Origin: Pseudomonas sp. R4-35-07
GTDB taxonomy: Bacteria; Pseudomonadota; Gammaproteobacteria; Pseudomonadales; Pseudomonadaceae
Direction of reading: 5' to 3'
Length of the DNA stretch: 64,000 nucleotides
Assembly (NCBI RefSeq): GCF_003852235.1
Contig: NZ_CP027732.1
Coordinates: forward strand, 2,418,001 to 2,482,000
The notes beneath the pieces were generated by a model. It saw nothing but the letters and a program-made list of their open reading frames with translations. It was not told the DNA's origin and searched no databases. Position 1 is the stretch's first letter. Every line of letters begins with the position of its first letter. The position numbers and the translations under genes are program-made. Shown here piece by piece: positions 1-64,000 of this stretch.

Positions 1-242
1 CGGATATCAGCCACCAGCATGCCGATCAGGCGCGTGCGCCCACGTTTGAGGCCACGCGCCATCTGGTTGGGGCGGTAGCCAAGTTCATCGATGGCTTGCT
101 CGATGCGCAGGGCGATGGCATCGGAGAGCAGGGCGCGGTCATCGCCGATAAAACGCGACACGCTGGCCTTGGACACACCTGCGCGCTCGGCGACATCAAG
201 CATGGTCACACGGCTGCGCTGGGCGGCGGAAAATGAAGTCAC
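1..242 (-). CDS. ptxS: LacI-family regulator PtxS, N-terminal part (cut by window edge)
   Basis: PtxS represses 2-ketogluconate and glucose-oxidation genes in Pseudomonas by binding TGAAACCGGTTTCA. Only the first 80 or so codons are in the window. They hold a LacI-type helix-turn-helix (MLDVAERAGVSKASVSR), the DDRALLSDAIALRIE stretch I associate with PtxS, and the hinge region LGYRPNQMARGLKRGRTRLI leading into the ligand domain. I chose the GTG at 242, preceded by an AAAGG-like ribosome site; an in-frame ATG at 203 would cut into the helix-turn-helix. The family-specific operator lies 45 bp upstream at 287-300, so autoregulation is likely. The ligand-binding domain is outside the window. Confidence 0.82.
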   Translation of the reverse strand, partial: MTSFSAAQRSRVTMLDVAERAGVSKASVSRFIGDDRALLSDAIALRIEQAIDELGYRPNQMARGLKRGRTRLIGMLVADI

Positions 243-286
243 GGTGGCGGGCCTTTCTTATTGGAATAGAAAATTGTGGGTCAGGC

Positions 287-300
287 TGAAACCGGTTTCA
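287..300. promoter_or_regulatory. PtxS operator, perfect 14-bp palindrome
   Basis: TGAAACCGGTTTCA is exactly the operator reported for PtxS in P. aeruginosa and P. putida. It sits just upstream of the ptxS start and probably mediates autorepression. Its centre is about 210 bp from the start of the rightward gene at 505. Confidence 0.85.
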
Positions 301-389
301 GGAGACACCACACCGTGCGAGTCGTCAAGAAAAAACCTAATGGATCTACGTTTGTGATCGGCTGGAATCCGACGAATGGATAGCTACAC

Positions 390-405
390 CTGTGAGTTCT
401 GACAG
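390..405. promoter_or_regulatory. CTGTNAN4TGACAG palindrome (site 1 of 3)
   Basis: CTGTGAGTTCTGACAG is a 16-bp imperfect palindrome 99 bp upstream of the start at 505. With its flanks it matches the site at 31002-31017 in 19 of 20 positions (acctgtNagttctgacagta). A third, more symmetrical copy lies at 35284-35299. The regulator is unknown. Confidence 0.55.
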
Positions 406-504
406 TATCGAACGGGTGTGATTGAGGCTTTAATTTCTACAACCCCAGGCCGGCTTATACGGTGATCGCTGGTTATTCCCGGCTGCAATGTTGAGGAAAT
501 ATTT

Positions 505-2493
505 ATGTCCGATACCGACGAACCAGCTATCACCGACGACAGCTCCAGGCTGTATGACAACGGGCCTCTGGCATTGGCCCCGATGATTATTCCCGGGGTG
601 GACCCGCTGGATCTGGAGGGCCTGATTCCGGCGGCGCTGATGCTTGCACCGCTTGAGGTGCTTATTCCCCAGTGGGGGCCGCCACCAGAACCACTGGATA
701 CACCCCATATCCTGACGCTGTATTGGGCACGGGGCGGTGCGGTGGTCTATCGCGACTTCCTGGAGATCAATGCGCCGCCCCCCCCGTTGCCGATCGAGCA
801 TCAGATGTTTGTCCCGGTGGTGGTACTGCGCGCTTTATCGGGCCCCGTTGAGCTCTATTACTCAGTCACGGACTCATTTGGCGGCGATACTGTGCTGGAC
901 CCCAAACGCACACTCACCGTGGATATGGATGAGCCGCAGTTGTTGGATCCTGCGGATCATCTGGAGTTTGTGGTGCCCCCTTCACCTGTGATGGACGAGG
1001 CTTATCTGCTCGCCAACCCTTTGGTGGCGTTTCATGTGCCGGCTTACAGGGGGCGCAGCGATGGCGACGTCCTTCACTTTTACACCTCCAATCTGGCCAA
1101 CCCACCGGTCGCGCGTGAGGACGGCGTGTACGAGTGGGTATCGAGTGGCGAGCCCCTGATCGCGTATCTGCCCGCCGACGTATTTCGTCGTCTGGTCAAT
1201 GGTGCCGCTTATATCTTTTTTCGCATTTTCGACAAGGCCGGCAATTTCAGTGATCGCAGTGCGGGCCTTCCGTTTCAACTGGGCCTGATCCCTTTGCCCT
1301 CTAATCCGCCGCTTCCCGAAATCTATCCTCCTGAGCTTTACACCGACTTGTTGATCAATCGCGAAGATGCCAGGGCCGGGATTTTTGTGCGGATCGGCAG
1401 CTATGACGGCTGGGCACCCGGGGATCAGGTTGTGGTGTATTGGAAAGGCAGGCCCACGTCGCTCCATCCCGTTGACGGCTTCCCCACCGATGTGCCGATT
1501 TCATGGCCGGTGTTACGCGGACCTCTGACGGATACGCTGGCGCCGGAAACGGTGCCGGTACGCTATGAGATTATTCGCGGCACGCTGCCCGCCTTTCCTT
1601 CGTTTGCCATTCGCGTGAATGTGAACCTGACCATCGCCGGGCAGGACCACGCCAATGCGCCGGCATTGCTGAATCCGGATTTACCCCTGGCAGAGGTCCG
1701 CGGGCTGGTGTCCAACCTCCCGAATGTGGTCAATCATGATGACAACCCTGCCGGCGCACGGGCCCGTGTCTTCCTGTATGAAAAGCCGGAGCAGGGGCAA
1801 GTCCTGCGGTTTTTCTGGAACGGTGTCGGGCCGGTCGCGTCCTACACGGTTCAAGCGGGGGATGTCGAAGGGCAGTTGGTGTTTTCCACGGTCATTCCCT
1901 GGGCGGTCATGGCGGGTTTTATTCATCCTGCCTTGCCCGTGTACTACACCACCAGTAATGGTGTGAATGAGCAACAGTCTGAAAACACCTTCGTCAATGT
2001 CAATACCGGCACGCTGATCTCATTTCCAGCGCCGATACTCAAACATACCCTGGTCGGCGGAGCCGGTTATTTAGCCTGTTGCTCAAAGCCCGAGGTGCTT
2101 TATGGCGTGCATTGGCATATAGCCAATGATCAACGCTTTGAACTTGATGATGTCGTGAGGTTTTTCTGGGCTGGATACGCCACGAATAATTGGGAGGGGC
2201 CGGTGATTGAAGACTCTCGCTATGCTGAAAGTAAATCCTTTGATAGCGAGTATGACTTGATCAATGGATTGGACTTTACGGTAGCACCCTATGAAGAGAA
2301 AGTTGTACCGATGCACGACTTTGGTTCCGCTCAAGTGTTTTATCAAGTCAGGCGACGTGGCCTATTGATCGGCGAGTCCGTGCCCAGAAGAATTCGTATC
2401 GATTTAAACTATTCTGCCGGCGGCTATTGTAAGGCGGGTGACATTATTAGCTGTTCAACGACGGGGCAAGCCACCCGCGTCTTGCCTGAATAA
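505..2493 (+). CDS. Ig-like repeat protein without signal peptide, 662 aa (paralogue 1)
   Basis: Function unknown. ATG at 505 follows GAGG with an 8-nt spacer. The protein is acidic and rich in Pro, Val, Leu and aromatic residues. It appears to be built of roughly 100-residue all-beta units that end in motifs such as FRIFDKAGNFSDRS, then a P-rich linker, then a unit opening with INREDARAGIFVRI. There is no Sec signal or membrane helix. It is paralogous along its length to the next gene: both have VIPW..., YYT.S...QQS..T.VNV and a Cys-containing tail unit. It also shares the F.D..xNxS motif with the 1257-aa protein at 31440-35213. Similar large uncharacterised repeat proteins are common in Pseudomonas. 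An adhesin or host-interaction role is only a guess. Confidence 0.8.
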   Translation: MSDTDEPAITDDSSRLYDNGPLALAPMIIPGVDPLDLEGLIPAALMLAPLEVLIPQWGPPPEPLDTPHILTLYWARGGAVVYRDFLEINAPPPPLPIEHQMFVPVVVLRALSGPVELYYSVTDSFGGDTVLDPKRTLTVDMDEPQLLDPADHLEFVVPPSPVMDEAYLLANPLVAFHVPAYRGRSDGDVLHFYTSNLANPPVAREDGVYEWVSSGEPLIAYLPADVFRRLVNGAAYIFFRIFDKAGNFSDRSAGLPFQLGLIPLPSNPPLPEIYPPELYTDLLINREDARAGIFVRIGSYDGWAPGDQVVVYWKGRPTSLHPVDGFPTDVPISWPVLRGPLTDTLAPETVPVRYEIIRGTLPAFPSFAIRVNVNLTIAGQDHANAPALLNPDLPLAEVRGLVSNLPNVVNHDDNPAGARARVFLYEKPEQGQVLRFFWNGVGPVASYTVQAGDVEGQLVFSTVIPWAVMAGFIHPALPVYYTTSNGVNEQQSENTFVNVNTGTLISFPAPILKHTLVGGAGYLACCSKPEVLYGVHWHIANDQRFELDDVVRFFWAGYATNNWEGPVIEDSRYAESKSFDSEYDLINGLDFTVAPYEEKVVPMHDFGSAQVFYQVRRRGLLIGESVPRRIRIDLNYSAGGYCKAGDIISCSTTGQATRVLPE

Positions 2494-2631
2494 GTTAAAG
2501 CTACTGCAGTGTTTTATAGGTTGAAGTTTAGGCTGCTGTTATTGAGCGAGTGCTAGGCATTTTCGCAATGTTGTAGGGCGCGGATTCTCTCGCCTCGAAG
2601 TTACCCTTACCTGAAGAATCATGGAGATATC

Positions 2632-4668
2632 ATGAAAAGGCAAACGTTGGACGCTATTCGCAATTTCCAAAATGAACGCAAAGCCAACCCGGACTTGTCG
2701 GTCTTGCCTGACGCCAGGCTGCAGGGGGAGGTGTCCGGGTTTCCCGGGTTGATCACCAAATCCGTCGCTCTGGCCGAAGACATGATGGTAAGCATTCCGC
2801 GGCCGGATGATTTCAGTACCAATCCGGCGGAACCTGATGTCTATAAGCTGTGGGTCCAGCCCAACGACCAGGCGGACTGGGCAAACCCTATCATCGTCCC
2901 GGAAGCGAATGTTCCGGCCACCGGGCTGGAAGTAAATGTTGTACGCGGGCGGCGCCCTGTCGGTATCAATAAGCTGAAATATAGTATAGATGTTTTCAGT
3001 GTCGGCAACAGTACCGAGTCCAACCCGCAATTGCTCATCATCGATCTTGAGCCGGCCTATGCAAGTTGGGTGGGTACCATCCCCAAGCCTATTCCCCCGG
3101 CTGATTTACCCAAAAGCGTAGATGCCGAATACTTCTTGCGCCAGCCCAATCACACGGCAATCTTCACATTCCCCGATTATGTGGGGCAAGGTAAAGCCCC
3201 AGGGGACAGGGCGCTGCTTTACTTTGCAAATTCGGATGACCCGTATTTGCCGGTAGTCGGTAACCCGGACCCGTTTTGGACGATCCCTGCAGACCTCAGT
3301 TTGCCTTTACCGCTGTCGGTGGTTCAAAACCATCCGGATGCCTTGCATAGTTTGCGCTATGTGATTGTGGATGCGGCGGGCAATGAGTCGAGGTTGTCTG
3401 GCGCGTTTAACCTGGATGTGAGCCTGTTTCCCAAACCCGGCAATTTTCGGGAGCCTACCATCGACTTGGCGGTTCCCGGCGATGGTTTGATCAACCGTGC
3501 TGATGCGGCGGCACTCAACGGCGCGATAGTGCGTATTCCCCAATACGATAATGTGCTGCGCGCGGACGATGAACTGATTATTACCCTCACCACCAGCCTG
3601 GGCACGCAAACCTTGCCCGGCTTTCCGGTTGGAAGCGCAATTTTTCCGATTCCCGTGCATGTCAATTACGCGACGCTGGTCGCGCTCTACGGGGCCACGC
3701 CAGGGTTGCTGGCATTGACGGTTTCTTATGCGGTCAGGCGCCGCTCGGTCCCTTACCCGGCGGGCTTGACAGCGACGACGGACCTGGACCTGTTTGTCGT
3801 AGGCCCAACCCCGGAGGGTCCCGATCCGATCAACACCAAGCTCAATCGGGTGCGTGTGATAGGTGTGCGGCTGGACGGCACTGAAGGGCCGGATGACGAC
3901 CAATTGACTCCGGCGCATGCGTCCAGAGATGCCATCGCGCGAATCAGACTGTGGGATGAACCACCGACACCTGACGCCAGAGACTTTACGATCAAGCTTT
4001 TTTATAACGGAAATATGGTTGATTCCCGCTTGATAACCGGTGGGGTCGCTAACGACGATGTCGATATGGTTATTCCGTGGGTCGCCATCTTCGACGGTAA
4101 AAACGGTACCAACAAATTGGCGTATTACACGATTGAGTCGACAGGCACTACCAATTCGCAGCAGTCGCCTCTCACACCTGTCAATGTGACTGCGATCGTT
4201 ATCTCGCTGGACGCACCGCGGGTGAGAAACCTCAACGCAGCCGGCTTCATCAATTGCGAAAGTTTCAGGCCTGTCGGGCCGCCCCCTGGCGACTTGGTGG
4301 TGTTTATTCCACCCAGCAATGAGTTTCGAATCAATATGGTGGTGACGCTGCATTCGCAGGGCTATAGCGATGACCTCGGAACAACGCCCGTTGGCGCTGC
4401 TGTTGGCCTGGCTACCAGGACCATCCTGACGGAAACTGATATAAACCTCGGGTTCGAAATGAATCTGGGACCTTACGCGACCATCTTCAAAACCATTCAA
4501 CCAAACGCTGCTGCGCGCCTTATGGGTTCGATGAAACTCTGGTACAGCATCCCATTCTCTGGCGGTCCCTTGGACTCCGATGAGGCGCTCCATCGTGCCC
4601 GTGGTCACAGAGCTGGGGCACCAGGCACTGCGGGAACTTTCTGTGATGGAACTGCCGTACCCGCATAG
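2632..4668 (+). CDS. Ig-like repeat protein, 678 aa (paralogue 2), probable 3' frameshift
   Basis: Tandem paralogue of the preceding gene, starting 138 bp downstream in the same direction with GGAG before the ATG, so the two may be one operon. Unit motifs include VIVDAAGNESRLSGAFNLDV, GLINRADAAALNGAIVRI and the VIPW...YYT.S...QQS segment, each with a counterpart in paralogue 1. No signal peptide is visible. The last 26 or so residues (after PLDSDEA) are Arg/Gly/Ala-rich and unlike the rest. The neighbouring frame instead reads SIVPVVTELGHQALRELS and stops at 4670-4672, and this aligns with the VPRRIRIDL tail region of paralogue 1. A one-base shift near 4585 is therefore likely, either real or a sequencing error. 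A strong terminator follows at 4691. Confidence 0.78.
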   Translation: MKRQTLDAIRNFQNERKANPDLSVLPDARLQGEVSGFPGLITKSVALAEDMMVSIPRPDDFSTNPAEPDVYKLWVQPNDQADWANPIIVPEANVPATGLEVNVVRGRRPVGINKLKYSIDVFSVGNSTESNPQLLIIDLEPAYASWVGTIPKPIPPADLPKSVDAEYFLRQPNHTAIFTFPDYVGQGKAPGDRALLYFANSDDPYLPVVGNPDPFWTIPADLSLPLPLSVVQNHPDALHSLRYVIVDAAGNESRLSGAFNLDVSLFPKPGNFREPTIDLAVPGDGLINRADAAALNGAIVRIPQYDNVLRADDELIITLTTSLGTQTLPGFPVGSAIFPIPVHVNYATLVALYGATPGLLALTVSYAVRRRSVPYPAGLTATTDLDLFVVGPTPEGPDPINTKLNRVRVIGVRLDGTEGPDDDQLTPAHASRDAIARIRLWDEPPTPDARDFTIKLFYNGNMVDSRLITGGVANDDVDMVIPWVAIFDGKNGTNKLAYYTIESTGTTNSQQSPLTPVNVTAIVISLDAPRVRNLNAAGFINCESFRPVGPPPGDLVVFIPPSNEFRINMVVTLHSQGYSDDLGTTPVGAAVGLATRTILTETDINLGFEMNLGPYATIFKTIQPNAAARLMGSMKLWYSIPFSGGPLDSDEALHRARGHRAGAPGTAGTFCDGTAVPA

Positions 4669-4690
4669 CTAGTTGGGTGTAACGGTCCAG

Positions 4691-4728
4691 ACCTAAGAGC
4701 GGCAGACCCGGCTCTTAGGTTTTTTTTT
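4691..4728 (+). terminator. Rho-independent terminator
   Basis: Perfect 10-bp stem ACCTAAGAGC / GCTCTTAGGT around a 10-nt loop, followed by a run of T. It ends the 505-4668 pair. Confidence 0.92.
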
Positions 4729-4782
4729 GACAAAGAAACTATGTGTTGACTCCGGGCCCAAACCCGCATTCATACGGCAGCT

Positions 4783-4796
4783 TAAGACTAATCCTA
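4783..4796. promoter_or_regulatory. RcsB-box-like site upstream of the autotransporter
   Basis: TAAGACTAATCCTA matches the enterobacterial RcsAB box (TAAGAATATTCCTA, from memory) at 11 of 14 positions, including both outer half-sites. It lies 115 bp upstream of the autotransporter start. A LuxR/FixJ-type response regulator is the plausible binder. Confidence 0.35.
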
Positions 4797-4911
4797 CATA
4801 AAATGGTAAGCGCTCTGGATACCTTGGCACCGCTCGATCGGCTGGCTCCCGCGCACTTTGGAACCGGCCAGATTTTTTCCGTGAAGGAATGCCAACCCAG
4901 AGGTCCATTCA

Positions 4912-7167
4912 ATGTCAACTGTATTCAACTTCAAGCCATCGCCTTTAAGCCTGGCGTTGAAAGTCAACGCTGTCACCTTGTTGATGCTTGTAGCACATGC
5001 CGCCGATGCCCGTGTCATCACCAAGCCTGACGATTTCGTCGTGCCTGGACCTACCCCGGACTCGTTTGAGTTAAGACCAGGCTCGGGCTTTACCGTCAAG
5101 GGTGCCGTCACCAAGAACATTACCAGTCAGTCCGCAACCTTGACACTTGAGCCGGGCAGTTCTACCCAGGACATTACTGCCTATGGGTCCACTGTTCGTA
5201 TCGACGGTTCCGATGTCATTGCGCGTAGCACCGCGAATGCCGCCGTGCAGTCCAGCGACAGCAATGTGTTGGTCACCAACAGCAATATCCTCAACAAAAA
5301 CGGCAGCGGGCTGGTCGCCGGCCGGCAAGACGGGTCCAAGGTGGGCTCTAAAATCAGAGTGGTTAACTCCACCATCACCGGCACGCAGCGCGGCGCCAGT
5401 GCCAGCGCCTACAGCGTACTTGACCTGGTCGATACCAAGGTTGAAGCCACCGGCGCGACCGGTGTGGGGATTGCCCTGTTCAGCGGTCAGGCCTATGCCA
5501 CCAACAGCCAGATTGTCGGCGGGCAGAACGGTGTGCAAATGGGTATAGACGGCACCTCCGGCGTACTGGGCAACAGCCTGGTGCTGGACGGATCGAGCGT
5601 TGAAGGCAAAAGCGGCGCGGCCATTCTCACCCGGCAAGGCAGCAACGCCGACATCCAGGTGCGCAATGGTTCCAATCTGATCGGCGGCAATGGCAATCTC
5701 CTCGAAGTCACCGGTGGCTCCACGGCCAACCTGAACGTGGACAGCAGCTCGTTGTTCGGCGACGTGGTGGTCGAAGACGGCAGCCAGGCAAAAGTGCAAC
5801 TCAATAACGGTGCCTTTCTGACCGGCCAGTTGAAGAACGTCGCCCAATTGAGCGTGAACGAAGCGTCTAGGTGGGTGCTGGTCGGCAACAGCAATGTTGA
5901 CGCCTTGAAAATGGGCGGTGGCTCAGTGGAATTCGGCGCGCCGAACGAGTTTTACCAACTGGATGTGAAGAGCCTGGACGGTAACGGCACCTTCATCATG
6001 CACACCGACTTTTCCACCAACCAGACCGACTTCCTCAACGTGCAGGGCAAGGCCGAAGGTAACCACAGCCTGCTGTTGGCGGCCACCGGGTCCGAACTGG
6101 CCAAGGGCGAGCCGATCAAGGTGGTGCACACCGAAGGCGGTGATGCGCAGTTCGCCCTGGCGGGCGGCACCGTTGATATTGGCGCCTATGATTACGGCTT
6201 GAAGAAAGAAGGTACCGACTGGCTGCTCGACCCCTCCCGTCGCGGCACCAGTACTACCGCCCACTCGGTGCTGGCCTTGTTCAACAGCGCGCCGACCGTG
6301 CTGTATGGCGAGATGAGCATCCTGCGTACGCGCATGGGCGAATTGCGCTTCAGCGAAGGCGCGGGCAACGGTATGTGGATGCGCAGCTACGGCAACAAAT
6401 TCGATGTGGCGGCCAACAAGAACGGTGCGGGCTACACGCAAAACCAGAAGGGCTTCACCATCGGTGCCGACGCGCCGTTGTCCGGAGGGGACGGCCAGTG
6501 GATCGCCGGTATGATGGCCGGTCACAGCGTCTCCGATCTAAGCCTGAACCGTGGCAGCAGCGGCGAGGTCAAGAGCTACTACGTGGGCGGTTATGCCACC
6601 TGGTTGGACGCTGAAAGCGGTCTGTACTTCGACGGTGTGGCCAAGCTCAACCGGTTGCACACTGAAAATGATGTGACTATGAGCGATGGCAAGAAAGCCA
6701 AAGGCAACTACGCGCAAAACGCCGTGGGCGCCTCGGCTGAGTTCGGTCGCCATATCAAGCTGGACGACGGCTTTTTCGTCGAGCCTTATGGGCAGTTGTC
6801 GGCCACCATCACCCAGGCGCAAAGCTACGACCTGACCAATGGGTTGCACGCCAAGGGTGATCGTTCCAGTTCGGTGGTCGGTAAGCTGGGTGTGACTGCG
6901 GGCAAGAACATCCAACTGGAGAGCGGCGGTATCCTGCAGCCTTACTTGCGTACTGCGGTCGCCCACGAGTTTGACCAGAGCAACAAGGTGTTCATCAACG
7001 ACCAGAGCTTCAACAACGACCTGTCCGGCTCGCGCATCGAGCTGGCGGCCGGTGTAGCCATGGCCGTATCGGAGAACGTCAAGCTGCATGCCGACTTCGA
7101 AACCAGCCAAGGCAAGAAGATCGACCAGCCTTGGGGCGTCAACTTCGGCGTGCGGTACGACTTCTGA
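4912..7167 (+). CDS. Pertactin-like autotransporter (type Va secretion), 751 aa
   Basis: Surface protein that exports its own passenger. Residues 1 to about 33 form a signal peptide (hydrophobic VNAVTLLMLVAHAADA). Residues from about 35 to 330 are short repeats rich in N, G, S, T and V, typical of a parallel beta-helix. Residues from about 330 to 440 contain the pertactin-type stretch FYQLDVKSLDGNGTFIMHTD followed by DFLNVQGKAEGNHSLLL. From about residue 460 comes the linker and the autotransporter barrel, containing GMWMRSYGNKFDV and ending in GVRYDF with the terminal Phe expected of outer-membrane barrels. GAGG lies 8 nt before the ATG. I see no protease or lipase motif, so the passenger is probably an adhesin. 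It is monocistronic between two terminators. Confidence 0.9.
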   Translation: MSTVFNFKPSPLSLALKVNAVTLLMLVAHAADARVITKPDDFVVPGPTPDSFELRPGSGFTVKGAVTKNITSQSATLTLEPGSSTQDITAYGSTVRIDGSDVIARSTANAAVQSSDSNVLVTNSNILNKNGSGLVAGRQDGSKVGSKIRVVNSTITGTQRGASASAYSVLDLVDTKVEATGATGVGIALFSGQAYATNSQIVGGQNGVQMGIDGTSGVLGNSLVLDGSSVEGKSGAAILTRQGSNADIQVRNGSNLIGGNGNLLEVTGGSTANLNVDSSSLFGDVVVEDGSQAKVQLNNGAFLTGQLKNVAQLSVNEASRWVLVGNSNVDALKMGGGSVEFGAPNEFYQLDVKSLDGNGTFIMHTDFSTNQTDFLNVQGKAEGNHSLLLAATGSELAKGEPIKVVHTEGGDAQFALAGGTVDIGAYDYGLKKEGTDWLLDPSRRGTSTTAHSVLALFNSAPTVLYGEMSILRTRMGELRFSEGAGNGMWMRSYGNKFDVAANKNGAGYTQNQKGFTIGADAPLSGGDGQWIAGMMAGHSVSDLSLNRGSSGEVKSYYVGGYATWLDAESGLYFDGVAKLNRLHTENDVTMSDGKKAKGNYAQNAVGASAEFGRHIKLDDGFFVEPYGQLSATITQAQSYDLTNGLHAKGDRSSSVVGKLGVTAGKNIQLESGGILQPYLRTAVAHEFDQSNKVFINDQSFNNDLSGSRIELAAGVAMAVSENVKLHADFETSQGKKIDQPWGVNFGVRYDF

Positions 7168-7188
7168 AGTTGTCGTTCGATTGAACAG

Positions 7189-7214
7189 GGGGAAGCTATG
7201 GCTTCCCCTTTTTT
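7189..7214 (+). terminator. Rho-independent terminator
   Basis: GGGGAAGC / GCTTCCCC stem with a 4-nt loop and a six-T tail, right after the autotransporter stop. Confidence 0.9.
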
Positions 7215-7218
7215 ACAT

Positions 7219-7806
7219 TCAGATCACTACACTCAGCCAGGTTGAACCCAGCAGAAGCAGGGCCATACAGCGGTTGAAGCGTTGCATGGCACTTGGCGAA
7301 CGCAGGAACTGGCTTGAGCCCGCACCCAGCACGGCCCAGGTTGCCAGGCATGGCAAAGAAATCAGGAAAAAAACCATCGACAGGGTCATTACCTGGCTCT
7401 GGCGCTCTGCACCATTACCCGCAAATACACTGACCACTGCCAGCGCCATCATCCAGGTCTTGGGGTTGATCAATTGCAGGCTGGCGGCACCGCTGAAACC
7501 CAGTCGCTTTTGCGCTGACTGTACGTCCAAGGCCTCCACTGGCGCGCTGAAAATCTGCCAGGCGAGATAGCTCAGCCAGGCCACGCCGGCCCACTGCATC
7601 GCACTTTGTACCTTGGGCAAATGCACCAGTGACTGGCCCACACCGGAGCCCACCAATAGCACGATGCCTGCTGCACCCAGGCAGGCGCCGAGGATGATCG
7701 GCAGTGCGGCCTTAAAGCCATACCGTGCGCTGTTACTCAGCACCAGGATATTGGTAGGACCCGGGGTGATGGAGGCGACAAAGGCAAACAGGATAAACGG
7801 CAACAT
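7219..7806 (-). CDS. LysE/RhtB-family amino-acid exporter, 195 aa
   Basis: Inner-membrane exporter of amino acids or related metabolites. The N-terminus MLPFILFAFVASITPGPTNI carries the family hallmark SITPGPTN. About six hydrophobic segments follow, and the length is typical for the family. A conserved internal segment reads NPKTWMMALAVVSVF. It lies 54 bp downstream of the AraC-type regulator on the same strand. That arrangement is common for LysE exporters, and the regulator probably controls it. The substrate cannot be told from sequence. Confidence 0.9.
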   Translation of the reverse strand: MLPFILFAFVASITPGPTNILVLSNSARYGFKAALPIILGACLGAAGIVLLVGSGVGQSLVHLPKVQSAMQWAGVAWLSYLAWQIFSAPVEALDVQSAQKRLGFSGAASLQLINPKTWMMALAVVSVFAGNGAERQSQVMTLSMVFFLISLPCLATWAVLGAGSSQFLRSPSAMQRFNRCMALLLLGSTWLSVVI

Positions 7807-7860
7807 GGCGGGCGACTCCCAACAATCGATTGATGGAGTCGATCTTCACAGGCCTGAACG

Positions 7861-8700
7861 CTACCTGTCTGGAACATTTGAGCAACGCCTGCGGTACGCG
7901 GCGGGCGTGAGACCGTAGGCGCGCACAAACCAGCGGCCCAGGTGGCTCTGGTCGGCAAAACCCAGGGCAATCGCCACATCCGCCGGTTGCTCGCCCTTGC
8001 CCAGTAAATGCCGAGCGTGAGCCAGGCGCAGTTGCACCAGGTAGGCGTGAGGCGGCAGGCCGAATGCGCTCTTGAAGGCGCGACTGAGGCGGAAGCGGTC
8101 GACACCACAGGCCAGAGCCAGTTCGTCCATGCCGATGTCTGCGTGCAGATGGGCATGCAGGTATTCCCTGGCCTTGTGCGCCACCTGCGGCAATCGCGGG
8201 TCCTCGCGGTAGCGGATGCGCCAGCAGAGGTGGCCGGTGAGGCGCTCCAGCAATTGGTCCATGGCGCGTTGCCGCACAATGCGCAGCTCGCCGCTGTGCA
8301 AGGTTTGAAAGGCCTGGCTGGTGGCCAGGGCCAGGCGCGGATCGCCGGTCAAGGTGCTGGCGAAACTCAACTGGCTGTCCAGCGGCGCCTCTTCGAACAC
8401 CGCGCTCACTTCACGCGCCAACCAGTGCGGGTCGAGGTACAGCATGTGATAGGTAAAGCCGTCCGGGGTGGGCGCGTCGCCGTCGTGCAATTCACCGGGT
8501 TCCACCAGGAACACTTGGCCCGGCACGCTGTTGTGGCGCGTGCGGCGGCAGTTGAATTGCTGTACGCCTTGCTCGGTGACGCCGATCAGGTAGCTGTCGT
8601 GCCAGTGGGGATCGTAGGCGTGGCCCTCGAAATGCGCGCGCAGGGTCTCGATGCCGGTGTCGGCGTCCTGGGACAGGTCGATCCAATTGTGCGCGGCCAT
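7861..8700 (-). CDS. AraC-family transcriptional regulator, 279 aa
   Basis: One-component regulator. Residues from about 20 to 110 form a cupin-like sensing domain (HFEGHAYDPHWHDSYLIGV with metal-site-like HWHD, then VFLVEPGELHDG). Residues from about 170 to 275 form the double helix-turn-helix (MDELALACGVDRFRLSRAFK and VAIALGFADQSHLGRWFVRA). It precedes the LysE exporter on the same strand and is its likely activator, responding to an amino acid or similar effector. Confidence 0.9.
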   Translation of the reverse strand: MAAHNWIDLSQDADTGIETLRAHFEGHAYDPHWHDSYLIGVTEQGVQQFNCRRTRHNSVPGQVFLVEPGELHDGDAPTPDGFTYHMLYLDPHWLAREVSAVFEEAPLDSQLSFASTLTGDPRLALATSQAFQTLHSGELRIVRQRAMDQLLERLTGHLCWRIRYREDPRLPQVAHKAREYLHAHLHADIGMDELALACGVDRFRLSRAFKSAFGLPPHAYLVQLRLAHARHLLGKGEQPADVAIALGFADQSHLGRWFVRAYGLTPAAYRRRCSNVPDR

Positions 8701-8773
8701 AAAAACACCGAGGATGAATGTGTAATGCCATTAGCGCCCAAGGGCGGCCAGGCGTCTAGAAGGTTTGTGCAAC

Positions 8774-9415
8774 TCAGCCAAACAGGCCTGCGGCGATATT
8801 GATCGAAAAGCCCAGAATCGCCGTGTTGAACAGAAAACCGATCAACGATTGCCCCAGCACCACCTTGCGCAAGCCACGGGTGGCGACGCCCACATCGGAC
8901 GTCTGCACCGCCACGCCGATGGTGAAGGAGAAATACAGAAAGTCCCAATAGTTGGGCGTGAGCAAGCCTTCGGCAAAGCGCAGCGCCGGTTCCTTGCCGT
9001 TCCAGGTGTAATAGAGCCGGGCGTAGTGCACGCTGAAGATCACCCCGATCAGCAGCCAGGAGCCGATCACCGTCAGCCCGGTGAAGCCGTAGTGCAACAG
9101 ACGTTCGGTGGGCGCCAGGTCTTTGCTGCCGACCAGTTCGAAGGTGATGGTTGCCAGGCTGGCGATCGCGGCGATGCACACCGTGAACAGCACCAGGCCG
9201 GCGTTTTCGTCCTCGACCTCGGCGATACGCTTGACGTCCTCTGCCTTGGCACGGCTGGTCAGCCACAGCATCAGCACCAGGTAGGTCCAGACCCCGGCGT
9301 TCCAGCCGATCAAAATTTTGCTGGCCAGCGTATCGGCGGGTACCAGGATGCCCACGGCGAGGCCGAGCACGGCGGCGGCTGAGAGGCGAGGGTGGGTACG
9401 GGCGAGGAAGGGCAT
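8774..9415 (-). CDS. DUF1345 membrane protein, 213 aa
   Basis: Small integral membrane protein of unknown function. I recognise the DUF1345 pattern: about five hydrophobic segments, a central [16 protein letters not shown] motif, and [20 protein letters not shown] near the last third, with conserved Tyr, Trp and Asp. It is flanked by the AraC gene and by a REPIN, with 73 bp between it and the upstream end of the AraC gene. There is no clear operon partner. Confidence 0.85.
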
Positions 9416-9460
9416 GGTTGCTCACAACTGGTGATAGTTGAGCAGACTGTAACTGATCCT

Positions 9461-9548
9461 GTGGGAGGGGGCTTGCTCCCGATGGCGGTGTATCAGTGCC
9501 AAATATGCTGACTGACACACCGCCATCGGGAGCAAGCCCCCTCCCACA
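9461..9548. repeat. REPIN (paired inverted REP), GTGGGAGGGGGCTTGCTCCC class
   Basis: Two inverted REP copies face each other across about 35 nt. The outer arms are GTGGGAGGGGGCTTGCTCCC and its complement, and the pairing continues inward through GATGGCGGTG / CACCGCCATC. Same class as 24882, 29372 and, with CCCCC in place of CTCCC, 13955. It lies between DUF1345 and the RND pump gene. Confidence 0.93.
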
Positions 9549-9553
9549 TTGGA

Positions 9554-12500
9554 TTAATCTTTGTTGTGACGCTTGCGCACCAGTTTCATCACCACCACAA
9601 AAAACACCGGCACGAACACCACCGCCAATGTCGCGGTGATCATCCCGCCAATCACCCCCGTACCAATCGCCTGCTGGCTCGCCGAGCTGGCACCGGTGGC
9701 AATCGCCAGCGGCACCACGCCGAGGATGAACGCCAGCGATGTCATGATGATCGGGCGCAGGCGCAGGCGCGCCGCCTTCAAGGTGGCGTCGATCAGGTCT
9801 TCACCCTGCTCGTACAGGTCCTTGGCGAACTCAATGATCAGAATCGCGTTCTTCGCTGATAAACCGATGATGGTGATCAAGCCGACCTTGAAGAACACAT
9901 CGTTGGGCATGCCGCGCAGGCTCACGGCCACGACCGCGCCGAGCACGCCCAGCGGCACCACCAGCAACACCGAGGTCGGGATCGACCAGCTCTCATACAA
10001 GGCCGCCAGGCACAGGAACACGATCAGAAGCGACAGGCCCAGCAGCAATGGCGCCTGGGAACCGGACAAACGTTCCTGCAACGACAACCCCGTCCATTCC
10101 TGGCCCAGGCCCGCCGGCAACTGGCTGACCAGGCGCTGGATTTCGTCCATCGCCTCGCCGGTACTGTGCCCCGGCGCCGCTTCGCCGCTGATGGCGATGG
10201 CCGGGTAGCCGTTGTAGCGGGTCAATTGCGTCGGGCCTTGGGTCCATTTGGCTTCGACAAAGGCAGACAACGGCACCATCTTCCCGGCGTTGTTGCGCAC
10301 GTTGATCTTCATCAAGTCCGCCACCTGGCTGCGCTGGTCGCCTTCAGCCTGCACCACCACACGCTGCATGCGGCCCTGGTTGGGGAAGTCATTGATGTAA
10401 GCCGAACCGATGGCCGACGACAGCACATTGCCCACATCGGCGAACGACACGCCCAGCGCATTGGCCTGCTTGCGGTCCACTTCCAGCTGCACCTGCGGCG
10501 CTTCGGCCAGGGCGCTTTCGCGCACGTTGGCCAGGACCGGGCTTTTACCGGCAGCCTCCAGCAGCTCGGTGCGCGCGGCCATCAACCCCGCATGGCCGAC
10601 GCCGCCGCGGTCCTGCAGACGGAACTCGAAGCCGCTGGAGGTGCCCAGGCCGTCTACCGGCGGCGGCAGGATCGCAAAGGCAATCGCATCCTTGAGCCCG
10701 CTGAAGGCCATATTGGCGCGGTCGGCAATCGACGCCGCGGAGTCATCGCTGCCGCGTTCCGACCAGTCCTTGAGCGTGGTGAACGCCAGCGCCGCGTTCT
10801 GCCCGGAGCCGGAGAAACTGAAACCCATGATCATGGTGGTATCGCCCACGCCCGGCTCACCGGCGTTGTGCGCCTCGATCTGCTCGGCCACCTGCACCGT
10901 GCGGTTCTTGCTGGCACCCGGTGGCAGCTGGATATCGGTGATGGTGTAGCCCTGGTCTTCCACCGGCAGGAATGAGGAGGGCAGGCGACTGAACAGCAGC
11001 CCCAGGCCCACCAGCAATACCAGGTAGATCAGCAGGTAACGGCCGCTGCGCTTGAGCGCATAGGCCACCCAGCCTTCGTAGCGGTCGGTGAGCTGTTCAA
11101 AGCGTTTATTGAACCAGCCGAAAAAGCCACCCTTGGCATGGTGCTCGCCCTGGGCAATCGGCTTGAGCAAGGTGGCGCACAGCGCTGGCGTCAAGGTCAG
11201 GGCCAGGAAGGCCGAAAACAGGATCGAGGTGGCCATCGACAACGAGAACTGCTGGTAGATCACCCCCACGGAACCGGGCATGAACGCCATCGGCAGGAAG
11301 ACCGCGACCAGCACCAGGGTGATACCGACAATGGCGCCGGTGATCTGGCCCATGGCCTTTTTCGTCGCCTCCTTGGGCGACAGGCCTTCAGTGGCCATGA
11401 TCCGTTCGACGTTCTCCACCACCACAATCGCATCGTCCACAAGAATGCCGATCGCCAGCACCATGCCGAACATGGTCAGCACGTTGATTGAAAAACCCAG
11501 CAACAGCATGGTGGCAAAGGTGCCCATCAACGCAATCGGCACCACCAGCGTAGGGATCAGGGTGTAGCGCACGTTCTGCAGGAACAGGAACATCACCGCG
11601 AACACCAGCGCCATTGCCTCGAGCAAGGTGTAGACCACCTTGGTGATCGAGACTTTGACGAACGGCGAGGTGTCGTAGGGAATCTTGTATTCCACGTTGG
11701 CCGGGAAATAGCGCGACAGTTCGTCCATCTTCGCCCGCACCAGGGTCGCGGTGTTCAGCGCGTTGGCCCCCGGCGCCAGCTGCACGCTGACGGCGGTGGA
11801 CGGTTTGCCGTTAAGGCGCGTGGAGAACTGGTATTCCTGGCTGCCGACTTCAACCCGCGCCACATCGCCGATGCGTACGGTGGAGCCGTCAGGGTTGGCC
11901 TTGAGCACGATGTCGGCGAACTCCGCCGGCGTCGACAGTTGGCCCTTGACCAGAATGGCGGCGGTGATTTCCTGGGTGTTGGTGCCCGGCAAGTCGCCGA
12001 TGCTGCCCGCCGACACCTGGGCATTCTGCGCGCTGACGGCGGCATTCACGTCGGCCGGGGTGAGGTTGAAACCGATCAGCTTCTGCGGATCGATCCAGAT
12101 GCGCATGGCGCGCTCGGCGCCATACAACTGGGCCTTGCCCACACCGTCCAGGCGCTTGAGTTCGTTCATCACGTTGCGCGCCAGGTAATCGCTGAGCGCC
12201 ACATCATCGAGCTTGCCATCGCTGGACGTCAGCGTGACCAGCAGCAGGAAGCCGGCCGAGACTTTCTCCACCTGCAAGCCTTGTTGCGTCACCGCTTGCG
12301 GCAGGCGCGGCTCTACCGCCTTCAAGCGGTTCTGCACATCCACCTGGGCCATTTCCGGGTTGGTGCCCGGCTGGAACGTGGCGGTAATGGTCGCCGAGCC
12401 GAGGCTGCTCTGGGACTCGAAATACAGCAGGTGATCGGCGCCGTTGAGCTCCTGCTCGATCAGGCTGACCACGCTTTCGTCCAGGGTCTGGGCCGAAGCG

Positions 12501-12652
12501 CCAGGGTATACCGCGTAGATTTCTACCTTTGGCGGCGCCACGTTGGGGTATTGGGCCACCGGCAATTGCGGGATCGCCAGGAAGCCGGCCAGCAAGATGA
12601 ACAGGGCCACCACCCAGGCGAAAATCGGGCGGTCGATAAAGAACTGCGGCAT
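9554..12652 (-). CDS. RND multidrug efflux pump, inner-membrane subunit (HAE1; MexN-like), 1032 aa
   Basis: Proton-driven drug exporter. It starts MPQFFIDRPIFAWV, the usual opening of HAE1 pumps, and has the usual length of about 1030. The proton-relay Asp pair is present in AIGILVDDAIVVVENVERI, and the matching Lys in GLSAKNAILIIEFAKD. AGGAA precedes the ATG, 6 bp after the adaptor stop, so the two are co-transcribed. The adjoining OmpR-type two-component system resembles the P. aeruginosa PA1435-PA1438 arrangement (MexMN plus a two-component pair, from memory). There is no outer-membrane gene here, so it would borrow a channel such as OprM. The MexN assignment is tentative. Confidence 0.9.
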   Translation of the reverse strand: MPQFFIDRPIFAWVVALFILLAGFLAIPQLPVAQYPNVAPPKVEIYAVYPGASAQTLDESVVSLIEQELNGADHLLYFESQSSLGSATITATFQPGTNPEMAQVDVQNRLKAVEPRLPQAVTQQGLQVEKVSAGFLLLVTLTSSDGKLDDVALSDYLARNVMNELKRLDGVGKAQLYGAERAMRIWIDPQKLIGFNLTPADVNAAVSAQNAQVSAGSIGDLPGTNTQEITAAILVKGQLSTPAEFADIVLKANPDGSTVRIGDVARVEVGSQEYQFSTRLNGKPSTAVSVQLAPGANALNTATLVRAKMDELSRYFPANVEYKIPYDTSPFVKVSITKVVYTLLEAMALVFAVMFLFLQNVRYTLIPTLVVPIALMGTFATMLLLGFSINVLTMFGMVLAIGILVDDAIVVVENVERIMATEGLSPKEATKKAMGQITGAIVGITLVLVAVFLPMAFMPGSVGVIYQQFSLSMATSILFSAFLALTLTPALCATLLKPIAQGEHHAKGGFFGWFNKRFEQLTDRYEGWVAYALKRSGRYLLIYLVLLVGLGLLFSRLPSSFLPVEDQGYTITDIQLPPGASKNRTVQVAEQIEAHNAGEPGVGDTTMIMGFSFSGSGQNAALAFTTLKDWSERGSDDSAASIADRANMAFSGLKDAIAFAILPPPVDGLGTSSGFEFRLQDRGGVGHAGLMAARTELLEAAGKSPVLANVRESALAEAPQVQLEVDRKQANALGVSFADVGNVLSSAIGSAYINDFPNQGRMQRVVVQAEGDQRSQVADLMKINVRNNAGKMVPLSAFVEAKWTQGPTQLTRYNGYPAIAISGEAAPGHSTGEAMDEIQRLVSQLPAGLGQEWTGLSLQERLSGSQAPLLLGLSLLIVFLCLAALYESWSIPTSVLLVVPLGVLGAVVAVSLRGMPNDVFFKVGLITIIGLSAKNAILIIEFAKDLYEQGEDLIDATLKAARLRLRPIIMTSLAFILGVVPLAIATGASSASQQAIGTGVIGGMITATLAVVFVPVFFVVVMKLVRKRHNKD

Positions 12653-12658
12653 GGCGGG

Positions 12659-13801
12659 TTATTCCTTCACGAGCGGGCTGTCGTCCACTTCAACTTTTTC
12701 ACCGGGGCGCGCATGTTGCAGGCCCTCGACGACAATGCGGTCACCGGGCTTGAGGCCGCTGCTGACCACCCAGCGATCGTCGATCACTGCGCCCAACTCC
12801 ACCGGCTGCTGGCGCACGCTTTGCTCGCTGTCCAGCAACAGCACCATCGGGATGCCGGCGCTGTCGCGGGTGATGGCGCGCTGCGGCACGCTGAGGCCTT
12901 GCTGGTCGACGGCTTGTTCCAGGCGCACCCGCACGAAGCTGCCGGGCAGCAGGTCGAGGTCCGGGTTGGGAAATTCGCTGCGCAGAATGATCTGCCCGGT
13001 GCCCGGGTCGACACTGATCTCGGCGAACAGCAACTTGCCCGGCAACGGGTACAGGCTGCCGTCATCCTGGATCAGGGTGGCCTTGGCCTGGTCCTGGCCG
13101 ACCTGCTGCAAGCGACCGGCGCGAAACGCGCGGCGCAGGTCATTCAGCTCGCGGGTCGACTGAGTGAGGTCGGCATGGATCGGGTCCAGTTGCTGGATGA
13201 TCGCCAGCGGCGTGGCTTCGTTCTGGCCGACCAGGGCGCCTTCGGTCACCAGCGCACGGCCGATGCGCCCGGAAATCGGTGCAGTCACTGTGGCGTAACC
13301 CAGGTTCAACCGGGCCCGCTCGACGGCGGCCTTGTTGGCGGCGACCTCGGCGTTGGTCTGGCGCAGGGCAGCGCGGGCGTTGTCGTACTCCTGGCCGCTG
13401 ATGGCGTTGCCTTCCACCAACTGGCTGTAGCGCTGCTCCTGCAGGCGCGCCTGGAACGCATTGGCCTCGGCTTTGCTCAGGTTGGCCTGGGCGCTGTCGA
13501 GGTCGGCCTTGAACGGGGCCGGGTCGATGCGAAACAGCACGTCGCCCTGTTTCACGTCATGGCCTTCGTTGAAGACGCGTTGCATCACCACCCCGGCCAC
13601 CCGTGCGCGCACCTCGGCCATACGCGGCGCAGCGATGCGCCCGCTCAATTCGCTGGTGATGGACAGGGGCTTGGCCTGCAGCGTCTCAATACGCACTTTG
13701 GCCAGGGGCACGTGCGGCGCCTCGGCTGTGGAGTTGTCACACGCGCTCAACGCCAGGGTGAGCGCCAACAGGCAAAACGGCGCAAACAGATTCTTCGACA
13801 T
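12659..13801 (-). CDS. RND efflux periplasmic adaptor lipoprotein (MexM-like), 380 aa
   Basis: Membrane-fusion protein linking the pump to an outer-membrane channel. I start it at the ATG at 13801 because this gives MSKNLFAPFCLLALTLALSA followed by Cys, a clear lipoprotein signal. The longer open frame upstream only translates REP sequence. A barrel-sandwich half motif (VRARVAGVVMQRVFNEGHDV) and coiled-coil hairpin (about residues 95-155) follow, then the second lipoyl half (VTAPISGRIGRALVTEGALV). It comes first in a two-gene operon with the pump. Confidence 0.9.
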   Translation of the reverse strand: MSKNLFAPFCLLALTLALSACDNSTAEAPHVPLAKVRIETLQAKPLSITSELSGRIAAPRMAEVRARVAGVVMQRVFNEGHDVKQGDVLFRIDPAPFKADLDSAQANLSKAEANAFQARLQEQRYSQLVEGNAISGQEYDNARAALRQTNAEVAANKAAVERARLNLGYATVTAPISGRIGRALVTEGALVGQNEATPLAIIQQLDPIHADLTQSTRELNDLRRAFRAGRLQQVGQDQAKATLIQDDGSLYPLPGKLLFAEISVDPGTGQIILRSEFPNPDLDLLPGSFVRVRLEQAVDQQGLSVPQRAITRDSAGIPMVLLLDSEQSVRQQPVELGAVIDDRWVVSSGLKPGDRIVVEGLQHARPGEKVEVDDSPLVKE

Positions 13802-13954
13802 GCTCTTATCCCAATATTGACTGGCGCATCCTAAGGTCACCTGCGCCGTGGTGCTGTGAAGCTGTGTAGTGCGTCTGTGAAGAAATGTAAGGTACGGCGC
13901 GCAGGGCGTCGGGGGCGTATATCCTTGCACAACCTCGCTGACAACGAAGATCAA

Positions 13955-14044
13955 ATGTGGGAGGGGGCTTGCCCCCGATGAGGGCGTGTCAGTCATACAT
14001 CTGTGATTGAACCACCGTTATCGGGGGCAAGCCCCCTCCCACAT
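13955..14044. repeat. REPIN between divergent efflux and two-component genes
   Basis: Inverted pair with outer arms ATGTGGGAGGGGGCTTGCCC and its complement. It occupies the middle of the divergent intergenic region, leaving 45 bp before the response-regulator start. It explains the spurious N-terminal extensions (SSGASPLPH type) of both flanking open frames. Confidence 0.93.
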
Positions 14045-14089
14045 TGGATTTGTGTACGGCACTTCACTGTATTTTCTGGAAACACCTTC

Positions 14090-14791
14090 ATGCCCAACAT
14101 CCTGCTGGTGGAAGACGACGCCGCGCTCTCCGAGCTGATTGCCAGCTACCTGGAACGCAATGGCTACCACGTCAGCGTGCTCAGCCGTGGCGACCAGGTG
14201 CGCGAACGCGCGCGCCTGAACCCGCCTGACCTGGTCATCCTCGACCTGATGTTGCCCGGCCTCGACGGCCTGCAGGTCTGCCGCCTGCTGCGCGCCGACT
14301 CGGCGGGCCTGCCGATCCTGATGCTTACCGCCCGCGACGACAGCCACGACCAGGTGCTGGGCCTGGAAATGGGCGCCGACGATTATGTGACCAAACCCTG
14401 CGAGCCACGGGTGCTGCTCGCCCGTGTGCGCACCTTGCTGCGCCGTAGCAGCCTGTCGGAACCCCAGGTGGCCAGCGACCGTATCATCATGGGCAACCTG
14501 TGCATCGACCTGTGCGAGCGTACCGTGACTTGGCGCGAGCAGGCGGTGGAGCTGTCCAGCGGCGAGTACAACCTGCTGGTGGTGTTGGCGCGACATGCCG
14601 GTGAAGTGCTCAGCCGCGACCAGATTCTGCAGCGCCTGCGCGGTATCGAGTTCAATGGCACCGACCGTTCGGTGGACGTGGCCATCTCCAAGCTGCGCCG
14701 CAAGTTCGATGACCACGCCGGTGAAGCGCGCAAGATCAAGACCGTGTGGGGCAAGGGCTACCTGTTCAGCCGTTCCGAGTGGGAATGCTGA
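14090..14791 (+). CDS. OmpR-family response regulator, RstA-like, 233 aa
   Basis: DNA-binding response regulator. The receiver domain (about residues 1-120) has acidic EDD at residues 8-10, the phospho-acceptor Asp52 in ILDLMLPGLDG, and Lys102 in DDYVTKP. The winged-helix domain (about 135-230) has LSSGEYNLLVVLARHAGEVL and ends VWGKGYLFS. The start at 14090 gives MPNILLVEDD; the longer frame is REP-derived. The sensor kinase starts 3 nt after its stop. Divergent placement suggests control of the neighbouring RND pump. Confidence 0.92.
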   Translation: MPNILLVEDDAALSELIASYLERNGYHVSVLSRGDQVRERARLNPPDLVILDLMLPGLDGLQVCRLLRADSAGLPILMLTARDDSHDQVLGLEMGADDYVTKPCEPRVLLARVRTLLRRSSLSEPQVASDRIIMGNLCIDLCERTVTWREQAVELSSGEYNLLVVLARHAGEVLSRDQILQRLRGIEFNGTDRSVDVAISKLRRKFDDHAGEARKIKTVWGKGYLFSRSEWEC

Positions 14792-14794
14792 GCC

Positions 14795-16111
14795 ATGTTT
14801 CGTGTCCTGCTGCGCCTCTACCTGATCACCATCGTCACCTACAGCGCGGCGATCTACTTGATCCCCTCCCTGGTGATCCAGCTGTTCGAACACCGTTATA
14901 TGAACTACAACATCGAGCAGACCCGCGGCCAGCAGAAGCTGATCGTCAAGCAATACGTGCGCGCACCGGTGGAGCGCTGGTCACAGGTCACCGAGCAGCT
15001 GGGCCACGATTTTGCGCCGTTGAAGGTGCAATTGCTGCTGCGCCAGGATGCGCGCTATACCCCGGCGGAAGAAAAACTGCTGGAACAGGGCAAATCGGTG
15101 GTGCGCCTGGGGGAATGGGGCTGGATGGAGGAAATCAGCTCGCCGATCAATGAGCAATTCGTGGTCAAGCTGACGGTACCGCCCGATCCGTTGGACATGA
15201 ACGTGCTGTATTGGGCGATCAACGTGCTGATCGTCGCGGCGCTGCTCGCCTGCCTGCTGGTGTGGCTGCGCCCGCACTGGCGCGACCTGGAACGCTTGAA
15301 AAGCACCGCTGCGCAATTGGGACGGGGCAACCTGGCCGAGCGCACGCTGATCCCCGCCAGCTCCAGCATCGGCAGCCTCGCCTCGGTGTTCGATACCATG
15401 GCCGACGACATCGAACACCTGCTCAACCAGCAGCGCGACCTGCTCAACGCGGTGTCCCATGAACTGCGCACGCCGCTGACCCGCCTGGATTTCGGCCTGG
15501 CCCTGGCGCTGGCGGAGGACTTGCCTGCGGCCAGCCGGGAGCGCTTGCAAAGCCTGGTGGCGCATATTCGTGAGCTGGATGAGCTGGTGCTGGAGTTGCT
15601 TTCCTACAGCCGCCTGCAAAACCCGGCGCAGGAGCCGGAGCGCGTGGAGGTGGTGCTCGACGAATTCATCGACAGCGTATTGGGCAGTGTCGACGATGAA
15701 CTGGAGAACCCCGAGATTGTTATCGACGTGGCGCTCGACTGCGCCGTGGAGCGCTTCAGCCTCGACCCGCGCCTCACCGCCCGCGCCCTGCAGAACCTGT
15801 TGCGCAACGCCACGCGTTACTGCGACAAGCGCATCCAGGTCGGCGTCAGGGTCTGCCCCAACGGCTGTGAAATCTTCGTGGAGGATGATGGCATCGGCAT
15901 TCCGCCGGACCAGCGCGAGCGCATCTTCGAACCGTTCTACCGTCTGGACCGTAGCCGCGACCGCGCCACCGGTGGTTTCGGCCTGGGCCTGGCCATCAGC
16001 CGGCGGGCCCTGCAAGCCCAGGGCGGCAGCTTGACCGCCGAGGCTTCACCCTTGGGCGGCGCGCGGTTTCGTGTGTGGTTGCCTGCCGTCGATCCAGCGA
16101 TTAGAAAATAA
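14795..16111 (+). CDS. Sensor histidine kinase, RstB-like, 438 aa
   Basis: Inner-membrane sensor for the preceding regulator. Membrane segments lie at about residues 7-29 and 140-158, enclosing a periplasmic domain of about 110 residues. Then come a HAMP linker (about 160-210), the H-box with His222 in SHELRTPLTRLDFG, an N-box in LQNLLRNATRY, and ATPase motifs VEDDGIGIP and GGFGLGLAISRR. All catalytic boxes look intact. The domain plan and length match RstB. The signal is unknown, but efflux control is a reasonable inference from context. Confidence 0.92.
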   Translation: MFRVLLRLYLITIVTYSAAIYLIPSLVIQLFEHRYMNYNIEQTRGQQKLIVKQYVRAPVERWSQVTEQLGHDFAPLKVQLLLRQDARYTPAEEKLLEQGKSVVRLGEWGWMEEISSPINEQFVVKLTVPPDPLDMNVLYWAINVLIVAALLACLLVWLRPHWRDLERLKSTAAQLGRGNLAERTLIPASSSIGSLASVFDTMADDIEHLLNQQRDLLNAVSHELRTPLTRLDFGLALALAEDLPAASRERLQSLVAHIRELDELVLELLSYSRLQNPAQEPERVEVVLDEFIDSVLGSVDDELENPEIVIDVALDCAVERFSLDPRLTARALQNLLRNATRYCDKRIQVGVRVCPNGCEIFVEDDGIGIPPDQRERIFEPFYRLDRSRDRATGGFGLGLAISRRALQAQGGSLTAEASPLGGARFRVWLPAVDPAIRK

Positions 16112-16163
16112 CCGCGAGACGGCGCACACTGTGGCCCCCGCTTTACCCGAAGAGAGATTGGCA

Positions 16164-16943
16164 ATGACTGGTGTCCACGCGTCCGCTCAGCAAGGTTTCT
16201 CTACCCAGGCCCGCACTTACGCGCAAGGCCGCCCGGGCTACCCGCGACAACTCACCGGCTGGCTGGCCGACGCGCTGGGCATCGATGCCCACTCGACCGT
16301 GATCGACCTGGGGGCCGGCACCGGCAAGTTCACGCGCCTGCTCAGCAGCCTGGCGCCGACGCTGATCGCCGTCGAACCGGTGGTGGAAATGGGCGCCCAG
16401 TTGGCCAAACTGCTGCCGGGCGTACGGCTGGTCAATGGCACGGCCGAGTCCATGCCTTTGGCGTCCGCGAGCGCCGACGCGGTGGTCTGCGCCCAGGCCT
16501 TCCACTGGTTTTCCAGTGAGGCGGCGCTGGCGCAGATCCACCGTGTACTCAAACCCGAAGGGCGTTTGGGGCTGGTGTGGAATGTGCGTGATGAGTCGGT
16601 GGACTGGATCGCTGCCATCACGGCCATCATTACTCCCTACGAGGGCGACACCCCGCGTTTTCATAGCGGACGTTGGCGCGAGGCTTTCACTGGTGAGTAT
16701 TTTTCCGCCCCTGAACTGACCTGCTTTGCCTATCACCATGTCGGCAGCCCGAAGGAAGTGATCATGGACCGCATCCTGTCGGTCAGCTTTATCGCCGCAT
16801 TGCCTGCGGCGGAAAAGGCCACGGTCACGGCGCAACTGCAGCAGCTGATCGACACTCATCCCGCCCTGAAGGGCCGTGACACCGTGGCATTTGCGTACCA
16901 AACCCAAGCGTATGCCTGCCAGCGATTAGCAGAAAAGGCATAA
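16164..16943 (+). CDS. Class I SAM-dependent methyltransferase, 259 aa
   Basis: Small-molecule or protein methyltransferase of the Methyltransf_11 type. The AdoMet motif I is VIDLGAGTGKFTRLL (about residues 43-57), with an acidic motif II end in LIAVEPVVEM, a post-motif ADAVVCAQAFHWF, and LKPEGRLGLVWNVRDES. I chose the ATG at 16164 because GAAGAGAG lies just upstream and the protein then opens like the family. It lies downstream of the two-component genes on the same strand (52 bp gap) but is not obviously related to them. The substrate is unknown. Confidence 0.85.
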   Translation: MTGVHASAQQGFSTQARTYAQGRPGYPRQLTGWLADALGIDAHSTVIDLGAGTGKFTRLLSSLAPTLIAVEPVVEMGAQLAKLLPGVRLVNGTAESMPLASASADAVVCAQAFHWFSSEAALAQIHRVLKPEGRLGLVWNVRDESVDWIAAITAIITPYEGDTPRFHSGRWREAFTGEYFSAPELTCFAYHHVGSPKEVIMDRILSVSFIAALPAAEKATVTAQLQQLIDTHPALKGRDTVAFAYQTQAYACQRLAEKA

Positions 16944-17025
16944 AGTCAGATCATATTGATATAAGTAGTTATAAGAAAAATCGCTATCCTGCCGCCAGAA
17001 TTTTATAAGGCCGCAGGTAGCTGTA

Positions 17026-17811
17026 ATGGATGTGGGTAATGTGGGTTTCGTGGTTGCCGGCCTGATCGTAGGATTTATCGTGGGCATGACCGGCGTGGGT
17101 GGCGGCTCCCTGATGACGCCGATCCTGTTGTGGTTCGGCATCAACCCGGCCACCGCCGTTGGCACGGACCTGTTGTATGCCGCCATTACCAAATCCGGTG
17201 GTGTGCTGGTGCACAGCAAGAACCGGAACATCGACTGGACCATTACCGGCTGGCTGACCCTGGGCAGTGTGCCTGCGGTGCTGCTGACCCTGTGGTTCCT
17301 CGCCAGCCTGCACACCGACCCCAGCGCCATGAACGCGGTGATCAAACAGGCACTGGGTGTGGTGTTGCTGCTGACGGCCCTGGCGATCCTGTTCAAGCAA
17401 CGCTTGCTGGCGTTCGCCCAGCGCCATGCCGGCGACGACTATCACATGCGCCCGCGCAACCTGAATGCGCTGACCGTAGTGACGGGCGTCGTCCTCGGCA
17501 CCATGGTGGCGCTGACCTCCATCGGTGCCGGCGCGCTGGGTACCGTGGCACTGTTCATCCTGTACCCGTTCCTCGCCACGCGCCGCCTGGTGGGCACCGA
17601 GATCGCCCATGCCGTGCCGCTGACCCTGGTGGCGGGCCTGGGCCATGCGAGCATGGGCAATATGGACTGGCACCTGCTGGGCTTTTTGCTGATGGGCTCG
17701 CTGCCGGGCATTTACCTGGGCAGCCACATGACCGGCAGGATCCCGGACGCGGTGCTGCGTCCGTGCCTGGCGGTGATGTTGATGGCGGTGGGCTACAAAC
17801 TGGCGTTCTAA
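17026..17811 (+). CDS. TauE/SafE-family sulfite/sulfonate exporter-like permease, 261 aa
   Basis: Multi-span inner-membrane protein. It shows the paired family motifs: GLIVGFIVGMTGVGGGSLMT near the N-terminus and, in the second half, TSIGAGALGTVALFILYP. About seven or eight hydrophobic segments are visible. Family members move sulfite, sulfoacetate or other organosulfur anions. The neighbouring sfn genes release sulfite from organosulfonates, so sulfite export would fit, though a REP cluster separates the units. Confidence 0.85.
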   Translation: MDVGNVGFVVAGLIVGFIVGMTGVGGGSLMTPILLWFGINPATAVGTDLLYAAITKSGGVLVHSKNRNIDWTITGWLTLGSVPAVLLTLWFLASLHTDPSAMNAVIKQALGVVLLLTALAILFKQRLLAFAQRHAGDDYHMRPRNLNALTVVTGVVLGTMVALTSIGAGALGTVALFILYPFLATRRLVGTEIAHAVPLTLVAGLGHASMGNMDWHLLGFLLMGSLPGIYLGSHMTGRIPDAVLRPCLAVMLMAVGYKLAF

Positions 17812-17813
17812 AA

Positions 17814-18000
17814 ATGTGGGAGGGGGCAAGCCCCAATCTCCTGTAGGAGCGAGGCGGGCGGCTAGCCCTTGCTCGCGAAAAACGTCAACGATAACGCGTG
17901 CTTCCTGAATAAACGCGGTGCCTGTGAGTTTTTCGCGAGCAAGCTCGCTCCTACAAAAAGCCTTAACTGACTGGCATTAGGGCAAGCCCCATGCCACACA
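17814..18000. repeat. Composite REP cluster (two REP classes)
   Basis: It begins with a single GGGAGGGGGCAAGCCCC-type REP fragment (17814-17834). An inverted pair of a different class follows (TGTAGGAGCGAG... / CGCGAGCAAGCTCGCTCCTA, 17842-17955). It ends in a degenerate GGGCAAGCCCCATGCCACA copy near 17980. It lies between two convergent genes. Confidence 0.85.
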
Positions 18001-18013
18001 TATGGAACCGGCC

Positions 18014-19252
18014 TCAGGCCTTGGCCGGGCCGTTGCCGATTTGCCAGACAAACGGCGGCTCAGTGCCGTTGATCACCCAGTCACCGACGATCCGTGCCTT
18101 GTAGATCAGCGGATTGTGCGACGCCACCGTCCGCGCATTGCGCCAGTGCCGGTCCAGGGCCTTGCCTTGGCGCACATCCGAGGCCCCCAACGCGTTGAAC
18201 AATTGGCTGGTGGCACGCTGGATCAGTTCCGAGACCACCACCTGGGCCGTCGCCGATTCGATCTCGGCCGCCACGTTGGCCTCGCGCTCGGCGACCTCAT
18301 CCCCACCAAATCGTGCCAGATAAGCCCGTTGCGCTGGCTGCGCGGCTTTCAACGCACTGGCCCGGGCTGCGTAAACCAGCGCGGCGACTTCCCCGACTAC
18401 CTGTTGAACCTGCACGTCCTGGCTGACGTGCGGGGCATTGCCGTGGCTGTAGATGCGCTTGCGGCTGCGTACCTGCTGGGCCACGTCGTTGAGCGCGGCG
18501 TGGCCGATGCCGGCCAGGGTGGCCAGCAACACCAGTTGATAAAACGCGGTCTGGTATTTGAAGCGCTCGGCAAAGTCGATCACGTTGTGCGCTTCGACCA
18601 CCGCATCGGTAAAGCGCGTGGTGCCGCTGCCGGTGGTGCGCTGGCCAAAGCCGTCCCAGTCATCGCTTTGCACCACGCCTGGCTGGCGCGTGCGGGTGGC
18701 GGCGATCACGTCGCCGCCGGTGTCGCTGCGCTGGGCGTACACGTCGATCCAGTCGGAAAACAGGCTGCCGGTGCTGTAGAACTTTTCGCCGTTGAGGGCC
18801 CAATCGTCACCGTTGGGGCTGACCTGGGTGACCACGTCGCCAATTGCGACAGTGCCGATTTCTGTCCAGGCGCAGCCGACGAGGTCGCCGTCGACGAAGC
18901 GCTTGAACCATAGGTCGCGCCCCGCGCTCGGCGGCGCGTTCAGGCGGTCTTCGGCAAACGCGAAATGCCCGCGCAGGGCCTGGGGCACGTTGGAATCGGC
19001 GGCGGCGAGTTCGATCAGCAGTTCGAACAGCTGCGGCAGGGACGCGCCGCCACCGCCATATTCCACCGGCACCCGCACCGCGCCAAAGCCGGCTTCCTTC
19101 AACCAACGGATCGGCTCATGGGGCAGGGTGCGGCTGTGCTCGCGTTCTACCGCACCGTCGGCGATGCGCTGGAAGATCGGACGGAAACGCTCGGCCAGGG
19201 TGGTGTAGTCGACGCCGACGGACAGCGGGTTGATGACGTGTTGCTCGGTCAT
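18014..19252 (-). CDS. sfnC: SfnC/DszC-family flavin-dependent acyl-CoA dehydrogenase-like monooxygenase, 412 aa
   Basis: Reduced-flavin-dependent oxygenase of the acyl-CoA dehydrogenase superfamily used in organosulfur metabolism. The N-terminal helical domain includes VPVEYGGGGASLPQLFELLI, the middle domain GCAWTEIGTVAIGDVV and WALNGEKFYSTGSLFSDW, and the C-terminal helical bundle ends near NPLIYKARIVGDWVINGTEP. Start 19252 has AGGAG about 10 nt upstream; the longer frame adds a Cys/Arg-rich stretch that looks non-coding. It is divergent from sfnG and shares a sigma-54 control region with it. The symbol rests on family resemblance and context. Confidence 0.8.
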   Translation of the reverse strand: MTEQHVINPLSVGVDYTTLAERFRPIFQRIADGAVEREHSRTLPHEPIRWLKEAGFGAVRVPVEYGGGGASLPQLFELLIELAAADSNVPQALRGHFAFAEDRLNAPPSAGRDLWFKRFVDGDLVGCAWTEIGTVAIGDVVTQVSPNGDDWALNGEKFYSTGSLFSDWIDVYAQRSDTGGDVIAATRTRQPGVVQSDDWDGFGQRTTGSGTTRFTDAVVEAHNVIDFAERFKYQTAFYQLVLLATLAGIGHAALNDVAQQVRSRKRIYSHGNAPHVSQDVQVQQVVGEVAALVYAARASALKAAQPAQRAYLARFGGDEVAEREANVAAEIESATAQVVVSELIQRATSQLFNALGASDVRQGKALDRHWRNARTVASHNPLIYKARIVGDWVINGTEPPFVWQIGNGPAKA

Positions 19253-19292
19253 GGGGGTGGGCTCCTGGGCAGTGATCAAGTCCCAGGGTGGT

Positions 19293-19308
19293 TGCACAGT
19301 CCGTGCCG
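19293..19308 (-). promoter_or_regulatory. Sigma-54 promoter-like site for sfnC
   Basis: Reading leftward, CGGCACG-gact-GTGCA keeps the GG-N10-GC spacing of sigma-54 promoters. It lies about 40 bp upstream of the sfnC start. Confidence 0.5.
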
Positions 19309-19347
19309 GGCACGCCGGCCCGTATTTACGGCGCGGGGATGCCCGCC

Positions 19348-19367
19348 GCTGTTGCTCCAGCAACAGC
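19348..19367. promoter_or_regulatory. Candidate enhancer for a sigma-54 activator (SfnR-like)
   Basis: GCTGTTGCTCCAGCAACAGC is a perfect palindrome with 8-bp arms and a 4-bp centre. It sits between the two divergent sigma-54-like promoters. In P. putida the sfnFG genes are activated by the sigma-54 regulator SfnR (established); that this is its site is my inference. Confidence 0.55.
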
Positions 19368-19465
19368 ATTTGGACAAAGCGTAGCGATCCATGACAGTCG
19401 CGGCACGTCACGCAAACCCCGGGTTTTGCGCCGCAACCCACACGGCCAGGGCGTTTAACCGTGAC

Positions 19466-19481
19466 TGGCACGCTTGCTGCT
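19466..19481 (+). promoter_or_regulatory. Sigma-54 promoter for sfnG
   Basis: TGGCACG-cttg-CTGCT matches the -24/-12 consensus TGGCACG-N4-TTGCT with one mismatch and exact GG-N10-GC spacing. It lies 40 bp before the sfnG start. Confidence 0.75.
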
Positions 19482-19520
19482 CAAGCCCTGGGTACATCCC
19501 TGTGTGCGAGGAACCGTTCA

Positions 19521-20606
19521 ATGAGTCAGCAAGCCGTAAAATTTGCCTATTGGGTGCCCAACGTCAGCGGTGGGTTGGTGGTCAGCAAGATCGAACAACG
19601 TACCCACTGGGGCATCGACTACAACCGTAAACTGGCGCAACTGGCCGAAGCCGCCGGCTTCGAGTATGGCCTGACCCAGATCCGCTTCACTGCCGGCTAC
19701 GGCGCCGAAAACCAGCACGAATCAGTGGCCTTCAGCCACGCGCTGCTGGCGGCGACCACCACCCTCAAGGTGATTGCGGCGATCCTGCCGGGCCCGTGGC
19801 AACCGGCGCTGGCGGCCAAGCAACTGGCAACCATCGACCAGCTCACCAACGGCCGTATCGCGGTGAATATCGTCAGTGGCTGGTTCAAGGGCGAGTTCCA
19901 GGCCATCGGTGAACCCTGGCTGGAACACGATGAGCGCTATCGGCGCTCCGAAGAATTCATCCGCGCCTTGAAAGGCATCTGGACCCAGGACGATTTCACC
20001 TTCAAGGGCGACTTCTACCGCTTCAACAACTACACCCTCAAGCCTAAGCCGCTGGGCCAGCCCGAGGTGTTCCAGGGCGGCAGTTCGCGGGCGGCGCGGG
20101 ACATGGCCGCGCGTGTGTCGGACTGGTACTTCACCAACGGTAATACCCCGGAAGGCATCAAGGCCCAGGTCGATGACATCCGCGCCAAGGCGGCGGCGAA
20201 TAACCATTCGGTCAAAATCGGTGTCAACGCCTTCGTGATCGCCCGCGACACCGAGGAAGAAGCGCGTGCCGTGCTCGCCGAGATCATCGATAAAGCCGAC
20301 CCGGAAGCGGTCAACGCCTTCGGTGACGCGGCCAAACAAGCCGGCAAGTCATCCCCGGAAGGCGAGGGCAACTGGGCCAAGTCCAGCTTTGAAGACCTGG
20401 TGCAGTACAACGACGGCTTCAAGACCAACCTGATCGGCACGCCGCAGCAGATCGCCGAACGCATCGTGGCGCTTAAAGCGGTGGGCGTGGACCTGGTGCT
20501 GGCCGCTTTCCTGCATTTCCAGGAAGAAGTGGAGTATTTCGGCAAACGCGTGTTGCCGCTGGTGCGTGAGCTGGAGGCCAAGGCCGGGATCAAGCAGGTG
20601 GCTTGA
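19521..20606 (+). CDS. sfnG: Dimethylsulfone monooxygenase SfnG, 361 aa
   Basis: FMNH2-dependent two-component monooxygenase of the luciferase-like superfamily. It converts dimethylsulfone to methanesulfinate, supplying sulfur when sulfate is scarce. Characteristic stretches are FAYWVPNVSGGLVVSKIEQR at the start, LTNGRIAVNIVSGWFKGEF and EVFQGGSSRAARDMAARVSD. Length matches the family (about 363). The ATG at 19521 has GAGGAA 8 nt upstream and lies downstream of a sigma-54 promoter. Its reductase partner (SfnF) is not in the window. Confidence 0.92.
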   Translation: MSQQAVKFAYWVPNVSGGLVVSKIEQRTHWGIDYNRKLAQLAEAAGFEYGLTQIRFTAGYGAENQHESVAFSHALLAATTTLKVIAAILPGPWQPALAAKQLATIDQLTNGRIAVNIVSGWFKGEFQAIGEPWLEHDERYRRSEEFIRALKGIWTQDDFTFKGDFYRFNNYTLKPKPLGQPEVFQGGSSRAARDMAARVSDWYFTNGNTPEGIKAQVDDIRAKAAANNHSVKIGVNAFVIARDTEEEARAVLAEIIDKADPEAVNAFGDAAKQAGKSSPEGEGNWAKSSFEDLVQYNDGFKTNLIGTPQQIAERIVALKAVGVDLVLAAFLHFQEEVEYFGKRVLPLVRELEAKAGIKQVA

Positions 20607-20609
20607 GGT

Positions 20610-21365
20610 TCAAGCGGACGCTTGCAGCGTCAATACCTCAAACCCATCGGCCGTCACCGCAACCGTGTGTTCCCATTGTGCCGATAGGCTGTTGTCCTTG
20701 GTCACCACCGTCCAGCCATCCTTGAGGCTGCGCACCTTCGCGCTGCCCTGGTTGAGCATCGGTTCAATGGTGAACACCATGCCTTCACGCAGCTCCAGCC
20801 CCGTGCCGGGACGGCCAAAGTGCAGGATTTGTGGCTCCTCGTGCATTTCCCGGCCAATGCCGTGGCCGCAGTATTCACGCACCACGCTATAGCCGTTGGT
20901 GTGTGCATGGTGCTGGATCGCATGGCCAATATCACCTAGGCGGGCACCGGGCCGCACTTGGCGGATGCCCGCCCACATGGCCTCGAAGGTCATCTCCACC
21001 AGGCGCCGCGCCTTGGGGGAGACAGTGCCGATCATGTACATCTTGCTGGAGTCGGCGATAAAGCCACCTTTTTCCAGGGTAATGTCGATGTTGATGATGT
21101 CGCCTTCCTTGAGCAATTGCGTGGCGCTGGGCATGCCGTGACACACCACTTCGTTGATCGAGGTATTGATGCAGAAGGGGTAGTCATATTGCCCGAGGCT
21201 GGCCGGGCGGGCTTTGAGCTCCTGGCGGATGAAGGTTTCGACGGCGCTGTCCAGCTCCAGGGTGGAGCGGCCGGCGACGACAAAGGTGTCGAGCATGCTG
21301 AACACCTGGGCCAGCAGGCGTCCGGCTTCGCGCATGACCACCAGCTGTTGTGGCGTCTTGATCAT
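20610..21365 (-). CDS. map: Type I methionine aminopeptidase, 251 aa
   Basis: Removes N-terminal Met from nascent proteins using two metal ions. Metal-ligand and active-site motifs are intact: VVCHGMPS, INIDITLEKGGFIADSSKMY with the two Asp, EYCGHGIGREMHEEP, VFTIEPML and QWEHTVAV. Length is normal. It starts by an ATGA overlap with the upstream ParD-like gene, so the two are translationally coupled. The main housekeeping map in pseudomonads normally neighbours rpsB/tsf, so this is probably a second, accessory copy. It converges on sfnG with a 3-bp gap. Confidence 0.93.
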   Translation of the reverse strand: MIKTPQQLVVMREAGRLLAQVFSMLDTFVVAGRSTLELDSAVETFIRQELKARPASLGQYDYPFCINTSINEVVCHGMPSATQLLKEGDIINIDITLEKGGFIADSSKMYMIGTVSPKARRLVEMTFEAMWAGIRQVRPGARLGDIGHAIQHHAHTNGYSVVREYCGHGIGREMHEEPQILHFGRPGTGLELREGMVFTIEPMLNQGSAKVRSLKDGWTVVTKDNSLSAQWEHTVAVTADGFEVLTLQASA

Positions 21366-21565
21366 TGGCTGCGCCCTCGGATCAGGTCGGGTTTGTCCAG
21401 CAACAGCTTGTTGATCAGCTCGTTGTAGGGCAGGTGAGGATTGAGTTCAGCCAGCAGGCCGATCTTGATCCAGAACTCGGCCTGGGCGTTGATGGAACGG
21501 TCCATCGCGGCGCTGGCCAGGCGCAGTTGCTCGTGCAATTGGTCGGTGATCTTGACGATGCCCAT
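21362..21565 (-). CDS. ParD-like antitoxin-family protein, 67 aa
   Basis: Small protein resembling the ParD_like antitoxin family: MGIVKITDQLHEQLRLASAA, then SINAQAEFWIKIGLLAE, a ribbon-helix-helix-like layout. Start 21565 is chosen because it gives the compact family length; the longer frame runs through the promoter region. It overlaps map by 4 nt, with no ParE-type toxin gene next to it. An extended perfect palindrome lies 22 bp upstream of its start, consistent with autorepression. Its real role beside a methionine aminopeptidase is unknown. Confidence 0.8.
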   Translation of the reverse strand: MGIVKITDQLHEQLRLASAAMDRSINAQAEFWIKIGLLAELNPHLPYNELINKLLLDKPDLIRGRSQ

Positions 21566-21586
21566 AAGCTTCACTGTGTTGGGTTG

Positions 21587-21603
21587 ATATACGAATCGTA
21601 TAT
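21587..21603. promoter_or_regulatory. Perfect palindrome upstream of the ParD-like/map operon
   Basis: ATATACGA-A-TCGTATAT has 8-bp perfect arms and is followed by a further half-like TTTCGTATGG. The position just upstream of the start suits an autorepressor of the ribbon-helix-helix type. Confidence 0.55.
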
Positions 21604-21704
21604 GTTTCGTATGGTTTGCGTAAGTCCCTCTCGACTCAACGGCGACAGGTGAATTGGTTGCCATATGTTGCTGGAAAAACCGGCCTGCGCACGCATCCTG
21701 TGGG

Positions 21705-21716
21705 TTAAACGTTTAA
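21705..21716. promoter_or_regulatory. LacI-family-type operator TTAAACGTTTAA
   Basis: Perfect 12-bp palindrome with central CG, close to the TTAAACGTTTCA site reported for Cra/FruR in P. putida. It sits about 210 bp upstream of the DUF1652 start and 140 bp from the ParD-like start. Confidence 0.4.
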
Positions 21717-21923
21717 TCGAAGTGGTTCGGCGAGGATGTAGACAGTCAGATTTTCCATATATAAGCGCCGCCAGCGCTTATGAAGAATGGTTACAACAGC
21801 AGGAGATTTTGCCGAGTAGGCTTATTTTTGTAGGCGTCTTCCAGGGCCGGCAAGACGTGGCAGGCAAGGGCCTGCCGGATACTTATAAAACCATTGGCAG
21901 TCTCAACAAAGGAGAGGTTAGCC

Positions 21924-22190
21924 ATGCTTTCGGAACTAGAGCTTCGCAGCATTATTGAAGGAAGTTTCCTGCCTAAGCGGTGTGAGTGCACCAAAGCCGA
22001 AGACGCTTCACTGACAATCAAGGTGTACGACGACCGCGACCGTGATCGAGTGGACTTGGAGGTGAAAGGGATAAACGCCGACAAACTCGACAGCAGTCGC
22101 GCCATTTGCAACCTGATCGCTGAACTGCGTGAAGACCTCAAGCACAGCCACACGCCCTTGCTGCAACGAGCAGGAGGGCGCAGATCTTAA
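21924..22190 (+). CDS. DUF1652 protein, 88 aa
   Basis: Small cytoplasmic protein of a family I know mainly from Pseudomonas; function unknown. The pattern MLSELELRSIIEGSFLPKRC, ECTKAEDASLTIKVYD, and the conserved tail SSRAICNLIAELREDL identify it. AAGGAG lies about 9 nt before the ATG at 21924, which decides against the longer frame. It stands alone, and its 3' side faces the end of mtlZ. Confidence 0.85.
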   Translation: MLSELELRSIIEGSFLPKRCECTKAEDASLTIKVYDDRDRDRVDLEVKGINADKLDSSRAICNLIAELREDLKHSHTPLLQRAGGRRS

Positions 22191-22285
22191 GGGTGTGCCT
22201 CGTTCAACGCTGACCTGTGGGCTTGGTATTGACCAGGCCCTCAAACCACACGGTCTTTCCAACTCATACGCACCCCCGGCGTTGC

Positions 22286-22395
22286 CGCTCACGCCCTCGC
22301 GCCAAAGGTGACACCGCCATTGAGGGTGCCGCTGTCGCAGACGTAGGTATCGTCGCCGGGGCCGGGGGTAAAGGCACACGCGGAATGCGCGGCCT
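22286..22395 (-). pseudogene. Possible short autotransporter-like remnant
   Basis: On the minus strand about 30 codons read CAFTPGPGDDTYVCDSGTLN followed by GGVTFGARA and a stop. The GPGDDTYVCDSG motif resembles segments near the start of some Pseudomonas autotransporter passengers. There is an in-frame stop just upstream and no start codon. It may be a fossil fragment or chance. Confidence 0.3.
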
Positions 22396-22403
22396 ATGGG
22401 CGC

Positions 22404-23342
22404 TCAGCCTAGCTGGCTGCGGTAAGGCAGGTCCGGCCCGGTGCGGGTGCAGGTCAGCGCCGCGGCGCGAATCGCAAAGCCGAGCATGGCGTCGATCTGT
22501 TCGCGGCTGAGCTGTTGCAGCCCCTCGACCGAGTCCAACCGGTGCTCGGTCAACCAGGCGATCAGCGCCGCCTGGAAGGTGTCGCCGGCACCCACCGTAT
22601 CGGCCATCACGATATCGATTGCCGGTTGCGACCAGTTGCCATGGCGGCGGCTGAACACACTGGCGCCGTCGCCGCCACGGGTCAGAAATACCAACTGGCA
22701 GCGGTGTTGCAGCCACCCTTGCAGCACGCTTTCGGGGGATTGCTCGGGGTAGAGCAGGTGCAGGTCTTCATCGCTGACCTTGATCAAATCCGCATGCTTG
22801 ACCAACTCCATCACACGGTCGCGCCACAGCTGGATATCCGGTTGCGGGTTCAGCCGTACGTTAGGGTCGAGGCTGATCAGGCGCTTGCCGCTTTCGCGCT
22901 TGACCAGCGCCAGCAGTGTGTCGCCAACCGGCTGTACCACCAGGGAAAACGAGCCCACATGCAGCCCGCGAATCTCATCACCCAAGGGCGGCAGGTGCGT
23001 CAACTGCAGTTGCCGGTCTGCACAGCCTTCGCCACGAAAGCTGTATTGCGGTGAACCATTGGCACCCACGGCCACCATGGCCAGGGTGGTCGGCGCGTCG
23101 AAGGGCACCAGGAAATCTTCACTCACCCCTTCGTCCTTGAGCACCTGTAGCAAGCGCCGGCCCAGGTAGTCATGGGAGATCCCGGCGAAGAACCCGGACT
23201 CGATCCCCAAACGGCGCAGGCCCACCGCCACGTTGAACGGCGAGCCACCGGCAATCGCCGTGTAATTGAGCTTGGCAGCCTGCCCGTCGGCATTCTCCTC
23301 GCTGAAAAAATCAAACAGCGCTTCACCACACACCAGATACAT
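22404..23342 (-). CDS. mtlZ: Fructokinase of the mannitol operon (PfkB family), 312 aa
   Basis: Phosphorylates fructose made by mannitol dehydrogenase. PfkB signatures: GGSPFNVAVGLRRLG near the N-terminus and DTVGAGDTFQAALIAWL with the catalytic Asp near residue 250. I choose ATG 23342 (MYLVCGEALFDFF); a GTG two codons upstream is an alternative. It lies 12 bp after mtlY, the last gene of the operon read leftward. Confidence 0.93.
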   Translation of the reverse strand: MYLVCGEALFDFFSEENADGQAAKLNYTAIAGGSPFNVAVGLRRLGIESGFFAGISHDYLGRRLLQVLKDEGVSEDFLVPFDAPTTLAMVAVGANGSPQYSFRGEGCADRQLQLTHLPPLGDEIRGLHVGSFSLVVQPVGDTLLALVKRESGKRLISLDPNVRLNPQPDIQLWRDRVMELVKHADLIKVSDEDLHLLYPEQSPESVLQGWLQHRCQLVFLTRGGDGASVFSRRHGNWSQPAIDIVMADTVGAGDTFQAALIAWLTEHRLDSVEGLQQLSREQIDAMLGFAIRAAALTCTRTGPDLPYRSQLG

Positions 23343-23354
23343 AGTCACTCGCTC

Positions 23355-24836
23355 TTAAAGGGTTGCCACAAGCTGTTGATAGCGCTCATAGGCCTGTTGA
23401 TAGGCGCTCACGTTGGCCGGCACCGGCAGGGTGCGGCTGGCCGGGTCAAGGCTGACGCATTTGTCGCACAGGCTGGCCAGGGATTCGCCGGACTGGCACC
23501 ACGCCGCCTGGATCGCCGCGCCCAGGGCCGCGGCCTCGCTCTGTTCGGTACAGACCACTTCGGTGTTCATGATATCGGCGACCATCTGCCGCCACAGCGG
23601 GCTTTTCGAACCGCCACCGATCAAGCGGATGCGCAGGCTTTGCAGGCCGGTCTGGCGCAGCAGGTCGAGGCCGTAGCGCAAGCCGAAGGTGGTGCCTTCG
23701 ACCACCGCGCGGCACAGGTTGGCGCGGGTCAGGTTGGTCATGGTCAGGCCATGCAGGCTGCCGGTGGCCTGGGGCAGGGCGGGCACCCGTTCGCCGTTGA
23801 GGAACGGCAGCATGCTCACCCCGTCCGCGCCGATGGGGGCCTGCTCGACCAGGGCATTGAAGGCGTGCAGGTCGAGTTCGAACAGCTCGCGGATCACCCC
23901 GGTGGCGTTGGTCAGGTTCATGGTGCAGATCAGCGGCAACCAGCCGCCGCTGGACGAGCAGAAAGTGGCGACCGACGCCTGGGGGCTGACGTTGGGCTGG
24001 TCGGCAAAGGCGTAGACGGTGCCCGATGAGCCCAGGCTCATGGTGATCACCCCAGGGGCGATGTTGCCGGTGCCGATGGCGCCCATCATGTTATCGCCGC
24101 CGCCGCTGGCGACAACCGCGTTGGGGTTGATGCCCAGCCGCTCGGCGATGGCCGGCAGGATCGTGCCCACTGCTTGATCGGCTTCAATCAGCTCGGGCAG
24201 CGCCGCCTGCAGGCGCCCACTGGGGTCAATGTGCGCAAGCAGCGCCACGTCCCATTCACGGCGGCGCACGTTGAAATAGCCGGTGCCCGACGCATCGCCG
24301 TATTCGGCGACGGCGCGGCCGGTGAGCCAGTAATTGAGGTAGTCGTGGGGCAGCAGGATATGGGCGATGCGCGCAAACAGGTCCGGGTGCTGTTCACGGG
24401 TCCAGAGCAGTTTGGACACCGTGTAGCCCGGCGCAATGGCCACGCCCAGGCGCTCCAGCGAGCCGCTCTCGCCGCCCAGGTAGTGCAACAGGCGCTCATT
24501 TTCTGTGGCGGTTTCGGTGTCGCACCACAGCTTTGCCGGGCGCAGCACCTGACCCTGGGCATCGAGCAACACCAGGCCGTGTTGCTGGCCGGAAACACCA
24601 ATGCCGAGGATGTCCTGGCCGTCCACCCCGGCCTGTTGCAGGGCGCGGTGGGTGGCTTCGGTGAAGGCGTCCAGCCATTCCTGGGTGTGTTGCTCGCGCC
24701 GGCCATTGGCGCCGCTGATCAGGGTGTGCGCGGCGGCGCCCAGGCCCAGCACCTTTCCGCTGGAAGCGTCGAGGACGATGGCTTTGGTGCCCTGGGTGCC
24801 GCAGTCGATGCCGAGGAACAGGTTTTGCTGGGTCAT
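23355..24836 (-). CDS. mtlY: Xylulokinase (FGGY family), 493 aa
   Basis: Phosphorylates D-xylulose formed from D-arabitol by MtlD. N-terminal FGGY ATPase motif LGIDCGTQGTKAIVLD, the VSGQQHGLVLLD segment with the xylulokinase hallmark GQQHG, and a C-terminal GGGSKSPLWRQMVADIMN. It is separated from mtlD by a REPIN but is in the same transcription direction. The xyl cluster at 47.6-54.1 kb lacks its own kinase, so this enzyme may also serve xylose growth (inference). Confidence 0.94.
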   Translation of the reverse strand: MTQQNLFLGIDCGTQGTKAIVLDASSGKVLGLGAAAHTLISGANGRREQHTQEWLDAFTEATHRALQQAGVDGQDILGIGVSGQQHGLVLLDAQGQVLRPAKLWCDTETATENERLLHYLGGESGSLERLGVAIAPGYTVSKLLWTREQHPDLFARIAHILLPHDYLNYWLTGRAVAEYGDASGTGYFNVRRREWDVALLAHIDPSGRLQAALPELIEADQAVGTILPAIAERLGINPNAVVASGGGDNMMGAIGTGNIAPGVITMSLGSSGTVYAFADQPNVSPQASVATFCSSSGGWLPLICTMNLTNATGVIRELFELDLHAFNALVEQAPIGADGVSMLPFLNGERVPALPQATGSLHGLTMTNLTRANLCRAVVEGTTFGLRYGLDLLRQTGLQSLRIRLIGGGSKSPLWRQMVADIMNTEVVCTEQSEAAALGAAIQAAWCQSGESLASLCDKCVSLDPASRTLPVPANVSAYQQAYERYQQLVATL

Positions 24837-24881
24837 GATGATTTGCTCAGCAGTCTTATTGTTGGATTGGTAACACAGTCA

Positions 24882-24975
24882 AATGTGGGAGGGGGCTTGC
24901 TCCCGATAGCAGTGGTTCAGTTGATAAACCTGTGACTGATACACCGCTATCGGGAGCAAGCCCCCTCCCACATTT
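24882..24975. repeat. REPIN between mtlD and mtlY
   Basis: Outer arms AATGTGGGAGGGGGCTTGCT and its complement, with inner pairing CCGATAGC / GCTATCGG. On the coding strand it directly abuts the mtlD stop codon. Confidence 0.94.
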
Positions 24976-26456
24976 CAAGCCGGTTTCTGCAGGAGGTTCT
25001 GTAGGGTCGCGCTGACGCCGTTGTCACGCAGGCTCACATAACACCGCTCGAACGCTGCCACAAATGCAGCCGAGTTGGGAATAGCCGTGCCGAAAATCTC
25101 TTCAACCCCCAGCAGGCGCTGGCTGATCAACGCGTCATCACTCACCAGCGCCTGGCAGAACGCGGCACGCGGATCGGGAATCGTGTAGGCCACGCCATTT
25201 TCGTCGACACCCTTCAAATACAAGGCCCAGGCGGCCACCACCAGCGCCGCGCGCTCAGTCTCACGCCCATCGGCAATCAGGCGATTGATGGTCGGCACGG
25301 TGAACTTGGGAAACTTCGACGAACCGTCCGAGCACACCCGTTCCAACTGGTCGGCAATTGCCTGGTTGGAGAAGCGGTCGACCAGGGTCTGCTTGTACGC
25401 CGTCAGGTCGATGCCCGGCACCGGCGCCAGGTGTGGCGTGACGTCGAGGTCCATGTAGGCGCGCATGTAGGCGACGAACAGCGGGTCGTTCATGGTGTCG
25501 TGAACAAACCGGTAACCCTTGAGAAAACCCAGGTACGTCAGGGCCAGGTGACTGCCGTTGAGCAGGCCGATCTTCATTTCTTCGTAAGGCGTCACGTCAT
25601 CGGTGAACTGCACGCCGACCTTTTCCCAGGCCGGGCGGCCGTTGACGAACTTGTCTTCCAGCACCCATTGCACAAAAGGTTCGCACACCACTGGCCATGC
25701 ATCGTCGATGCCGTGCTCGTCATGCAGTTGCAGGCGGTGGGCGGTGCTGGTCATTGGCGTGATGCGGTCGACCATGGCGTTCGGAAAGCTCACATTGGCT
25801 TCGATCCAGTCATGCAGTTGCGCATCGTGCAGCGCGGCGAATGCGAGGAGGGCCTTGCGGGTGACGGCGCCGTTGTGCGGCAGGTTATCGCAGGACATCA
25901 CGCTGAACGCCGGGGTGCCGGCGGCGCGGCGCTTGGTCAGCGCGGCGCAGATAAACCCGAACACGGTCTGCGGTGCGCCGGGGTGCGCCAGGTCATGCTG
26001 GATCTGCGGCAGGTGAGCCATGAATTGGCCGTTGCTGTCGTCGATGCAGTAGCCGCCTTCGGTGATGGTCAGCGACACGATACGGATAGCCGGTTCGGCC
26101 AGTTTATCGATCAGGGCCTGGGCGCCGTCTTCTGCCAGCAACATGTCACTGATGGCGCCGATCACGCGTACTTCGGTGTCGTCGGTGTCGCCCAGTTCAT
26201 ACAGGGTGAACAGATAATCCTGGCCGGCCAGGTCGTCGCGCGCCTTGCGGTCTTCGGCCCGCAGGCCAATGCCGCAGATGCTCCAGTCCAGGCCCTCGCC
26301 GGTGTTCATCAGGGCGTCGGTGTAAAACGCCTGGTGCGCGCGGTGGAAACCGCCGACACCGATATGCGCAATGCCCTGGGATGTACTGGCAATGGCATAG
26401 GCTGGCACTTTCACGTCGGGCGCCAACTGGGTGAGGTTCTGTTTATTCAGCTTCAT
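24975..26456 (-). CDS. mtlD: Mannitol 2-dehydrogenase, 493 aa
   Basis: NAD-dependent long-chain polyol dehydrogenase oxidising mannitol to fructose, arabitol to xylulose and sorbitol to fructose. N-terminal NAD domain with GIAHIGVGGFHRAHQ, and the catalytic Lys-Asn-His triad in MKIGLLNGSHLALTYLGFLK (Lys295, Asn300, His303 in the P. fluorescens enzyme). The length equals the characterised enzyme. It lies 19 bp after mtlK; the REPIN touches its stop codon. Confidence 0.96.
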   Translation of the reverse strand: MKLNKQNLTQLAPDVKVPAYAIASTSQGIAHIGVGGFHRAHQAFYTDALMNTGEGLDWSICGIGLRAEDRKARDDLAGQDYLFTLYELGDTDDTEVRVIGAISDMLLAEDGAQALIDKLAEPAIRIVSLTITEGGYCIDDSNGQFMAHLPQIQHDLAHPGAPQTVFGFICAALTKRRAAGTPAFSVMSCDNLPHNGAVTRKALLAFAALHDAQLHDWIEANVSFPNAMVDRITPMTSTAHRLQLHDEHGIDDAWPVVCEPFVQWVLEDKFVNGRPAWEKVGVQFTDDVTPYEEMKIGLLNGSHLALTYLGFLKGYRFVHDTMNDPLFVAYMRAYMDLDVTPHLAPVPGIDLTAYKQTLVDRFSNQAIADQLERVCSDGSSKFPKFTVPTINRLIADGRETERAALVVAAWALYLKGVDENGVAYTIPDPRAAFCQALVSDDALISQRLLGVEEIFGTAIPNSAAFVAAFERCYVSLRDNGVSATLQNLLQKPA

Positions 26457-26474
26457 AGCGTAATACTCGCGAAA

Positions 26475-27578
26475 TCAGGCGGCAGCGCGCAGGGGACGGG
26501 CCACGGCCACGCCGTCGGTGTCGAACAGATGGCAGTGGGCCGGGTCGAGGTGCAGGTGCAGCGTCTCGCCGTACTGGCTGGCCATGTCGCCGCGAATGCG
26601 CATCGTCAACGGCTCACCGTTGGCGGTGATGACGTGGCAGAAGGTGTCGCTGCCCAGGCGTTCGCCGACGTCGGCGGTAACGGTCAGGGTGGTCTGGCCC
26701 GGCGTGGCGATTTCCAGGTGTTCCGGGCGAATGCCCAGGGTGACTGCGCTGCCCACGCTCAAGGTCGGGCCGCTGAGCGGCAGGCTGATCAGGGTGCCGG
26801 CGTCGAGCTGCACGTCACAGCCCTGGCCTTCGACACGCGTGACCTTGCCCTTGAGAAAACCCATTTTCGGCGTGCCGAGAAAGCCTGCCACAAACAGGTT
26901 GGCTGGCTGGTGGTACAGATCCAGCGGCGAGCCGACCTGTTCGATGCGCCCGCTGTTGAGCACCACGACTTTATCGGCCAGGGTCATGGCTTCGACCTGG
27001 TCATGGGTCACGTAGATCATGGTCGCTTGCAGTTCTTTATGCAGGCGTGCCAGTTCCAGGCGCATCTGCACGCGCAGGGCGGCGTCGAGGTTGGACAAGG
27101 GTTCGTCGAACAGGAAGATCTTCGGGTTACGCACAATCGCCCGGCCAATCGCCACGCGCTGACGCTGGCCGCCGGAGAGCTGCTTGGGCTTGCGCTCCAG
27201 CAGCGGGCCCAACTCCAGAATGCGCGCCGCTTCGTTGACCTTGCTATCTACCAGTTTTTTGTCGACGCCGGCCAGGTCCAGGGCAAACGACATGTTCTTG
27301 CGCACGCTCATGTGCGGGTACAAGGCGTAGGTCTGGAACACCATCGCCAGGTCACGCTTGGCCGGGGTCACTTCGGTGATGTCGCGCCCGTCCAGCTCGA
27401 TGGTGCCTTCACTGACTTCCTCCAGGCCGGCGATCAGCCGCAGCAGCGTGGATTTACCACAGCCCGACGGGCCGACGAATACCACGAATTCCTTGTCGTT
27501 CACTTCCAGGTCGATGCCCTTGATGATGGAAAAACCTTCGAAGCCTTTCTGCAGATTCTTGATTTTCAGGTTGGCCAT
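26475..27578 (-). CDS. mtlK: Mannitol/sorbitol ABC transporter ATPase, 367 aa
   Basis: MalK-type nucleotide-binding subunit. Walker [17 protein letters not shown], signature [15 protein letters not shown], Walker [14 protein letters not shown] and H-loop [10 protein letters not shown] are all present, followed by a C-terminal regulatory OB-type domain. It energises the MtlF/MtlG permease. It lies in the operon between mtlG and mtlD. Confidence 0.95.
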
Positions 27579-27601
27579 GATGGGCCCTCCGCTTGGAATT
27601 A

Positions 27602-28432
27602 TTATTTAACGGCGCCAAAGGACAGGCCGCGCACCAGTTGTTTCTGGCTGATCCAGCCGAAAATCAGGATCGGCGCGCAGGCCAGGGTCGACACGGCGGA
27701 CAATTTGGCCCAGAACAAGCCTTCGGGGCTCGAATAGGAGGCGATCAGCGCGGTCAGCGGCGCGGCGCTCGATGACGTCAGGTTCAACGACCAGAAGGCT
27801 TCGTTCCAGCACAGGATCAGCGACAGCAGCACGGTGGAGGCCAGGCCGCCCTTGGCGATCGGCAGCAGCACCCGCACCATTTCCTGCCACAGGGTGGCGC
27901 CATCCAAACGTGCGGCTTCGAGGATGTCCTTGGGAATGTCCTTGAAGTAGGTGTAAACCATCCACACCACAATCGGCAGGTTGATCAGGGTGTAGATAAT
28001 GATCAGCGCGATGCGCGTATCGAGCAGGCCAAAGCTCTTGGCCAGCAGGTAGATCGGCATCAGCACGCCCACCGGCGGCAGCATCTTGGTGGACAGCATC
28101 CACAGTAGCGTGCCCTTGGTGCGCTTTGTCTCGTAGAAGGCCATGGAGTAGGCGGCCGGCACCGAAATCAGCAGGCACAGGGCGGTGGCGCTGAACGAGA
28201 TCAGCACCGAGTTCCAGGCGTAGGCGAAGTAGTTGCTGCGCTCGTTGATGTGCAGGTAGTTCTCCAGCGTCGGCGTGAAGATAAGCTGCGGCGGCGTGGC
28301 GAACGCGTCGATTTCGGTCTTGAAGCTGGTCAGCACCATCCAGAAGATCGGGAAGAAAATCAGGATCGCGATGGCCCAGGCCAGGGTGCCGAGCAACAGG
28401 CTTTGCAGGCGGCGGGATTGTTGAAGCGTCAT
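27602..28432 (-). CDS. mtlG: Polyol ABC transporter permease MtlG, 276 aa
   Basis: Inner-membrane subunit of the polyol importer, MalG type, with six hydrophobic segments. The EAA coupling loop reads [20 protein letters not shown]. It starts 10 bp after the end of mtlF. Confidence 0.94.
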
Positions 28433-28442
28433 GGCGCGGCCC

Positions 28443-29333
28443 TCAAGGCTTGTCAGTCAGGTTTTTGCCGATCATCCGCACCAGGATGATCGCCGCGATG
28501 TTGGCGATGACCACGGCAATCAAGCCGCCGGCCGAGGCCATGCCCACGTCGAACTGCACCAGCGCCTGGTTGTAGATCAGGTAGGCGAGGTTGGTCGAGG
28601 CGTAGCCGGGGCCACCGTTGGTGGTGGTGAAGATTTCGGCGAACACCGAGAGCAAAAAGATGGTTTCAATCATCACCACCACGGCAATCGGACGGGCCAG
28701 GTGCGGCAGGGTCAGGTGCCAGAAAATCGCGATGGCGCCGGCACCGTCCAGGCGTGCGGCTTCCTTTTGTTCCTGGTCGAGGGACTGCATGGCGGTCATG
28801 AGCAGCAAAATGGCGAAGGGCAGCCACTGCCACGACACAATGATGATGATCGACAGCAGCGGGTAGTGCGCCAGCCAGTCCACGGGTTCTGCGCCGAAGA
28901 ACTTCCACACCGCAGCGAGAATCCCCGACACCGGGTGGAAAATCAGGTTCTTCCATATCAACGCGCCGACGGTGGGCATGATGAAGAACGGCGAAATCAA
29001 CAACACCCGCACCAGGCCGCGGCCGAAGAACTCACTGGCCTCCAGCAGCGCACTGATCAATACGCCGAACACCACGCTGATCAGCAGCACGCTGCCCACC
29101 AGCAACAGCGTGTTAGTGGCGCCGGGCAGGAAGCCCGAGTCGGTGACGAAGTAAGTGAAGTTCTCCAGCCCCACGAACTGGTTTTCGCCGGGGTAGAGCA
29201 GGTTGTAGCGGATCAAGGAGAAGTACAGGGTCATGCCCAGGGGCACGATCATCCACAGCAGCAACAAGGCCACCGAGGGGCTGACGAGGAACCAGCCGGG
29301 GTTGGCCAGGCGGTTTTTGGGCGTTGTATTCAT
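28443..29333 (-). CDS. mtlF: Polyol ABC transporter permease MtlF, 296 aa
   Basis: MalF-type permease that pairs with MtlG. It has six main membrane segments, the first near residues 17-37. The EAA loop reads [20 protein letters not shown]. It is separated from mtlE by a REPIN. Confidence 0.94.
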   Translation of the reverse strand: MNTTPKNRLANPGWFLVSPSVALLLLWMIVPLGMTLYFSLIRYNLLYPGENQFVGLENFTYFVTDSGFLPGATNTLLLVGSVLLISVVFGVLISALLEASEFFGRGLVRVLLISPFFIMPTVGALIWKNLIFHPVSGILAAVWKFFGAEPVDWLAHYPLLSIIIIVSWQWLPFAILLLMTAMQSLDQEQKEAARLDGAGAIAIFWHLTLPHLARPIAVVVMIETIFLLSVFAEIFTTTNGGPGYASTNLAYLIYNQALVQFDVGMASAGGLIAVVIANIAAIILVRMIGKNLTDKP

Positions 29334-29371
29334 GGTATTCGAGACCAGTCAGGTACATGCAAACGCGGTCA

Positions 29372-29464
29372 ATGTGGGAGGGGGCTTGCTCCCGATAGCA
29401 GTGTGTCAGTCACACAATCTTCAACTGATAGAGTGCTATCGGGAGCAAGCCCCCTCCCACATTT
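29372..29464. repeat. REPIN between mtlE and mtlF
   Basis: Same class as 24882: outer arms ATGTGGGAGGGGGCTTGCTC and complement, inner CCGATAGCA / TGCTATCGG. Its position after the binding-protein gene suits 3'-end protection of the mtlE message, as with REP in malE-malF of E. coli. Confidence 0.94.
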
Positions 29465-29482
29465 GACGGTGGTGGGCCGGCT

Positions 29483-30805
29483 TTATTTGGGGTAACCGGC
29501 CCGCTTCATTTCCCGCTCGGTGGTGGTCTGTGCGGCCGTCAGTGCGGCATCGACCGTCTGCTGGCCGGTCAGCGCGCCGGAGAAGAACTTGCCGACCTGG
29601 GTACCGATCGCCTGGAATTCAGGAATGGTCACCAATTGAATACCGATATACGGCACCGGTTTTTCGGTGGGTTTGGTCGGGTCCGCCACTTTCAGCGATT
29701 CCAGGGTCACCTTGGCGAACGGCGCGGCCTTCATGTACGCGTCGCTGTAGGTGGATTGGCGGGTACCTGGGGGTACGTTGGCGACGCCGTCGGTCTTGGC
29801 GACCAATGCGCCATATTCCTTGGAGGTGGCCCAGGTGGTGAACACCTTGGCGGCGTCCTTGGCCTTGGAGCTGGTGGGGATCGCCAGGCTCCAGGAGTAC
29901 AGCCACGAAGTGCCCTTGTCGGTCTTCTCGTGGGGCGCAAAGGTGAAGCCGACATGCTCGGCCACTTTGCTCTGGCTCTTGTCGGTGACAAACGAGCCGG
30001 CCACGCTGGCGTCCACCCAGATCGCGCACTTGCCGCTGTTGAACAGCGCCAGGTTCTCGTTGAAACCGTTGCTGGACGCACCCGGCGGGCCGGATTTTTT
30101 CATGTTGTCGACGTAGAAGTTCAGCGCGTCTTTCCACTCGGGGCCATTGAATTGCGGCTGCCACTTCTCATCGAACCAGCGTGCGCCGTAGCCGTTGGCC
30201 AAGGTGGTGATCAGCGCCATGTTTTCGCCCCAGCCGGCTTTACCGCGCAGGCACAGGCCGTATTGCTCTTTGCTCTTGTCGGTGAGTTTGGCCGCGTATT
30301 CGCCGATCTGGCTCCAGGTCGGATGCTCGGGCATGCTCAGCCCGGCGTCCTTGAACAGGTCGGTGCGGTAATAGGTGATCGAGCTTTCGGCATAGAACGG
30401 CAGGGCGTACAGCGAGCCTTTGACCGACAGGCCGTCGCGTACCGAAGGGAACACGTCATCAAGGTCGTAGGAAGCCGGCAGGTCCTTCATCGGCTCCAGC
30501 CAGCCCTTGGCGCCCCAGAGTGCGGCTTCGTACATGCCGATGGTCAACACGTCGAACTGGCCGCCCTGAGTGGCAATATCGGTGGTCAGGCGTTGGCGCA
30601 ACACATTTTCTTCGAGCACCACCCAGTTCAGCTTGATCTCTGGATGCTCGGCCTCGAAGGTTTTCGAGAGCTTCTGCATGCGGATCATGTCGCTGTTATT
30701 GACGGTGGCAATCGTCAGGGTTTGCGCGCCGAGGCTGACGGCGCTGAGGGTCATGCAGGTCAACATGCAGGTAGAGACAAGCAGAGCTTTTGCTGTGAAC
30801 TTCAT
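29483..30805 (-). CDS. mtlE: Mannitol/sorbitol-binding periplasmic protein, 440 aa
   Basis: Type 1 extracellular solute-binding protein delivering mannitol, sorbitol or arabitol to MtlFGK. Residues 1 to about 27 are a Sec signal (MKFTAKALLVSTCMLTCMTL). Family features follow: TIATVNNSDMIRMQKLSKTF, a hinge region SLYALPFYAESSITYYRTDL, and C-terminal KVTLESLKVADPTKPTEKPV. The start at 30805 has GGAG 6 nt upstream and lacks the four extra residues of the longer frame. First gene of the operon, behind a good promoter at 30896-30924. Confidence 0.95.
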   Translation of the reverse strand: MKFTAKALLVSTCMLTCMTLSAVSLGAQTLTIATVNNSDMIRMQKLSKTFEAEHPEIKLNWVVLEENVLRQRLTTDIATQGGQFDVLTIGMYEAALWGAKGWLEPMKDLPASYDLDDVFPSVRDGLSVKGSLYALPFYAESSITYYRTDLFKDAGLSMPEHPTWSQIGEYAAKLTDKSKEQYGLCLRGKAGWGENMALITTLANGYGARWFDEKWQPQFNGPEWKDALNFYVDNMKKSGPPGASSNGFNENLALFNSGKCAIWVDASVAGSFVTDKSQSKVAEHVGFTFAPHEKTDKGTSWLYSWSLAIPTSSKAKDAAKVFTTWATSKEYGALVAKTDGVANVPPGTRQSTYSDAYMKAAPFAKVTLESLKVADPTKPTEKPVPYIGIQLVTIPEFQAIGTQVGKFFSGALTGQQTVDAALTAAQTTTEREMKRAGYPK

Positions 30806-30895
30806 CGCGCACTCCATTTCCGCGCCCAGGGGGCTACAGAAGGACGGTTATTGTTGTTGTGTCTTCCTACAGGAAGTCAGGAAGAGTGTGCGTTG

Positions 30896-30924
30896 ATTAC
30901 AGCCCTCAAACGCGCCGGTGACAA
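30896..30924 (-). promoter_or_regulatory. Sigma-70-type promoter for the mtl operon
   Basis: Reading leftward, TTGTCA and TGTAAT are separated by exactly 17 nt, each with one mismatch to consensus. The predicted transcript has a leader of about 80 nt before mtlE. Confidence 0.6.
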
Positions 30925-30961
30925 ATCCTTGGGAACACTGGGACTGATACTTTTTTGCACT
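30925..30961 (-). promoter_or_regulatory. Candidate tandem MtlR-binding half-sites
   Basis: On the minus strand AGTGCAAAAAAGTAT and AGTGTTCCCAAGGAT are direct repeats offset by 22 bp, abutting the -35 box. Such spacing is typical of AraC-family activators. MtlR activates this operon in P. fluorescens; the exact site is my inference. Confidence 0.45.
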
Positions 30962-31001
30962 CCAGGGATAGCGAATCAATGCGCTATTGCGGACCGTGTA
31001 C

Positions 31002-31017
31002 CTGTTAGTTCTGACAG
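31002..31017. promoter_or_regulatory. CTGTNAN4TGACAG palindrome (site 2 of 3)
   Basis: CTGTTAGTTCTGACAG lies 59 bp upstream of the lipoprotein start at 31077. It is nearly identical to site 1 at 390-405, including flanking bases. Confidence 0.55.
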
Positions 31018-31076
31018 TAGACGCCCTATAAGGACTGAGGATTAATGACCGAGCAAAATCCAATCAGGAGACGTTT

Positions 31077-31355
31077 ATGAACCTTTTCCGCACAAGTTTC
31101 AAAAACAATACGCTCTATAAATTTGCACTGGGCGCGGTCGTCGCCATGGCTGTGAGTGCCTGTGCCACCGAGCCACCACTGGAGTCACGAGAACCGGCTT
31201 GCACGAGAGCCGGCTACTTCAAAAGCACCAATGTGGTGGGTGGTTACCATCGCTGTGTATTCAGCCAAAACATTAATCGGTGGATTCAATACCCGTTTAA
31301 CTGCCCGGCCGGGTTGGAGTTCGATGAGTCCGTGGGTACCTGTGTAAGGCCCTGA
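31077..31355 (+). CDS. Small lipoprotein with peritrophin-A-like (CBM14-like) cysteine pattern, 92 aa
   Basis: Residues 1-28 form a signal with a lipobox ending VSAC. After a short linker, residues 41-91 read C-x17-C-x15-C-x12-C and contain GYF, GGYHRC and NCPAGLEFDES. These resemble the end of chitin-binding type-2 domains (CPxGLxFD...C), which are typical of insect peritrophic-matrix proteins. Canonical domains have six Cys; here only four remain, so one disulfide would be missing. AGGAG lies 6 nt before the ATG. It is divergent from mtlE, has palindrome site 2 upstream, and converges on the 1257-aa gene. Chitin or glycan binding is inferred, not shown. Confidence 0.75.
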   Translation: MNLFRTSFKNNTLYKFALGAVVAMAVSACATEPPLESREPACTRAGYFKSTNVVGGYHRCVFSQNINRWIQYPFNCPAGLEFDESVGTCVRP

Positions 31356-31399
31356 CGGGACTGCCTGTCGCCGACACTTTCAGCCGCAGCAAGCCATTG

Positions 31400-31435
31400 A
31401 AAAGGGATCGGTACCCAGGTACCGATCCCTTTTTC
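31400..31435. terminator. Bidirectional rho-independent terminator
   Basis: AAAGGGATCGGTACC / GGTACCGATCCCTTT is a perfect 15-bp stem with a 2-nt gap, A-rich on the left and T-rich on the right. It serves both convergent genes that end at 31355 and 31440. Confidence 0.92.
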
Positions 31436-31439
31436 ACCT

Positions 31440-34400
31440 CTACGTCACGGTCGGATACGGCGTCTGTGTGATACAGATATCATCGATGTCATACACCCCG
31501 CCGGTGGTCGGGTTTCTGACCGAAACGGAGGCCTCGAACGGTTTGCCGGGCAAATAACCGAGCGGCACATTGACGCTGAGCCAGGTGTTCAACGTGGGCA
31601 CGTTTTGCGTCCATTTCAACGTGCCCAGATGGATCTCGACAAAGGTCGGCGCCCCAATCGCGGCAAACTTGCTGATCCTGTAGCGGAAGCTGACGCGGTA
31701 GTAGCCCTCGGCGGCGGGCGTCAGCACTTTGTACAGACTGACGCCCCTGCCGGTAGTCGGTGTCGACTGCCAGAAATAGTTGCCATTCGACTCGCGGCGA
31801 ATGCCTGCGTCCGGCCATTCACTGAGCCAGTAGTTCATGTAATTGTCATTGAACGTCGTGCACTCCTTGATCATCACGCTTTGCAGCGTGTAACGAGTGG
31901 GTGGAAATTCAATCGCTTGCAATTCATCCCTTAAGCCATTGAGCGCCACTTTGAATTGCAGGGTCAGCTGGCTGCGATTGCCAAGGTCTCGCAGGTAGTT
32001 GATCAATACGGTTTCCAGGTGATAACCCTGGCTGATCCAGGCCGAGTCGACCTCGGCCTTGTTCGAACCATTCATCAGGGTCAGGTTATGCGGCGTACCG
32101 TCGGCTCTGAAACCGTACAAATACAGCCATACGGGCAGGTGTGGGGCAATGAATGGGAAGGTCGTCACCCTTGCGGTGGCGTTGCCGGGCAGGGCGTCCA
32201 CATCGATCACGCCGCTGGCGGATGCTTGATCGATACGAATCACGGTTTTTTTCAGTTCGCTCAGCGGCAGGCTTTCAAGATTGACCGTGAGCGGTACCGA
32301 GGGCCGGGTTTGCCCGCTTCGTGTCACCGTATACCTGATCGTGAACTGCGTAGGCGTGTTGCCGATATTCGCGGCGATCACTGAAGCGGGCACGTCGACG
32401 ATGACGGTGCCATCGGTTTCGCCATACGTCGGCCCGATCACTGCCGAGCCTGCAGCGGTTTTACCCACGATCTCCACGAAGATGACGTCGCTGGTATACA
32501 TCGGGCTGGTGGACACCTGCACATGCGCCCCGTGCTGTGCGTTCAAGGGGGCCAGGGTGACCAGTGTGCCGGAGCCGGTTGCCTCGATCAGGATCGGCAC
32601 CGGGAACTGCGCGGGCAAGGCCTGAATGGTATAGCGCCGCTCCTTGAACCAGACCGCATTGGCCAGCTCGGCGCTGCGGTCGAACGTTACCCCGAAGCGC
32701 ATTTTCAGTGGCGAACCGTCCTTGAGCTTGCGCAATTCAGGGACCGGCGCCGGTGGACGAATACCGTTCAATTCGCCGTCCTGTGTCACCAGGTCTGCCG
32801 TGTAAAAGGTGTGGTAGAAGGGATAACCGTCAGCGTAGGTGCCGGACATCTCGAACCACATTCGCTGGAACCGATGACTGAAGTGCCAGCGGTCTTCAAT
32901 CGCGCGTTCGGTACCGTTCAATGTGCCGACATTCAGCACGCCATCATAGGAGTGGCCTTCTATGTAGGGTTCAGGCAGCGGCGGTGGCAACAACTCCAGG
33001 GCCAGCACAGGCGAAGGGGACTCGTGCTCGCCCCGCATGACGAAGTACTGCACGTGGATGACATGTCCCTGGGCCTGGATGTTGGCGCCCACCACCTCTG
33101 GGTCAATATCAAAGTGCAGAACTTTCGAAGAGCTGCCGTATTGGGTCTCGCAGTAAGTGCCGATGCCCGCAATGCCGGTCCAGCAACAGCGAACCTGATG
33201 GGAAGGCGCCATCTGCGGGTAGTCGACGACGACAGTCGCGCCGTTTATCGCGGCCACCGCCGCCAACTGGTCGGGATAGCGCGTGGCCTGCACGACCTCG
33301 GGACGCTTGAGGGTCAGCGCTCGGCCCACGGTAATGGTCCGGCGCTCCGAATAACGGCGTCGGCTGCCGTCCTTGGGTACCAAGGCGTAGCTCAGGCGGA
33401 TTTCCTTATTGTCATTGGCAATGACGAACGCTTCGTCCACCAGGACCACTACCGGCTTGCCGGCCGTATCGGAATAGAGTTCGACTTCCTCTCCAGTGGT
33501 TCCGCTGGCGTTGGCGCCCAGCCATGTCCAGATGAACTTGTCCCCAGGGAACGTGCGTGGGTAAGGCAACGTCAGCTTGAGCTGACCTCCGATCACGCTG
33601 GCAGGGTCCAGGTTGTCGAACACGTCGACATACTGCAATAGCGGCGCCGGCAACTCGGCGACGACCGATCCGAAAATGACTTCCAACACTTCGGACTTGC
33701 GCACCGTCTGTACGCCTGGGCCAAGCGTGCGCATTTGATGGTCATTGACGAGGTAGTAGACCTTGACCGACCCCACGCCAATGAAGGGCGCAAAATCCTC
33801 CTGCAGTACGATGCGAAAGCGATCAGGTGGCGGTGGGGCGCCGGCGTTCACGGTTTCTTCGTATTCAATCAGGCCGCCGCCAGGTCGCGGTGCTTCCATG
33901 CGAAAGGTCACGCTGTTGCTGGGGGCGTAAGGGCTGTAGACCGGAAAAATGGCTCTGATGAAAGGGTGTTCCGGATCAATCAGGCCGCCCTCGTCTTGCT
34001 CGATTCGCATCGGGGGCATCATTTTTTTTGTGCCGAACACGCGAATACTCAGGCGTCGAGAAGCGCGCAGGAAGGCGCCGCTGGCCGTTGTCAGGGTATA
34101 TTCGATGCGCAGTTGTCCATCGATCACGTCTTCAAGGTACTTATTGTCCAGCACGATGGAGGACGAAAGGCCGATGCGTGCAGGAAAACCAGGCAGCGTC
34201 ACCACGCTGGATGAGCCATCCGGGAAAAACTGGGTCAGGGTTACATGGATCAGCGCGCCAGCTGGGGTAGGTCTGGCGGTATCATTGGGCGTAGCGGGTA
34301 GCGTTCGAGGAACGACCATTTCCGCGGTGAACACCTCGTCTCCATGGGTATCAAAATTCAACTCATCGACGGACTCAACGCCGACCACGAAGTGCGGCCG

Positions 34401-35213
34401 ATCAAGCAAGCCGAGTTCAAGGTCGGTCTCCAACTTGACCACCTTCGACCACTGCGGGTCTTCCCCGGAATAGTTGAGTACGCGGTCAAACACCCGGAAG
34501 AGAATGGAGACTGCGCCGCTGCCCCCTGAAATAATCGTTTGTTCAGGTACATGCACGATGATGGGCTTGGTGCCATCAACGTGTTGCTGATCGATTTTTT
34601 GAAAAATAGCGATACCGTTCCACCACACTTCAATAGTGTCGCCTACCGTGCAGAACGGATAAAAGTCACAGGTCAAGTCCACTCCTGCCTTGGCACGCTC
34701 GGCGTCCAGCGGCGTGTATTCCAAGTCTTCAGGCAGGTGTATCACCAGGTTCGAGTGGAACCATGGGTAGACGCTGCGACCACCTGGCCGTGAGGTTTTG
34801 GTGTACCAGGTCTGAGGTGGGGATGTGCTGGGCGTGGCGCTGCCCACTCTGATCGCTTCACCGAAGCAGGGATAAATCGTGCCTTCGGGCACCAGCGATG
34901 CGGGAATGACCAACTGCACACGGTCTTTGTACAAATCTTCCGGGTAAACCTCGCCTGCACCCAAAGCGTAGCTGGTACTGCCGGCGAAAAATTTATAGGT
35001 GTCACCGACATTGAAGTTCGACCATCTTTCAAAACTCACAATCAGCCACGGATCGATCTGTCGAATGCCCAATCCTACGTCAGCATCCAGATTCGGCTGC
35101 AGTGCGCCGTTGACATACGGCGGGTCAAGGTTGACGGCGGAGGGCGATGGGGGTTCGTGGGGCGGGGATTCACACAGGGGAATGGGCAGGTTGGAGGACG
35201 TTGGTTCTTTCAT
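31440..35213 (-). CDS. Giant Ig-like repeat protein with C-terminal jelly-roll-like domain, 1257 aa
   Basis: Function unknown. It is related to the 505 and 2632 proteins: shared units include ILFRVFDRVLNYSGEDPQ, TLPGFPARIGL and ATVVVDYPQMAPSHQVRCCW. The last repeat (GVIDVDALPGNATARVTTFP and following) matches a unit repeated in many uncharacterised Pseudomonas proteins. Residues from about 1110 to 1257 form a different beta-rich domain (YYRVSFRYRISKF ... GVYDIDDICI) resembling carbohydrate-binding jelly rolls. There is no signal peptide or membrane helix. I start at 35213 (MKEPTSSNLP), which has AAGGAG 10 nt upstream, rather than 15 codons earlier. Palindrome site 3 lies 70 bp upstream. It is inserted between mtlR and mtlE. 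Confidence 0.82.
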   Translation of the reverse strand: MKEPTSSNLPIPLCESPPHEPPSPSAVNLDPPYVNGALQPNLDADVGLGIRQIDPWLIVSFERWSNFNVGDTYKFFAGSTSYALGAGEVYPEDLYKDRVQLVIPASLVPEGTIYPCFGEAIRVGSATPSTSPPQTWYTKTSRPGGRSVYPWFHSNLVIHLPEDLEYTPLDAERAKAGVDLTCDFYPFCTVGDTIEVWWNGIAIFQKIDQQHVDGTKPIIVHVPEQTIISGGSGAVSILFRVFDRVLNYSGEDPQWSKVVKLETDLELGLLDRPHFVVGVESVDELNFDTHGDEVFTAEMVVPRTLPATPNDTARPTPAGALIHVTLTQFFPDGSSSVVTLPGFPARIGLSSSIVLDNKYLEDVIDGQLRIEYTLTTASGAFLRASRRLSIRVFGTKKMMPPMRIEQDEGGLIDPEHPFIRAIFPVYSPYAPSNSVTFRMEAPRPGGGLIEYEETVNAGAPPPPDRFRIVLQEDFAPFIGVGSVKVYYLVNDHQMRTLGPGVQTVRKSEVLEVIFGSVVAELPAPLLQYVDVFDNLDPASVIGGQLKLTLPYPRTFPGDKFIWTWLGANASGTTGEEVELYSDTAGKPVVVLVDEAFVIANDNKEIRLSYALVPKDGSRRRYSERRTITVGRALTLKRPEVVQATRYPDQLAAVAAINGATVVVDYPQMAPSHQVRCCWTGIAGIGTYCETQYGSSSKVLHFDIDPEVVGANIQAQGHVIHVQYFVMRGEHESPSPVLALELLPPPLPEPYIEGHSYDGVLNVGTLNGTERAIEDRWHFSHRFQRMWFEMSGTYADGYPFYHTFYTADLVTQDGELNGIRPPAPVPELRKLKDGSPLKMRFGVTFDRSAELANAVWFKERRYTIQALPAQFPVPILIEATGSGTLVTLAPLNAQHGAHVQVSTSPMYTSDVIFVEIVGKTAAGSAVIGPTYGETDGTVIVDVPASVIAANIGNTPTQFTIRYTVTRSGQTRPSVPLTVNLESLPLSELKKTVIRIDQASASGVIDVDALPGNATARVTTFPFIAPHLPVWLYLYGFRADGTPHNLTLMNGSNKAEVDSAWISQGYHLETVLINYLRDLGNRSQLTLQFKVALNGLRDELQAIEFPPTRYTLQSVMIKECTTFNDNYMNYWLSEWPDAGIRRESNGNYFWQSTPTTGRGVSLYKVLTPAAEGYYRVSFRYRISKFAAIGAPTFVEIHLGTLKWTQNVPTLNTWLSVNVPLGYLPGKPFEASVSVRNPTTGGVYDIDDICITQTPYPTVT

Positions 35214-35283
35214 CGTGAGCGCTCCTTGTACAGTGGTGAAACCGGGCAAGGAAATCACACACCCCTGGCAGCAGAGCGGATAG

Positions 35284-35299
35284 CTGTCAAAGTTGACAG
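35284..35299. promoter_or_regulatory. CTGTNAN4TGACAG palindrome (site 3 of 3)
   Basis: CTGTCAAAGTTGACAG is the most symmetrical of the three copies (7 of 8 positions pair). It lies 70 bp upstream of the 1257-aa gene's start. Confidence 0.55.
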
Positions 35300-35323
35300 A
35301 AGCGACGAGTGGTTGCGTCAGGC

Positions 35324-36229
35324 TCAGGCCTGGTTACGCTCGGTCAGCCGTTGTACGGCCAGGCGCCGATAGTGCGATGGGGTCATGCCCTTGAGCTGCT
35401 GAAAGCGCCGGTTGAAGTTGGAAATGTTATTGAAGCCCGACTCAAAGCACACATCCGTCACCGCCTTGTCGCCATCGGCCAGCAACTCGCAGGACTTGCT
35501 GATGCGCAGCCGGTTGACGAACTCGATAAACGTGCGCCCGGTAGCCTGTTTGAACACGCGGGAAAAATAGGTGGGCTTCATGCCCAGGTAGTCCGCCACT
35601 TCCTCCAACGGTAGCTCGCGGGCGTAGTGGGCAAAGATATAATCCACCGCGCGGTTGGTGCGGTCGATGCTGTGCTCATCGGCCAGCTGCGGTGTAGTGG
35701 CACCCGACAGCAGATGGTAGTCCTCGCAGGCGCTCAATACTTCCAGCAAGATAAAGAAGTGCCCCAGCCGCGCCATGCCCTGGGTGTCTTCGATGCGCTG
35801 CATCAGATCCATGGCTCGCGCGATGGTGGTCTTGCAGCGGAATTCGATGCCGTACTGGGCGCGTTCGAGCAGCGGCGCCAGGCTTCTGAGTTCGGTGAAG
35901 ATCTGACTGCCGTTTTCCAGCAACTCGTCGGTAAAGTTCACCAGCATGTCGCGCTTGGGGACTGTCTCATCGGCCTCCACCTGGCTGATCCAGTTATGCG
36001 GCAAATTGGGGCCCGTCAGGAACAGGCTTTCGGGATAGAAGTTGCCGATGTAGTCGCCAATGAACACTTTTCCGGAGCTGGCGACGATCAGGTGCAGCTC
36101 GTATTCCTTATGGAAGTGCCAGCGCACCAGCGGGCAGGGAAAGCCGTGCTGGCGATAGATGATGGACAGGCCGTTATGGTCGTCCATCAACTCGTAGGAA
36201 GGGTCGGTGATGCGCGTTGCTCGGGTCAT
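35324..36229 (-). CDS. mtlR: AraC-family activator of the mannitol operon, 301 aa
   Basis: N-terminal cupin sensing domain (about residues 30-110; RWHFHKEYELHLIV, FLTGPNLPHNWIS) and C-terminal double helix-turn-helix (about 195-295; LEEVADYLGMKPTYFSRVFK, VTDVCFESGFNNISNFNRRF). I recognise it as MtlR of P. fluorescens, the positive regulator of mtlEFGKDYZ. As I remember that locus, mtlR lies directly before mtlE; here 4.5 kb of unrelated sequence separates them, though the orientation is kept. Confidence 0.88.
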   Translation of the reverse strand: MTRATRITDPSYELMDDHNGLSIIYRQHGFPCPLVRWHFHKEYELHLIVASSGKVFIGDYIGNFYPESLFLTGPNLPHNWISQVEADETVPKRDMLVNFTDELLENGSQIFTELRSLAPLLERAQYGIEFRCKTTIARAMDLMQRIEDTQGMARLGHFFILLEVLSACEDYHLLSGATTPQLADEHSIDRTNRAVDYIFAHYARELPLEEVADYLGMKPTYFSRVFKQATGRTFIEFVNRLRISKSCELLADGDKAVTDVCFESGFNNISNFNRRFQQLKGMTPSHYRRLAVQRLTERNQA

Positions 36230-36301
36230 GTTGCCGTCGCTTTATTGTGGGTGCCGCGTAGGATAATGCCCCGTTGCGCGCGACCCTGCCAGCGTCGCGC
36301 G

Positions 36302-37597
36302 TTAAAGACTGCGGTTTTTTGCCTCGATCCATTGAGACATGTACTGCGTACTTTTATGCGCATGGTGGCGCAGCATGCTGCCGGTGAAATTATCCCGTCG
36401 ATGGGCGTCCAGCTGGCTGCGACAGTGTTCCAGGCAGGCCACCAGCGCTGGGCCGTGGAAAGTTTGGTCATAGCGCCGGGCAAGCAGCTGACGGCCGTGT
36501 TCCTGGGCCTGGGTCCAGCGTTCGCCGTCTTGGTAGAGGCTCACGGCGGCAGCGGCCAGGGCCGGGGCGCTGTGCTCGATTGCCCCCGGCCAGGGCTGTT
36601 CAGCGCCCATGGCTTCGGCACCGATTGGCGTGGTGATAGTCGGCGTGCCACACAGCATCGCGTCCGCCAGTTTGCCCTTGATCCCCGCGCCAAAGCGCAG
36701 CGGCGCCAGGCAGATGCGTGCGGCCGTCATCACTTGCAGCGCATCTTCGGCCCAGTTCATCACATGAAAGCCCTGCGCCGGGTTGTGCAGGGCGGTGGCC
36801 TTGGGCGGGGTGTAGGCGCCGTAGATGTGCAACTGGGCGCCCGGTAATTGCTGGCGGATCAGCGGCCAGAGGCTGTGCTTCATCCACAACACCGCGTCCC
36901 AGTTGGGCGCGTGGCGGAAGTTGCCGATGCTGAGAAAGTGCGCGCGGTCTTCGAACGGCGCGAAGGCTGCGGTCGGCGGCTGCATCATCAACGGGCACCA
37001 GTGGAGCAGGGCGGCGGGCACCTTGAACTGCTCGGTGAGCAGGCGGATCTCCACGTCGGAGATCATCAGGCTGATGTCGCAGCGGTAGATCGCGGCAATT
37101 TCGCGTTTGGCCAGGTCGGTGTCGGCCATCCGTTGGAATTCCTGCTCCAGGTCCGGGGCGAACAGGGCGGTAAAGTCATCACGCTCCGGATCGGCTTTGA
37201 GCGCCGCCTTGAGCCGCACATGCCGGGCGTCGCGCAGGCTTTGCAGGTCGGAGGTTTCCAGCACGCGCAGGGCGTCGGGGCAGCATTTTTCCACGCGCCA
37301 GCCGAACTGTTCTTCCATCATGAAACGGTCGAACAGCACGATGTCCGGCGCCAGCTCACGGATGAAGTCGTCGAAGCTGCTGTTATTGAGCTCGATGGCG
37401 CATTCACGGATGCCCAGCGCCGGCAAGTCGGCCTTGTGCTCGCCGACGGTGGCCGGGCTGCTGAAGGTGATGTCCCAACCTTGTGTAAGAAAACTCTGCA
37501 GAATTTGCATCATATGCCCGCCCGCAGCCGAAGAACGCGGCTCCGGCCAGACGTAACCGATGACCAGGACTTTGGTGGCGGGATGATTCATCGGCAT
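36302..37597 (-). CDS. Glycosyltransferase, GT4/GT1-like, 431 aa
   Basis: Putative sugar transferase with GT-B fold. The N-terminal half holds KVLVIGYVWPEPRSSAAGGH, an acceptor-side loop. The C-terminal half has FLSIGNFRHAPNWDAVLWMK, GAQLHIYGAYTPP and the nucleotide-sugar region APLRFGAGIKGKLADAMLCG. The start could be 37597 (AAGGAA 4 nt away) or the ATG two codons later. No polysaccharide cluster surrounds it. A role in surface glycan or glycoprotein synthesis is possible. Confidence 0.82.
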   Translation of the reverse strand: MPMNHPATKVLVIGYVWPEPRSSAAGGHMMQILQSFLTQGWDITFSSPATVGEHKADLPALGIRECAIELNNSSFDDFIRELAPDIVLFDRFMMEEQFGWRVEKCCPDALRVLETSDLQSLRDARHVRLKAALKADPERDDFTALFAPDLEQEFQRMADTDLAKREIAAIYRCDISLMISDVEIRLLTEQFKVPAALLHWCPLMMQPPTAAFAPFEDRAHFLSIGNFRHAPNWDAVLWMKHSLWPLIRQQLPGAQLHIYGAYTPPKATALHNPAQGFHVMNWAEDALQVMTAARICLAPLRFGAGIKGKLADAMLCGTPTITTPIGAEAMGAEQPWPGAIEHSAPALAAAAVSLYQDGERWTQAQEHGRQLLARRYDQTFHGPALVACLEHCRSQLDAHRRDNFTGSMLRHHAHKSTQYMSQWIEAKNRSL

Positions 37598-37750
37598 TGA
37601 TTTCCTTGAAGGGCAGGCGAAAAGCGCGCAATTAAACCACAATCAGATGGCATGACAATTTGTGTCTGGCGGTAGGTAGCCAAGGGACTTTGTGGTTAAC
37701 TTCGGCCTCTCGATTTCGTTTAACCAAAACCCAGCATAAGGATTCCGTTC

Positions 37751-38251
37751 ATGGCTCAAGTTACCCTCAAAGGCAACCCGGTCCAGGTTGAAGGCGAACT
37801 GCCGAAAGTCGGCGCCAAAGCTGCAGATTTCACCCTGACCGCCGGCGATCTGTCCAACGCCACCCTGGCTACCTTTGCCGGCAAGCGCAAAGTGCTGAAC
37901 ATCTTCCCAAGCGTTGACACCCCAACCTGCGCGACTTCGGTGCGCAAGTTCAACGCCCAGGCCAACGATGTGGAAAACACCGTGGTGCTGTGCATCTCCA
38001 CCGACCTGCCATTCGCCCAGGCGCGTTTCTGCGGCTCCGAAGGCCTGGAAAACGTGAAGAACCTGTCGGACTTCCGCGATTCGGATTTCGCCGTTGATTA
38101 CGGTGTGGCGATTGCCGACGGCCCGCTCAAGGGCCTGACCGCTCGCGCGGTGGTGGTGCTGGACGAAAACGACACTGTGCTGCACAGCGAGTTGGTCAAG
38201 GAAATCGCTGAAGAGCCAAACTACGACGCAGCCCTGGCTGTGTTGAAGTAA
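37751..38251 (+). CDS. tpx: Thiol peroxidase Tpx, 166 aa
   Basis: Atypical 2-Cys peroxiredoxin of the periplasm/cytoplasm boundary that reduces hydroperoxides via thioredoxin. Peroxidatic Cys60 lies in [14 protein letters not shown] and resolving Cys94 in [14 protein letters not shown]. Length and N-terminus ([18 protein letters not shown]) are typical. One extra Cys at 81 (VVLCIS) also occurs in homologues. It is followed by a terminator. Confidence 0.96.
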
Positions 38252-38303
38252 CTGTATCTGCGCGTGACTGTCGTTTGGCAGTAACACGTATGATGCATGA
38301 TTG

Positions 38304-38330
38304 CGGCCTGGCCTAGTCCAGGCCGTTTTT
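38304..38330 (+). terminator. Rho-independent terminator after tpx
   Basis: CGGCCTGG / CCAGGCCG stem, 6-nt loop and five T. Confidence 0.9.
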
Positions 38331-38482
38331 ATTTGAGCGTCAGCGGTTTAGCGAAATAGCCGGCGGACTAAGATCAGCAGTTAAAAGTTGTAAGCCCAAG
38401 GTAAATAGCCGGTAAAGGTGCTTTTCTAAACGCACCCCAGTGCTTATCTTTCAGCCTCCCAAAGAAGAAGCTCTCGCGCCCA

Positions 38483-39781
38483 ATGGTTGATCACTCCATG
38501 CAATCCTCCCCCCGCAACTCCCGTCGCTGGCTGTTCGGCCTGCTTGTGCTGCTGGTTATCGCCGGCCTGTGCTGGAAATTCTGGCCCAACGGTGCGGCCC
38601 ATAAAGACGCGCCGGCCGGGCACACCGGCAAGACCGGTATGGCGCGCCCAGGGTTTGGCGGTGCCACCGGCCCAGTGCCGGTGCGGGTGGCGCCTGCGGC
38701 ACTGGGTGATTTCCCGGTGTACTACAAGGCATTGGGCACGGTGACGGCGCTCAACACCATTAATGTGCGCAGCCGGGTGGGCGGCGAGCTGGTGAAGATC
38801 GCCTTTGAAGAAGGGCAGATGGTCAAGGCCGGCGACCTGCTGGCCGAAATCGACCCGCGCAGCTACCAGAACGCCTTGCTCCAGGCCCAGGGCACGTTGT
38901 TGCAGAACCAGGCCCAGCTGAAAAACGCCCAGGTCGACGTCGAGCGTTATCGCGGCCTGTATGCCCAGGACAGCATCGCCAAGCAGACCCTGGACACCGC
39001 CGAAGCGCTGGTGATGCAGTACCAGGGCACGGTCAAGACCAACCAGGGCGCGGTCGACGATGCCAAGCTGAACCTTGAATTCACCAAGATCCGCGCGCCG
39101 ATTGCCGGTCGCGTCGGCCTGCGTCAGCTCGATGTCGGCAACCTGGTGGCCGCCAACGACACCACCGCCCTCGCGGTGATCACTCAGACCCAACCAATCA
39201 GCGTGGCCTTCACCCTGCCGGAAAATACCCTGGAAACCGTGCTGGCCCGTTACCACGCCGGCAACAAACTGCCGGTGGAAGCCTGGGACCGTGGCGACGC
39301 GAAAAAGCAGGCGGTGGGCGTGCTGCAAAGCCTGGACAACCAGATCGACGTGACCACCGGCACCCTGAAATTCAAGGCGCGCTTCGATAACAAGGATCAG
39401 GCGCTGTTCCCCAATCAGTTCGTCAATGTGCATCTGCTGGCCGACACCTTGCACAACGTGGTACTGGCACCTTCCGCTGCGATCCAGTTCGGTAACAACG
39501 GCACCTTCGTCTACAAGCTCGATGGCGACAAGAAGGTCAAGGTCCAGCCGCTGGTGGTGGGCGACACCGATGGCGACAACACCGTGATCAAGCAAGGCCT
39601 CGCGGCGGGTGATCGGGTGGTCATGGAAGGCACCGACCGTCTCAAGGACGGCAGTGAAATCGAAGTGGTCAACGACAGCAGCGAAGTGCCGACCACCCCG
39701 ACCGAACACCTGCAAGGCAAACCCGCGGCAAAAGGGGAGACCGGCACTGACGGCGGCAAGGCGCAAAAGGTCGGCGCATGA
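38483..39781 (+). CDS. muxA: RND efflux periplasmic adaptor MuxA/MdtA, 432 aa
   Basis: Membrane-fusion protein of a tripartite pump with two RND subunits. One N-terminal membrane anchor ([18 protein letters not shown], residues 15-32), lipoyl half-motifs [20 protein letters not shown] and [20 protein letters not shown], and a coiled-coil hairpin between. No good ribosome site precedes the ATG at 38483; a second ATG lies five codons on. Its stop overlaps the muxB start by 4 nt. Confidence 0.92.
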
Positions 39782-42700
39782 ACCTGTCGCGCCTGTTCAT
39801 CCTTCGCCCGGTCGCCACCACGCTGAGCATGCTGGCCATTGTACTGGCCGGCCTCATCGCCTATCGCCTGTTGCCGGTGTCGGCCTTGCCCCAGGTGGAC
39901 TACCCGACGATTCGGGTGATGACGCTGTACCCCGGCGCCAGCCCCGACGTGATGACCAGCGCAGTCACCGCGCCGCTGGAGCGCCAGTTCGGGCAGATGC
40001 CCGGCCTGACCCAGATGGCGTCCACCAGCTCCGGCGGTGCGTCGGTGCTGACCCTGCGCTTCAACCTCGACATCAACATGGATGTCGCCGAGCAACAGGT
40101 ACAGGCTGCGATCAATGCCGCCACCAACCTGCTGCCCAAGGATTTGCCGGCGCCGCCGGTGTACAACAAGGTCAACCCGGCGGATACCCCGGTACTGACG
40201 TTGGCCATCACCTCCAAGACCATGCTGCTGCCCAAGCTCAATGACCTGGTCGACACGCGCATGGCGCAAAAGATCGCGCAGATCAGCGGTGTCGGCATGG
40301 TCAGCATCGCCGGTGGCCAGCGCCAGGCCGTGCGCATCAAGGTCAACCCCGAGGCCCTGGCGGCCAACGGCTTGAACCTGTCGGACGTGCGCACCTTGAT
40401 CGCCGCGTCCAACGTCAACCAGCCCAAGGGCAATTTCGACGGCCCCACGCGGGTGTCGATGCTCGATGCCAACGACCAGTTGGTCTCGCCCCAGCAATAT
40501 GCCGAACTGATCCTGGCCTACAGCAACGGCGCGCCGCTGCGCCTTAAAGACGTGGCGCAAATTGTCGACGGCGCCGAAAACGAGCGCCTTGCTGCCTGGG
40601 CCAATGAAAACCAGGCCGTGCTGCTCAATATCCAGCGCCAGCCGGGCGCCAACGTGATCGAGGTGGTGGACCGTATCAAGGCGCTGCTGCCGAGTATCAC
40701 CGACAACCTGCCGGCGGGCCTGGACGTGACCGTGCTCACCGATCGCACCCAGACCATCCGCGCGTCGGTGAAAGACGTGCAGCACGAATTGCTGATCGCC
40801 ATTGTCCTGGTGGTAATGGTGACGTTCCTGTTCCTGCGCCGAGTCAGCGCCACGCTTATTCCATCCATCGCCGTGCCGCTGTCGCTGATCGGCACCTTTG
40901 GCGTGATGTACCTGGCGGGGTTCTCGGTCAACAACCTGACGTTGATGGCCCTGACCATTGCCACCGGGTTCGTGGTGGACGATGCCATCGTGATGCTGGA
41001 GAACATCTCCCGCTACATCGAGGAAGGCGAGACGCCCATGGCCGCCGCGCTCAAAGGCGCCAAACAGATCGGCTTCACCCTGATTTCCCTGACCCTGTCG
41101 CTGATCGCCGTATTGATCCCGCTGCTGTTCATGGCCGATGTGGTCGGGCGCCTGTTCCGTGAGTTTGCCATCACCCTGGCCGTGGCGATCCTGATTTCCC
41201 TGGTGGTGTCCCTCACGCTCACGCCGATGATGTGCGCGCGCTTGCTCAAGCGTGAGCCGAAAGAAGAGGAGCAGGGCCGCTTTTACAAGGCCAGCGGCGC
41301 CTGGATCGATTGGCTGATCGAAGCCTACGGGCGCAAGTTGCAATGGGTGCTCAAGCACCAGCCGCTGACCCTGCTGGTGGCCATCGCCACCCTGGGCCTT
41401 ACGGTGGTGCTGTACCTGGTGGTGCCCAAGGGCTTTTTCCCGGTGCAGGACACCGGCGTGATCCAGGGCATTTCCGAGGCGCCGCAGTCGATCTCCTTTG
41501 CGGCGATGAGCCAGCGCCAGCAGGAACTGGCGAAGATCATCCTGGCCGATCCGGCGGTTGAAAGCCTGTCGTCCTACATTGGCGTGGACGGTGATAACGC
41601 CACGCTCAACAGCGGCCGCTTGCTGATCAACCTCAAGGCCCACGGGCAGCGCGACTTGAGCGCGACGCAGGTGATCGCGCGCCTGCAGCCGGAAATCGAC
41701 AAGCTGGTGGGCATCCGCCTGTTCATGCAGCCGGTGCAGGACCTGACCATTGAAGACCGCGTCAGCCGCACCCAGTACCAATTCAGCATGTCGTCGCCGG
41801 ACGCCGAGCTGTTGGCCCTGTGGAGTGAAAAACTGGTGCATGCCCTCAGCCAGTTGCCGGAACTCACCGACGTGGCCAGTGACCTGCAGGACAAAGGCCT
41901 GCAGGTGTACCTGGTGATCGATCGCGATGCCGCCTCGCGCCTGGGCGTCAGCGTCTCGACCATCACCGACGCGCTGTACGACGCCTTCGGCCAACGGCAG
42001 ATTTCCACCATCTACACCCAGGCCAGCCAGTACCGCGTGGTATTGCAGGCCCAATCGGGCGAAACCCTGGGCCCGGCCGCGCTCAACCAGATCCATGTGA
42101 AGACCACCGACGGCGGCCAGGTACGGCTGTCGAGCCTGGCCCATGTGGAGCAGCGCCAGGCGCAGTTGGCGATTGCCCATATCGGCCAGTTCCCGGCGGT
42201 GATGATGTCGTTCAACCTGGCCCCCGGCGTTGCGCTGGGCAAAGGCGTCGAGCTGATCAACCAGACCCAGAAGGACATCGGCATGCCGGTCGGCGTGCAG
42301 ACCCAGTTCCAGGGCGCGGCCCAGGCGTTCGAGGCCTCGCTGTCGAGCACCTTGCTGCTGATCCTGGCGGCGGTGGTCACCATGTACATCGTGCTCGGCG
42401 TGCTCTACGAGAGTTATATCCACCCGATCACCATTCTCTCGACCTTGCCCTCGGCGGCGGTGGGTGCCTTGCTCGCCTTGCTGCTCAGTGGCAATGACCT
42501 GGGCATGATCGCGATCATCGGCATCATTTTGCTGATCGGTATCGTCAAGAAGAACGCGATCATGATGATCGACTTCGCCCTCGACGCCGAGCGCAACCAG
42601 GGCCTGGACCCGCAGACCGCCATTTACCAGGCGGCGCTGCTGCGCTTCCGGCCGATCCTGATGACCACCCTGGCCGCCTTGTTCGGTGCGGTGCCGCTGA

Positions 42701-42879
42701 TGCTGGCCAGCGGTTCCGGTGCGGAACTGCGCCAGCCCCTGGGCCTGGTGATGGTCGGCGGGTTGCTGGTGAGCCAGGTGCTGACGCTGTTCACCACGCC
42801 GGTGATCTACCTGTATTTCGATCGGTTGGGACGGCGCTGGCGCAAGGAACCGCAGAGCCTGGAGCCGGTTGAATCATGA
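39778..42879 (+). CDS. muxB: RND efflux pump subunit MuxB/MdtB, 1033 aa
   Basis: First of two paired RND transporters. Starts [15 protein letters not shown]. Proton-relay Asp pair in [20 protein letters not shown] and Lys in [16 protein letters not shown]. In E. coli MdtBC and P. aeruginosa MuxBC the two subunits form a mixed trimer. ATGA overlaps occur with the genes on both sides, so the operon is tightly coupled. Confidence 0.94.
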
Positions 42880-45800
42880 ACCTGTCCGGACCGTTCATTC
42901 GCCGGCCAGTAGCCACGATGCTGCTGAGCCTGGCGATCATGTTGCTCGGCGGCGTCAGCTTCAATCTGCTGCCGGTGTCGCCGTTGCCGCAGATCGACTT
43001 CCCGGTGATCGTGGTGTCGGCCAGCTTGCCCGGCGCCAGCCCCGAGGTCATGGCGTCTACCGTGGCCACGCCGCTGGAGCGCTCGTTCGGCGCGATTGCT
43101 GGCATCACCACCATGAGCAGTTCATCGAGCCAGGGCTCGACGCGGGTGATCCTGGCGTTCGATTCCGACCGCGATATCAACGGCGCGGCGCGGGAAGTGC
43201 AGGCGGCGATCAATGCGTCGCGCAACCTGCTGCCCAGCGGCATGCGCAGCATGCCCACGTACAAGAAGATCAACCCGTCCCAGGCGCCGATCATGGTGCT
43301 GTCGCTGACCTCGGACGTGCTGCAGAAGGGCCAGCTGTACGACCTGGCCTCGACCATCCTGTCCCAGAGCCTGTCCCAGGTGCCGGGGGTGGGTGAAGTG
43401 CAGATCGGCGGCAGTTCGCTGCCGGCGGTGCGCATCGAACTGGAGCCCAAGGCCCTCGACCAGTACGGCGTGGCCCTGGACGATGTGCGCAATACCATCG
43501 CCAACGCCAACCAGCGCCGGCCCAAGGGTTCCCTGGAAGACAGCGAGCGCAACTGGCAGATTCAGGCCAACGACCAGTTGGAAAAAGCCAAGGACTACGA
43601 GCCGCTGCTGATTCGCTACCAGAATGGCGCGGCGCTGCGCCTGAGCGATGTGGCGAAGATCAGCGATGGCGTCGAAGACCGTTACAACAGCGGTTTTTTC
43701 AACAATGATTCGGCGGTGCTGCTGGTGATCAACCGCCAGTCCGGCGCCAACATCATCGAGACGGTGCGGCAGATCAAGGCGCAGTTGCCGGCGTTGCAGG
43801 CGGTGTTGCCGTCCAGCGTCAAGCTCAACCTGGCCATGGACCGTTCGCCGGTCATCACCGCCACCTTGCACGAAGCCGAAATGACCCTGCTGATCGCCGT
43901 GGCCCTGGTGGTGCTGGTGGTGTACCTGTTCCTGGGCAACTTCCGCGCCTCGTTGATCCCCACCCTGGCGGTGCCAGTGTCGCTGGTGGGCACTTTTGCG
44001 GTGATGTACCTGTACGGGTTTTCGTTGAACAACTTCTCGCTGATGGCGCTGATCCTGGCCACCGGCCTGGTGGTGGACGATGCCATCGTGGTGCTGGAGA
44101 ACATTTCCCGGCATATCGACGAGGGCGTGCCGCCGATGAAGGCTGCCTACCTGGGCGCCGAGGAAGTCGGCTTTACCTTGCTGTCGATGAACGTATCGCT
44201 GGTGGCGGTGTTTCTCTCCATCCTGTTCATGGGCGGGATCGTCACCAACCTGTTTCGTGAGTTTTCCATCACCTTGTCGGCGGCGATCATCGTCTCGCTG
44301 ATCGTGTCGCTGACCCTGACCCCGATGCTCTGCGCGCGCTGGCTCAAGCCCCATGTCAAAGGGCACATGACCGGGTTGCAGCGCTGGAGCCACCGCATCA
44401 ACGAGCGCATGGTCGCCGCCTATGCCACCAGCCTGGACTGGGTGCTGCGCCATCGACGCCTGACCCTGCTCAGCCTGCTGGTCACCGTGGGCGTGAACAT
44501 CGCGCTGTACGTGGTGGTGCCGAAAACCTTCATGCCCCAGCAGGACACCGGCCAGTTGATCGGTTTTGTGCGCGGCGATGACGGGCTGTCGTTCAATGTG
44601 ATGCAGCCGAAGATGGAAATTTTTCGCCAGGCCGTGCTCAAGGACCCGGCGGTGCTCAGCGTGGCTGGCTTTATCGGCGGCAACAGTGGCATCAACAATG
44701 CGGTGATGCTGGTGCGCCTCAAACCCATCGGTGAGCGCAAGGCCTCGGCCCAGGCGGTGATCGAGCGCTTGCGCAAGGAGGTACCGCTGGTGCCGGGCGG
44801 TCGTCTGTTCCTGATGGCCGACCAGGACCTGCAGTTTGGCGGCAGCCGCGACCAGACCAGCGCGCAGTACTCCTACATCCTGCAAAGCGGTGACCTGGCC
44901 GCGTTGCGCCTGTGGTACCCGAAAGTGGTGGCCGCCATGCGTGAACTGCCGGAGCTGACCGCCATCGACGCCCGCGAAGGACGCGGCGCGGCCCAGGTCA
45001 CGCTGATCGTCGACCGCGATCAGGCCAAGCGCCTGGGGATCGACATGGACATGGTCACCTCGGTGCTGAATAACGCCTACAGCCAGCGGCAGATTTCCAC
45101 GATCTACGACAGCCTCAACCAGTATCAGGTGGTGATGGAGGTCAACCCTAAATATGCCCAGGACCCGATCACCCTTAACCAGGTGCAGGTGATCACCGCC
45201 GATGGCGCGCGCGTGCCGCTGTCGACCATTGCCCATTATGAGAACAGCCTGGCCGATGACCGCGTCAGCCATGAAGGGCAGTTCGCCTCGGAAAACATCG
45301 CGTTCGACATGGCGCCCGGCGTCACGGTGGAGCAGGGCACTGCTGCCATCGAACGCGCGATTGCCAAGGTCGGCCTGCCGGAAGATGTGATCGCCAAGAT
45401 GGCCGGCACCGCCGACGCGTTCGCCGCGACCCAGAAGGGCCAGCCGTTCATGATTCTCGGTGCGTTGGTGGCGGTGTACCTGGTGCTGGGCATTCTGTAT
45501 GAAAGCTATATCCACCCGCTGACGATCCTGTCGACCTTGCCGTCGGCCGGGGTCGGCGCGTTGCTGTCGATCTACCTGCTGGGCGGGGAGTTCAGCCTGA
45601 TCTCACTGCTGGGATTGTTCCTGCTGATCGGGGTGGTGAAGAAAAACGCGATCCTGATGATCGACCTGGCGCTGCAGCTTGAGCGTCATGACGGCATGAG
45701 CCCGCTGGAGTCGATTCGCAGCGCCTGCCTGCTGCGCCTGCGCCCGATCCTGATGACCACCCTGGCGGCGATTCTCGGGGCCTTGCCATTGCTGCTCGGC

Positions 45801-45983
45801 GCCGGCGACGGCGCGGAAATGCGCCAGCCCCTGGGCCTGACCATTATCGGCGGCCTGGTGTTCAGCCAGATCCTGACCCTTTACACCACTCCGGTGGTTT
45901 ACCTCTATCTTGACCGCGCGCGCCACCGCTTCAATGCCTGGCGCGGCGTGCGTACCGATGCTGCCCTGGACACTGCGCTATGA
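42876..45983 (+). CDS. muxC: RND efflux pump subunit MuxC/MdtC, 1035 aa
   Basis: Second RND subunit, paralogous to muxB. Starts [15 protein letters not shown]. Asp pair in [20 protein letters not shown] and Lys in [16 protein letters not shown] are intact. The stop codon overlaps the downstream outer-membrane gene by ATGA, which fixes that gene's start. Confidence 0.94.
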
Positions 45984-47518
45984 CCGATTCAGCTAACGCC
46001 AATCCCACTGTAGGAGCGAGCTTGCTCGCGAAAAACCTGCACGCACCGCGTTCTTCCAGGTTCGGCGCGTTATCGTTGACGATCTTCGCGAGCAAGCTCG
46101 CTCCTACAGTGGGGTTGGCGTTGCTACTGAGCGCCTGCGCCATCGGTCCTGATTACCAGCGCCCGGCCGTGGTCGAACCGGCACAATTCAAGCAAGCCCA
46201 GGGCTGGCGCCAGGCCAATCCAAGTGATTCCCTGGCCCGTGGCGCATGGTGGGAGCTGTACGGCGACCGCCAATTGAACGACCTGGTGGTGCGCCTCAAC
46301 ACCTCCAACCAGACCGTCGCCCAGGCCGAGGCGCGCTTTCGCCAGGCCCAGGCACTGGTGCGCAGTGCTCGCGGGGCGTTTTACCCCAGCGTCGACCTGA
46401 GCGTCGGTAAAACCCGCGCCAGCCAGGGCACCGGCAGCAGCAGCGCCAGCCTCAGCAGTTCCAGCAGTGGTATTCGCGACACCCTCAATGCGCAGTTGGG
46501 CGTGAGCTGGGAAGCTGATATCTGGGGCAAATTGCGTCGGGGCCTGGAGGCCAACGAAGCCAGCGCCGAGGCCAGCTCGGCCGACCTGGCCGCAATGCGC
46601 CTGAGCCAACAGTCGGAGCTGGTGCAGAGCTATTTGCAGTTGCGGGTCATGGACGAACAGACCCGTTTGCTGCAAGCCACGCTGGACACCTACCAGCGCT
46701 CGCTGCAAATGACCGAAAACCAATACCGTGCCGGTGTGGCCGGCAAGGACGCCATCGCCCAGGCGCAAACCCAGTTCAAGACTACCCAGGCCAGCCTGAT
46801 CGACCTGATCTGGCAGCGCGCGCAGCTGGAAAACGCCATTGCAGTACTGATCGGTGAAGCGCCGGCCAATTTCAGCCTGGCCGTGAGCAAAGACATCCCG
46901 GCACTGCCGCAGATTCCCGTCGGCCTGCCGTCGCACCTGTTGGAGCGTCGCCCGGATATTGCCTCGGCGGAACGCTCGGTGATTGCGGCCAACGCCAATA
47001 TCGGCGTAGCCAAGGCTGCCTATTACCCCGACTTGACCTTGAGCCTGGCGGGGGGCTATTCCAGCAGCACCTATGCAGACTGGATCAGCCTGCCGAACCG
47101 CTTCTGGTCGGTGGGCCCGAAGCTGGCCATGACCCTGTTCGACGGCGGCCAGCGCTCGGCGGAAGTCGACCGCAGCGTGGCCAGTTACGACGAGACCGTG
47201 GCCAAGTACCGTCAGACCGTGCTGGATGGGTTCCGCGAAGTGGAAAACTACATGGTGCAGCTCAAGGTGCTGGCGGACGAAGCGGTAGTCAGCAACGAAG
47301 CGCTGGAGTCTGCCCGCGAGTCGTTGCGGTTGACCGAAAACCAGTACAAAGCGGGGCTGATTGCTTATCTGGACGTGGTCACCGTGCAGGCGACGGCCTT
47401 GAGCAACGAGCGCACGGTATTGACCTTGCTGCAGTCGCGGCTGGTGGCGAGCGTGCAATTGATTGCGGCGCTGGGTGGCGGATGGGACGGCAACACTGCT
47501 CTGGTCGAGAAGGATTGA
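45980..47518 (+). CDS. opmB: Outer-membrane efflux channel lipoprotein OpmB-like, with REPIN inside the coding sequence, 512 aa
   Basis: TolC/NodT-type channel for the Mux pump. The mature part starts at Cys53 in LLLSAC-AIGPDYQRP, the standard opening of this lipoprotein family, and continues with two helical repeat halves (GVSWEADIWGKLRRGLEANE; SLAGGYSSSTYADWISLPNR). What is odd is the 52-residue leader: codons 5 to 48 are the REPIN at 45992-46125, read through in frame. Homologues usually have about 20 leader residues. The start at 45980 is fixed by the ATGA overlap with muxC. An alternative TTG at 46076 inside the REPIN would give a normal-looking short signal. Confidence 0.9.
   Translation: MTDSANANPTVGASLLAKNLHAPRSSRFGALSLTIFASKLAPTVGLALLLSACAIGPDYQRPAVVEPAQFKQAQGWRQANPSDSLARGAWWELYGDRQLNDLVVRLNTSNQTVAQAEARFRQAQALVRSARGAFYPSVDLSVGKTRASQGTGSSSASLSSSSSGIRDTLNAQLGVSWEADIWGKLRRGLEANEASAEASSADLAAMRLSQQSELVQSYLQLRVMDEQTRLLQATLDTYQRSLQMTENQYRAGVAGKDAIAQAQTQFKTTQASLIDLIWQRAQLENAIAVLIGEAPANFSLAVSKDIPALPQIPVGLPSHLLERRPDIASAERSVIAANANIGVAKAAYYPDLTLSLAGGYSSSTYADWISLPNRFWSVGPKLAMTLFDGGQRSAEVDRSVASYDETVAKYRQTVLDGFREVENYMVQLKVLADEAVVSNEALESARESLRLTENQYKAGLIAYLDVVTVQATALSNERTVLTLLQSRLVASVQLIAALGGGWDGNTALVEKD
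45992..46125. repeat. REPIN within the opmB leader, TGTAGGAGCGAGCTTGCTCG class
   Basis: Two 41-nt arms (45992-46032 and 46085-46125) are inverted and nearly identical, extending beyond the REP core into GCCAATCCCACTG / CAGTGGGGTTGGC. Read in frame, the arms give PTVGASLLAK and FASKLAPTVGLALL. Confidence 0.93.
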
Positions 47519-47592
47519 CCGCAACGCTCCCGCGTGGGAACGATCATCCCCCGTTGCTAGCCTTGGCGATCACCCCCGAGGAAAAATGAGGA

Positions 47593-47621
47593 CAATGTGG
47601 GAGGGGGCTTGCCCCCTCCCA
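47593..47621. repeat. Single REP hairpin between convergent opmB and xylH
   Basis: GGGAGGGGGC-TTG-CCCCCTCCC forms a perfect hairpin. It may act as a transcription barrier for both genes. Confidence 0.85.
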
Positions 47622-47626
47622 AAGGG

Positions 47627-48763
47627 TTACCGGCGACCCGCCCGTGTACTCACATCCACCCACACCGCCAGCACCAGGATGCTGCCCTTCACGATCATCT
47701 GCCAGTAACTGTCCACATCCAGCATCGACATGCCGTTATCCAAACTGGTAATCACCAACGCCCCGAGTAGGGCGCCATATACCGTGCCCGACCCGCCGCG
47801 CATCGAGGTGCCGCCGATGAAGCACGCCGCAATGGCGTCCAGCTCGCCCATATTGCCCGCCGACGGTGAGCCGGCGGCCAGGCGGGCGGTGTTGACCAGG
47901 CCGGCGAGGGCGCACATCACGCCCATGATGCCGAAGATCCACAATTTCACCGCCTGCACGTTGATGCCGGACAGCCGCGTGGCTTCCATATTGCTGCCCA
48001 CCGCATACACGCGGCGGCCGAAGACGGTCTGGCTGGTGACGTAGCTGAACACGCCGAGCAGCACCAGCAGCAGCAACACCGGCACCGGGATGCCGTCGTA
48101 GCTGTTGAGGGTGGTGACAAACCCTGCCAGCACCGCGCCGATCAGCACCACGCGCAGCACGTCGCGCACCAGAGAGTGCGCGGCCAGGCCATGCAGGGCG
48201 CGGTTGCGCCGTTGTTTCCAGGTGAGGAACAGCGTCAGCGCGAACAGCACTGCGCCCAGCCCGATGCCCACGGTGTGCGGCAGGTAGCCTTGGCCGACGT
48301 ACACCAGCGACGGCGACACCGGTGCGATGGTGGTGCCGCCGGTGATGCCCAGCAAAATCCCGCGAAACGCCAGCATCCCGCCCAGGCCGACAATGAACGA
48401 GGGGATGCGCAGGTAGGCGGTCATGTAGCCATTCGCCAGGCCGATCATCAGACCGCACAACGCCACCAGGCTCAGGTTGGCCAGCAGCGGGATGTGGTAC
48501 ACCACATCCAGGATCGCCGCCAACCCGCCCAGCAATCCGAGCAACGAACCCACCGACAAATCGATTTCGCCACTGATGATCACCAGCACCATGCCGCACG
48601 CGAGGATCCCGGTGATCGACATCTGCCGCAGCAGGTTGGACAGGTTGCGCGGCGTAAGGAAGCCGCCGTCGGTCTGCCAGCTGAAAAACAACCAGATGAA
48701 TGCCACGGCGATCACCAGGGCGAGCATTTTGTAGCGGGTGAAAAGGTGTTTGACCTGATTCAT
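47627..48763 (-). CDS. xylH: Xylose ABC transporter permease, 378 aa
   Basis: Inner-membrane subunit for D-xylose uptake, with about ten hydrophobic segments. Recognisable stretches are IISGEIDLSVGSLLGLLGGL, VYAVGSNMEATRLSGINV and the BPD_transp_2 signature ELDAIAACFIGGTSMRGGSG. Its ATG abuts the xylG stop (TAGATG). Confidence 0.94.
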   Translation of the reverse strand: MNQVKHLFTRYKMLALVIAVAFIWLFFSWQTDGGFLTPRNLSNLLRQMSITGILACGMVLVIISGEIDLSVGSLLGLLGGLAAILDVVYHIPLLANLSLVALCGLMIGLANGYMTAYLRIPSFIVGLGGMLAFRGILLGITGGTTIAPVSPSLVYVGQGYLPHTVGIGLGAVLFALTLFLTWKQRRNRALHGLAAHSLVRDVLRVVLIGAVLAGFVTTLNSYDGIPVPVLLLLVLLGVFSYVTSQTVFGRRVYAVGSNMEATRLSGINVQAVKLWIFGIMGVMCALAGLVNTARLAAGSPSAGNMGELDAIAACFIGGTSMRGGSGTVYGALLGALVITSLDNGMSMLDVDSYWQMIVKGSILVLAVWVDVSTRAGRR

Positions 48764-50320
48764 CTACGCGGTCTTCCGATCATTGTTATTTTGGCTGAGC
48801 GCAGCGGCGAGCACCTGTTCCTGGGTGAGCCCCTGATTGATGAAGTCACCCCGCAGCTGGCCGTCGCCGATCACCAGCACGCGGTTGGACACGCCGAGCA
48901 CTTCAGCGAGCTCCGACGACACCATGATGATCGACACCCCCTCGGCCGCCAGCGCGCCCATCAGTTTGTAGATCTCGTACTTGGCGCCCACATCCACCCC
49001 GCGCGTGGGCTCATCGAGGATCAGCACCTTGGGCTTGGCCATCAGCATTTTCGCCAGCACGGCTTTTTGCTGATTGCCACCGGACAGGCTGGTGATCGGC
49101 AGAAACGGGCTGGCGGTCTTGAGGTGCATGCGGGCGATCTGCTGATCGATGCTGCCCAGTTCGGCTTCGGCGTCGATGCGGGTCAGGTGGGCGTAGGTGT
49201 CGAGAACCGCCAGGGTGATGTTCTGGCCCACGCCCAGGTCGGGAATGATGCCCTGGCGCTTGCGGTCCTCGGGCACCATGCACAGCCCTGCGCGGATCGA
49301 CTTGAGCGGCGTGCGCGTGTCGATCACCTGGCCCTCCAGCCATACCTCGGCGCTGTAGCGGCCGGGGTAGGCGCCGAACAGCGCCGACACCAGTTCCGTA
49401 CGCCCGGCGCCCACCAGCCCGGCGATGCCGAGGATTTCACCGCGCTTGAGCACAAACGAAATATCGTCGACGCGTTTGCGCCTGGGGTTGTCGACGTCGT
49501 AGCAGGTGACGTTGCGCGCTTCGAAGATCACCTCGCCCACCTCGTGGGGCTCGGTGGGGTAGAGGTTGCTCATTTCGCGGCCGACCATCTGCGTGATGAT
49601 CCGTGGGATGTCCATGTCGGCCATGGCGGTGGTCGCGATGTGCTTGCCATCGCGAATCACCGCAATGGTGTCGCACACGGCGGCCACTTCATCGAGCTTG
49701 TGCGAGATATACACACAGGCCACGCCCTTGGCCTTGAGGTCACGGATAATGTCGAGCAGCACCTCGATTTCCGAGCGGGTCAGGGCCGAAGAGGGCTCGT
49801 CCAGGATCAGCAGGCGCGCCTGTTTGTTGAGGGCCTTGGCGATCTCCACCAGTTGCTGGTAGCCGCCGCCGTACTGCGACACCGGCAGCGCGACGTTCAT
49901 GTCCGGCACCTTGAGTTCGCGCATCAACGCCTCGGCGCGGTGCAGCATCGCCGGGTAATTCATACGCCCACCGGGCAGGGTCAGCTCGTGGCCCATGAAG
50001 ATGTTCTCGGCCACCGACAGGTCGGGCACCAGGGTCAGTTCCTGGTGGATAATGACGATGCCGGCGGCCTCGGTTTCGCTGATCGACTGGGCTTTGAGCG
50101 GTTGCCCGTCCCAGAGGATTTCGCCCTCCCAGGTGCCATACGGGTACACCGCCGACAGCACCTTCATCAAGGTGGATTTGCCGGCGCCGTTCTCGCCACA
50201 CAGGCCGACGCATTCCCCCGGCCGTACCTTGATGTCGATGCCGTCGAGGGCGTTGACACCGCCAAAGCTTTTGACGATGCCGTTCATTTGCAGCAAGTAG
50301 TCGGCGGCCATAGCGGTCAT
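48764..50320 (-). CDS. xylG: Xylose ABC transporter ATPase (dual), 518 aa
   Basis: Tandem ABC protein of the sugar type. First half: Walker [17 protein letters not shown], signature-like [17 protein letters not shown], Walker [13 protein letters not shown]. Second half: [16 protein letters not shown] and [16 protein letters not shown]. The second Walker A is degenerate ([11 protein letters not shown]), as is normal for the family. It overlaps xylF by ATGA. Confidence 0.95.
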
Positions 50321-51318
50321 TGCCCGGCGATCTGCTCTTTGGTGTAGAACCCGTCCTTCTCCAGCACGTCGATGTTGGCCTTGGTCAGCGGCGTCGGCGT
50401 GAGCAGGATGGTGTCGACCTGCTTGCTGCCATTGTCGTATTGCGAGCTGTAGGTGGGCTTTTCATTGCGCGCCAGCTGCACCGACAATTTGGCCGCCTCG
50501 GTGGCGATCAACTTGAGCGGCTTGTAGACGGTCATGGTCTGGGTACCGTCGATCACACGCTTGATCGCCGCCAGGTCAGCGTCCTGCCCGGAAATCGGCA
50601 CCTTGCCTGCCAGCTTCTGCGCGGCCAGGGCCTGGATCGCACCGCCGGCGGTGGCGTCGTTGGAGGCGACGATGGCGTCGATTTTGTTGTTATTGCGGGT
50701 CAGGGCGTTCTCGACAATGCTCAGCGCCTCGGTGGGGTTCCATTCCTTGACCCACTGCTGGCCGACAATCTTGATATCGCCCTTGTCGATGGCCGGCTGC
50801 AGCACTTTCATCTGGCCTTCGCGCAGCACCTTGGCGTTGTTGTCGGTGGGCGCGCCGCCGAGCAGGAAATAATTACCCTTGGGCGCCGCTTGCAGCACGC
50901 CGCTGGCCTGCATTTCGCCGACTTTTTCGTTATCGAAGGAGATGTAGGCGTCGATGTCCGCGTTGAGGATCAGGCGGTCGTAAGACACGACTTTGATCCC
51001 GGCCTTCTTGGCTTCGGCGACCGCGTTGGTCAACACCGTGGCATTGAACGGCACGATAACGATCACGTCGACGCCACGGGAGATGAGGTTTTCGATCTGC
51101 GAGATCTGCTTCTGCTCATTGGCATCGGCCGATTGCACGAACACCTTGGCATCGAGCTTTTCCGCCGCTGCGACGAAGTAATCGCGGTCTCGGGACCAGC
51201 GTTCCAGGCGCAGGTCGTCGATGGAAAAACCGATTTTCGGGTGCGCCGAATCGGCCATCACCGGCAGGGCGAGCAGGGCCAGGGCGGTGGCGAGCAGGGT
51301 ACGTTTGAATGACTTCAT
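50317..51318 (-). CDS. xylF: Xylose-binding periplasmic protein, 333 aa
   Basis: Periplasmic sugar-binding protein. Signal peptide [20 protein letters not shown] cleaved near residue 23. Family motifs: [20 protein letters not shown] with the sugar-contact region, [20 protein letters not shown] and [20 protein letters not shown]. The start at 51318 has AAGGA 9 nt upstream; the longer frame reads into the REPIN. Confidence 0.95.
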
Positions 51319-51351
51319 GGTGGTGCGTCCTTTTATTGTTGTTGGAAAGAC

Positions 51352-51489
51352 ACTGTGGCGAGGGAGCTTGCTCCCGCTGGGCTGCGAAGCAGCCCCAAAA
51401 CCAGACACCTCGGTATATCAGGTAAACCGCAGAACCTGTAGACGGGGCCGCTTCGCGACCCAGCGGGAGCAAGCTCCCTCGCCACAGTC
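51352..51489. repeat. REPIN between xylA and xylF, GTGGCGAGGGAGCTTGCTCC class
   Basis: Inverted arms GTGGCGAGGGAGCTTGCTCC and its complement extend inward through CGCTGGG / CCCAGCG, with further internal pairing. On the coding strand it begins right at the xylA stop codon. Confidence 0.92.
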
Positions 51490-52804
51490 AGGTGTAGATA
51501 AATCGGTTCACAACCCCCTCCAGCATCTCCTGCCGTCCACTCACGGCCTGCGGGTCCAGTTCGTTGGCGAACGCGTGTTCGGCCAGGGATTGCAGGCTGA
51601 ACTCGCCCGCCAGTACGGCTTTGCCCAGCGGCTGGTCCCAGCCGGCATAACGCTGGTCCTTGAACTGCTGCAGCCGGTCGTTCTGCACCATCGCCGCCGC
51701 GCGCTCCAGGGCCAGGGCCAGTACATCCATAGCCGCTACATGGCCGTGGAACAGGTCCACATCGTCCAGGCTCTGGCGGCGCACTTTTGAATCGAAATTG
51801 TAGCCGCCGTTCTTGAACCCGCCGGCCTTGAGAATCTCATAGGTGGCCAGGGTCATTTCCTCGACGCTGTTGGGGAATTGGTCAGTGTCCCAGCCGTTCT
51901 GCGGGTCGCCACGGTTGGCGTCGATGCTGCCGAAAATCCCCAGGGACACGGCGGTGGCGATCTCATGATGAAAGCTGTGCCCGGCGAGCGTCGCGTGGTT
52001 GGCCTCGATGTTCACGTTGATCTCGTGTTCCAGGCCGTACTCATGCAGGAAGCCGAATACCGTGGCGCTGTCGTAATCGTACTGGTGCTTGGTCGGCTCC
52101 TGGGGCTTGGGCTCGATCAACAGGTCGCCCTTGAAGCCGATCTTGTGCTTGTGTTCCACCACCATGCGCATGAACCGGCCGAGCTGTTCCCGCTCGCGCT
52201 TGAGGTCGGTATTGAGCAGGGTTTCATAGCCTTCACGGCCGCCCCACAGCACATAGTTGGAGCCCTTGAGCCGCAGCGTGGCATTCATCGCGCTGAACAC
52301 CTGGGCAGCGGCGTAGGCGAACACCTCTGGGTCGGGATTGCTCGCGGCACCGGCGGCAAAGCGCGGGTTGCTGAAGCAATTGGCAGTGCCCCACAGCAGC
52401 TTGATACCGGTCTGTTCCTGATGACGCTCCAGGTGATCGACCATCTGCGCAAAGTGGTTGCGATATTCCTTGAGCGAGCTGCCTTCGGGCGCCACGTCAG
52501 TGTCGTGAAAACTGTAGTAATCGATGCCCAGCTTGGAGAAGAACTCGAAGGCCGCATCCGCCTTGCCAATGGCCAACTCCATCGGATCACCGCTGCGCTG
52601 CCACGGTCGCTTGAAGGTGCCCACGCCAAACATATCCGCCCCCGGCCACACAAAGGTGTGCCAGTAACAGGCGGCCATGCGCAGGTGCTCACGCATGGGT
52701 TTGCCGAGGATCAACTTGTTGGCGTCGTAGTGGCGAAAGGCGAGAGGGGCGTCGCTGGCAGGGCCTTCGAAGCGAACCTGCTCGACACCGGGGAAGTACG
52801 GCAT
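51488..52804 (-). CDS. xylA: Xylose isomerase, 438 aa
   Basis: Converts D-xylose to D-xylulose; class II length. Metal and active-site motifs: [20 protein letters not shown] with the catalytic His, [18 protein letters not shown] with metal Glu, and [25 protein letters not shown] is 8 nt before the ATG. First gene of the xylAFGH operon, divergent from xylR. No xylulokinase follows it. Confidence 0.96.
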
Positions 52805-52869
52805 GGCGTTTTCCTTATTGTTCTTGGCGGTGTCTGGATACTAGCAACGGCACTGGGGCTGCTGATTAT

Positions 52870-52896
52870 GAAAATCACCAAGGGATGGTGCGATTT
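52870..52896. promoter_or_regulatory. Candidate XylR operator between xylA and xylR
   Basis: Imperfect inverted repeat with outer AAAATC / GATTTT and inner ACC / GGT elements, in the middle of the 139-bp divergent region. AT-rich A-tracts are usual in XylR sites, but I cannot confirm the match. Confidence 0.35.
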
Positions 52897-52943
52897 TGTG
52901 CAGTCAGGTCTAGTCTGTCCCAACCGGCCCCAGGACAAAAACA

Positions 52944-54119
52944 ATGAAAACCCTACCGCCCGTTCACCGCATCGCCTTGCTCTTCAACGGCAGCAAAATC
53001 TACGACCGTGGCATCATCGCCGGCATCGGCAATTACCTGAGCAGCACCCGGGCGTCCTGGGATTTGTTTCTGGAAGAAGATTTTCTCTGTCGGTTGCGCG
53101 GCATCGAGCGTTGGCAGGGCGATGGCATCATTGCCGACTTCGATGACCCGCTGATCGGCGAGGCGTTGGCCGGGAGCCGAATACCGGTGGTGGCGGTGGG
53201 CGGTTCGTATGAGGACGCCGGCCAATACCCCAAGGGCATTCCCTATGTGGCGACCGATAACCACGCCTTGATGAAGTTGGCCTACGAGCACCTGATCGAG
53301 GCCGGGCTGACGCGGTTTGCCTGTTTCAGCCTGCCCGAAGCCCAGGCCAATCGCTGGGCCCAGGAGCGTGAGAAGGCCTTTCGCCGCTTGATGCAGCGCG
53401 ATGGCCTGCATGTCGAAGTGTACCGTGGCCTGGGCACCAGCGCGCCGTTATGGGACAGCGCGGTGGAGCAGCAGATCGCCTGGCTGCACAGCTTGCCCAA
53501 GCCCATCGGCATTATTGCGGTGACCGATGCCCGCGCTCGGCAACTGCTGCAAGCCTGCCTGACAGCAGGCATTGCAGTGCCTGAGGAAGTGGCGCTGATC
53601 GGTATCGACAACGACCCGCTGACCCGCACCCTGACGCGGGTGCCGCTCAGTTCGGTGATCCAGGGCACCGAGACCATGGGCCGCACCGCCGCCGCGCTGC
53701 TGCACCAGATGCTGCATGGCAAACCCTGTGCCGGTACGCAGGTGCTGGTGCCGCCGGACGCGATCAACGTGCAGGCCTCCAGCCTGCATCAACCGTTGGG
53801 CAATCCCTATGTGATGCAGGCCCTGCTGTTCATTCGCCAGTATGCGTGCCAGGGCATCAAGACCGCGCAGGTGGCGGCGTATGTCGGGGTGTCGCGTTCA
53901 TCGTTGGAGTCGCACTTTCGCAAGGTGCGCGGGTGCAGCGTGCACGATGAGATCCTGCGCTTCAAACTTGCCGCCGCCGCCAAGGGCCTGGAAAACCAGG
54001 CGCTGGCGATTGCCGATATCGCGCAGACCTGCGGGTTCACATCGGCGCAATACCTGCACACGGTGTTTCGTCGTGAGTACGGGTGTACGCCGAGGCAGTA
54101 CCAGCAAGGCGCGGCTTAG
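52944..54119 (+). CDS. xylR: Xylose-responsive activator XylR, 391 aa
   Basis: Hybrid regulator: a LacI-type periplasmic-binding-protein domain (about residues 8-280; IALLFNGSKIYDRGIIAGIG, LIGIDNDPLTRTLTRVPLSS) joined to an AraC-type double helix-turn-helix (about 285-390; TAQVAAYVGVSRSSLESHFR, IADIAQTCGFTSAQYLHTVF). This arrangement and length are those of XylR. It is divergent from xylA and overlaps the convergent porin gene by 4 nt. Confidence 0.95.
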   Translation: MKTLPPVHRIALLFNGSKIYDRGIIAGIGNYLSSTRASWDLFLEEDFLCRLRGIERWQGDGIIADFDDPLIGEALAGSRIPVVAVGGSYEDAGQYPKGIPYVATDNHALMKLAYEHLIEAGLTRFACFSLPEAQANRWAQEREKAFRRLMQRDGLHVEVYRGLGTSAPLWDSAVEQQIAWLHSLPKPIGIIAVTDARARQLLQACLTAGIAVPEEVALIGIDNDPLTRTLTRVPLSSVIQGTETMGRTAAALLHQMLHGKPCAGTQVLVPPDAINVQASSLHQPLGNPYVMQALLFIRQYACQGIKTAQVAAYVGVSRSSLESHFRKVRGCSVHDEILRFKLAAAAKGLENQALAIADIAQTCGFTSAQYLHTVFRREYGCTPRQYQQGAA

Positions 54120-55381
54120 AACACCGCCTTGACTTGCAAACCCAGGATCAGTGCATCGTCGATGCTTTCGCCGGAGAACGCCCCCGGTTCGATGATGTAT
54201 TGCACGTCCGGCCGCAGGGTCAGCCAGGGCGTGGCCTGATAGCCATAACTGAGTTCGATCAACTGCTCGGCGCTGTCGAGGCCAGGGTAGGGGCGGTCGG
54301 CATTGAACGCGGCAAGCGCCTGCACGTCGCGACTGCGCGGGTTCGGCACCGCGCGGCCATACCCCAGGGCGACGGTGTCACGTGGGCGGCCTTCGAACGG
54401 TTTGTACAGCACCACCCCGGCGCCATACCACTTGCTGAACGGCGACGCCGCCTCGCTGGCCGCCGAATACTGACCGAAGGCGTGCAGGCTGCGGCCCTGG
54501 GATGACCGGGAAGCCCATACGGCCTGGTCGATCAACAGGTAGTGGCCGCCGCGACCGCTGACCTCCTTGTCGCTGCCGATGCGTTTTACATCGGAGCTGT
54601 CGTAGTAGTAACCCAGCTTGTATTCCCCCGGCAGGCTGCCGGCGTGTTTGTAGATCAGCTCAATGGGCACCACGGTGCCAGTGGTGTGCTTGGGCCCCAG
54701 GTGCCAGGCGCGGCTGGAATTACCGTTGCTGGACGGGTCGACATTGAACGCCGCCACGCGCAGTTGCCAGCTCGGCGAAAAGTCGTATTTAACCCGCGCG
54801 CCCAAGTGCGCGTTCGGGTAGTTGGCCCAGCCGCTGCCGCCCGACATGTTCAGCGGATGCCCGCAGAAACCGGCGTTCATGAAATTGCACAGGATGCCGC
54901 TGTCCAGGCCGCCGAGGTCATTGCCCATGGCCATGTAGCCGAGCTTGACGTTAAGTGCCGGGGTGAACAGCGTGCGCTCATAGCTCAGTTCGGTGAGGCG
55001 CGTATACAGGCCGCCATAATTTTCCTGGATCGGGAGGCGGTTGCCCACCAGGTCATCGGAGGCGCTGTTGCCGCGCCGGTCGTTGATGGTCAGCTGGATG
55101 CGGTCGTCATGGGTGAAACCGTAGAGCTTGCCCAGGTCGAACTGCACACCGAGTTTGAGGTTCTGCGAATAGCGCGCCGAGCGATGCTGGCCGCCGTGGG
55201 CGTTGTAGGCGGTCTCACCGCTGTAGTCGCCGGTGAAACGCACACCGCGTTCGTCGAGTTCACGGCGCAGGCCGCCCCAGTCGCCGGTCAGGGTGGTGTC
55301 GTCGGCCTGGACGGGCAGCGCGGCAGCAAAGGCCAGGCCCAGCACCAGGCGCCCAAGGGCGATATGAGAAGTAGGGTTCAT
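54116..55381 (-). CDS. oprB: OprB-family carbohydrate porin, 421 aa
   Basis: Outer-membrane sugar-selective channel. Signal peptide MNPTSHIALGRLVLGLAFAA cleaved after about residue 26. The mature opening LTGDWGGLRRELDERGVRFT and the C-terminal ALILGLQVKAVF are typical of OprB. The start at 55381 avoids a 13-residue non-signal extension. It begins 57 bp after gcd and is probably co-transcribed, as with PA2290-PA2291 in P. aeruginosa (from memory). Confidence 0.93.
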   Translation of the reverse strand: MNPTSHIALGRLVLGLAFAAALPVQADDTTLTGDWGGLRRELDERGVRFTGDYSGETAYNAHGGQHRSARYSQNLKLGVQFDLGKLYGFTHDDRIQLTINDRRGNSASDDLVGNRLPIQENYGGLYTRLTELSYERTLFTPALNVKLGYMAMGNDLGGLDSGILCNFMNAGFCGHPLNMSGGSGWANYPNAHLGARVKYDFSPSWQLRVAAFNVDPSSNGNSSRAWHLGPKHTTGTVVPIELIYKHAGSLPGEYKLGYYYDSSDVKRIGSDKEVSGRGGHYLLIDQAVWASRSSQGRSLHAFGQYSAASEAASPFSKWYGAGVVLYKPFEGRPRDTVALGYGRAVPNPRSRDVQALAAFNADRPYPGLDSAEQLIELSYGYQATPWLTLRPDVQYIIEPGAFSGESIDDALILGLQVKAVF

Positions 55382-55438
55382 GGGGGGATTTTCCAGACAC
55401 AAAGCGCGGTGCGGGCGCACCGCGCGAACAGAGGGTGG

Positions 55439-57847
55439 TTAAGGCAAGGCGTAGGCGATCACGTAGTCGCCACGGTCGGTGGACTGGCGCGCACCGCCGG
55501 CGGTGACAACGATGTATTGCTTGCCGGTTTTCGGTGACACGTAGGTCATCGGGCCGCCCTGGCTGCCGACCGGCAGGCGGGCTTTCCAGATTTCATCACC
55601 GTTGCCGCTGTTGAAAGCGCGCAGGTAGAAGTCCTGGGTGCCGGCGATAAAGATCAGGCCACCCTGGGTCGACAGCGTACCGCCGAGGGTCGGCAGGCCT
55701 ACTTTGATCGGCAGGTGCATGCGGATACCCAGGGGGCCGGTGTCTTCAACGGTGCCCACCGGTACTTGCCAGGCGATTTTTTGCGTCTTCATGTCGATGG
55801 CGGTCAAGGTGCCGAACGGCGGCGCCTGGCACGGAATGCCGGCCACCGACAGGAAGCGGTTCTTGTTCACCGCATACGGCGTGCCCTTGAGCGGCACGGC
55901 GCCCATGCCGGTGTTCAGCGCTTCACCCCCGGACGCCGCCAGGGCCTTGTTCTGCGACGGCACCATCTGGATCCACAGGCCCAGGCGCATGTCGTTGACA
56001 AAGATAAAGCCGTGCACCGGGTCGGTGGAAATGCTGCCCCAGTTCATGCCACCCAGGGAGCCCGGGAAACTCAGGGATTTATCGGTGCCCGGCGCGGTGT
56101 ACAGGCCGTCGTAGCGCATGCCTTTGAAGTCGATGCGGCACAGCAGCTGGTCATAGGGCGTGGCGCCCCACATGTCCGATTCGGTCAGGGTCTGCGCGCC
56201 GATCTGCGGCATGCCCACTGATTTGGGCTGGGTGGGGGAATACGGCTCGTTGGGAATGTTCGCGGCTTTCACCGGCACTTCCTGTACGTCGGTCAACGGC
56301 TTGCCGGTGGCGCGGTCGAGCACGTAGATCTGCCCGGCCTTGGTGCCGATTACCACCGCAGGTACGGCCTTGTCGCTGCCGGGCGGGGTGAAATCGATCA
56401 GGCTCGGTTGCATCGGCAGGTCGAAGTCCCACAGATCATTGTGAACCGTCTGGTACACCCATTTCTCTGCGCCGGTGGAGGCGTCCAGCGCCAGTACCGA
56501 AGCGCCGTATTTGTGATTGAGCTCGGTGCGCTCAACACCGTAGATGTCGGTGGATGAGCTGCCCATCGGCAGGAAAACCGTGTTCATCAGCGGGTCGTAG
56601 GACATCGGCGCCCAGCTGTTCGGGGTGCTGCGCACGTAGGTGCTGCCGTCGGCCGGCGCCTGCTTGTCTTGCGGGTTGCCGGGGTCGAACGCCCAGCGCA
56701 TCTGACCGCTGATCACATCGAACCCACGGATCACGCCGCCCGGCATATCGGTTTGCACGTTATCGGCCACGCGTCCGCCCACCACCACCGTGGTACCAGC
56801 AATCAGCGGCGCCGAGGACAGTTGGTAGTAGCTGTCCGGGACATTACCCAAGCCCGCCTTCAAATCCACCTGGCCGTGGGTGCCGAAGTCTTCGCAGAAT
56901 TTGCCGGTGTCGGCATCCACGGCGATCAGGCGTGCATCGATGGTGTTGGTCAGCAGGCGCCGCTGGCATTGCGCACCGGCGGGCACGCTGGCGGCGATCA
57001 CCGGCGAACTGTTCGGTTGGGTCGGCTGGGCAATCGGCGCAGTCGCGTCGAAGTAGGCCATGCCACGGCATCGCTGCCACACCGCCGATTGGGCATTGAT
57101 CTCGTTCTTCCACAGCTCCTTGCCGGTGTCGGCGTCCAGCGCGATGAGGTTGTTGTGCGGGGTGCAGATGAACACTTTGTTGCCGATCTGCAGGGGCGTC
57201 AGCTGGTCTTCGGCGCCGTTGCCGTCGCTGATGGCCACGTCACCGGTGCGGTAGGTCCAGGCGACTTTGAGCTTGTCGATGTTGTCGCGATTGATCTGGT
57301 CCAGCGCAGCGAAGCGGCTGCCGCCTTCGGTGTTGCCGTAGTGTGCCCAGTCTTTCTGGGCATCGGCCGCAGCCACCGGGGTGATGCCAGGGCCGGCACC
57401 GGTCGGCGCTACGCTTGGGTGAGCGACGAACATATTGCCCGCCGCCACCGCCGCGCCCAGCGCCAGCACGGCAGCAACGCCATACGCGCCCCGCGCCGGT
57501 TTGCCGACCAGCAATGGATAGACCAGCGCAACCACGATGCCGATCACCGCGAACATGAACAGTCGCGAGAACAGCGGCCAGTACACCAAGCCTACATCGG
57601 CCACGGCCCAGACGGCCGTGCCGACCAGAAACGCGGCGAACCACCACGCGCCCGCCGGCTTGCGCCGGGCAATCAACAGCCCGGCAATGGCCATGACCAC
57701 GCCACCGACCAGGAAGTACCAGGAACCTCCCAGACTGACCAGTTTGGCGCCGCCGACGGCGAGCGCAAGGCCGAGCAGGGCGATGATTACGCCCAGGCCC
57801 AGCAGAAGAAAACGTGAGACGCCAGCGGCGCGCGATGCTCGTTTCAT
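55439..57847 (-). CDS. gcd: PQQ-dependent membrane glucose dehydrogenase, 802 aa
   Basis: Oxidises glucose and other aldoses to lactones in the periplasm, passing electrons to ubiquinone. Residues from about 10 to 140 hold five membrane helices; residues from about 160 onward form the quinoprotein beta-propeller with Trp-docking-like repeats such as LIALDADTGKELWKNEINAQ and VLALDASTGAEKWVYQTVHN. The conserved VHNDLWDFDLP segment is present. Start 57847 gives MKRASRAAGVSRFLL, the usual cytoplasmic lead-in. It feeds the pathway that PtxS, at the left edge, controls. Confidence 0.95.
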   Translation of the reverse strand: MKRASRAAGVSRFLLLGLGVIIALLGLALAVGGAKLVSLGGSWYFLVGGVVMAIAGLLIARRKPAGAWWFAAFLVGTAVWAVADVGLVYWPLFSRLFMFAVIGIVVALVYPLLVGKPARGAYGVAAVLALGAAVAAGNMFVAHPSVAPTGAGPGITPVAAADAQKDWAHYGNTEGGSRFAALDQINRDNIDKLKVAWTYRTGDVAISDGNGAEDQLTPLQIGNKVFICTPHNNLIALDADTGKELWKNEINAQSAVWQRCRGMAYFDATAPIAQPTQPNSSPVIAASVPAGAQCQRRLLTNTIDARLIAVDADTGKFCEDFGTHGQVDLKAGLGNVPDSYYQLSSAPLIAGTTVVVGGRVADNVQTDMPGGVIRGFDVISGQMRWAFDPGNPQDKQAPADGSTYVRSTPNSWAPMSYDPLMNTVFLPMGSSSTDIYGVERTELNHKYGASVLALDASTGAEKWVYQTVHNDLWDFDLPMQPSLIDFTPPGSDKAVPAVVIGTKAGQIYVLDRATGKPLTDVQEVPVKAANIPNEPYSPTQPKSVGMPQIGAQTLTESDMWGATPYDQLLCRIDFKGMRYDGLYTAPGTDKSLSFPGSLGGMNWGSISTDPVHGFIFVNDMRLGLWIQMVPSQNKALAASGGEALNTGMGAVPLKGTPYAVNKNRFLSVAGIPCQAPPFGTLTAIDMKTQKIAWQVPVGTVEDTGPLGIRMHLPIKVGLPTLGGTLSTQGGLIFIAGTQDFYLRAFNSGNGDEIWKARLPVGSQGGPMTYVSPKTGKQYIVVTAGGARQSTDRGDYVIAYALP

Positions 57848-57970
57848 GTCGAAAAGACTCGAGTGAGAGAGGGCAAAGCGCGATTTTAGCAAGATAAGTA
57901 ACTGGTTAGTACATTATGCGGCGCAATAGACTGTTACCGATGCTGCGATGATGGCCTGAGGCCAAAAGAA

Positions 57971-57995
57971 TGTGGAGCGGGCAAGCCCGCTCCCA
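57971..57995. repeat. Single REP hairpin
   Basis: TGTGGAGCGGGCAAGCCCGC followed by TCCCA folds into a hairpin (GGAGCGGGC / GCCCGCTCC) with a minimal loop. It lies between gcd and the monooxygenase gene. Confidence 0.8.
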
Positions 57996-58028
57996 TGATG
58001 TGGTTGATGAGCGGGCGCCTGCAGCCGG

Positions 58029-59072
58029 TCAACGAAACGCGGGCATCACCTGCTCGATAAACAGTGCCAGGGACTTCTTTTTCTCGGCATGGGGCAGGCT
58101 GTTGTCGCACCAAAAACTGAACTCATCCACGCCCAGTTCCTGGTAGTACCGAATGCGCGGGATGATCTCTGCTGCGGTGCCGATCATTGCGGTTTTGTGC
58201 AGGCTCTCCAGTTCGAACTCTGGGCGTGCGGCGAACTTCTCTTCCGGGCTTGGCTCCAGGAAACCATTGACCGGCACGTTCTTGTTGCCGAACCAGGCAT
58301 CGAAGGTGCGATAGAACTTCGAGATCGCCTTGGCCCCGACTTCCCAGCCTTGCGGGTCATCAGCGGCGTGCACGTGGGTGTGACGCAGCACCATCAATTG
58401 CGGGCGGGGCACGCCAGGGTTGTTGTCCAGGGCGACCTGGAATTTGTTTTTAAGGTCCAGGACTTCTTCGTCGCCCTTCATCAGCGGCGTGACCATGACG
58501 TTGCAGCCGTTGGCCACTGCAAAATTGTGGGAGTCGGGGTCGCGGGCGGCGATCCACATCGGTGGGGTGGGCTGCTGGATCGGCTTGGGCACGCTGGTGG
58601 AGGTGGGGAATTTCCAGATGTCGCCGTCATGGGCGTAGTCGCCTTTCCAGAGGGCGCGCACTACCGGCACCATTTCGCGCAGGGCCTGGCCGCCGCTCGA
58701 GGCGGGCATGCCGCCGGCCATGCGGTCGAATTCCACTTGGTAAGCACCACGGGCCAGGCCCACTTCCATGCGTCCATTGCTGATCACGTCGAGCAACGCG
58801 CATTCCCCTGCCACCCGCAGCGGGTGCCAGAACGGCGCGATGATGGTGCCAGCGCCCAGGCGAATAGTGGTGGTCCTGGCCGCGAGGTATGCCAGCAGCG
58901 GCATTGGACTTGGCGAGATGGTGTATTCCATGGCGTGGTGTTCGCCAATCCACACGGTGCTGAAGCCACCGGCTTCGGCCATCAGGGTCAGTTCGGTCAA
59001 GTCTTCGAACAACTGACGGTGGCTGACGCTTTCATCCCAGCGTTCCATGTGTATGAACAGCGAAAATTTCAT
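58029..59072 (-). CDS. LLM-class flavin-dependent monooxygenase, 347 aa
   Basis: Luciferase-like oxygenase using reduced flavin. Family features: VWIGEHHAMEYTISPSPMPL near the N-terminus, LGAGTIIAPFWHPLRVAGEC, and NGRMEVGLARGAYQVEFDRM. Length is normal. The flavin reductase gene lies 56 bp upstream on the same strand, forming a two-component system. The divergent NCS1 permease suggests the substrate is a nucleobase, hydantoin or similar N-heterocycle (inference). I do not recognise the specific substrate. Confidence 0.85.
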   Translation of the reverse strand: MKFSLFIHMERWDESVSHRQLFEDLTELTLMAEAGGFSTVWIGEHHAMEYTISPSPMPLLAYLAARTTTIRLGAGTIIAPFWHPLRVAGECALLDVISNGRMEVGLARGAYQVEFDRMAGGMPASSGGQALREMVPVVRALWKGDYAHDGDIWKFPTSTSVPKPIQQPTPPMWIAARDPDSHNFAVANGCNVMVTPLMKGDEEVLDLKNKFQVALDNNPGVPRPQLMVLRHTHVHAADDPQGWEVGAKAISKFYRTFDAWFGNKNVPVNGFLEPSPEEKFAARPEFELESLHKTAMIGTAAEIIPRIRYYQELGVDEFSFWCDNSLPHAEKKKSLALFIEQVMPAFR

Positions 59073-59128
59073 GACGCATACCTCGGATCTATTGTTATTT
59101 TCCGCAAAAAAACGGGTTCAGCGGGGTA

Positions 59129-59614
59129 TCAGGCAGGCACCGGCAGGGTACCCATCTTGCCGTGGCAATACACCAGGGGCCCATTCGGCTGTGTGGGAAC
59201 GATCAGGTTCTTGACCGAGCCAACCATGATTGCGTGGTCGCCGCCTTCGTATTCACGCCACAACTGGCATTCAATGACCGCCGTGGCGTTGGCCAGGATC
59301 GGATTGCCCAAAGCACTCAAGGTCCACTCGATGCCCTGGGCCTTGTCCTTGCCTTTGCGCGCAAAGGCATAGGCTTCGCTTTGCTGCCCGCCGGACAACA
59401 CATGGATGGCGAAGCGCTTGTTCTTGATCAGTACGGGGTAGGAGTCAGAGCTGTAGTTGGGGCAGAAGAGCACCAGGGCCGGGTCCATGGACAGCGAGCT
59501 GAAAGCACTGGCGGTGAGGCCGACGATTTGCCCGTCGTCGTCCAGCGTAGTAATCACGGTGACCCCGGACGGAAACGAACCCATCACTTGTTTGTAGATG
59601 GCGGCATCGATCAT
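59129..59614 (-). CDS. Flavin reductase (FMN-binding split barrel), 161 aa
   Basis: Supplies reduced FMN to the downstream monooxygenase. Motifs: MGSFPSGVTVITTLDDDGQI, LTASAFSSLSMDPALVLFCP and the substrate-side GGDHAIMVGSVKNL. Start 59614 has AGAGGA 7 nt upstream; the longer frame extends into the operator region. First gene of a two-gene operon. Confidence 0.9.
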   Translation of the reverse strand: MIDAAIYKQVMGSFPSGVTVITTLDDDGQIVGLTASAFSSLSMDPALVLFCPNYSSDSYPVLIKNKRFAIHVLSGGQQSEAYAFARKGKDKAQGIEWTLSALGNPILANATAVIECQLWREYEGGDHAIMVGSVKNLIVPTQPNGPLVYCHGKMGTLPVPA

Positions 59615-59661
59615 GAGATGGTCCTCTGCTATGAAGCGGTTTTTTAAATTTATAGGTCTGA

Positions 59662-59679
59662 TGGTATACCGTAATACAG
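59662..59679. promoter_or_regulatory. GntR-type operator-like site, monooxygenase side
   Basis: TGGTATACCGTAATACAG contains the perfect palindrome GGTATACC and matches the site at 59835 in 14 of 18 positions. It is 48 bp upstream of the reductase start. Confidence 0.45.
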
Positions 59680-59834
59680 TAGTTGCAAGGGCTTTTTTGG
59701 ACAGGCGATAAACGTGTCTCTGACCCACCAAAGCCCTCTATTACCGGGGTTTATCCTCTGGTAGCGGTCTTTCCAGAGCCGGGATTACCAGATCAGAGGC
59801 GGGCGAAAAAAGCGAATCAATCTTGTTAAAAAGT

Positions 59835-59852
59835 TGGAATACCATAATATGG
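59835..59852. promoter_or_regulatory. GntR-type operator-like site, permease side
   Basis: TGGAATACCATAATATGG overlaps the perfect palindrome ACCATA-A-TATGGT (59841-59853). It is 80 bp upstream of the permease start. Confidence 0.45.
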
Positions 59853-59931
59853 TGTTCATCTGAGGCGGCTGTAGAGCTCCCCTCGGTTGGCGTCAAACAA
59901 CTATAAGATCAGACAAACGCGAGTTATTCCT

Positions 59932-61338
59932 ATGCCTCAGATGTCCCGGCAAGACCCCCTGATCGAGCATCACACGGTCGATTACGTCCCCCTCGCAGAG
60001 CGCCACGGGAAGGCCCGCGACCTGTTCACCTTGTGGTTCAGTACCAATATCGCGCCGCTGCCCGTCGTCACCGGTGCGATGGTGACCCAGGTGTTCCATC
60101 TCAACCTGCTGTGGGGGTTGCTGGCGATTGCCCTCGGGCATCTGTTGGGCGGTGTAGTGATCGCCCTTGCCTCGGCCCAGGGCCCGCGCATGGGCATCCC
60201 GCAGATGGTGCAGAGCCGCGGCCAGTTCGGGCGCTATGGCGCGCTGCTGATCGTGTTTTTCGCAGCGCTGATCTACATCGGCTTTTTCATTTCCAACATC
60301 GTGCTGGCCGGCAAATCCATCGTCGGCATCGTGCCCTCGGTCCCGGTGCCAGCGAGCATCCTGATCGGCGCTCTCAGCGCCACGGCCATCGGCGTGATCG
60401 GCTACCGCTTTATCCATACCTTGAACCGCATCGGCACCTGGGTGATGGGCAGCGCGTTGCTCGCCGGTTTTGTCTACATTTTTGCTCACGACCTGCCGGC
60501 CGACTTCCTCACCCGCGGCGGTTTCAACGCCGCCGGATGGCTGGCCACGGTGTCGCTCGGGATCATCTGGCAGATCAGCTTCTCGCCCTACACCAGCGAC
60601 TATTCGCGTTACCTGCCGGCGGACATCGGCATCACCCGACCGTTTATTGCCACCTATCTGGGCGCAACGCTGGGCACCATCCTGTCGTTCGCCTTCGGCC
60701 TGGTGGCAGCGCTGGCGACACCGGAAGGCACCGAAGCGATGGTCGCGGTCAAACAAGCCACGGGCGCGCTGGGGCCGATCCTGATGGTGCTGTTCCTGCT
60801 CAATATCATCAGCCACAACGCACTGAACCTGTACGGCGCAGTGCTTTCGATCATCACCTCGATCCAGACCTTCGCCAGCCACTGGACCCCCGGCATCAAG
60901 GTGCGCGTGGTGCTCTCGGGTATTATTCTCGCCGGTTGCTGCGTGGTGGCGCTGGGCGCGTCGGCGGACTTCATCGCGCAATTTATCGGGCTGATCCTCG
61001 CGCTGTTGCTGGTGCTGGTGCCGTGGGCCTCGATCAACCTGATCGATTTCTACGTGATCAAGCGCGGGGTGTACGACATTGCCTCGATCTTTCAGGCGGA
61101 TGGCGGGGTGTATGGGCGGTTTAACCTGCACGCGATCGTGGCGTATTTCATCGGCATCCTCGTGCAACTACCGTTTGCCAATACGTCGTTGTATGTGGGG
61201 CCCTGGGCCAACCTGGTGGACGGCGCGGATCTGTCGTGGCTGGTCGGGTTGGCGGTGACGTGTCCGTTGTATTACTGCCTGGCGACACGCAAGCACACGC
61301 AGAAGGTCCGAGCGGTGAAGCTGGGTTATTCGGACTGA
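59932..61338 (+). CDS. NCS1-family cytosine/purine/allantoin-type permease, 468 aa
   Basis: Proton- or sodium-driven importer of nucleobases or related compounds. It has about 12 hydrophobic segments. NCS1-like features are LFTLWFSTNIAPLPVVTGAM in the first helix, GRYGALLIVFFAALIYIGFF, and YTSDYSRYLPADIGITRPFI. The start is taken as ATG 59932, giving MPQMSRQDPLIEHHTVDYVP; the ribosome site is weak. It is divergent from the flavin reductase/monooxygenase pair and shares its operator-like sites. Confidence 0.88.
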   Translation: MPQMSRQDPLIEHHTVDYVPLAERHGKARDLFTLWFSTNIAPLPVVTGAMVTQVFHLNLLWGLLAIALGHLLGGVVIALASAQGPRMGIPQMVQSRGQFGRYGALLIVFFAALIYIGFFISNIVLAGKSIVGIVPSVPVPASILIGALSATAIGVIGYRFIHTLNRIGTWVMGSALLAGFVYIFAHDLPADFLTRGGFNAAGWLATVSLGIIWQISFSPYTSDYSRYLPADIGITRPFIATYLGATLGTILSFAFGLVAALATPEGTEAMVAVKQATGALGPILMVLFLLNIISHNALNLYGAVLSIITSIQTFASHWTPGIKVRVVLSGIILAGCCVVALGASADFIAQFIGLILALLLVLVPWASINLIDFYVIKRGVYDIASIFQADGGVYGRFNLHAIVAYFIGILVQLPFANTSLYVGPWANLVDGADLSWLVGLAVTCPLYYCLATRKHTQKVRAVKLGYSD

Positions 61339-61355
61339 TCATCACGTCAAATCAG

Positions 61356-61383
61356 ATACCCGGCGCTTGCCGGGTATTTTTTT
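61356..61383 (+). terminator. Rho-independent terminator after the permease
   Basis: ATACCCGGC / GCCGGGTAT stem, 4-nt loop, seven T. Confidence 0.93.
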
Positions 61384-61487
61384 GTAGTCGGTTTTTCCTG
61401 GCGAGGTAGTCTGGATCATTTGGTACAGACTTGATACGACGCTCCGATGGCGGAACTGCCAGCTACAAACTAACTGACGGATATTTC

Positions 61488-61513
61488 GCTATCGGGAGCC
61501 AGCCGCTGCCACA
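61488..61513. repeat. Decayed REP fragment
   Basis: CGCTATCGGGAGCCAGCCGC followed by TGCCAC resembles one REP arm (GCTATCGGGAGCAAGCCCCC...) with several substitutions. The partner arm is missing. Confidence 0.5.
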
Positions 61514-61533
61514 TGAAGTCTTACAAGGCAGGC

Positions 61534-62688
61534 TCAGTGCGCTCCGGCCGCCTTATTCAAATCACTCTCGGCCCACTCCGTATACACACACGCATCCGCC
61601 GTGGCCCAACGCACCCGCACCGGATCGCCGGCCTTGAGCGGCATGCCCGCCGCCGAGAGCGCCTTGACCGTCATCGAAGTACCGCCGAGGGTCTTCACTG
61701 CGCAGGTCTGGCTCTCGCCCAGAAACAGCACCTCCCCGACAATCGCCGAGACCTCATTCCAGCCTGCGGCCAACGGTTGCTCGATGGCCTGTTCGACGCT
61801 CAGCGCCAGGGCCTTTTCCGGGCGCACCATCAGCAATACATCCTGCTCGGTTTGAAGGCCGCTGGTCAGGCGGATCGACAGCGACTGGCCTTCGAACGAC
61901 GCTGCCGCATTGCCCTGGGCCTTGAGCTTGAGGAAGTTGGAATTGCCCAGGAACGAGGCGACGAACGCGTTCGGCGGGTTCTGGTACAGGTCGAAACCAC
62001 TGCCCAGGCCGACGATTTTGCCGTGGCTGAAAATCGCGATGCGCTGTGACAGACGCATGGCTTCTTCCTGGTCGTGGGTCACGTAGACGATGGTGATGCC
62101 CAGGCGTCGGTGCAGCTGGCGCAGTTCGTCCTGCAGGTCTTCACGCAGCTTCTTGTCGAGGGCACCGAGGGGTTCGTCCATCAGCAGGATGCGCGGCTCG
62201 TACACCAGCGCACGGGCGATGGCCACTCGCTGTTGCTGGCCACCGGAGAGTTGCGAAGGGCGGCGATGGGCGAACGGTTCCAGCTGTACCAGCTTGAGCA
62301 TGGCGTCCACGCGTTTCTCGCGTTCGGCGCTGGCCAGTTTGCGGATGGCCAGGGGGAAGGCGATGTTGTCGCGCACCGACAAGTGCGGAAACAACGAGTA
62401 GCGTTGAAACACCATGCCGATGTCACGCTTGTGCGGCGGCACGTTGACCAGGGATTGCCCGCTCACCAGGATCTCGCCGCTGCTCGGCGTTTCAAAGCCG
62501 GCGAGCATCGACAGGGTGGTGCTCTTGCCCGAGCCGCTGGAGCCGAGGAAGGTGAGGAACTCGCCGTCCTGGATGTCCAGGGAAATGTTGTCCACGGCGG
62601 CAAAGTCGCCGTAGTACTTGTTCAGGTTACGCAGGCTGACCAGGGGTTGGCCGGAATTCTGCGCGACATCTTGGATCACTGCACTCAT
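61534..62688 (-). CDS. Polyamine-type ABC transporter ATPase (PotA-like), 384 aa
   Basis: Nucleotide-binding subunit. Walker A GSSGSGKSTTLSMLAG, signature LSGGQQQRVAIARAL, Walker B ILLMDEPLGALDK and H-loop YVTHDQEEAM are present, followed by a TOBE domain from about residue 285. The substrate class (putrescine/spermidine or related) is judged from family resemblance. It is last of at least three genes read leftward. Confidence 0.88.
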   Translation of the reverse strand: MSAVIQDVAQNSGQPLVSLRNLNKYYGDFAAVDNISLDIQDGEFLTFLGSSGSGKSTTLSMLAGFETPSSGEILVSGQSLVNVPPHKRDIGMVFQRYSLFPHLSVRDNIAFPLAIRKLASAEREKRVDAMLKLVQLEPFAHRRPSQLSGGQQQRVAIARALVYEPRILLMDEPLGALDKKLREDLQDELRQLHRRLGITIVYVTHDQEEAMRLSQRIAIFSHGKIVGLGSGFDLYQNPPNAFVASFLGNSNFLKLKAQGNAAASFEGQSLSIRLTSGLQTEQDVLLMVRPEKALALSVEQAIEQPLAAGWNEVSAIVGEVLFLGESQTCAVKTLGGTSMTVKALSAAGMPLKAGDPVRVRWATADACVYTEWAESDLNKAAGAH

Positions 62689-62705
62689 GTTCTGCTCCTG
62701 GGCGC

Positions 62706-63515
62706 TTAGGCGTTGGTTTCAGTGCGCCGACGAAGGGCGGCGGCGATCACCATGACCAGTACCGACAGGCCGATCAGCAACGTCGAGGCGACGGAGATCA
62801 CAGGCGTCAGGTCCTGGCGCAGGGTGGTCCACATTTTGACGGGAAGGGTTTGCAGGGTTGGGCTGGCCATCATCACGCTGAGCACCACTTCGTCCCACGA
62901 GACGAGAAAGGCGAACAGCGCACCGGCGACCATCCCTGGGCGAATCGCCGGGAAGGTCACCTTGAACACCGCCTGCACGCGCGAGGCGCCGCAGATCACC
63001 GCCGCGTCTTCAATTGACTGGTCGAACAGCTTCAGCGAGTTGATGATCGAGATGATGGTGAACGGCAGCGCGACAATCACATGGCTGACCACGAAAGCGA
63101 ACATCGTGCCGGTATAGCCGAGCTTGAGGAACAGCGCGTACACCGCCACGGCGATGATCACCAGCGGCACGATCATCGGCAGGGTGAACAGGCCGTAGAG
63201 CAACTCGCGGCCGGGGAAGCGTCCGCGCACCAGGGCAAAGGCGGTCGGCAGCCCCAGCGCGACGGCGAACAGCGTGGTCAGCACCGCCACCTTGAGGCTG
63301 GCCATCGCCGCGCTCATCCAGTCGGGGTTGGAGAAGAACTGGCCGTACCATTTCAGTGTCCAGCCCGGTGGCGGGAACACCAGCCATTGCGACGAGCCGA
63401 ACGACAGCAACACGATAAACACGATCGGCAACAGCAGGAACAGGCCAATCAAACCGGTGGTGGTGTAGAGGCCCAGGCGCATCCTGCGACTCATGGCGTT
63501 GGGGGTCAGGAGCAT
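62706..63515 (-). CDS. Polyamine-type ABC permease (PotC-like), 269 aa
   Basis: Inner-membrane subunit with six hydrophobic segments. The EAA-type loop reads IEDAAVICGASRVQAVFKVT. It lies 17 bp before the ATPase gene and 6 bp after the partner permease. Confidence 0.88.
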   Translation of the reverse strand: MLLTPNAMSRRMRLGLYTTTGLIGLFLLLPIVFIVLLSFGSSQWLVFPPPGWTLKWYGQFFSNPDWMSAAMASLKVAVLTTLFAVALGLPTAFALVRGRFPGRELLYGLFTLPMIVPLVIIAVAVYALFLKLGYTGTMFAFVVSHVIVALPFTIISIINSLKLFDQSIEDAAVICGASRVQAVFKVTFPAIRPGMVAGALFAFLVSWDEVVLSVMMASPTLQTLPVKMWTTLRQDLTPVISVASTLLIGLSVLVMVIAAALRRRTETNA

Positions 63516-63521
63516 GACGGC

Positions 63522-64000
63522 TTACCTCGCGTTGCTGGCGCCAACCGGGGATTCCGGCTGGAGCTTCAGGTAGAAGTAGAACAGCACCAACGTGATGAAA
63601 ATCAGCAACGCCGCCCCGGCACTGGCCAGACCCCAATTGAGGAACGATTGCACCTGTTGAATGATGAACTCGGGCAGCATCATGTTCTGTGCACCGCCGA
63701 GCAGAGCCGGGGTGACGTAGTAACCGAGGGACATCACAAAAACCATCAACCCGCCGGAAAACAACCCCGGCCGGCACAGCGGCAGGAACACCCGGAAGAA
63801 GTTGGTCCACGGGCTGGCGCCACAGATGGAGCCGGCCTGCAGGATCATCGGGTCGATGGCCTGCATGGTCGCCTGCAGCGGCAACACGATGAACGGAATC
63901 ATGATGTAGCTCATGCCGATCACCACGCCGGTGAGGTTATGCACCATCTCCAGCGGTTGATCGATGATGCCCATGGCCATCAACGCCTTGTTGATCACCC
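63522..64000 (-). CDS. Polyamine-type ABC permease (PotB-like), C-terminal part, cut by window edge
   Basis: About 159 C-terminal codons of the first permease. The EAA-type loop is MILQAGSICGASPWTNFFRV, followed by the last two hydrophobic segments. The N-terminus, and probably a binding-protein gene, lie beyond the window. Confidence 0.86.
   Translation of the reverse strand, partial: VINKALMAMGIIDQPLEMVHNLTGVVIGMSYIMIPFIVLPLQATMQAIDPMILQAGSICGASPWTNFFRVFLPLCRPGLFSGGLMVFVMSLGYYVTPALLGGAQNMMLPEFIIQQVQSFLNWGLASAGAALLIFITLVLFYFYLKLQPESPVGASNAR

Follow-up and report, generated by a model that had tools for sequence, protein, structure and literature searches.

The window analysed here is a stretch of 64,000 nucleotides (G000:C1:2418001-2482000) from a genome of one 5.84-Mb contig. 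Three dispersed genes in it are preceded by the same 16-bp palindrome, which raises the question whether the sites are copies of one regulatory element and, if so, what kind of protein would read it. A first-pass annotation, made from the letters alone, had reported the motif, and a pattern scan recovered all three copies with no mismatch (390-405 on the forward strand, 31002-31017 on the forward strand, and 35284-35299 on both strands). Between sites 1 and 2, 19 of 20 positions are identical (ACCTGT[G/T]AGTTCTGACAGTA), the distances to the annotated starts are 100, 60 and 71 bp, and the window holds no further exact site; on each of these points the annotation had been accurate, including its range of 60 to 100 bp and its remark that it had noticed the motif at no other gene here. 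The exact pattern gave 4 strand-matches, whereas 200 simulated windows averaged 0.03 and never exceeded 2; at two mismatches the count was at chance level (14 matches versus a shuffled mean of 12.1). The three window sites are real and beyond chance.

The genes concerned are the following.

505..2493, forward strand: 662-aa protein, a tandem beta-sandwich (Ig-like) protein according to its model, with box-driven homologues in four other loci
2632..4668, forward strand: 678-aa paralogue of the 505 protein (25% over 554 aa), in the same direction
31077..31355, forward strand: 92-aa lipoprotein with a CBM_14 (peritrophin-A) domain (Pfam; lipobox by eye)
31440..35213, reverse strand: 1257-aa protein with homologues that have boxes of their own, in its own genome and in other species

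The match to CBM_14 in Pfam bears out the peritrophin-like label that the 31077 protein had been given. The label 'Ig-like' fared less evenly: an AlphaFold model of the 505 protein of moderate quality (6 sequences, mean pLDDT 60.9, pTM 0.34) matched tandem beta-sandwich arrays in the PDB at low TM-scores, and for the 1257-aa protein the label is that of the annotation only. Neither protein matched a Pfam family at E<=0.001 or an NCBIfam family at E<=1, and no signal peptide was seen by eye in the Ig-like proteins. The paralogue gene at 2632..4668 has no exact box of its own in the window pattern scan and possibly forms one operon with the 505 gene. Downstream of these two Ig-like genes lies a pertactin-type autotransporter (4912-7167, forward strand; Pfam). 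Elsewhere in the window, four consecutive forward-strand ORFs of 432, 1033, 1035 and 512 aa (38483-47518) presumably resemble an RND efflux operon of the MuxABC-OpmB/MdtABC kind, judged by size and order only.

We then considered the whole genome. The pattern ACCTGTNAGTTCTGACAG, with up to 2 mismatches, gave 7 matches versus 0 for its reversed control, and CTGTNARNTYTGACAG, a pattern oriented towards the gene, occurred at 19 places when up to 1 mismatch was allowed, 13 of them exact (control matches 0 and 3). An inexact match at 1086539, inside a 495-aa ORF, is probably due to chance. Of the 13 exact places, six precede genes for Ig-like or related proteins: two are sites 1 and 3, and the other four belong to a run of consecutive genes. 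Site 2, before the gene of the CBM_14 lipoprotein, is a seventh, and the remaining six adjoin small or unnamed genes, the box pair and the symmetric box described below among them. The four consecutive genes (G000:C1:3991056-4002667; L034, L035) encode proteins of 897, 858, 905 and 857 aa, two of them 99% identical over the 468 residues compared, and adjoin a 4298-aa NRPS-like gene. Each has one box, 95 or 96 bp before its start. Two identical boxes lie 295 bp apart near cold-shock-like ORFs (G000:C1:4041040 and 4041335; L025, L026), and box pairs about 300 bp apart also occur in G164, G183 and G119. A symmetric box with extended palindromic flanks (G000:C1:814456-814471; L014) stands between two divergent genes, one of which probably encodes a SET-domain protein, and may serve both directions; such boxes were also seen in L057 and L061.

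Across the genus, exact matches to CTGTNANNTYTGACAGTAG were found in 111 of 199 Pseudomonas genomes (783 matches, 0 to 24 per genome, some symmetric boxes being counted on both strands), and the reversed control pattern gave 0 in each of the 199. In a sample of the family the exact box was present in 36 of 77 genomes of the same genus and in none of 171 genomes from 18 other genera. Among named genome contigs, at least 118 stretches with the box were found; of the 80 listed, 73 were titled Pseudomonas (P. fluorescens, P. mandelii, P. koreensis, P. brassicacearum, P. gingeri and P. viridiflava among them), and the other 7 came from scattered taxa outside the genus. From one genome to another the inner bases vary, for example CATTTC in G037 and G077, and AATTTC and CAGATC in G019 and G198. 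The annotation had itself set random placement, or an equal association with housekeeping genes, against its proposal, and the scans found neither: 97 of 114 boxes avoid ORFs of 250 aa or more, compared with 35 of 114 positions drawn at random from the same loci, and the genes behind the boxes are mostly accessory.

For two of the three window genes, homologues in other species also stand behind a box. The 1257-aa protein is homologous to two of the four tandemly encoded proteins of its own genome (E about 1e-23) and has box-driven homologues elsewhere, among them one in L144 (27.5% over 1007 aa). The 662-aa protein of site 1 has such homologues in L214 (33% over 626 aa), L213, L145 and L165. 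For the CBM_14 lipoprotein, no box-driven homologue was seen in the comparison with box-downstream proteins of other loci. The largest cluster of downstream proteins has 18 members, and the 1257-aa protein matches nine or more of them. Pfam families (E<=0.001) were tallied for 91 of 113 downstream ORFs, after 8 that were too short or contained X and 14 doubtful by eye, one ribosomal-protein-L11-like and one sensor-kinase-like ORF included, had been left out. Among the best 25 of 31 families were GtrA (4), RHS repeat (4), SET (4), cold-shock domain (3), VRP1 (3), DUF5122 (3), thioredoxin (3), MdoG (2), tyrosinase (2), SpvB (1) and ADP-ribosyltransferase (1). RHS, SpvB and VRP1 suggest Tc-toxin-complex genes. 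The theme of the regulon is mostly one of accessory genes, often toxin- or interaction-like. The 'surface-interaction set' of the annotation proved too narrow a description, since SET-domain, cold-shock-domain, thioredoxin-like, tyrosinase and Tc-toxin-like genes are also preceded by boxes in relatives and the Ig-like proteins lack a visible signal peptide.

The anatomy of the element was derived from an alignment of 114 of 121 contexts, retained after removal of the 7 listed non-Pseudomonas loci and of duplicates; a few may nevertheless be non-Pseudomonas, and the invariant positions and the TAG of the resulting 114-box matrix are imposed by the search pattern itself. The flanks read A[CA] and, past the required TAG, [AC]C[AG] at offsets 19-21. 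A second conserved patch occupies offsets 39-44 (71% of the contexts have T at 44, and 55% have A at 43). When TATAAT was scored at every offset, 32 of 114 contexts had at least 4 of 6 matches at offset 39, whereas offsets outside 36-43 averaged 2.8 such contexts and never exceeded 7. The best offset was the same in 17 contexts from the genome itself (6 of 17), which had been found without requiring TAG and carry it in 11 cases, and a weaker peak at that offset was present in 34 contexts from genus relatives (5 of 34 reached 4 or more matches there, 3 at the runner-up offset). From the conserved patch and the -10 peak it follows that the box adjoins a -35-like TAGACR, that the spacer is 17 bp, and that the expected start lies about 43 bp downstream of the box centre; the predicted box centre is therefore near -42.5 and the box touches the -35. 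In other words, a 20-bp dyad has the core in its middle and is followed by -35-like and -10-like hexamers at fixed spacing. The element is directional, with TGACAG-TAG facing the gene. The dyad ends CT-N12-AG occur in all 114 contexts, as the pattern imposes, and the offset-4/11 pairs, which the pattern leaves free, are complementary in 76 of 114. The parts in the window, with scores under the 114-box matrix, are these.

388..407, forward strand: site 1, 20-bp lux-box-like dyad (pattern match; score 31.2)
406..411, forward strand: site 1, weak -35-like hexamer TATCGA (consensus offset 16-21)
429..434, forward strand: site 1, -10-like hexamer TTTAAT (offset 39-44, the peak of -10 matches)
31000..31019, forward strand: site 2, 20-bp lux-box-like dyad (pattern match; score 33.7)
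31018..31023, forward strand: site 2, -35-like hexamer TAGACG (consensus offset 16-21)
31041..31046, forward strand: site 2, -10-like hexamer ATTAAT (offset 39-44)
35284..35299, reverse strand: site 3, perfect 16-bp palindrome (score 16.4)

Site 3 lacks the TAG, and the hexamer at its -10 position is poor (GTGTGA). Its core is identical to that of the two boxes at 4041040 and 4041335, and its assignment rests on core, position and gene family. Taken together, this is a real, strongly constrained promoter class, and we are highly confident that the box is a genuine activator site.

Lux boxes are centred near -42.5 and adjoin the -35, and CT-N12-AG ends are typical of them. When the box matrix was applied to the 25 RhlR boxes (from ChIP-seq) given in the available part of PMC10732425, none was outscored by more than 4 of its 300 shuffles (mean z 3.8). 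The highest scores were 15.8 (rhlA) and 15.6 (PA14_48140), with a mean of only 2.3; 5000 random 21-mers reached at most 2.1. The operator is thus likely lux-type, and we consider it probable that a LuxR-type protein reads it.

The genome encodes five proteins matching PF03472 and one luxI. One of the five is the best candidate for the reader.

G000:C1:5031052-5031786: fpr-adjacent orphan LuxR of PpoR type (subgroup A, QscR-like; PF03472, best PDB match QscR)

An fpr-like ORF is adjacent to this gene, and the fpr neighbour was found in 37 of 40 loci of relatives; the sole luxI found lies away from it, at 3038817. The other flank expected of a subgroup A gene is a 23S rRNA methyltransferase; the ORF downstream of the PpoR-type gene in L037 (7854-9056) may by eye be one, and a strict pattern recovered it in part of the relatives. 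PpoR-like matches at E<=1e-20, the weakest of which may be other LuxR proteins, were present in 102 of 111 box-bearing versus 39 of 88 box-free genomes. Of 20 box-rich genomes chosen from the 27 with 10 or more box matches, 10 yielded no PF03472 protein other than the PpoR-type LuxR. An Arg in its recognition helix was found in 46 of 51 box-bearing versus 4 of 32 box-free genomes, picked by box count and with 5 of 88 LuxR sequences (second or unclear copies) left out; in many box-free genomes the helix reads SQSTVNFH. Exceptions are G081 (18 matches) and G080 (11), which have boxes without the Arg, and G103, G104, G128 and G083, which have the Arg and no box. A tree of the neighbouring fpr protein, built for 23 of 41 loci, places seven of nine box-free rows in one clade and needs no more than 3 helix changes, so that the helix contrast is suggestive and, being confounded with clade, not independent. 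On balance, PpoR could equally be or not be the protein concerned.

Nine box-bearing genomes, four of them with 3 to 6 box matches, have no PpoR-like match; judged partly from the P. viridiflava matches, these appear to be syringae-like. All nine carry a distinct LuxR solo (e.g. L098:1276-1992, reverse strand), which is found in 19 of 199 genomes overall, 12 of them with boxes (30 matches). It is divergent and in several cases stands beside mtn-type (methionine salvage-like) genes, named by eye. In the PpoR-less genomes, either this LuxR or another protein would read the box. The other LuxR proteins of the genome were set aside as general readers: the LasR-like one (L011) had a match of 46% identity or more in just 8 of 199 genomes, its own included; L012 exceeded 70% identity in just 4 of 199; and for the PAB-type LuxR beside a pip-like gene (L010), PsoR-like by this neighbour gene by eye, the box-bearing genomes G068, G082 and G148 each have a single PF03472 match, of the divergent type just described. 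Autoregulation was likewise discarded, as the three 2-mismatch matches in the LuxR loci examined are not upstream of a LuxR gene.

The reading that we prefer, and hold with somewhat more belief than doubt, is that of a lux-box-type activator site in a complete weak--35 promoter, with a PpoR-type receptor as its likeliest reader across most of the genus. In this view a LuxR-family receptor, as a dimer, would bind the 20-bp dyad, whose centre would lie about 43 bp upstream of the transcription start, and would recruit RNA polymerase to the adjoining weak--35 promoter (class-II activation), which would switch on the dispersed accessory regulon. In syringae-like genomes that lack the PpoR type, another orphan LuxR would take the place of the fpr-adjacent one. 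Of all this, the sites, their recurrence through the genus, the constant -10 spacing, the intergenic placement and the linkage of box and gene in other species are observed; that the box activates and does not repress, the LuxR family, the regulator and its signal are deductions. One may instead suppose that the box has no single dedicated regulator and that its LuxR reader varies from clade to clade, or that several LuxR receptors share it (PpoR, the mtn-adjacent LuxR, others where present). This would fit the distinct LuxR in every PpoR-less box-bearing genome, where it is the only PF03472 protein found in 6 of the nine; however, 7 of the 19 genomes that have it lack the box, and the single PF03472 protein of half the box-rich genomes also argues against this idea, which we regard as unlikely. 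The annotation had proposed one regulator for a scattered, co-controlled set: the dispersed regulon with a shared activator-type site stood, and a single regulator for all was not borne out, syringae-like genomes having boxes without the best candidate.

Explanations outside the LuxR family were also weighed. A dyad at a position near -42 also suits class-II Crp/Fnr sites, and with the imperfect co-occurrence of PpoR this would fit a non-LuxR activator, of Crp/Fnr type or of an undescribed family, that uses a TGTCA-N4-TGACA dyad in class-II position. Against this, the CT-N12-AG ends are lux-type, and consensus CRP and FNR sites (TGTGA-N6-TCACA and TTGAT-N4-ATCAA, near -41.5 in class-II promoters) score -19 and -40 under the box matrix, although a family member with a TGTCA half-site could exist; such an activator seems rather improbable to us. 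LexA/SOS boxes, or those of a LexA-like repressor, share the CTGT...ACAG ends, and at 4.5 the LexA consensus outscores 17 of the 25 RhlR boxes, although it is far below sites 1 to 3. A LexA box was nevertheless rejected: offset 5 is A (fixed by the pattern) and not LexA's T, the centres read NANNTY and not the TATATA of the LexA consensus, the box occurs in one of 19 genera of the family whereas LexA is widespread, and there is a single fixed distance to the -10. We thus give this explanation very little credence, and even less to a mobile or repeated (REP-like) element that carries the palindrome and is no promoter. The many intergenic copies would suit such an element; yet conservation is limited to box, -35 and -10, the remaining flanks not being conserved in the 114 contexts, the distance from box to predicted start is constrained (quartiles 65, 85 and 106 bp for 113 ORFs), and the -10 spacing is fixed.

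If the lux-type reading is right, its wider meaning can be put forward tentatively. One branch of Pseudomonas may have a large quorum-sensing-type regulon run by a synthase-less orphan AHL-type receptor (an eavesdropper), in which up to about 24 unlinked accessory loci per genome would be controlled through one near-identical promoter and new genes would join by acquiring it. Such a regulon would comprise Tc-toxin-like genes, tandem Ig-like proteins, and SET-domain and other rare proteins, so that one switch would serve many accessory genes, insect-toxin-like and Ig-like ones included, in soil and plant-associated species. The predicted direct targets and the 20-bp site would make the role of the subgroup A LuxR solos directly testable, and if the regulator were another protein the promoter class would still define a genus-wide regulon. 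In the open-licence literature, searches for the literal box strings gave listed matches that were unrelated by title, those for las-type box strings and for the Tc-toxin motif gave none, and a quorum-sensing-type regulon of this kind was not found in print.

How, then, does the element compare with known systems? The candidate receptor has the same fpr neighbour and the QscR-like sequence of PpoR and subgroup A (PMC2703642, PMC8546723, both as far as their available text goes). PpoR of P. putida is reported to bind 3-oxo-C6-HSL, in a source whose available text does not use the term 'lux box' (PMC2703642). Subgroup A is described as comprising the most widespread LuxR solos of the group, with a response mechanism called unknown and no evidence found of AHL binding for one member; the sections available name no operator or dispersed regulon (PMC8546723). 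The genome also contains a luxI/luxR pair adjoining phzA/B-like ORFs. The phz-box of P. chlororaphis PA23 is likewise a lux-type box of a Pseudomonas LuxR, but its consensus as given in the available part of PMC7048289, VCKRCHWGHKYKBSHWRK, demands a C at position 5 that by eye the present box lacks in either orientation, and PhzR was discarded as the reader on account of this difference. The element also resembles the las/rhl boxes of P. aeruginosa, which in the part of PMC10732425 available are also 20-bp dyads with CT-N12-AG ends. Those boxes mostly read CTGCCA/TGGCAG or CTACCA, whereas here CTGTCA/TGACAG is near-invariant and followed by a fixed TAG, in part imposed by the pattern; the RhlR box of PA14_48140 is identical to CTGTCAGTTCTGACAG in 15 of 16 core bases (same source, same part).
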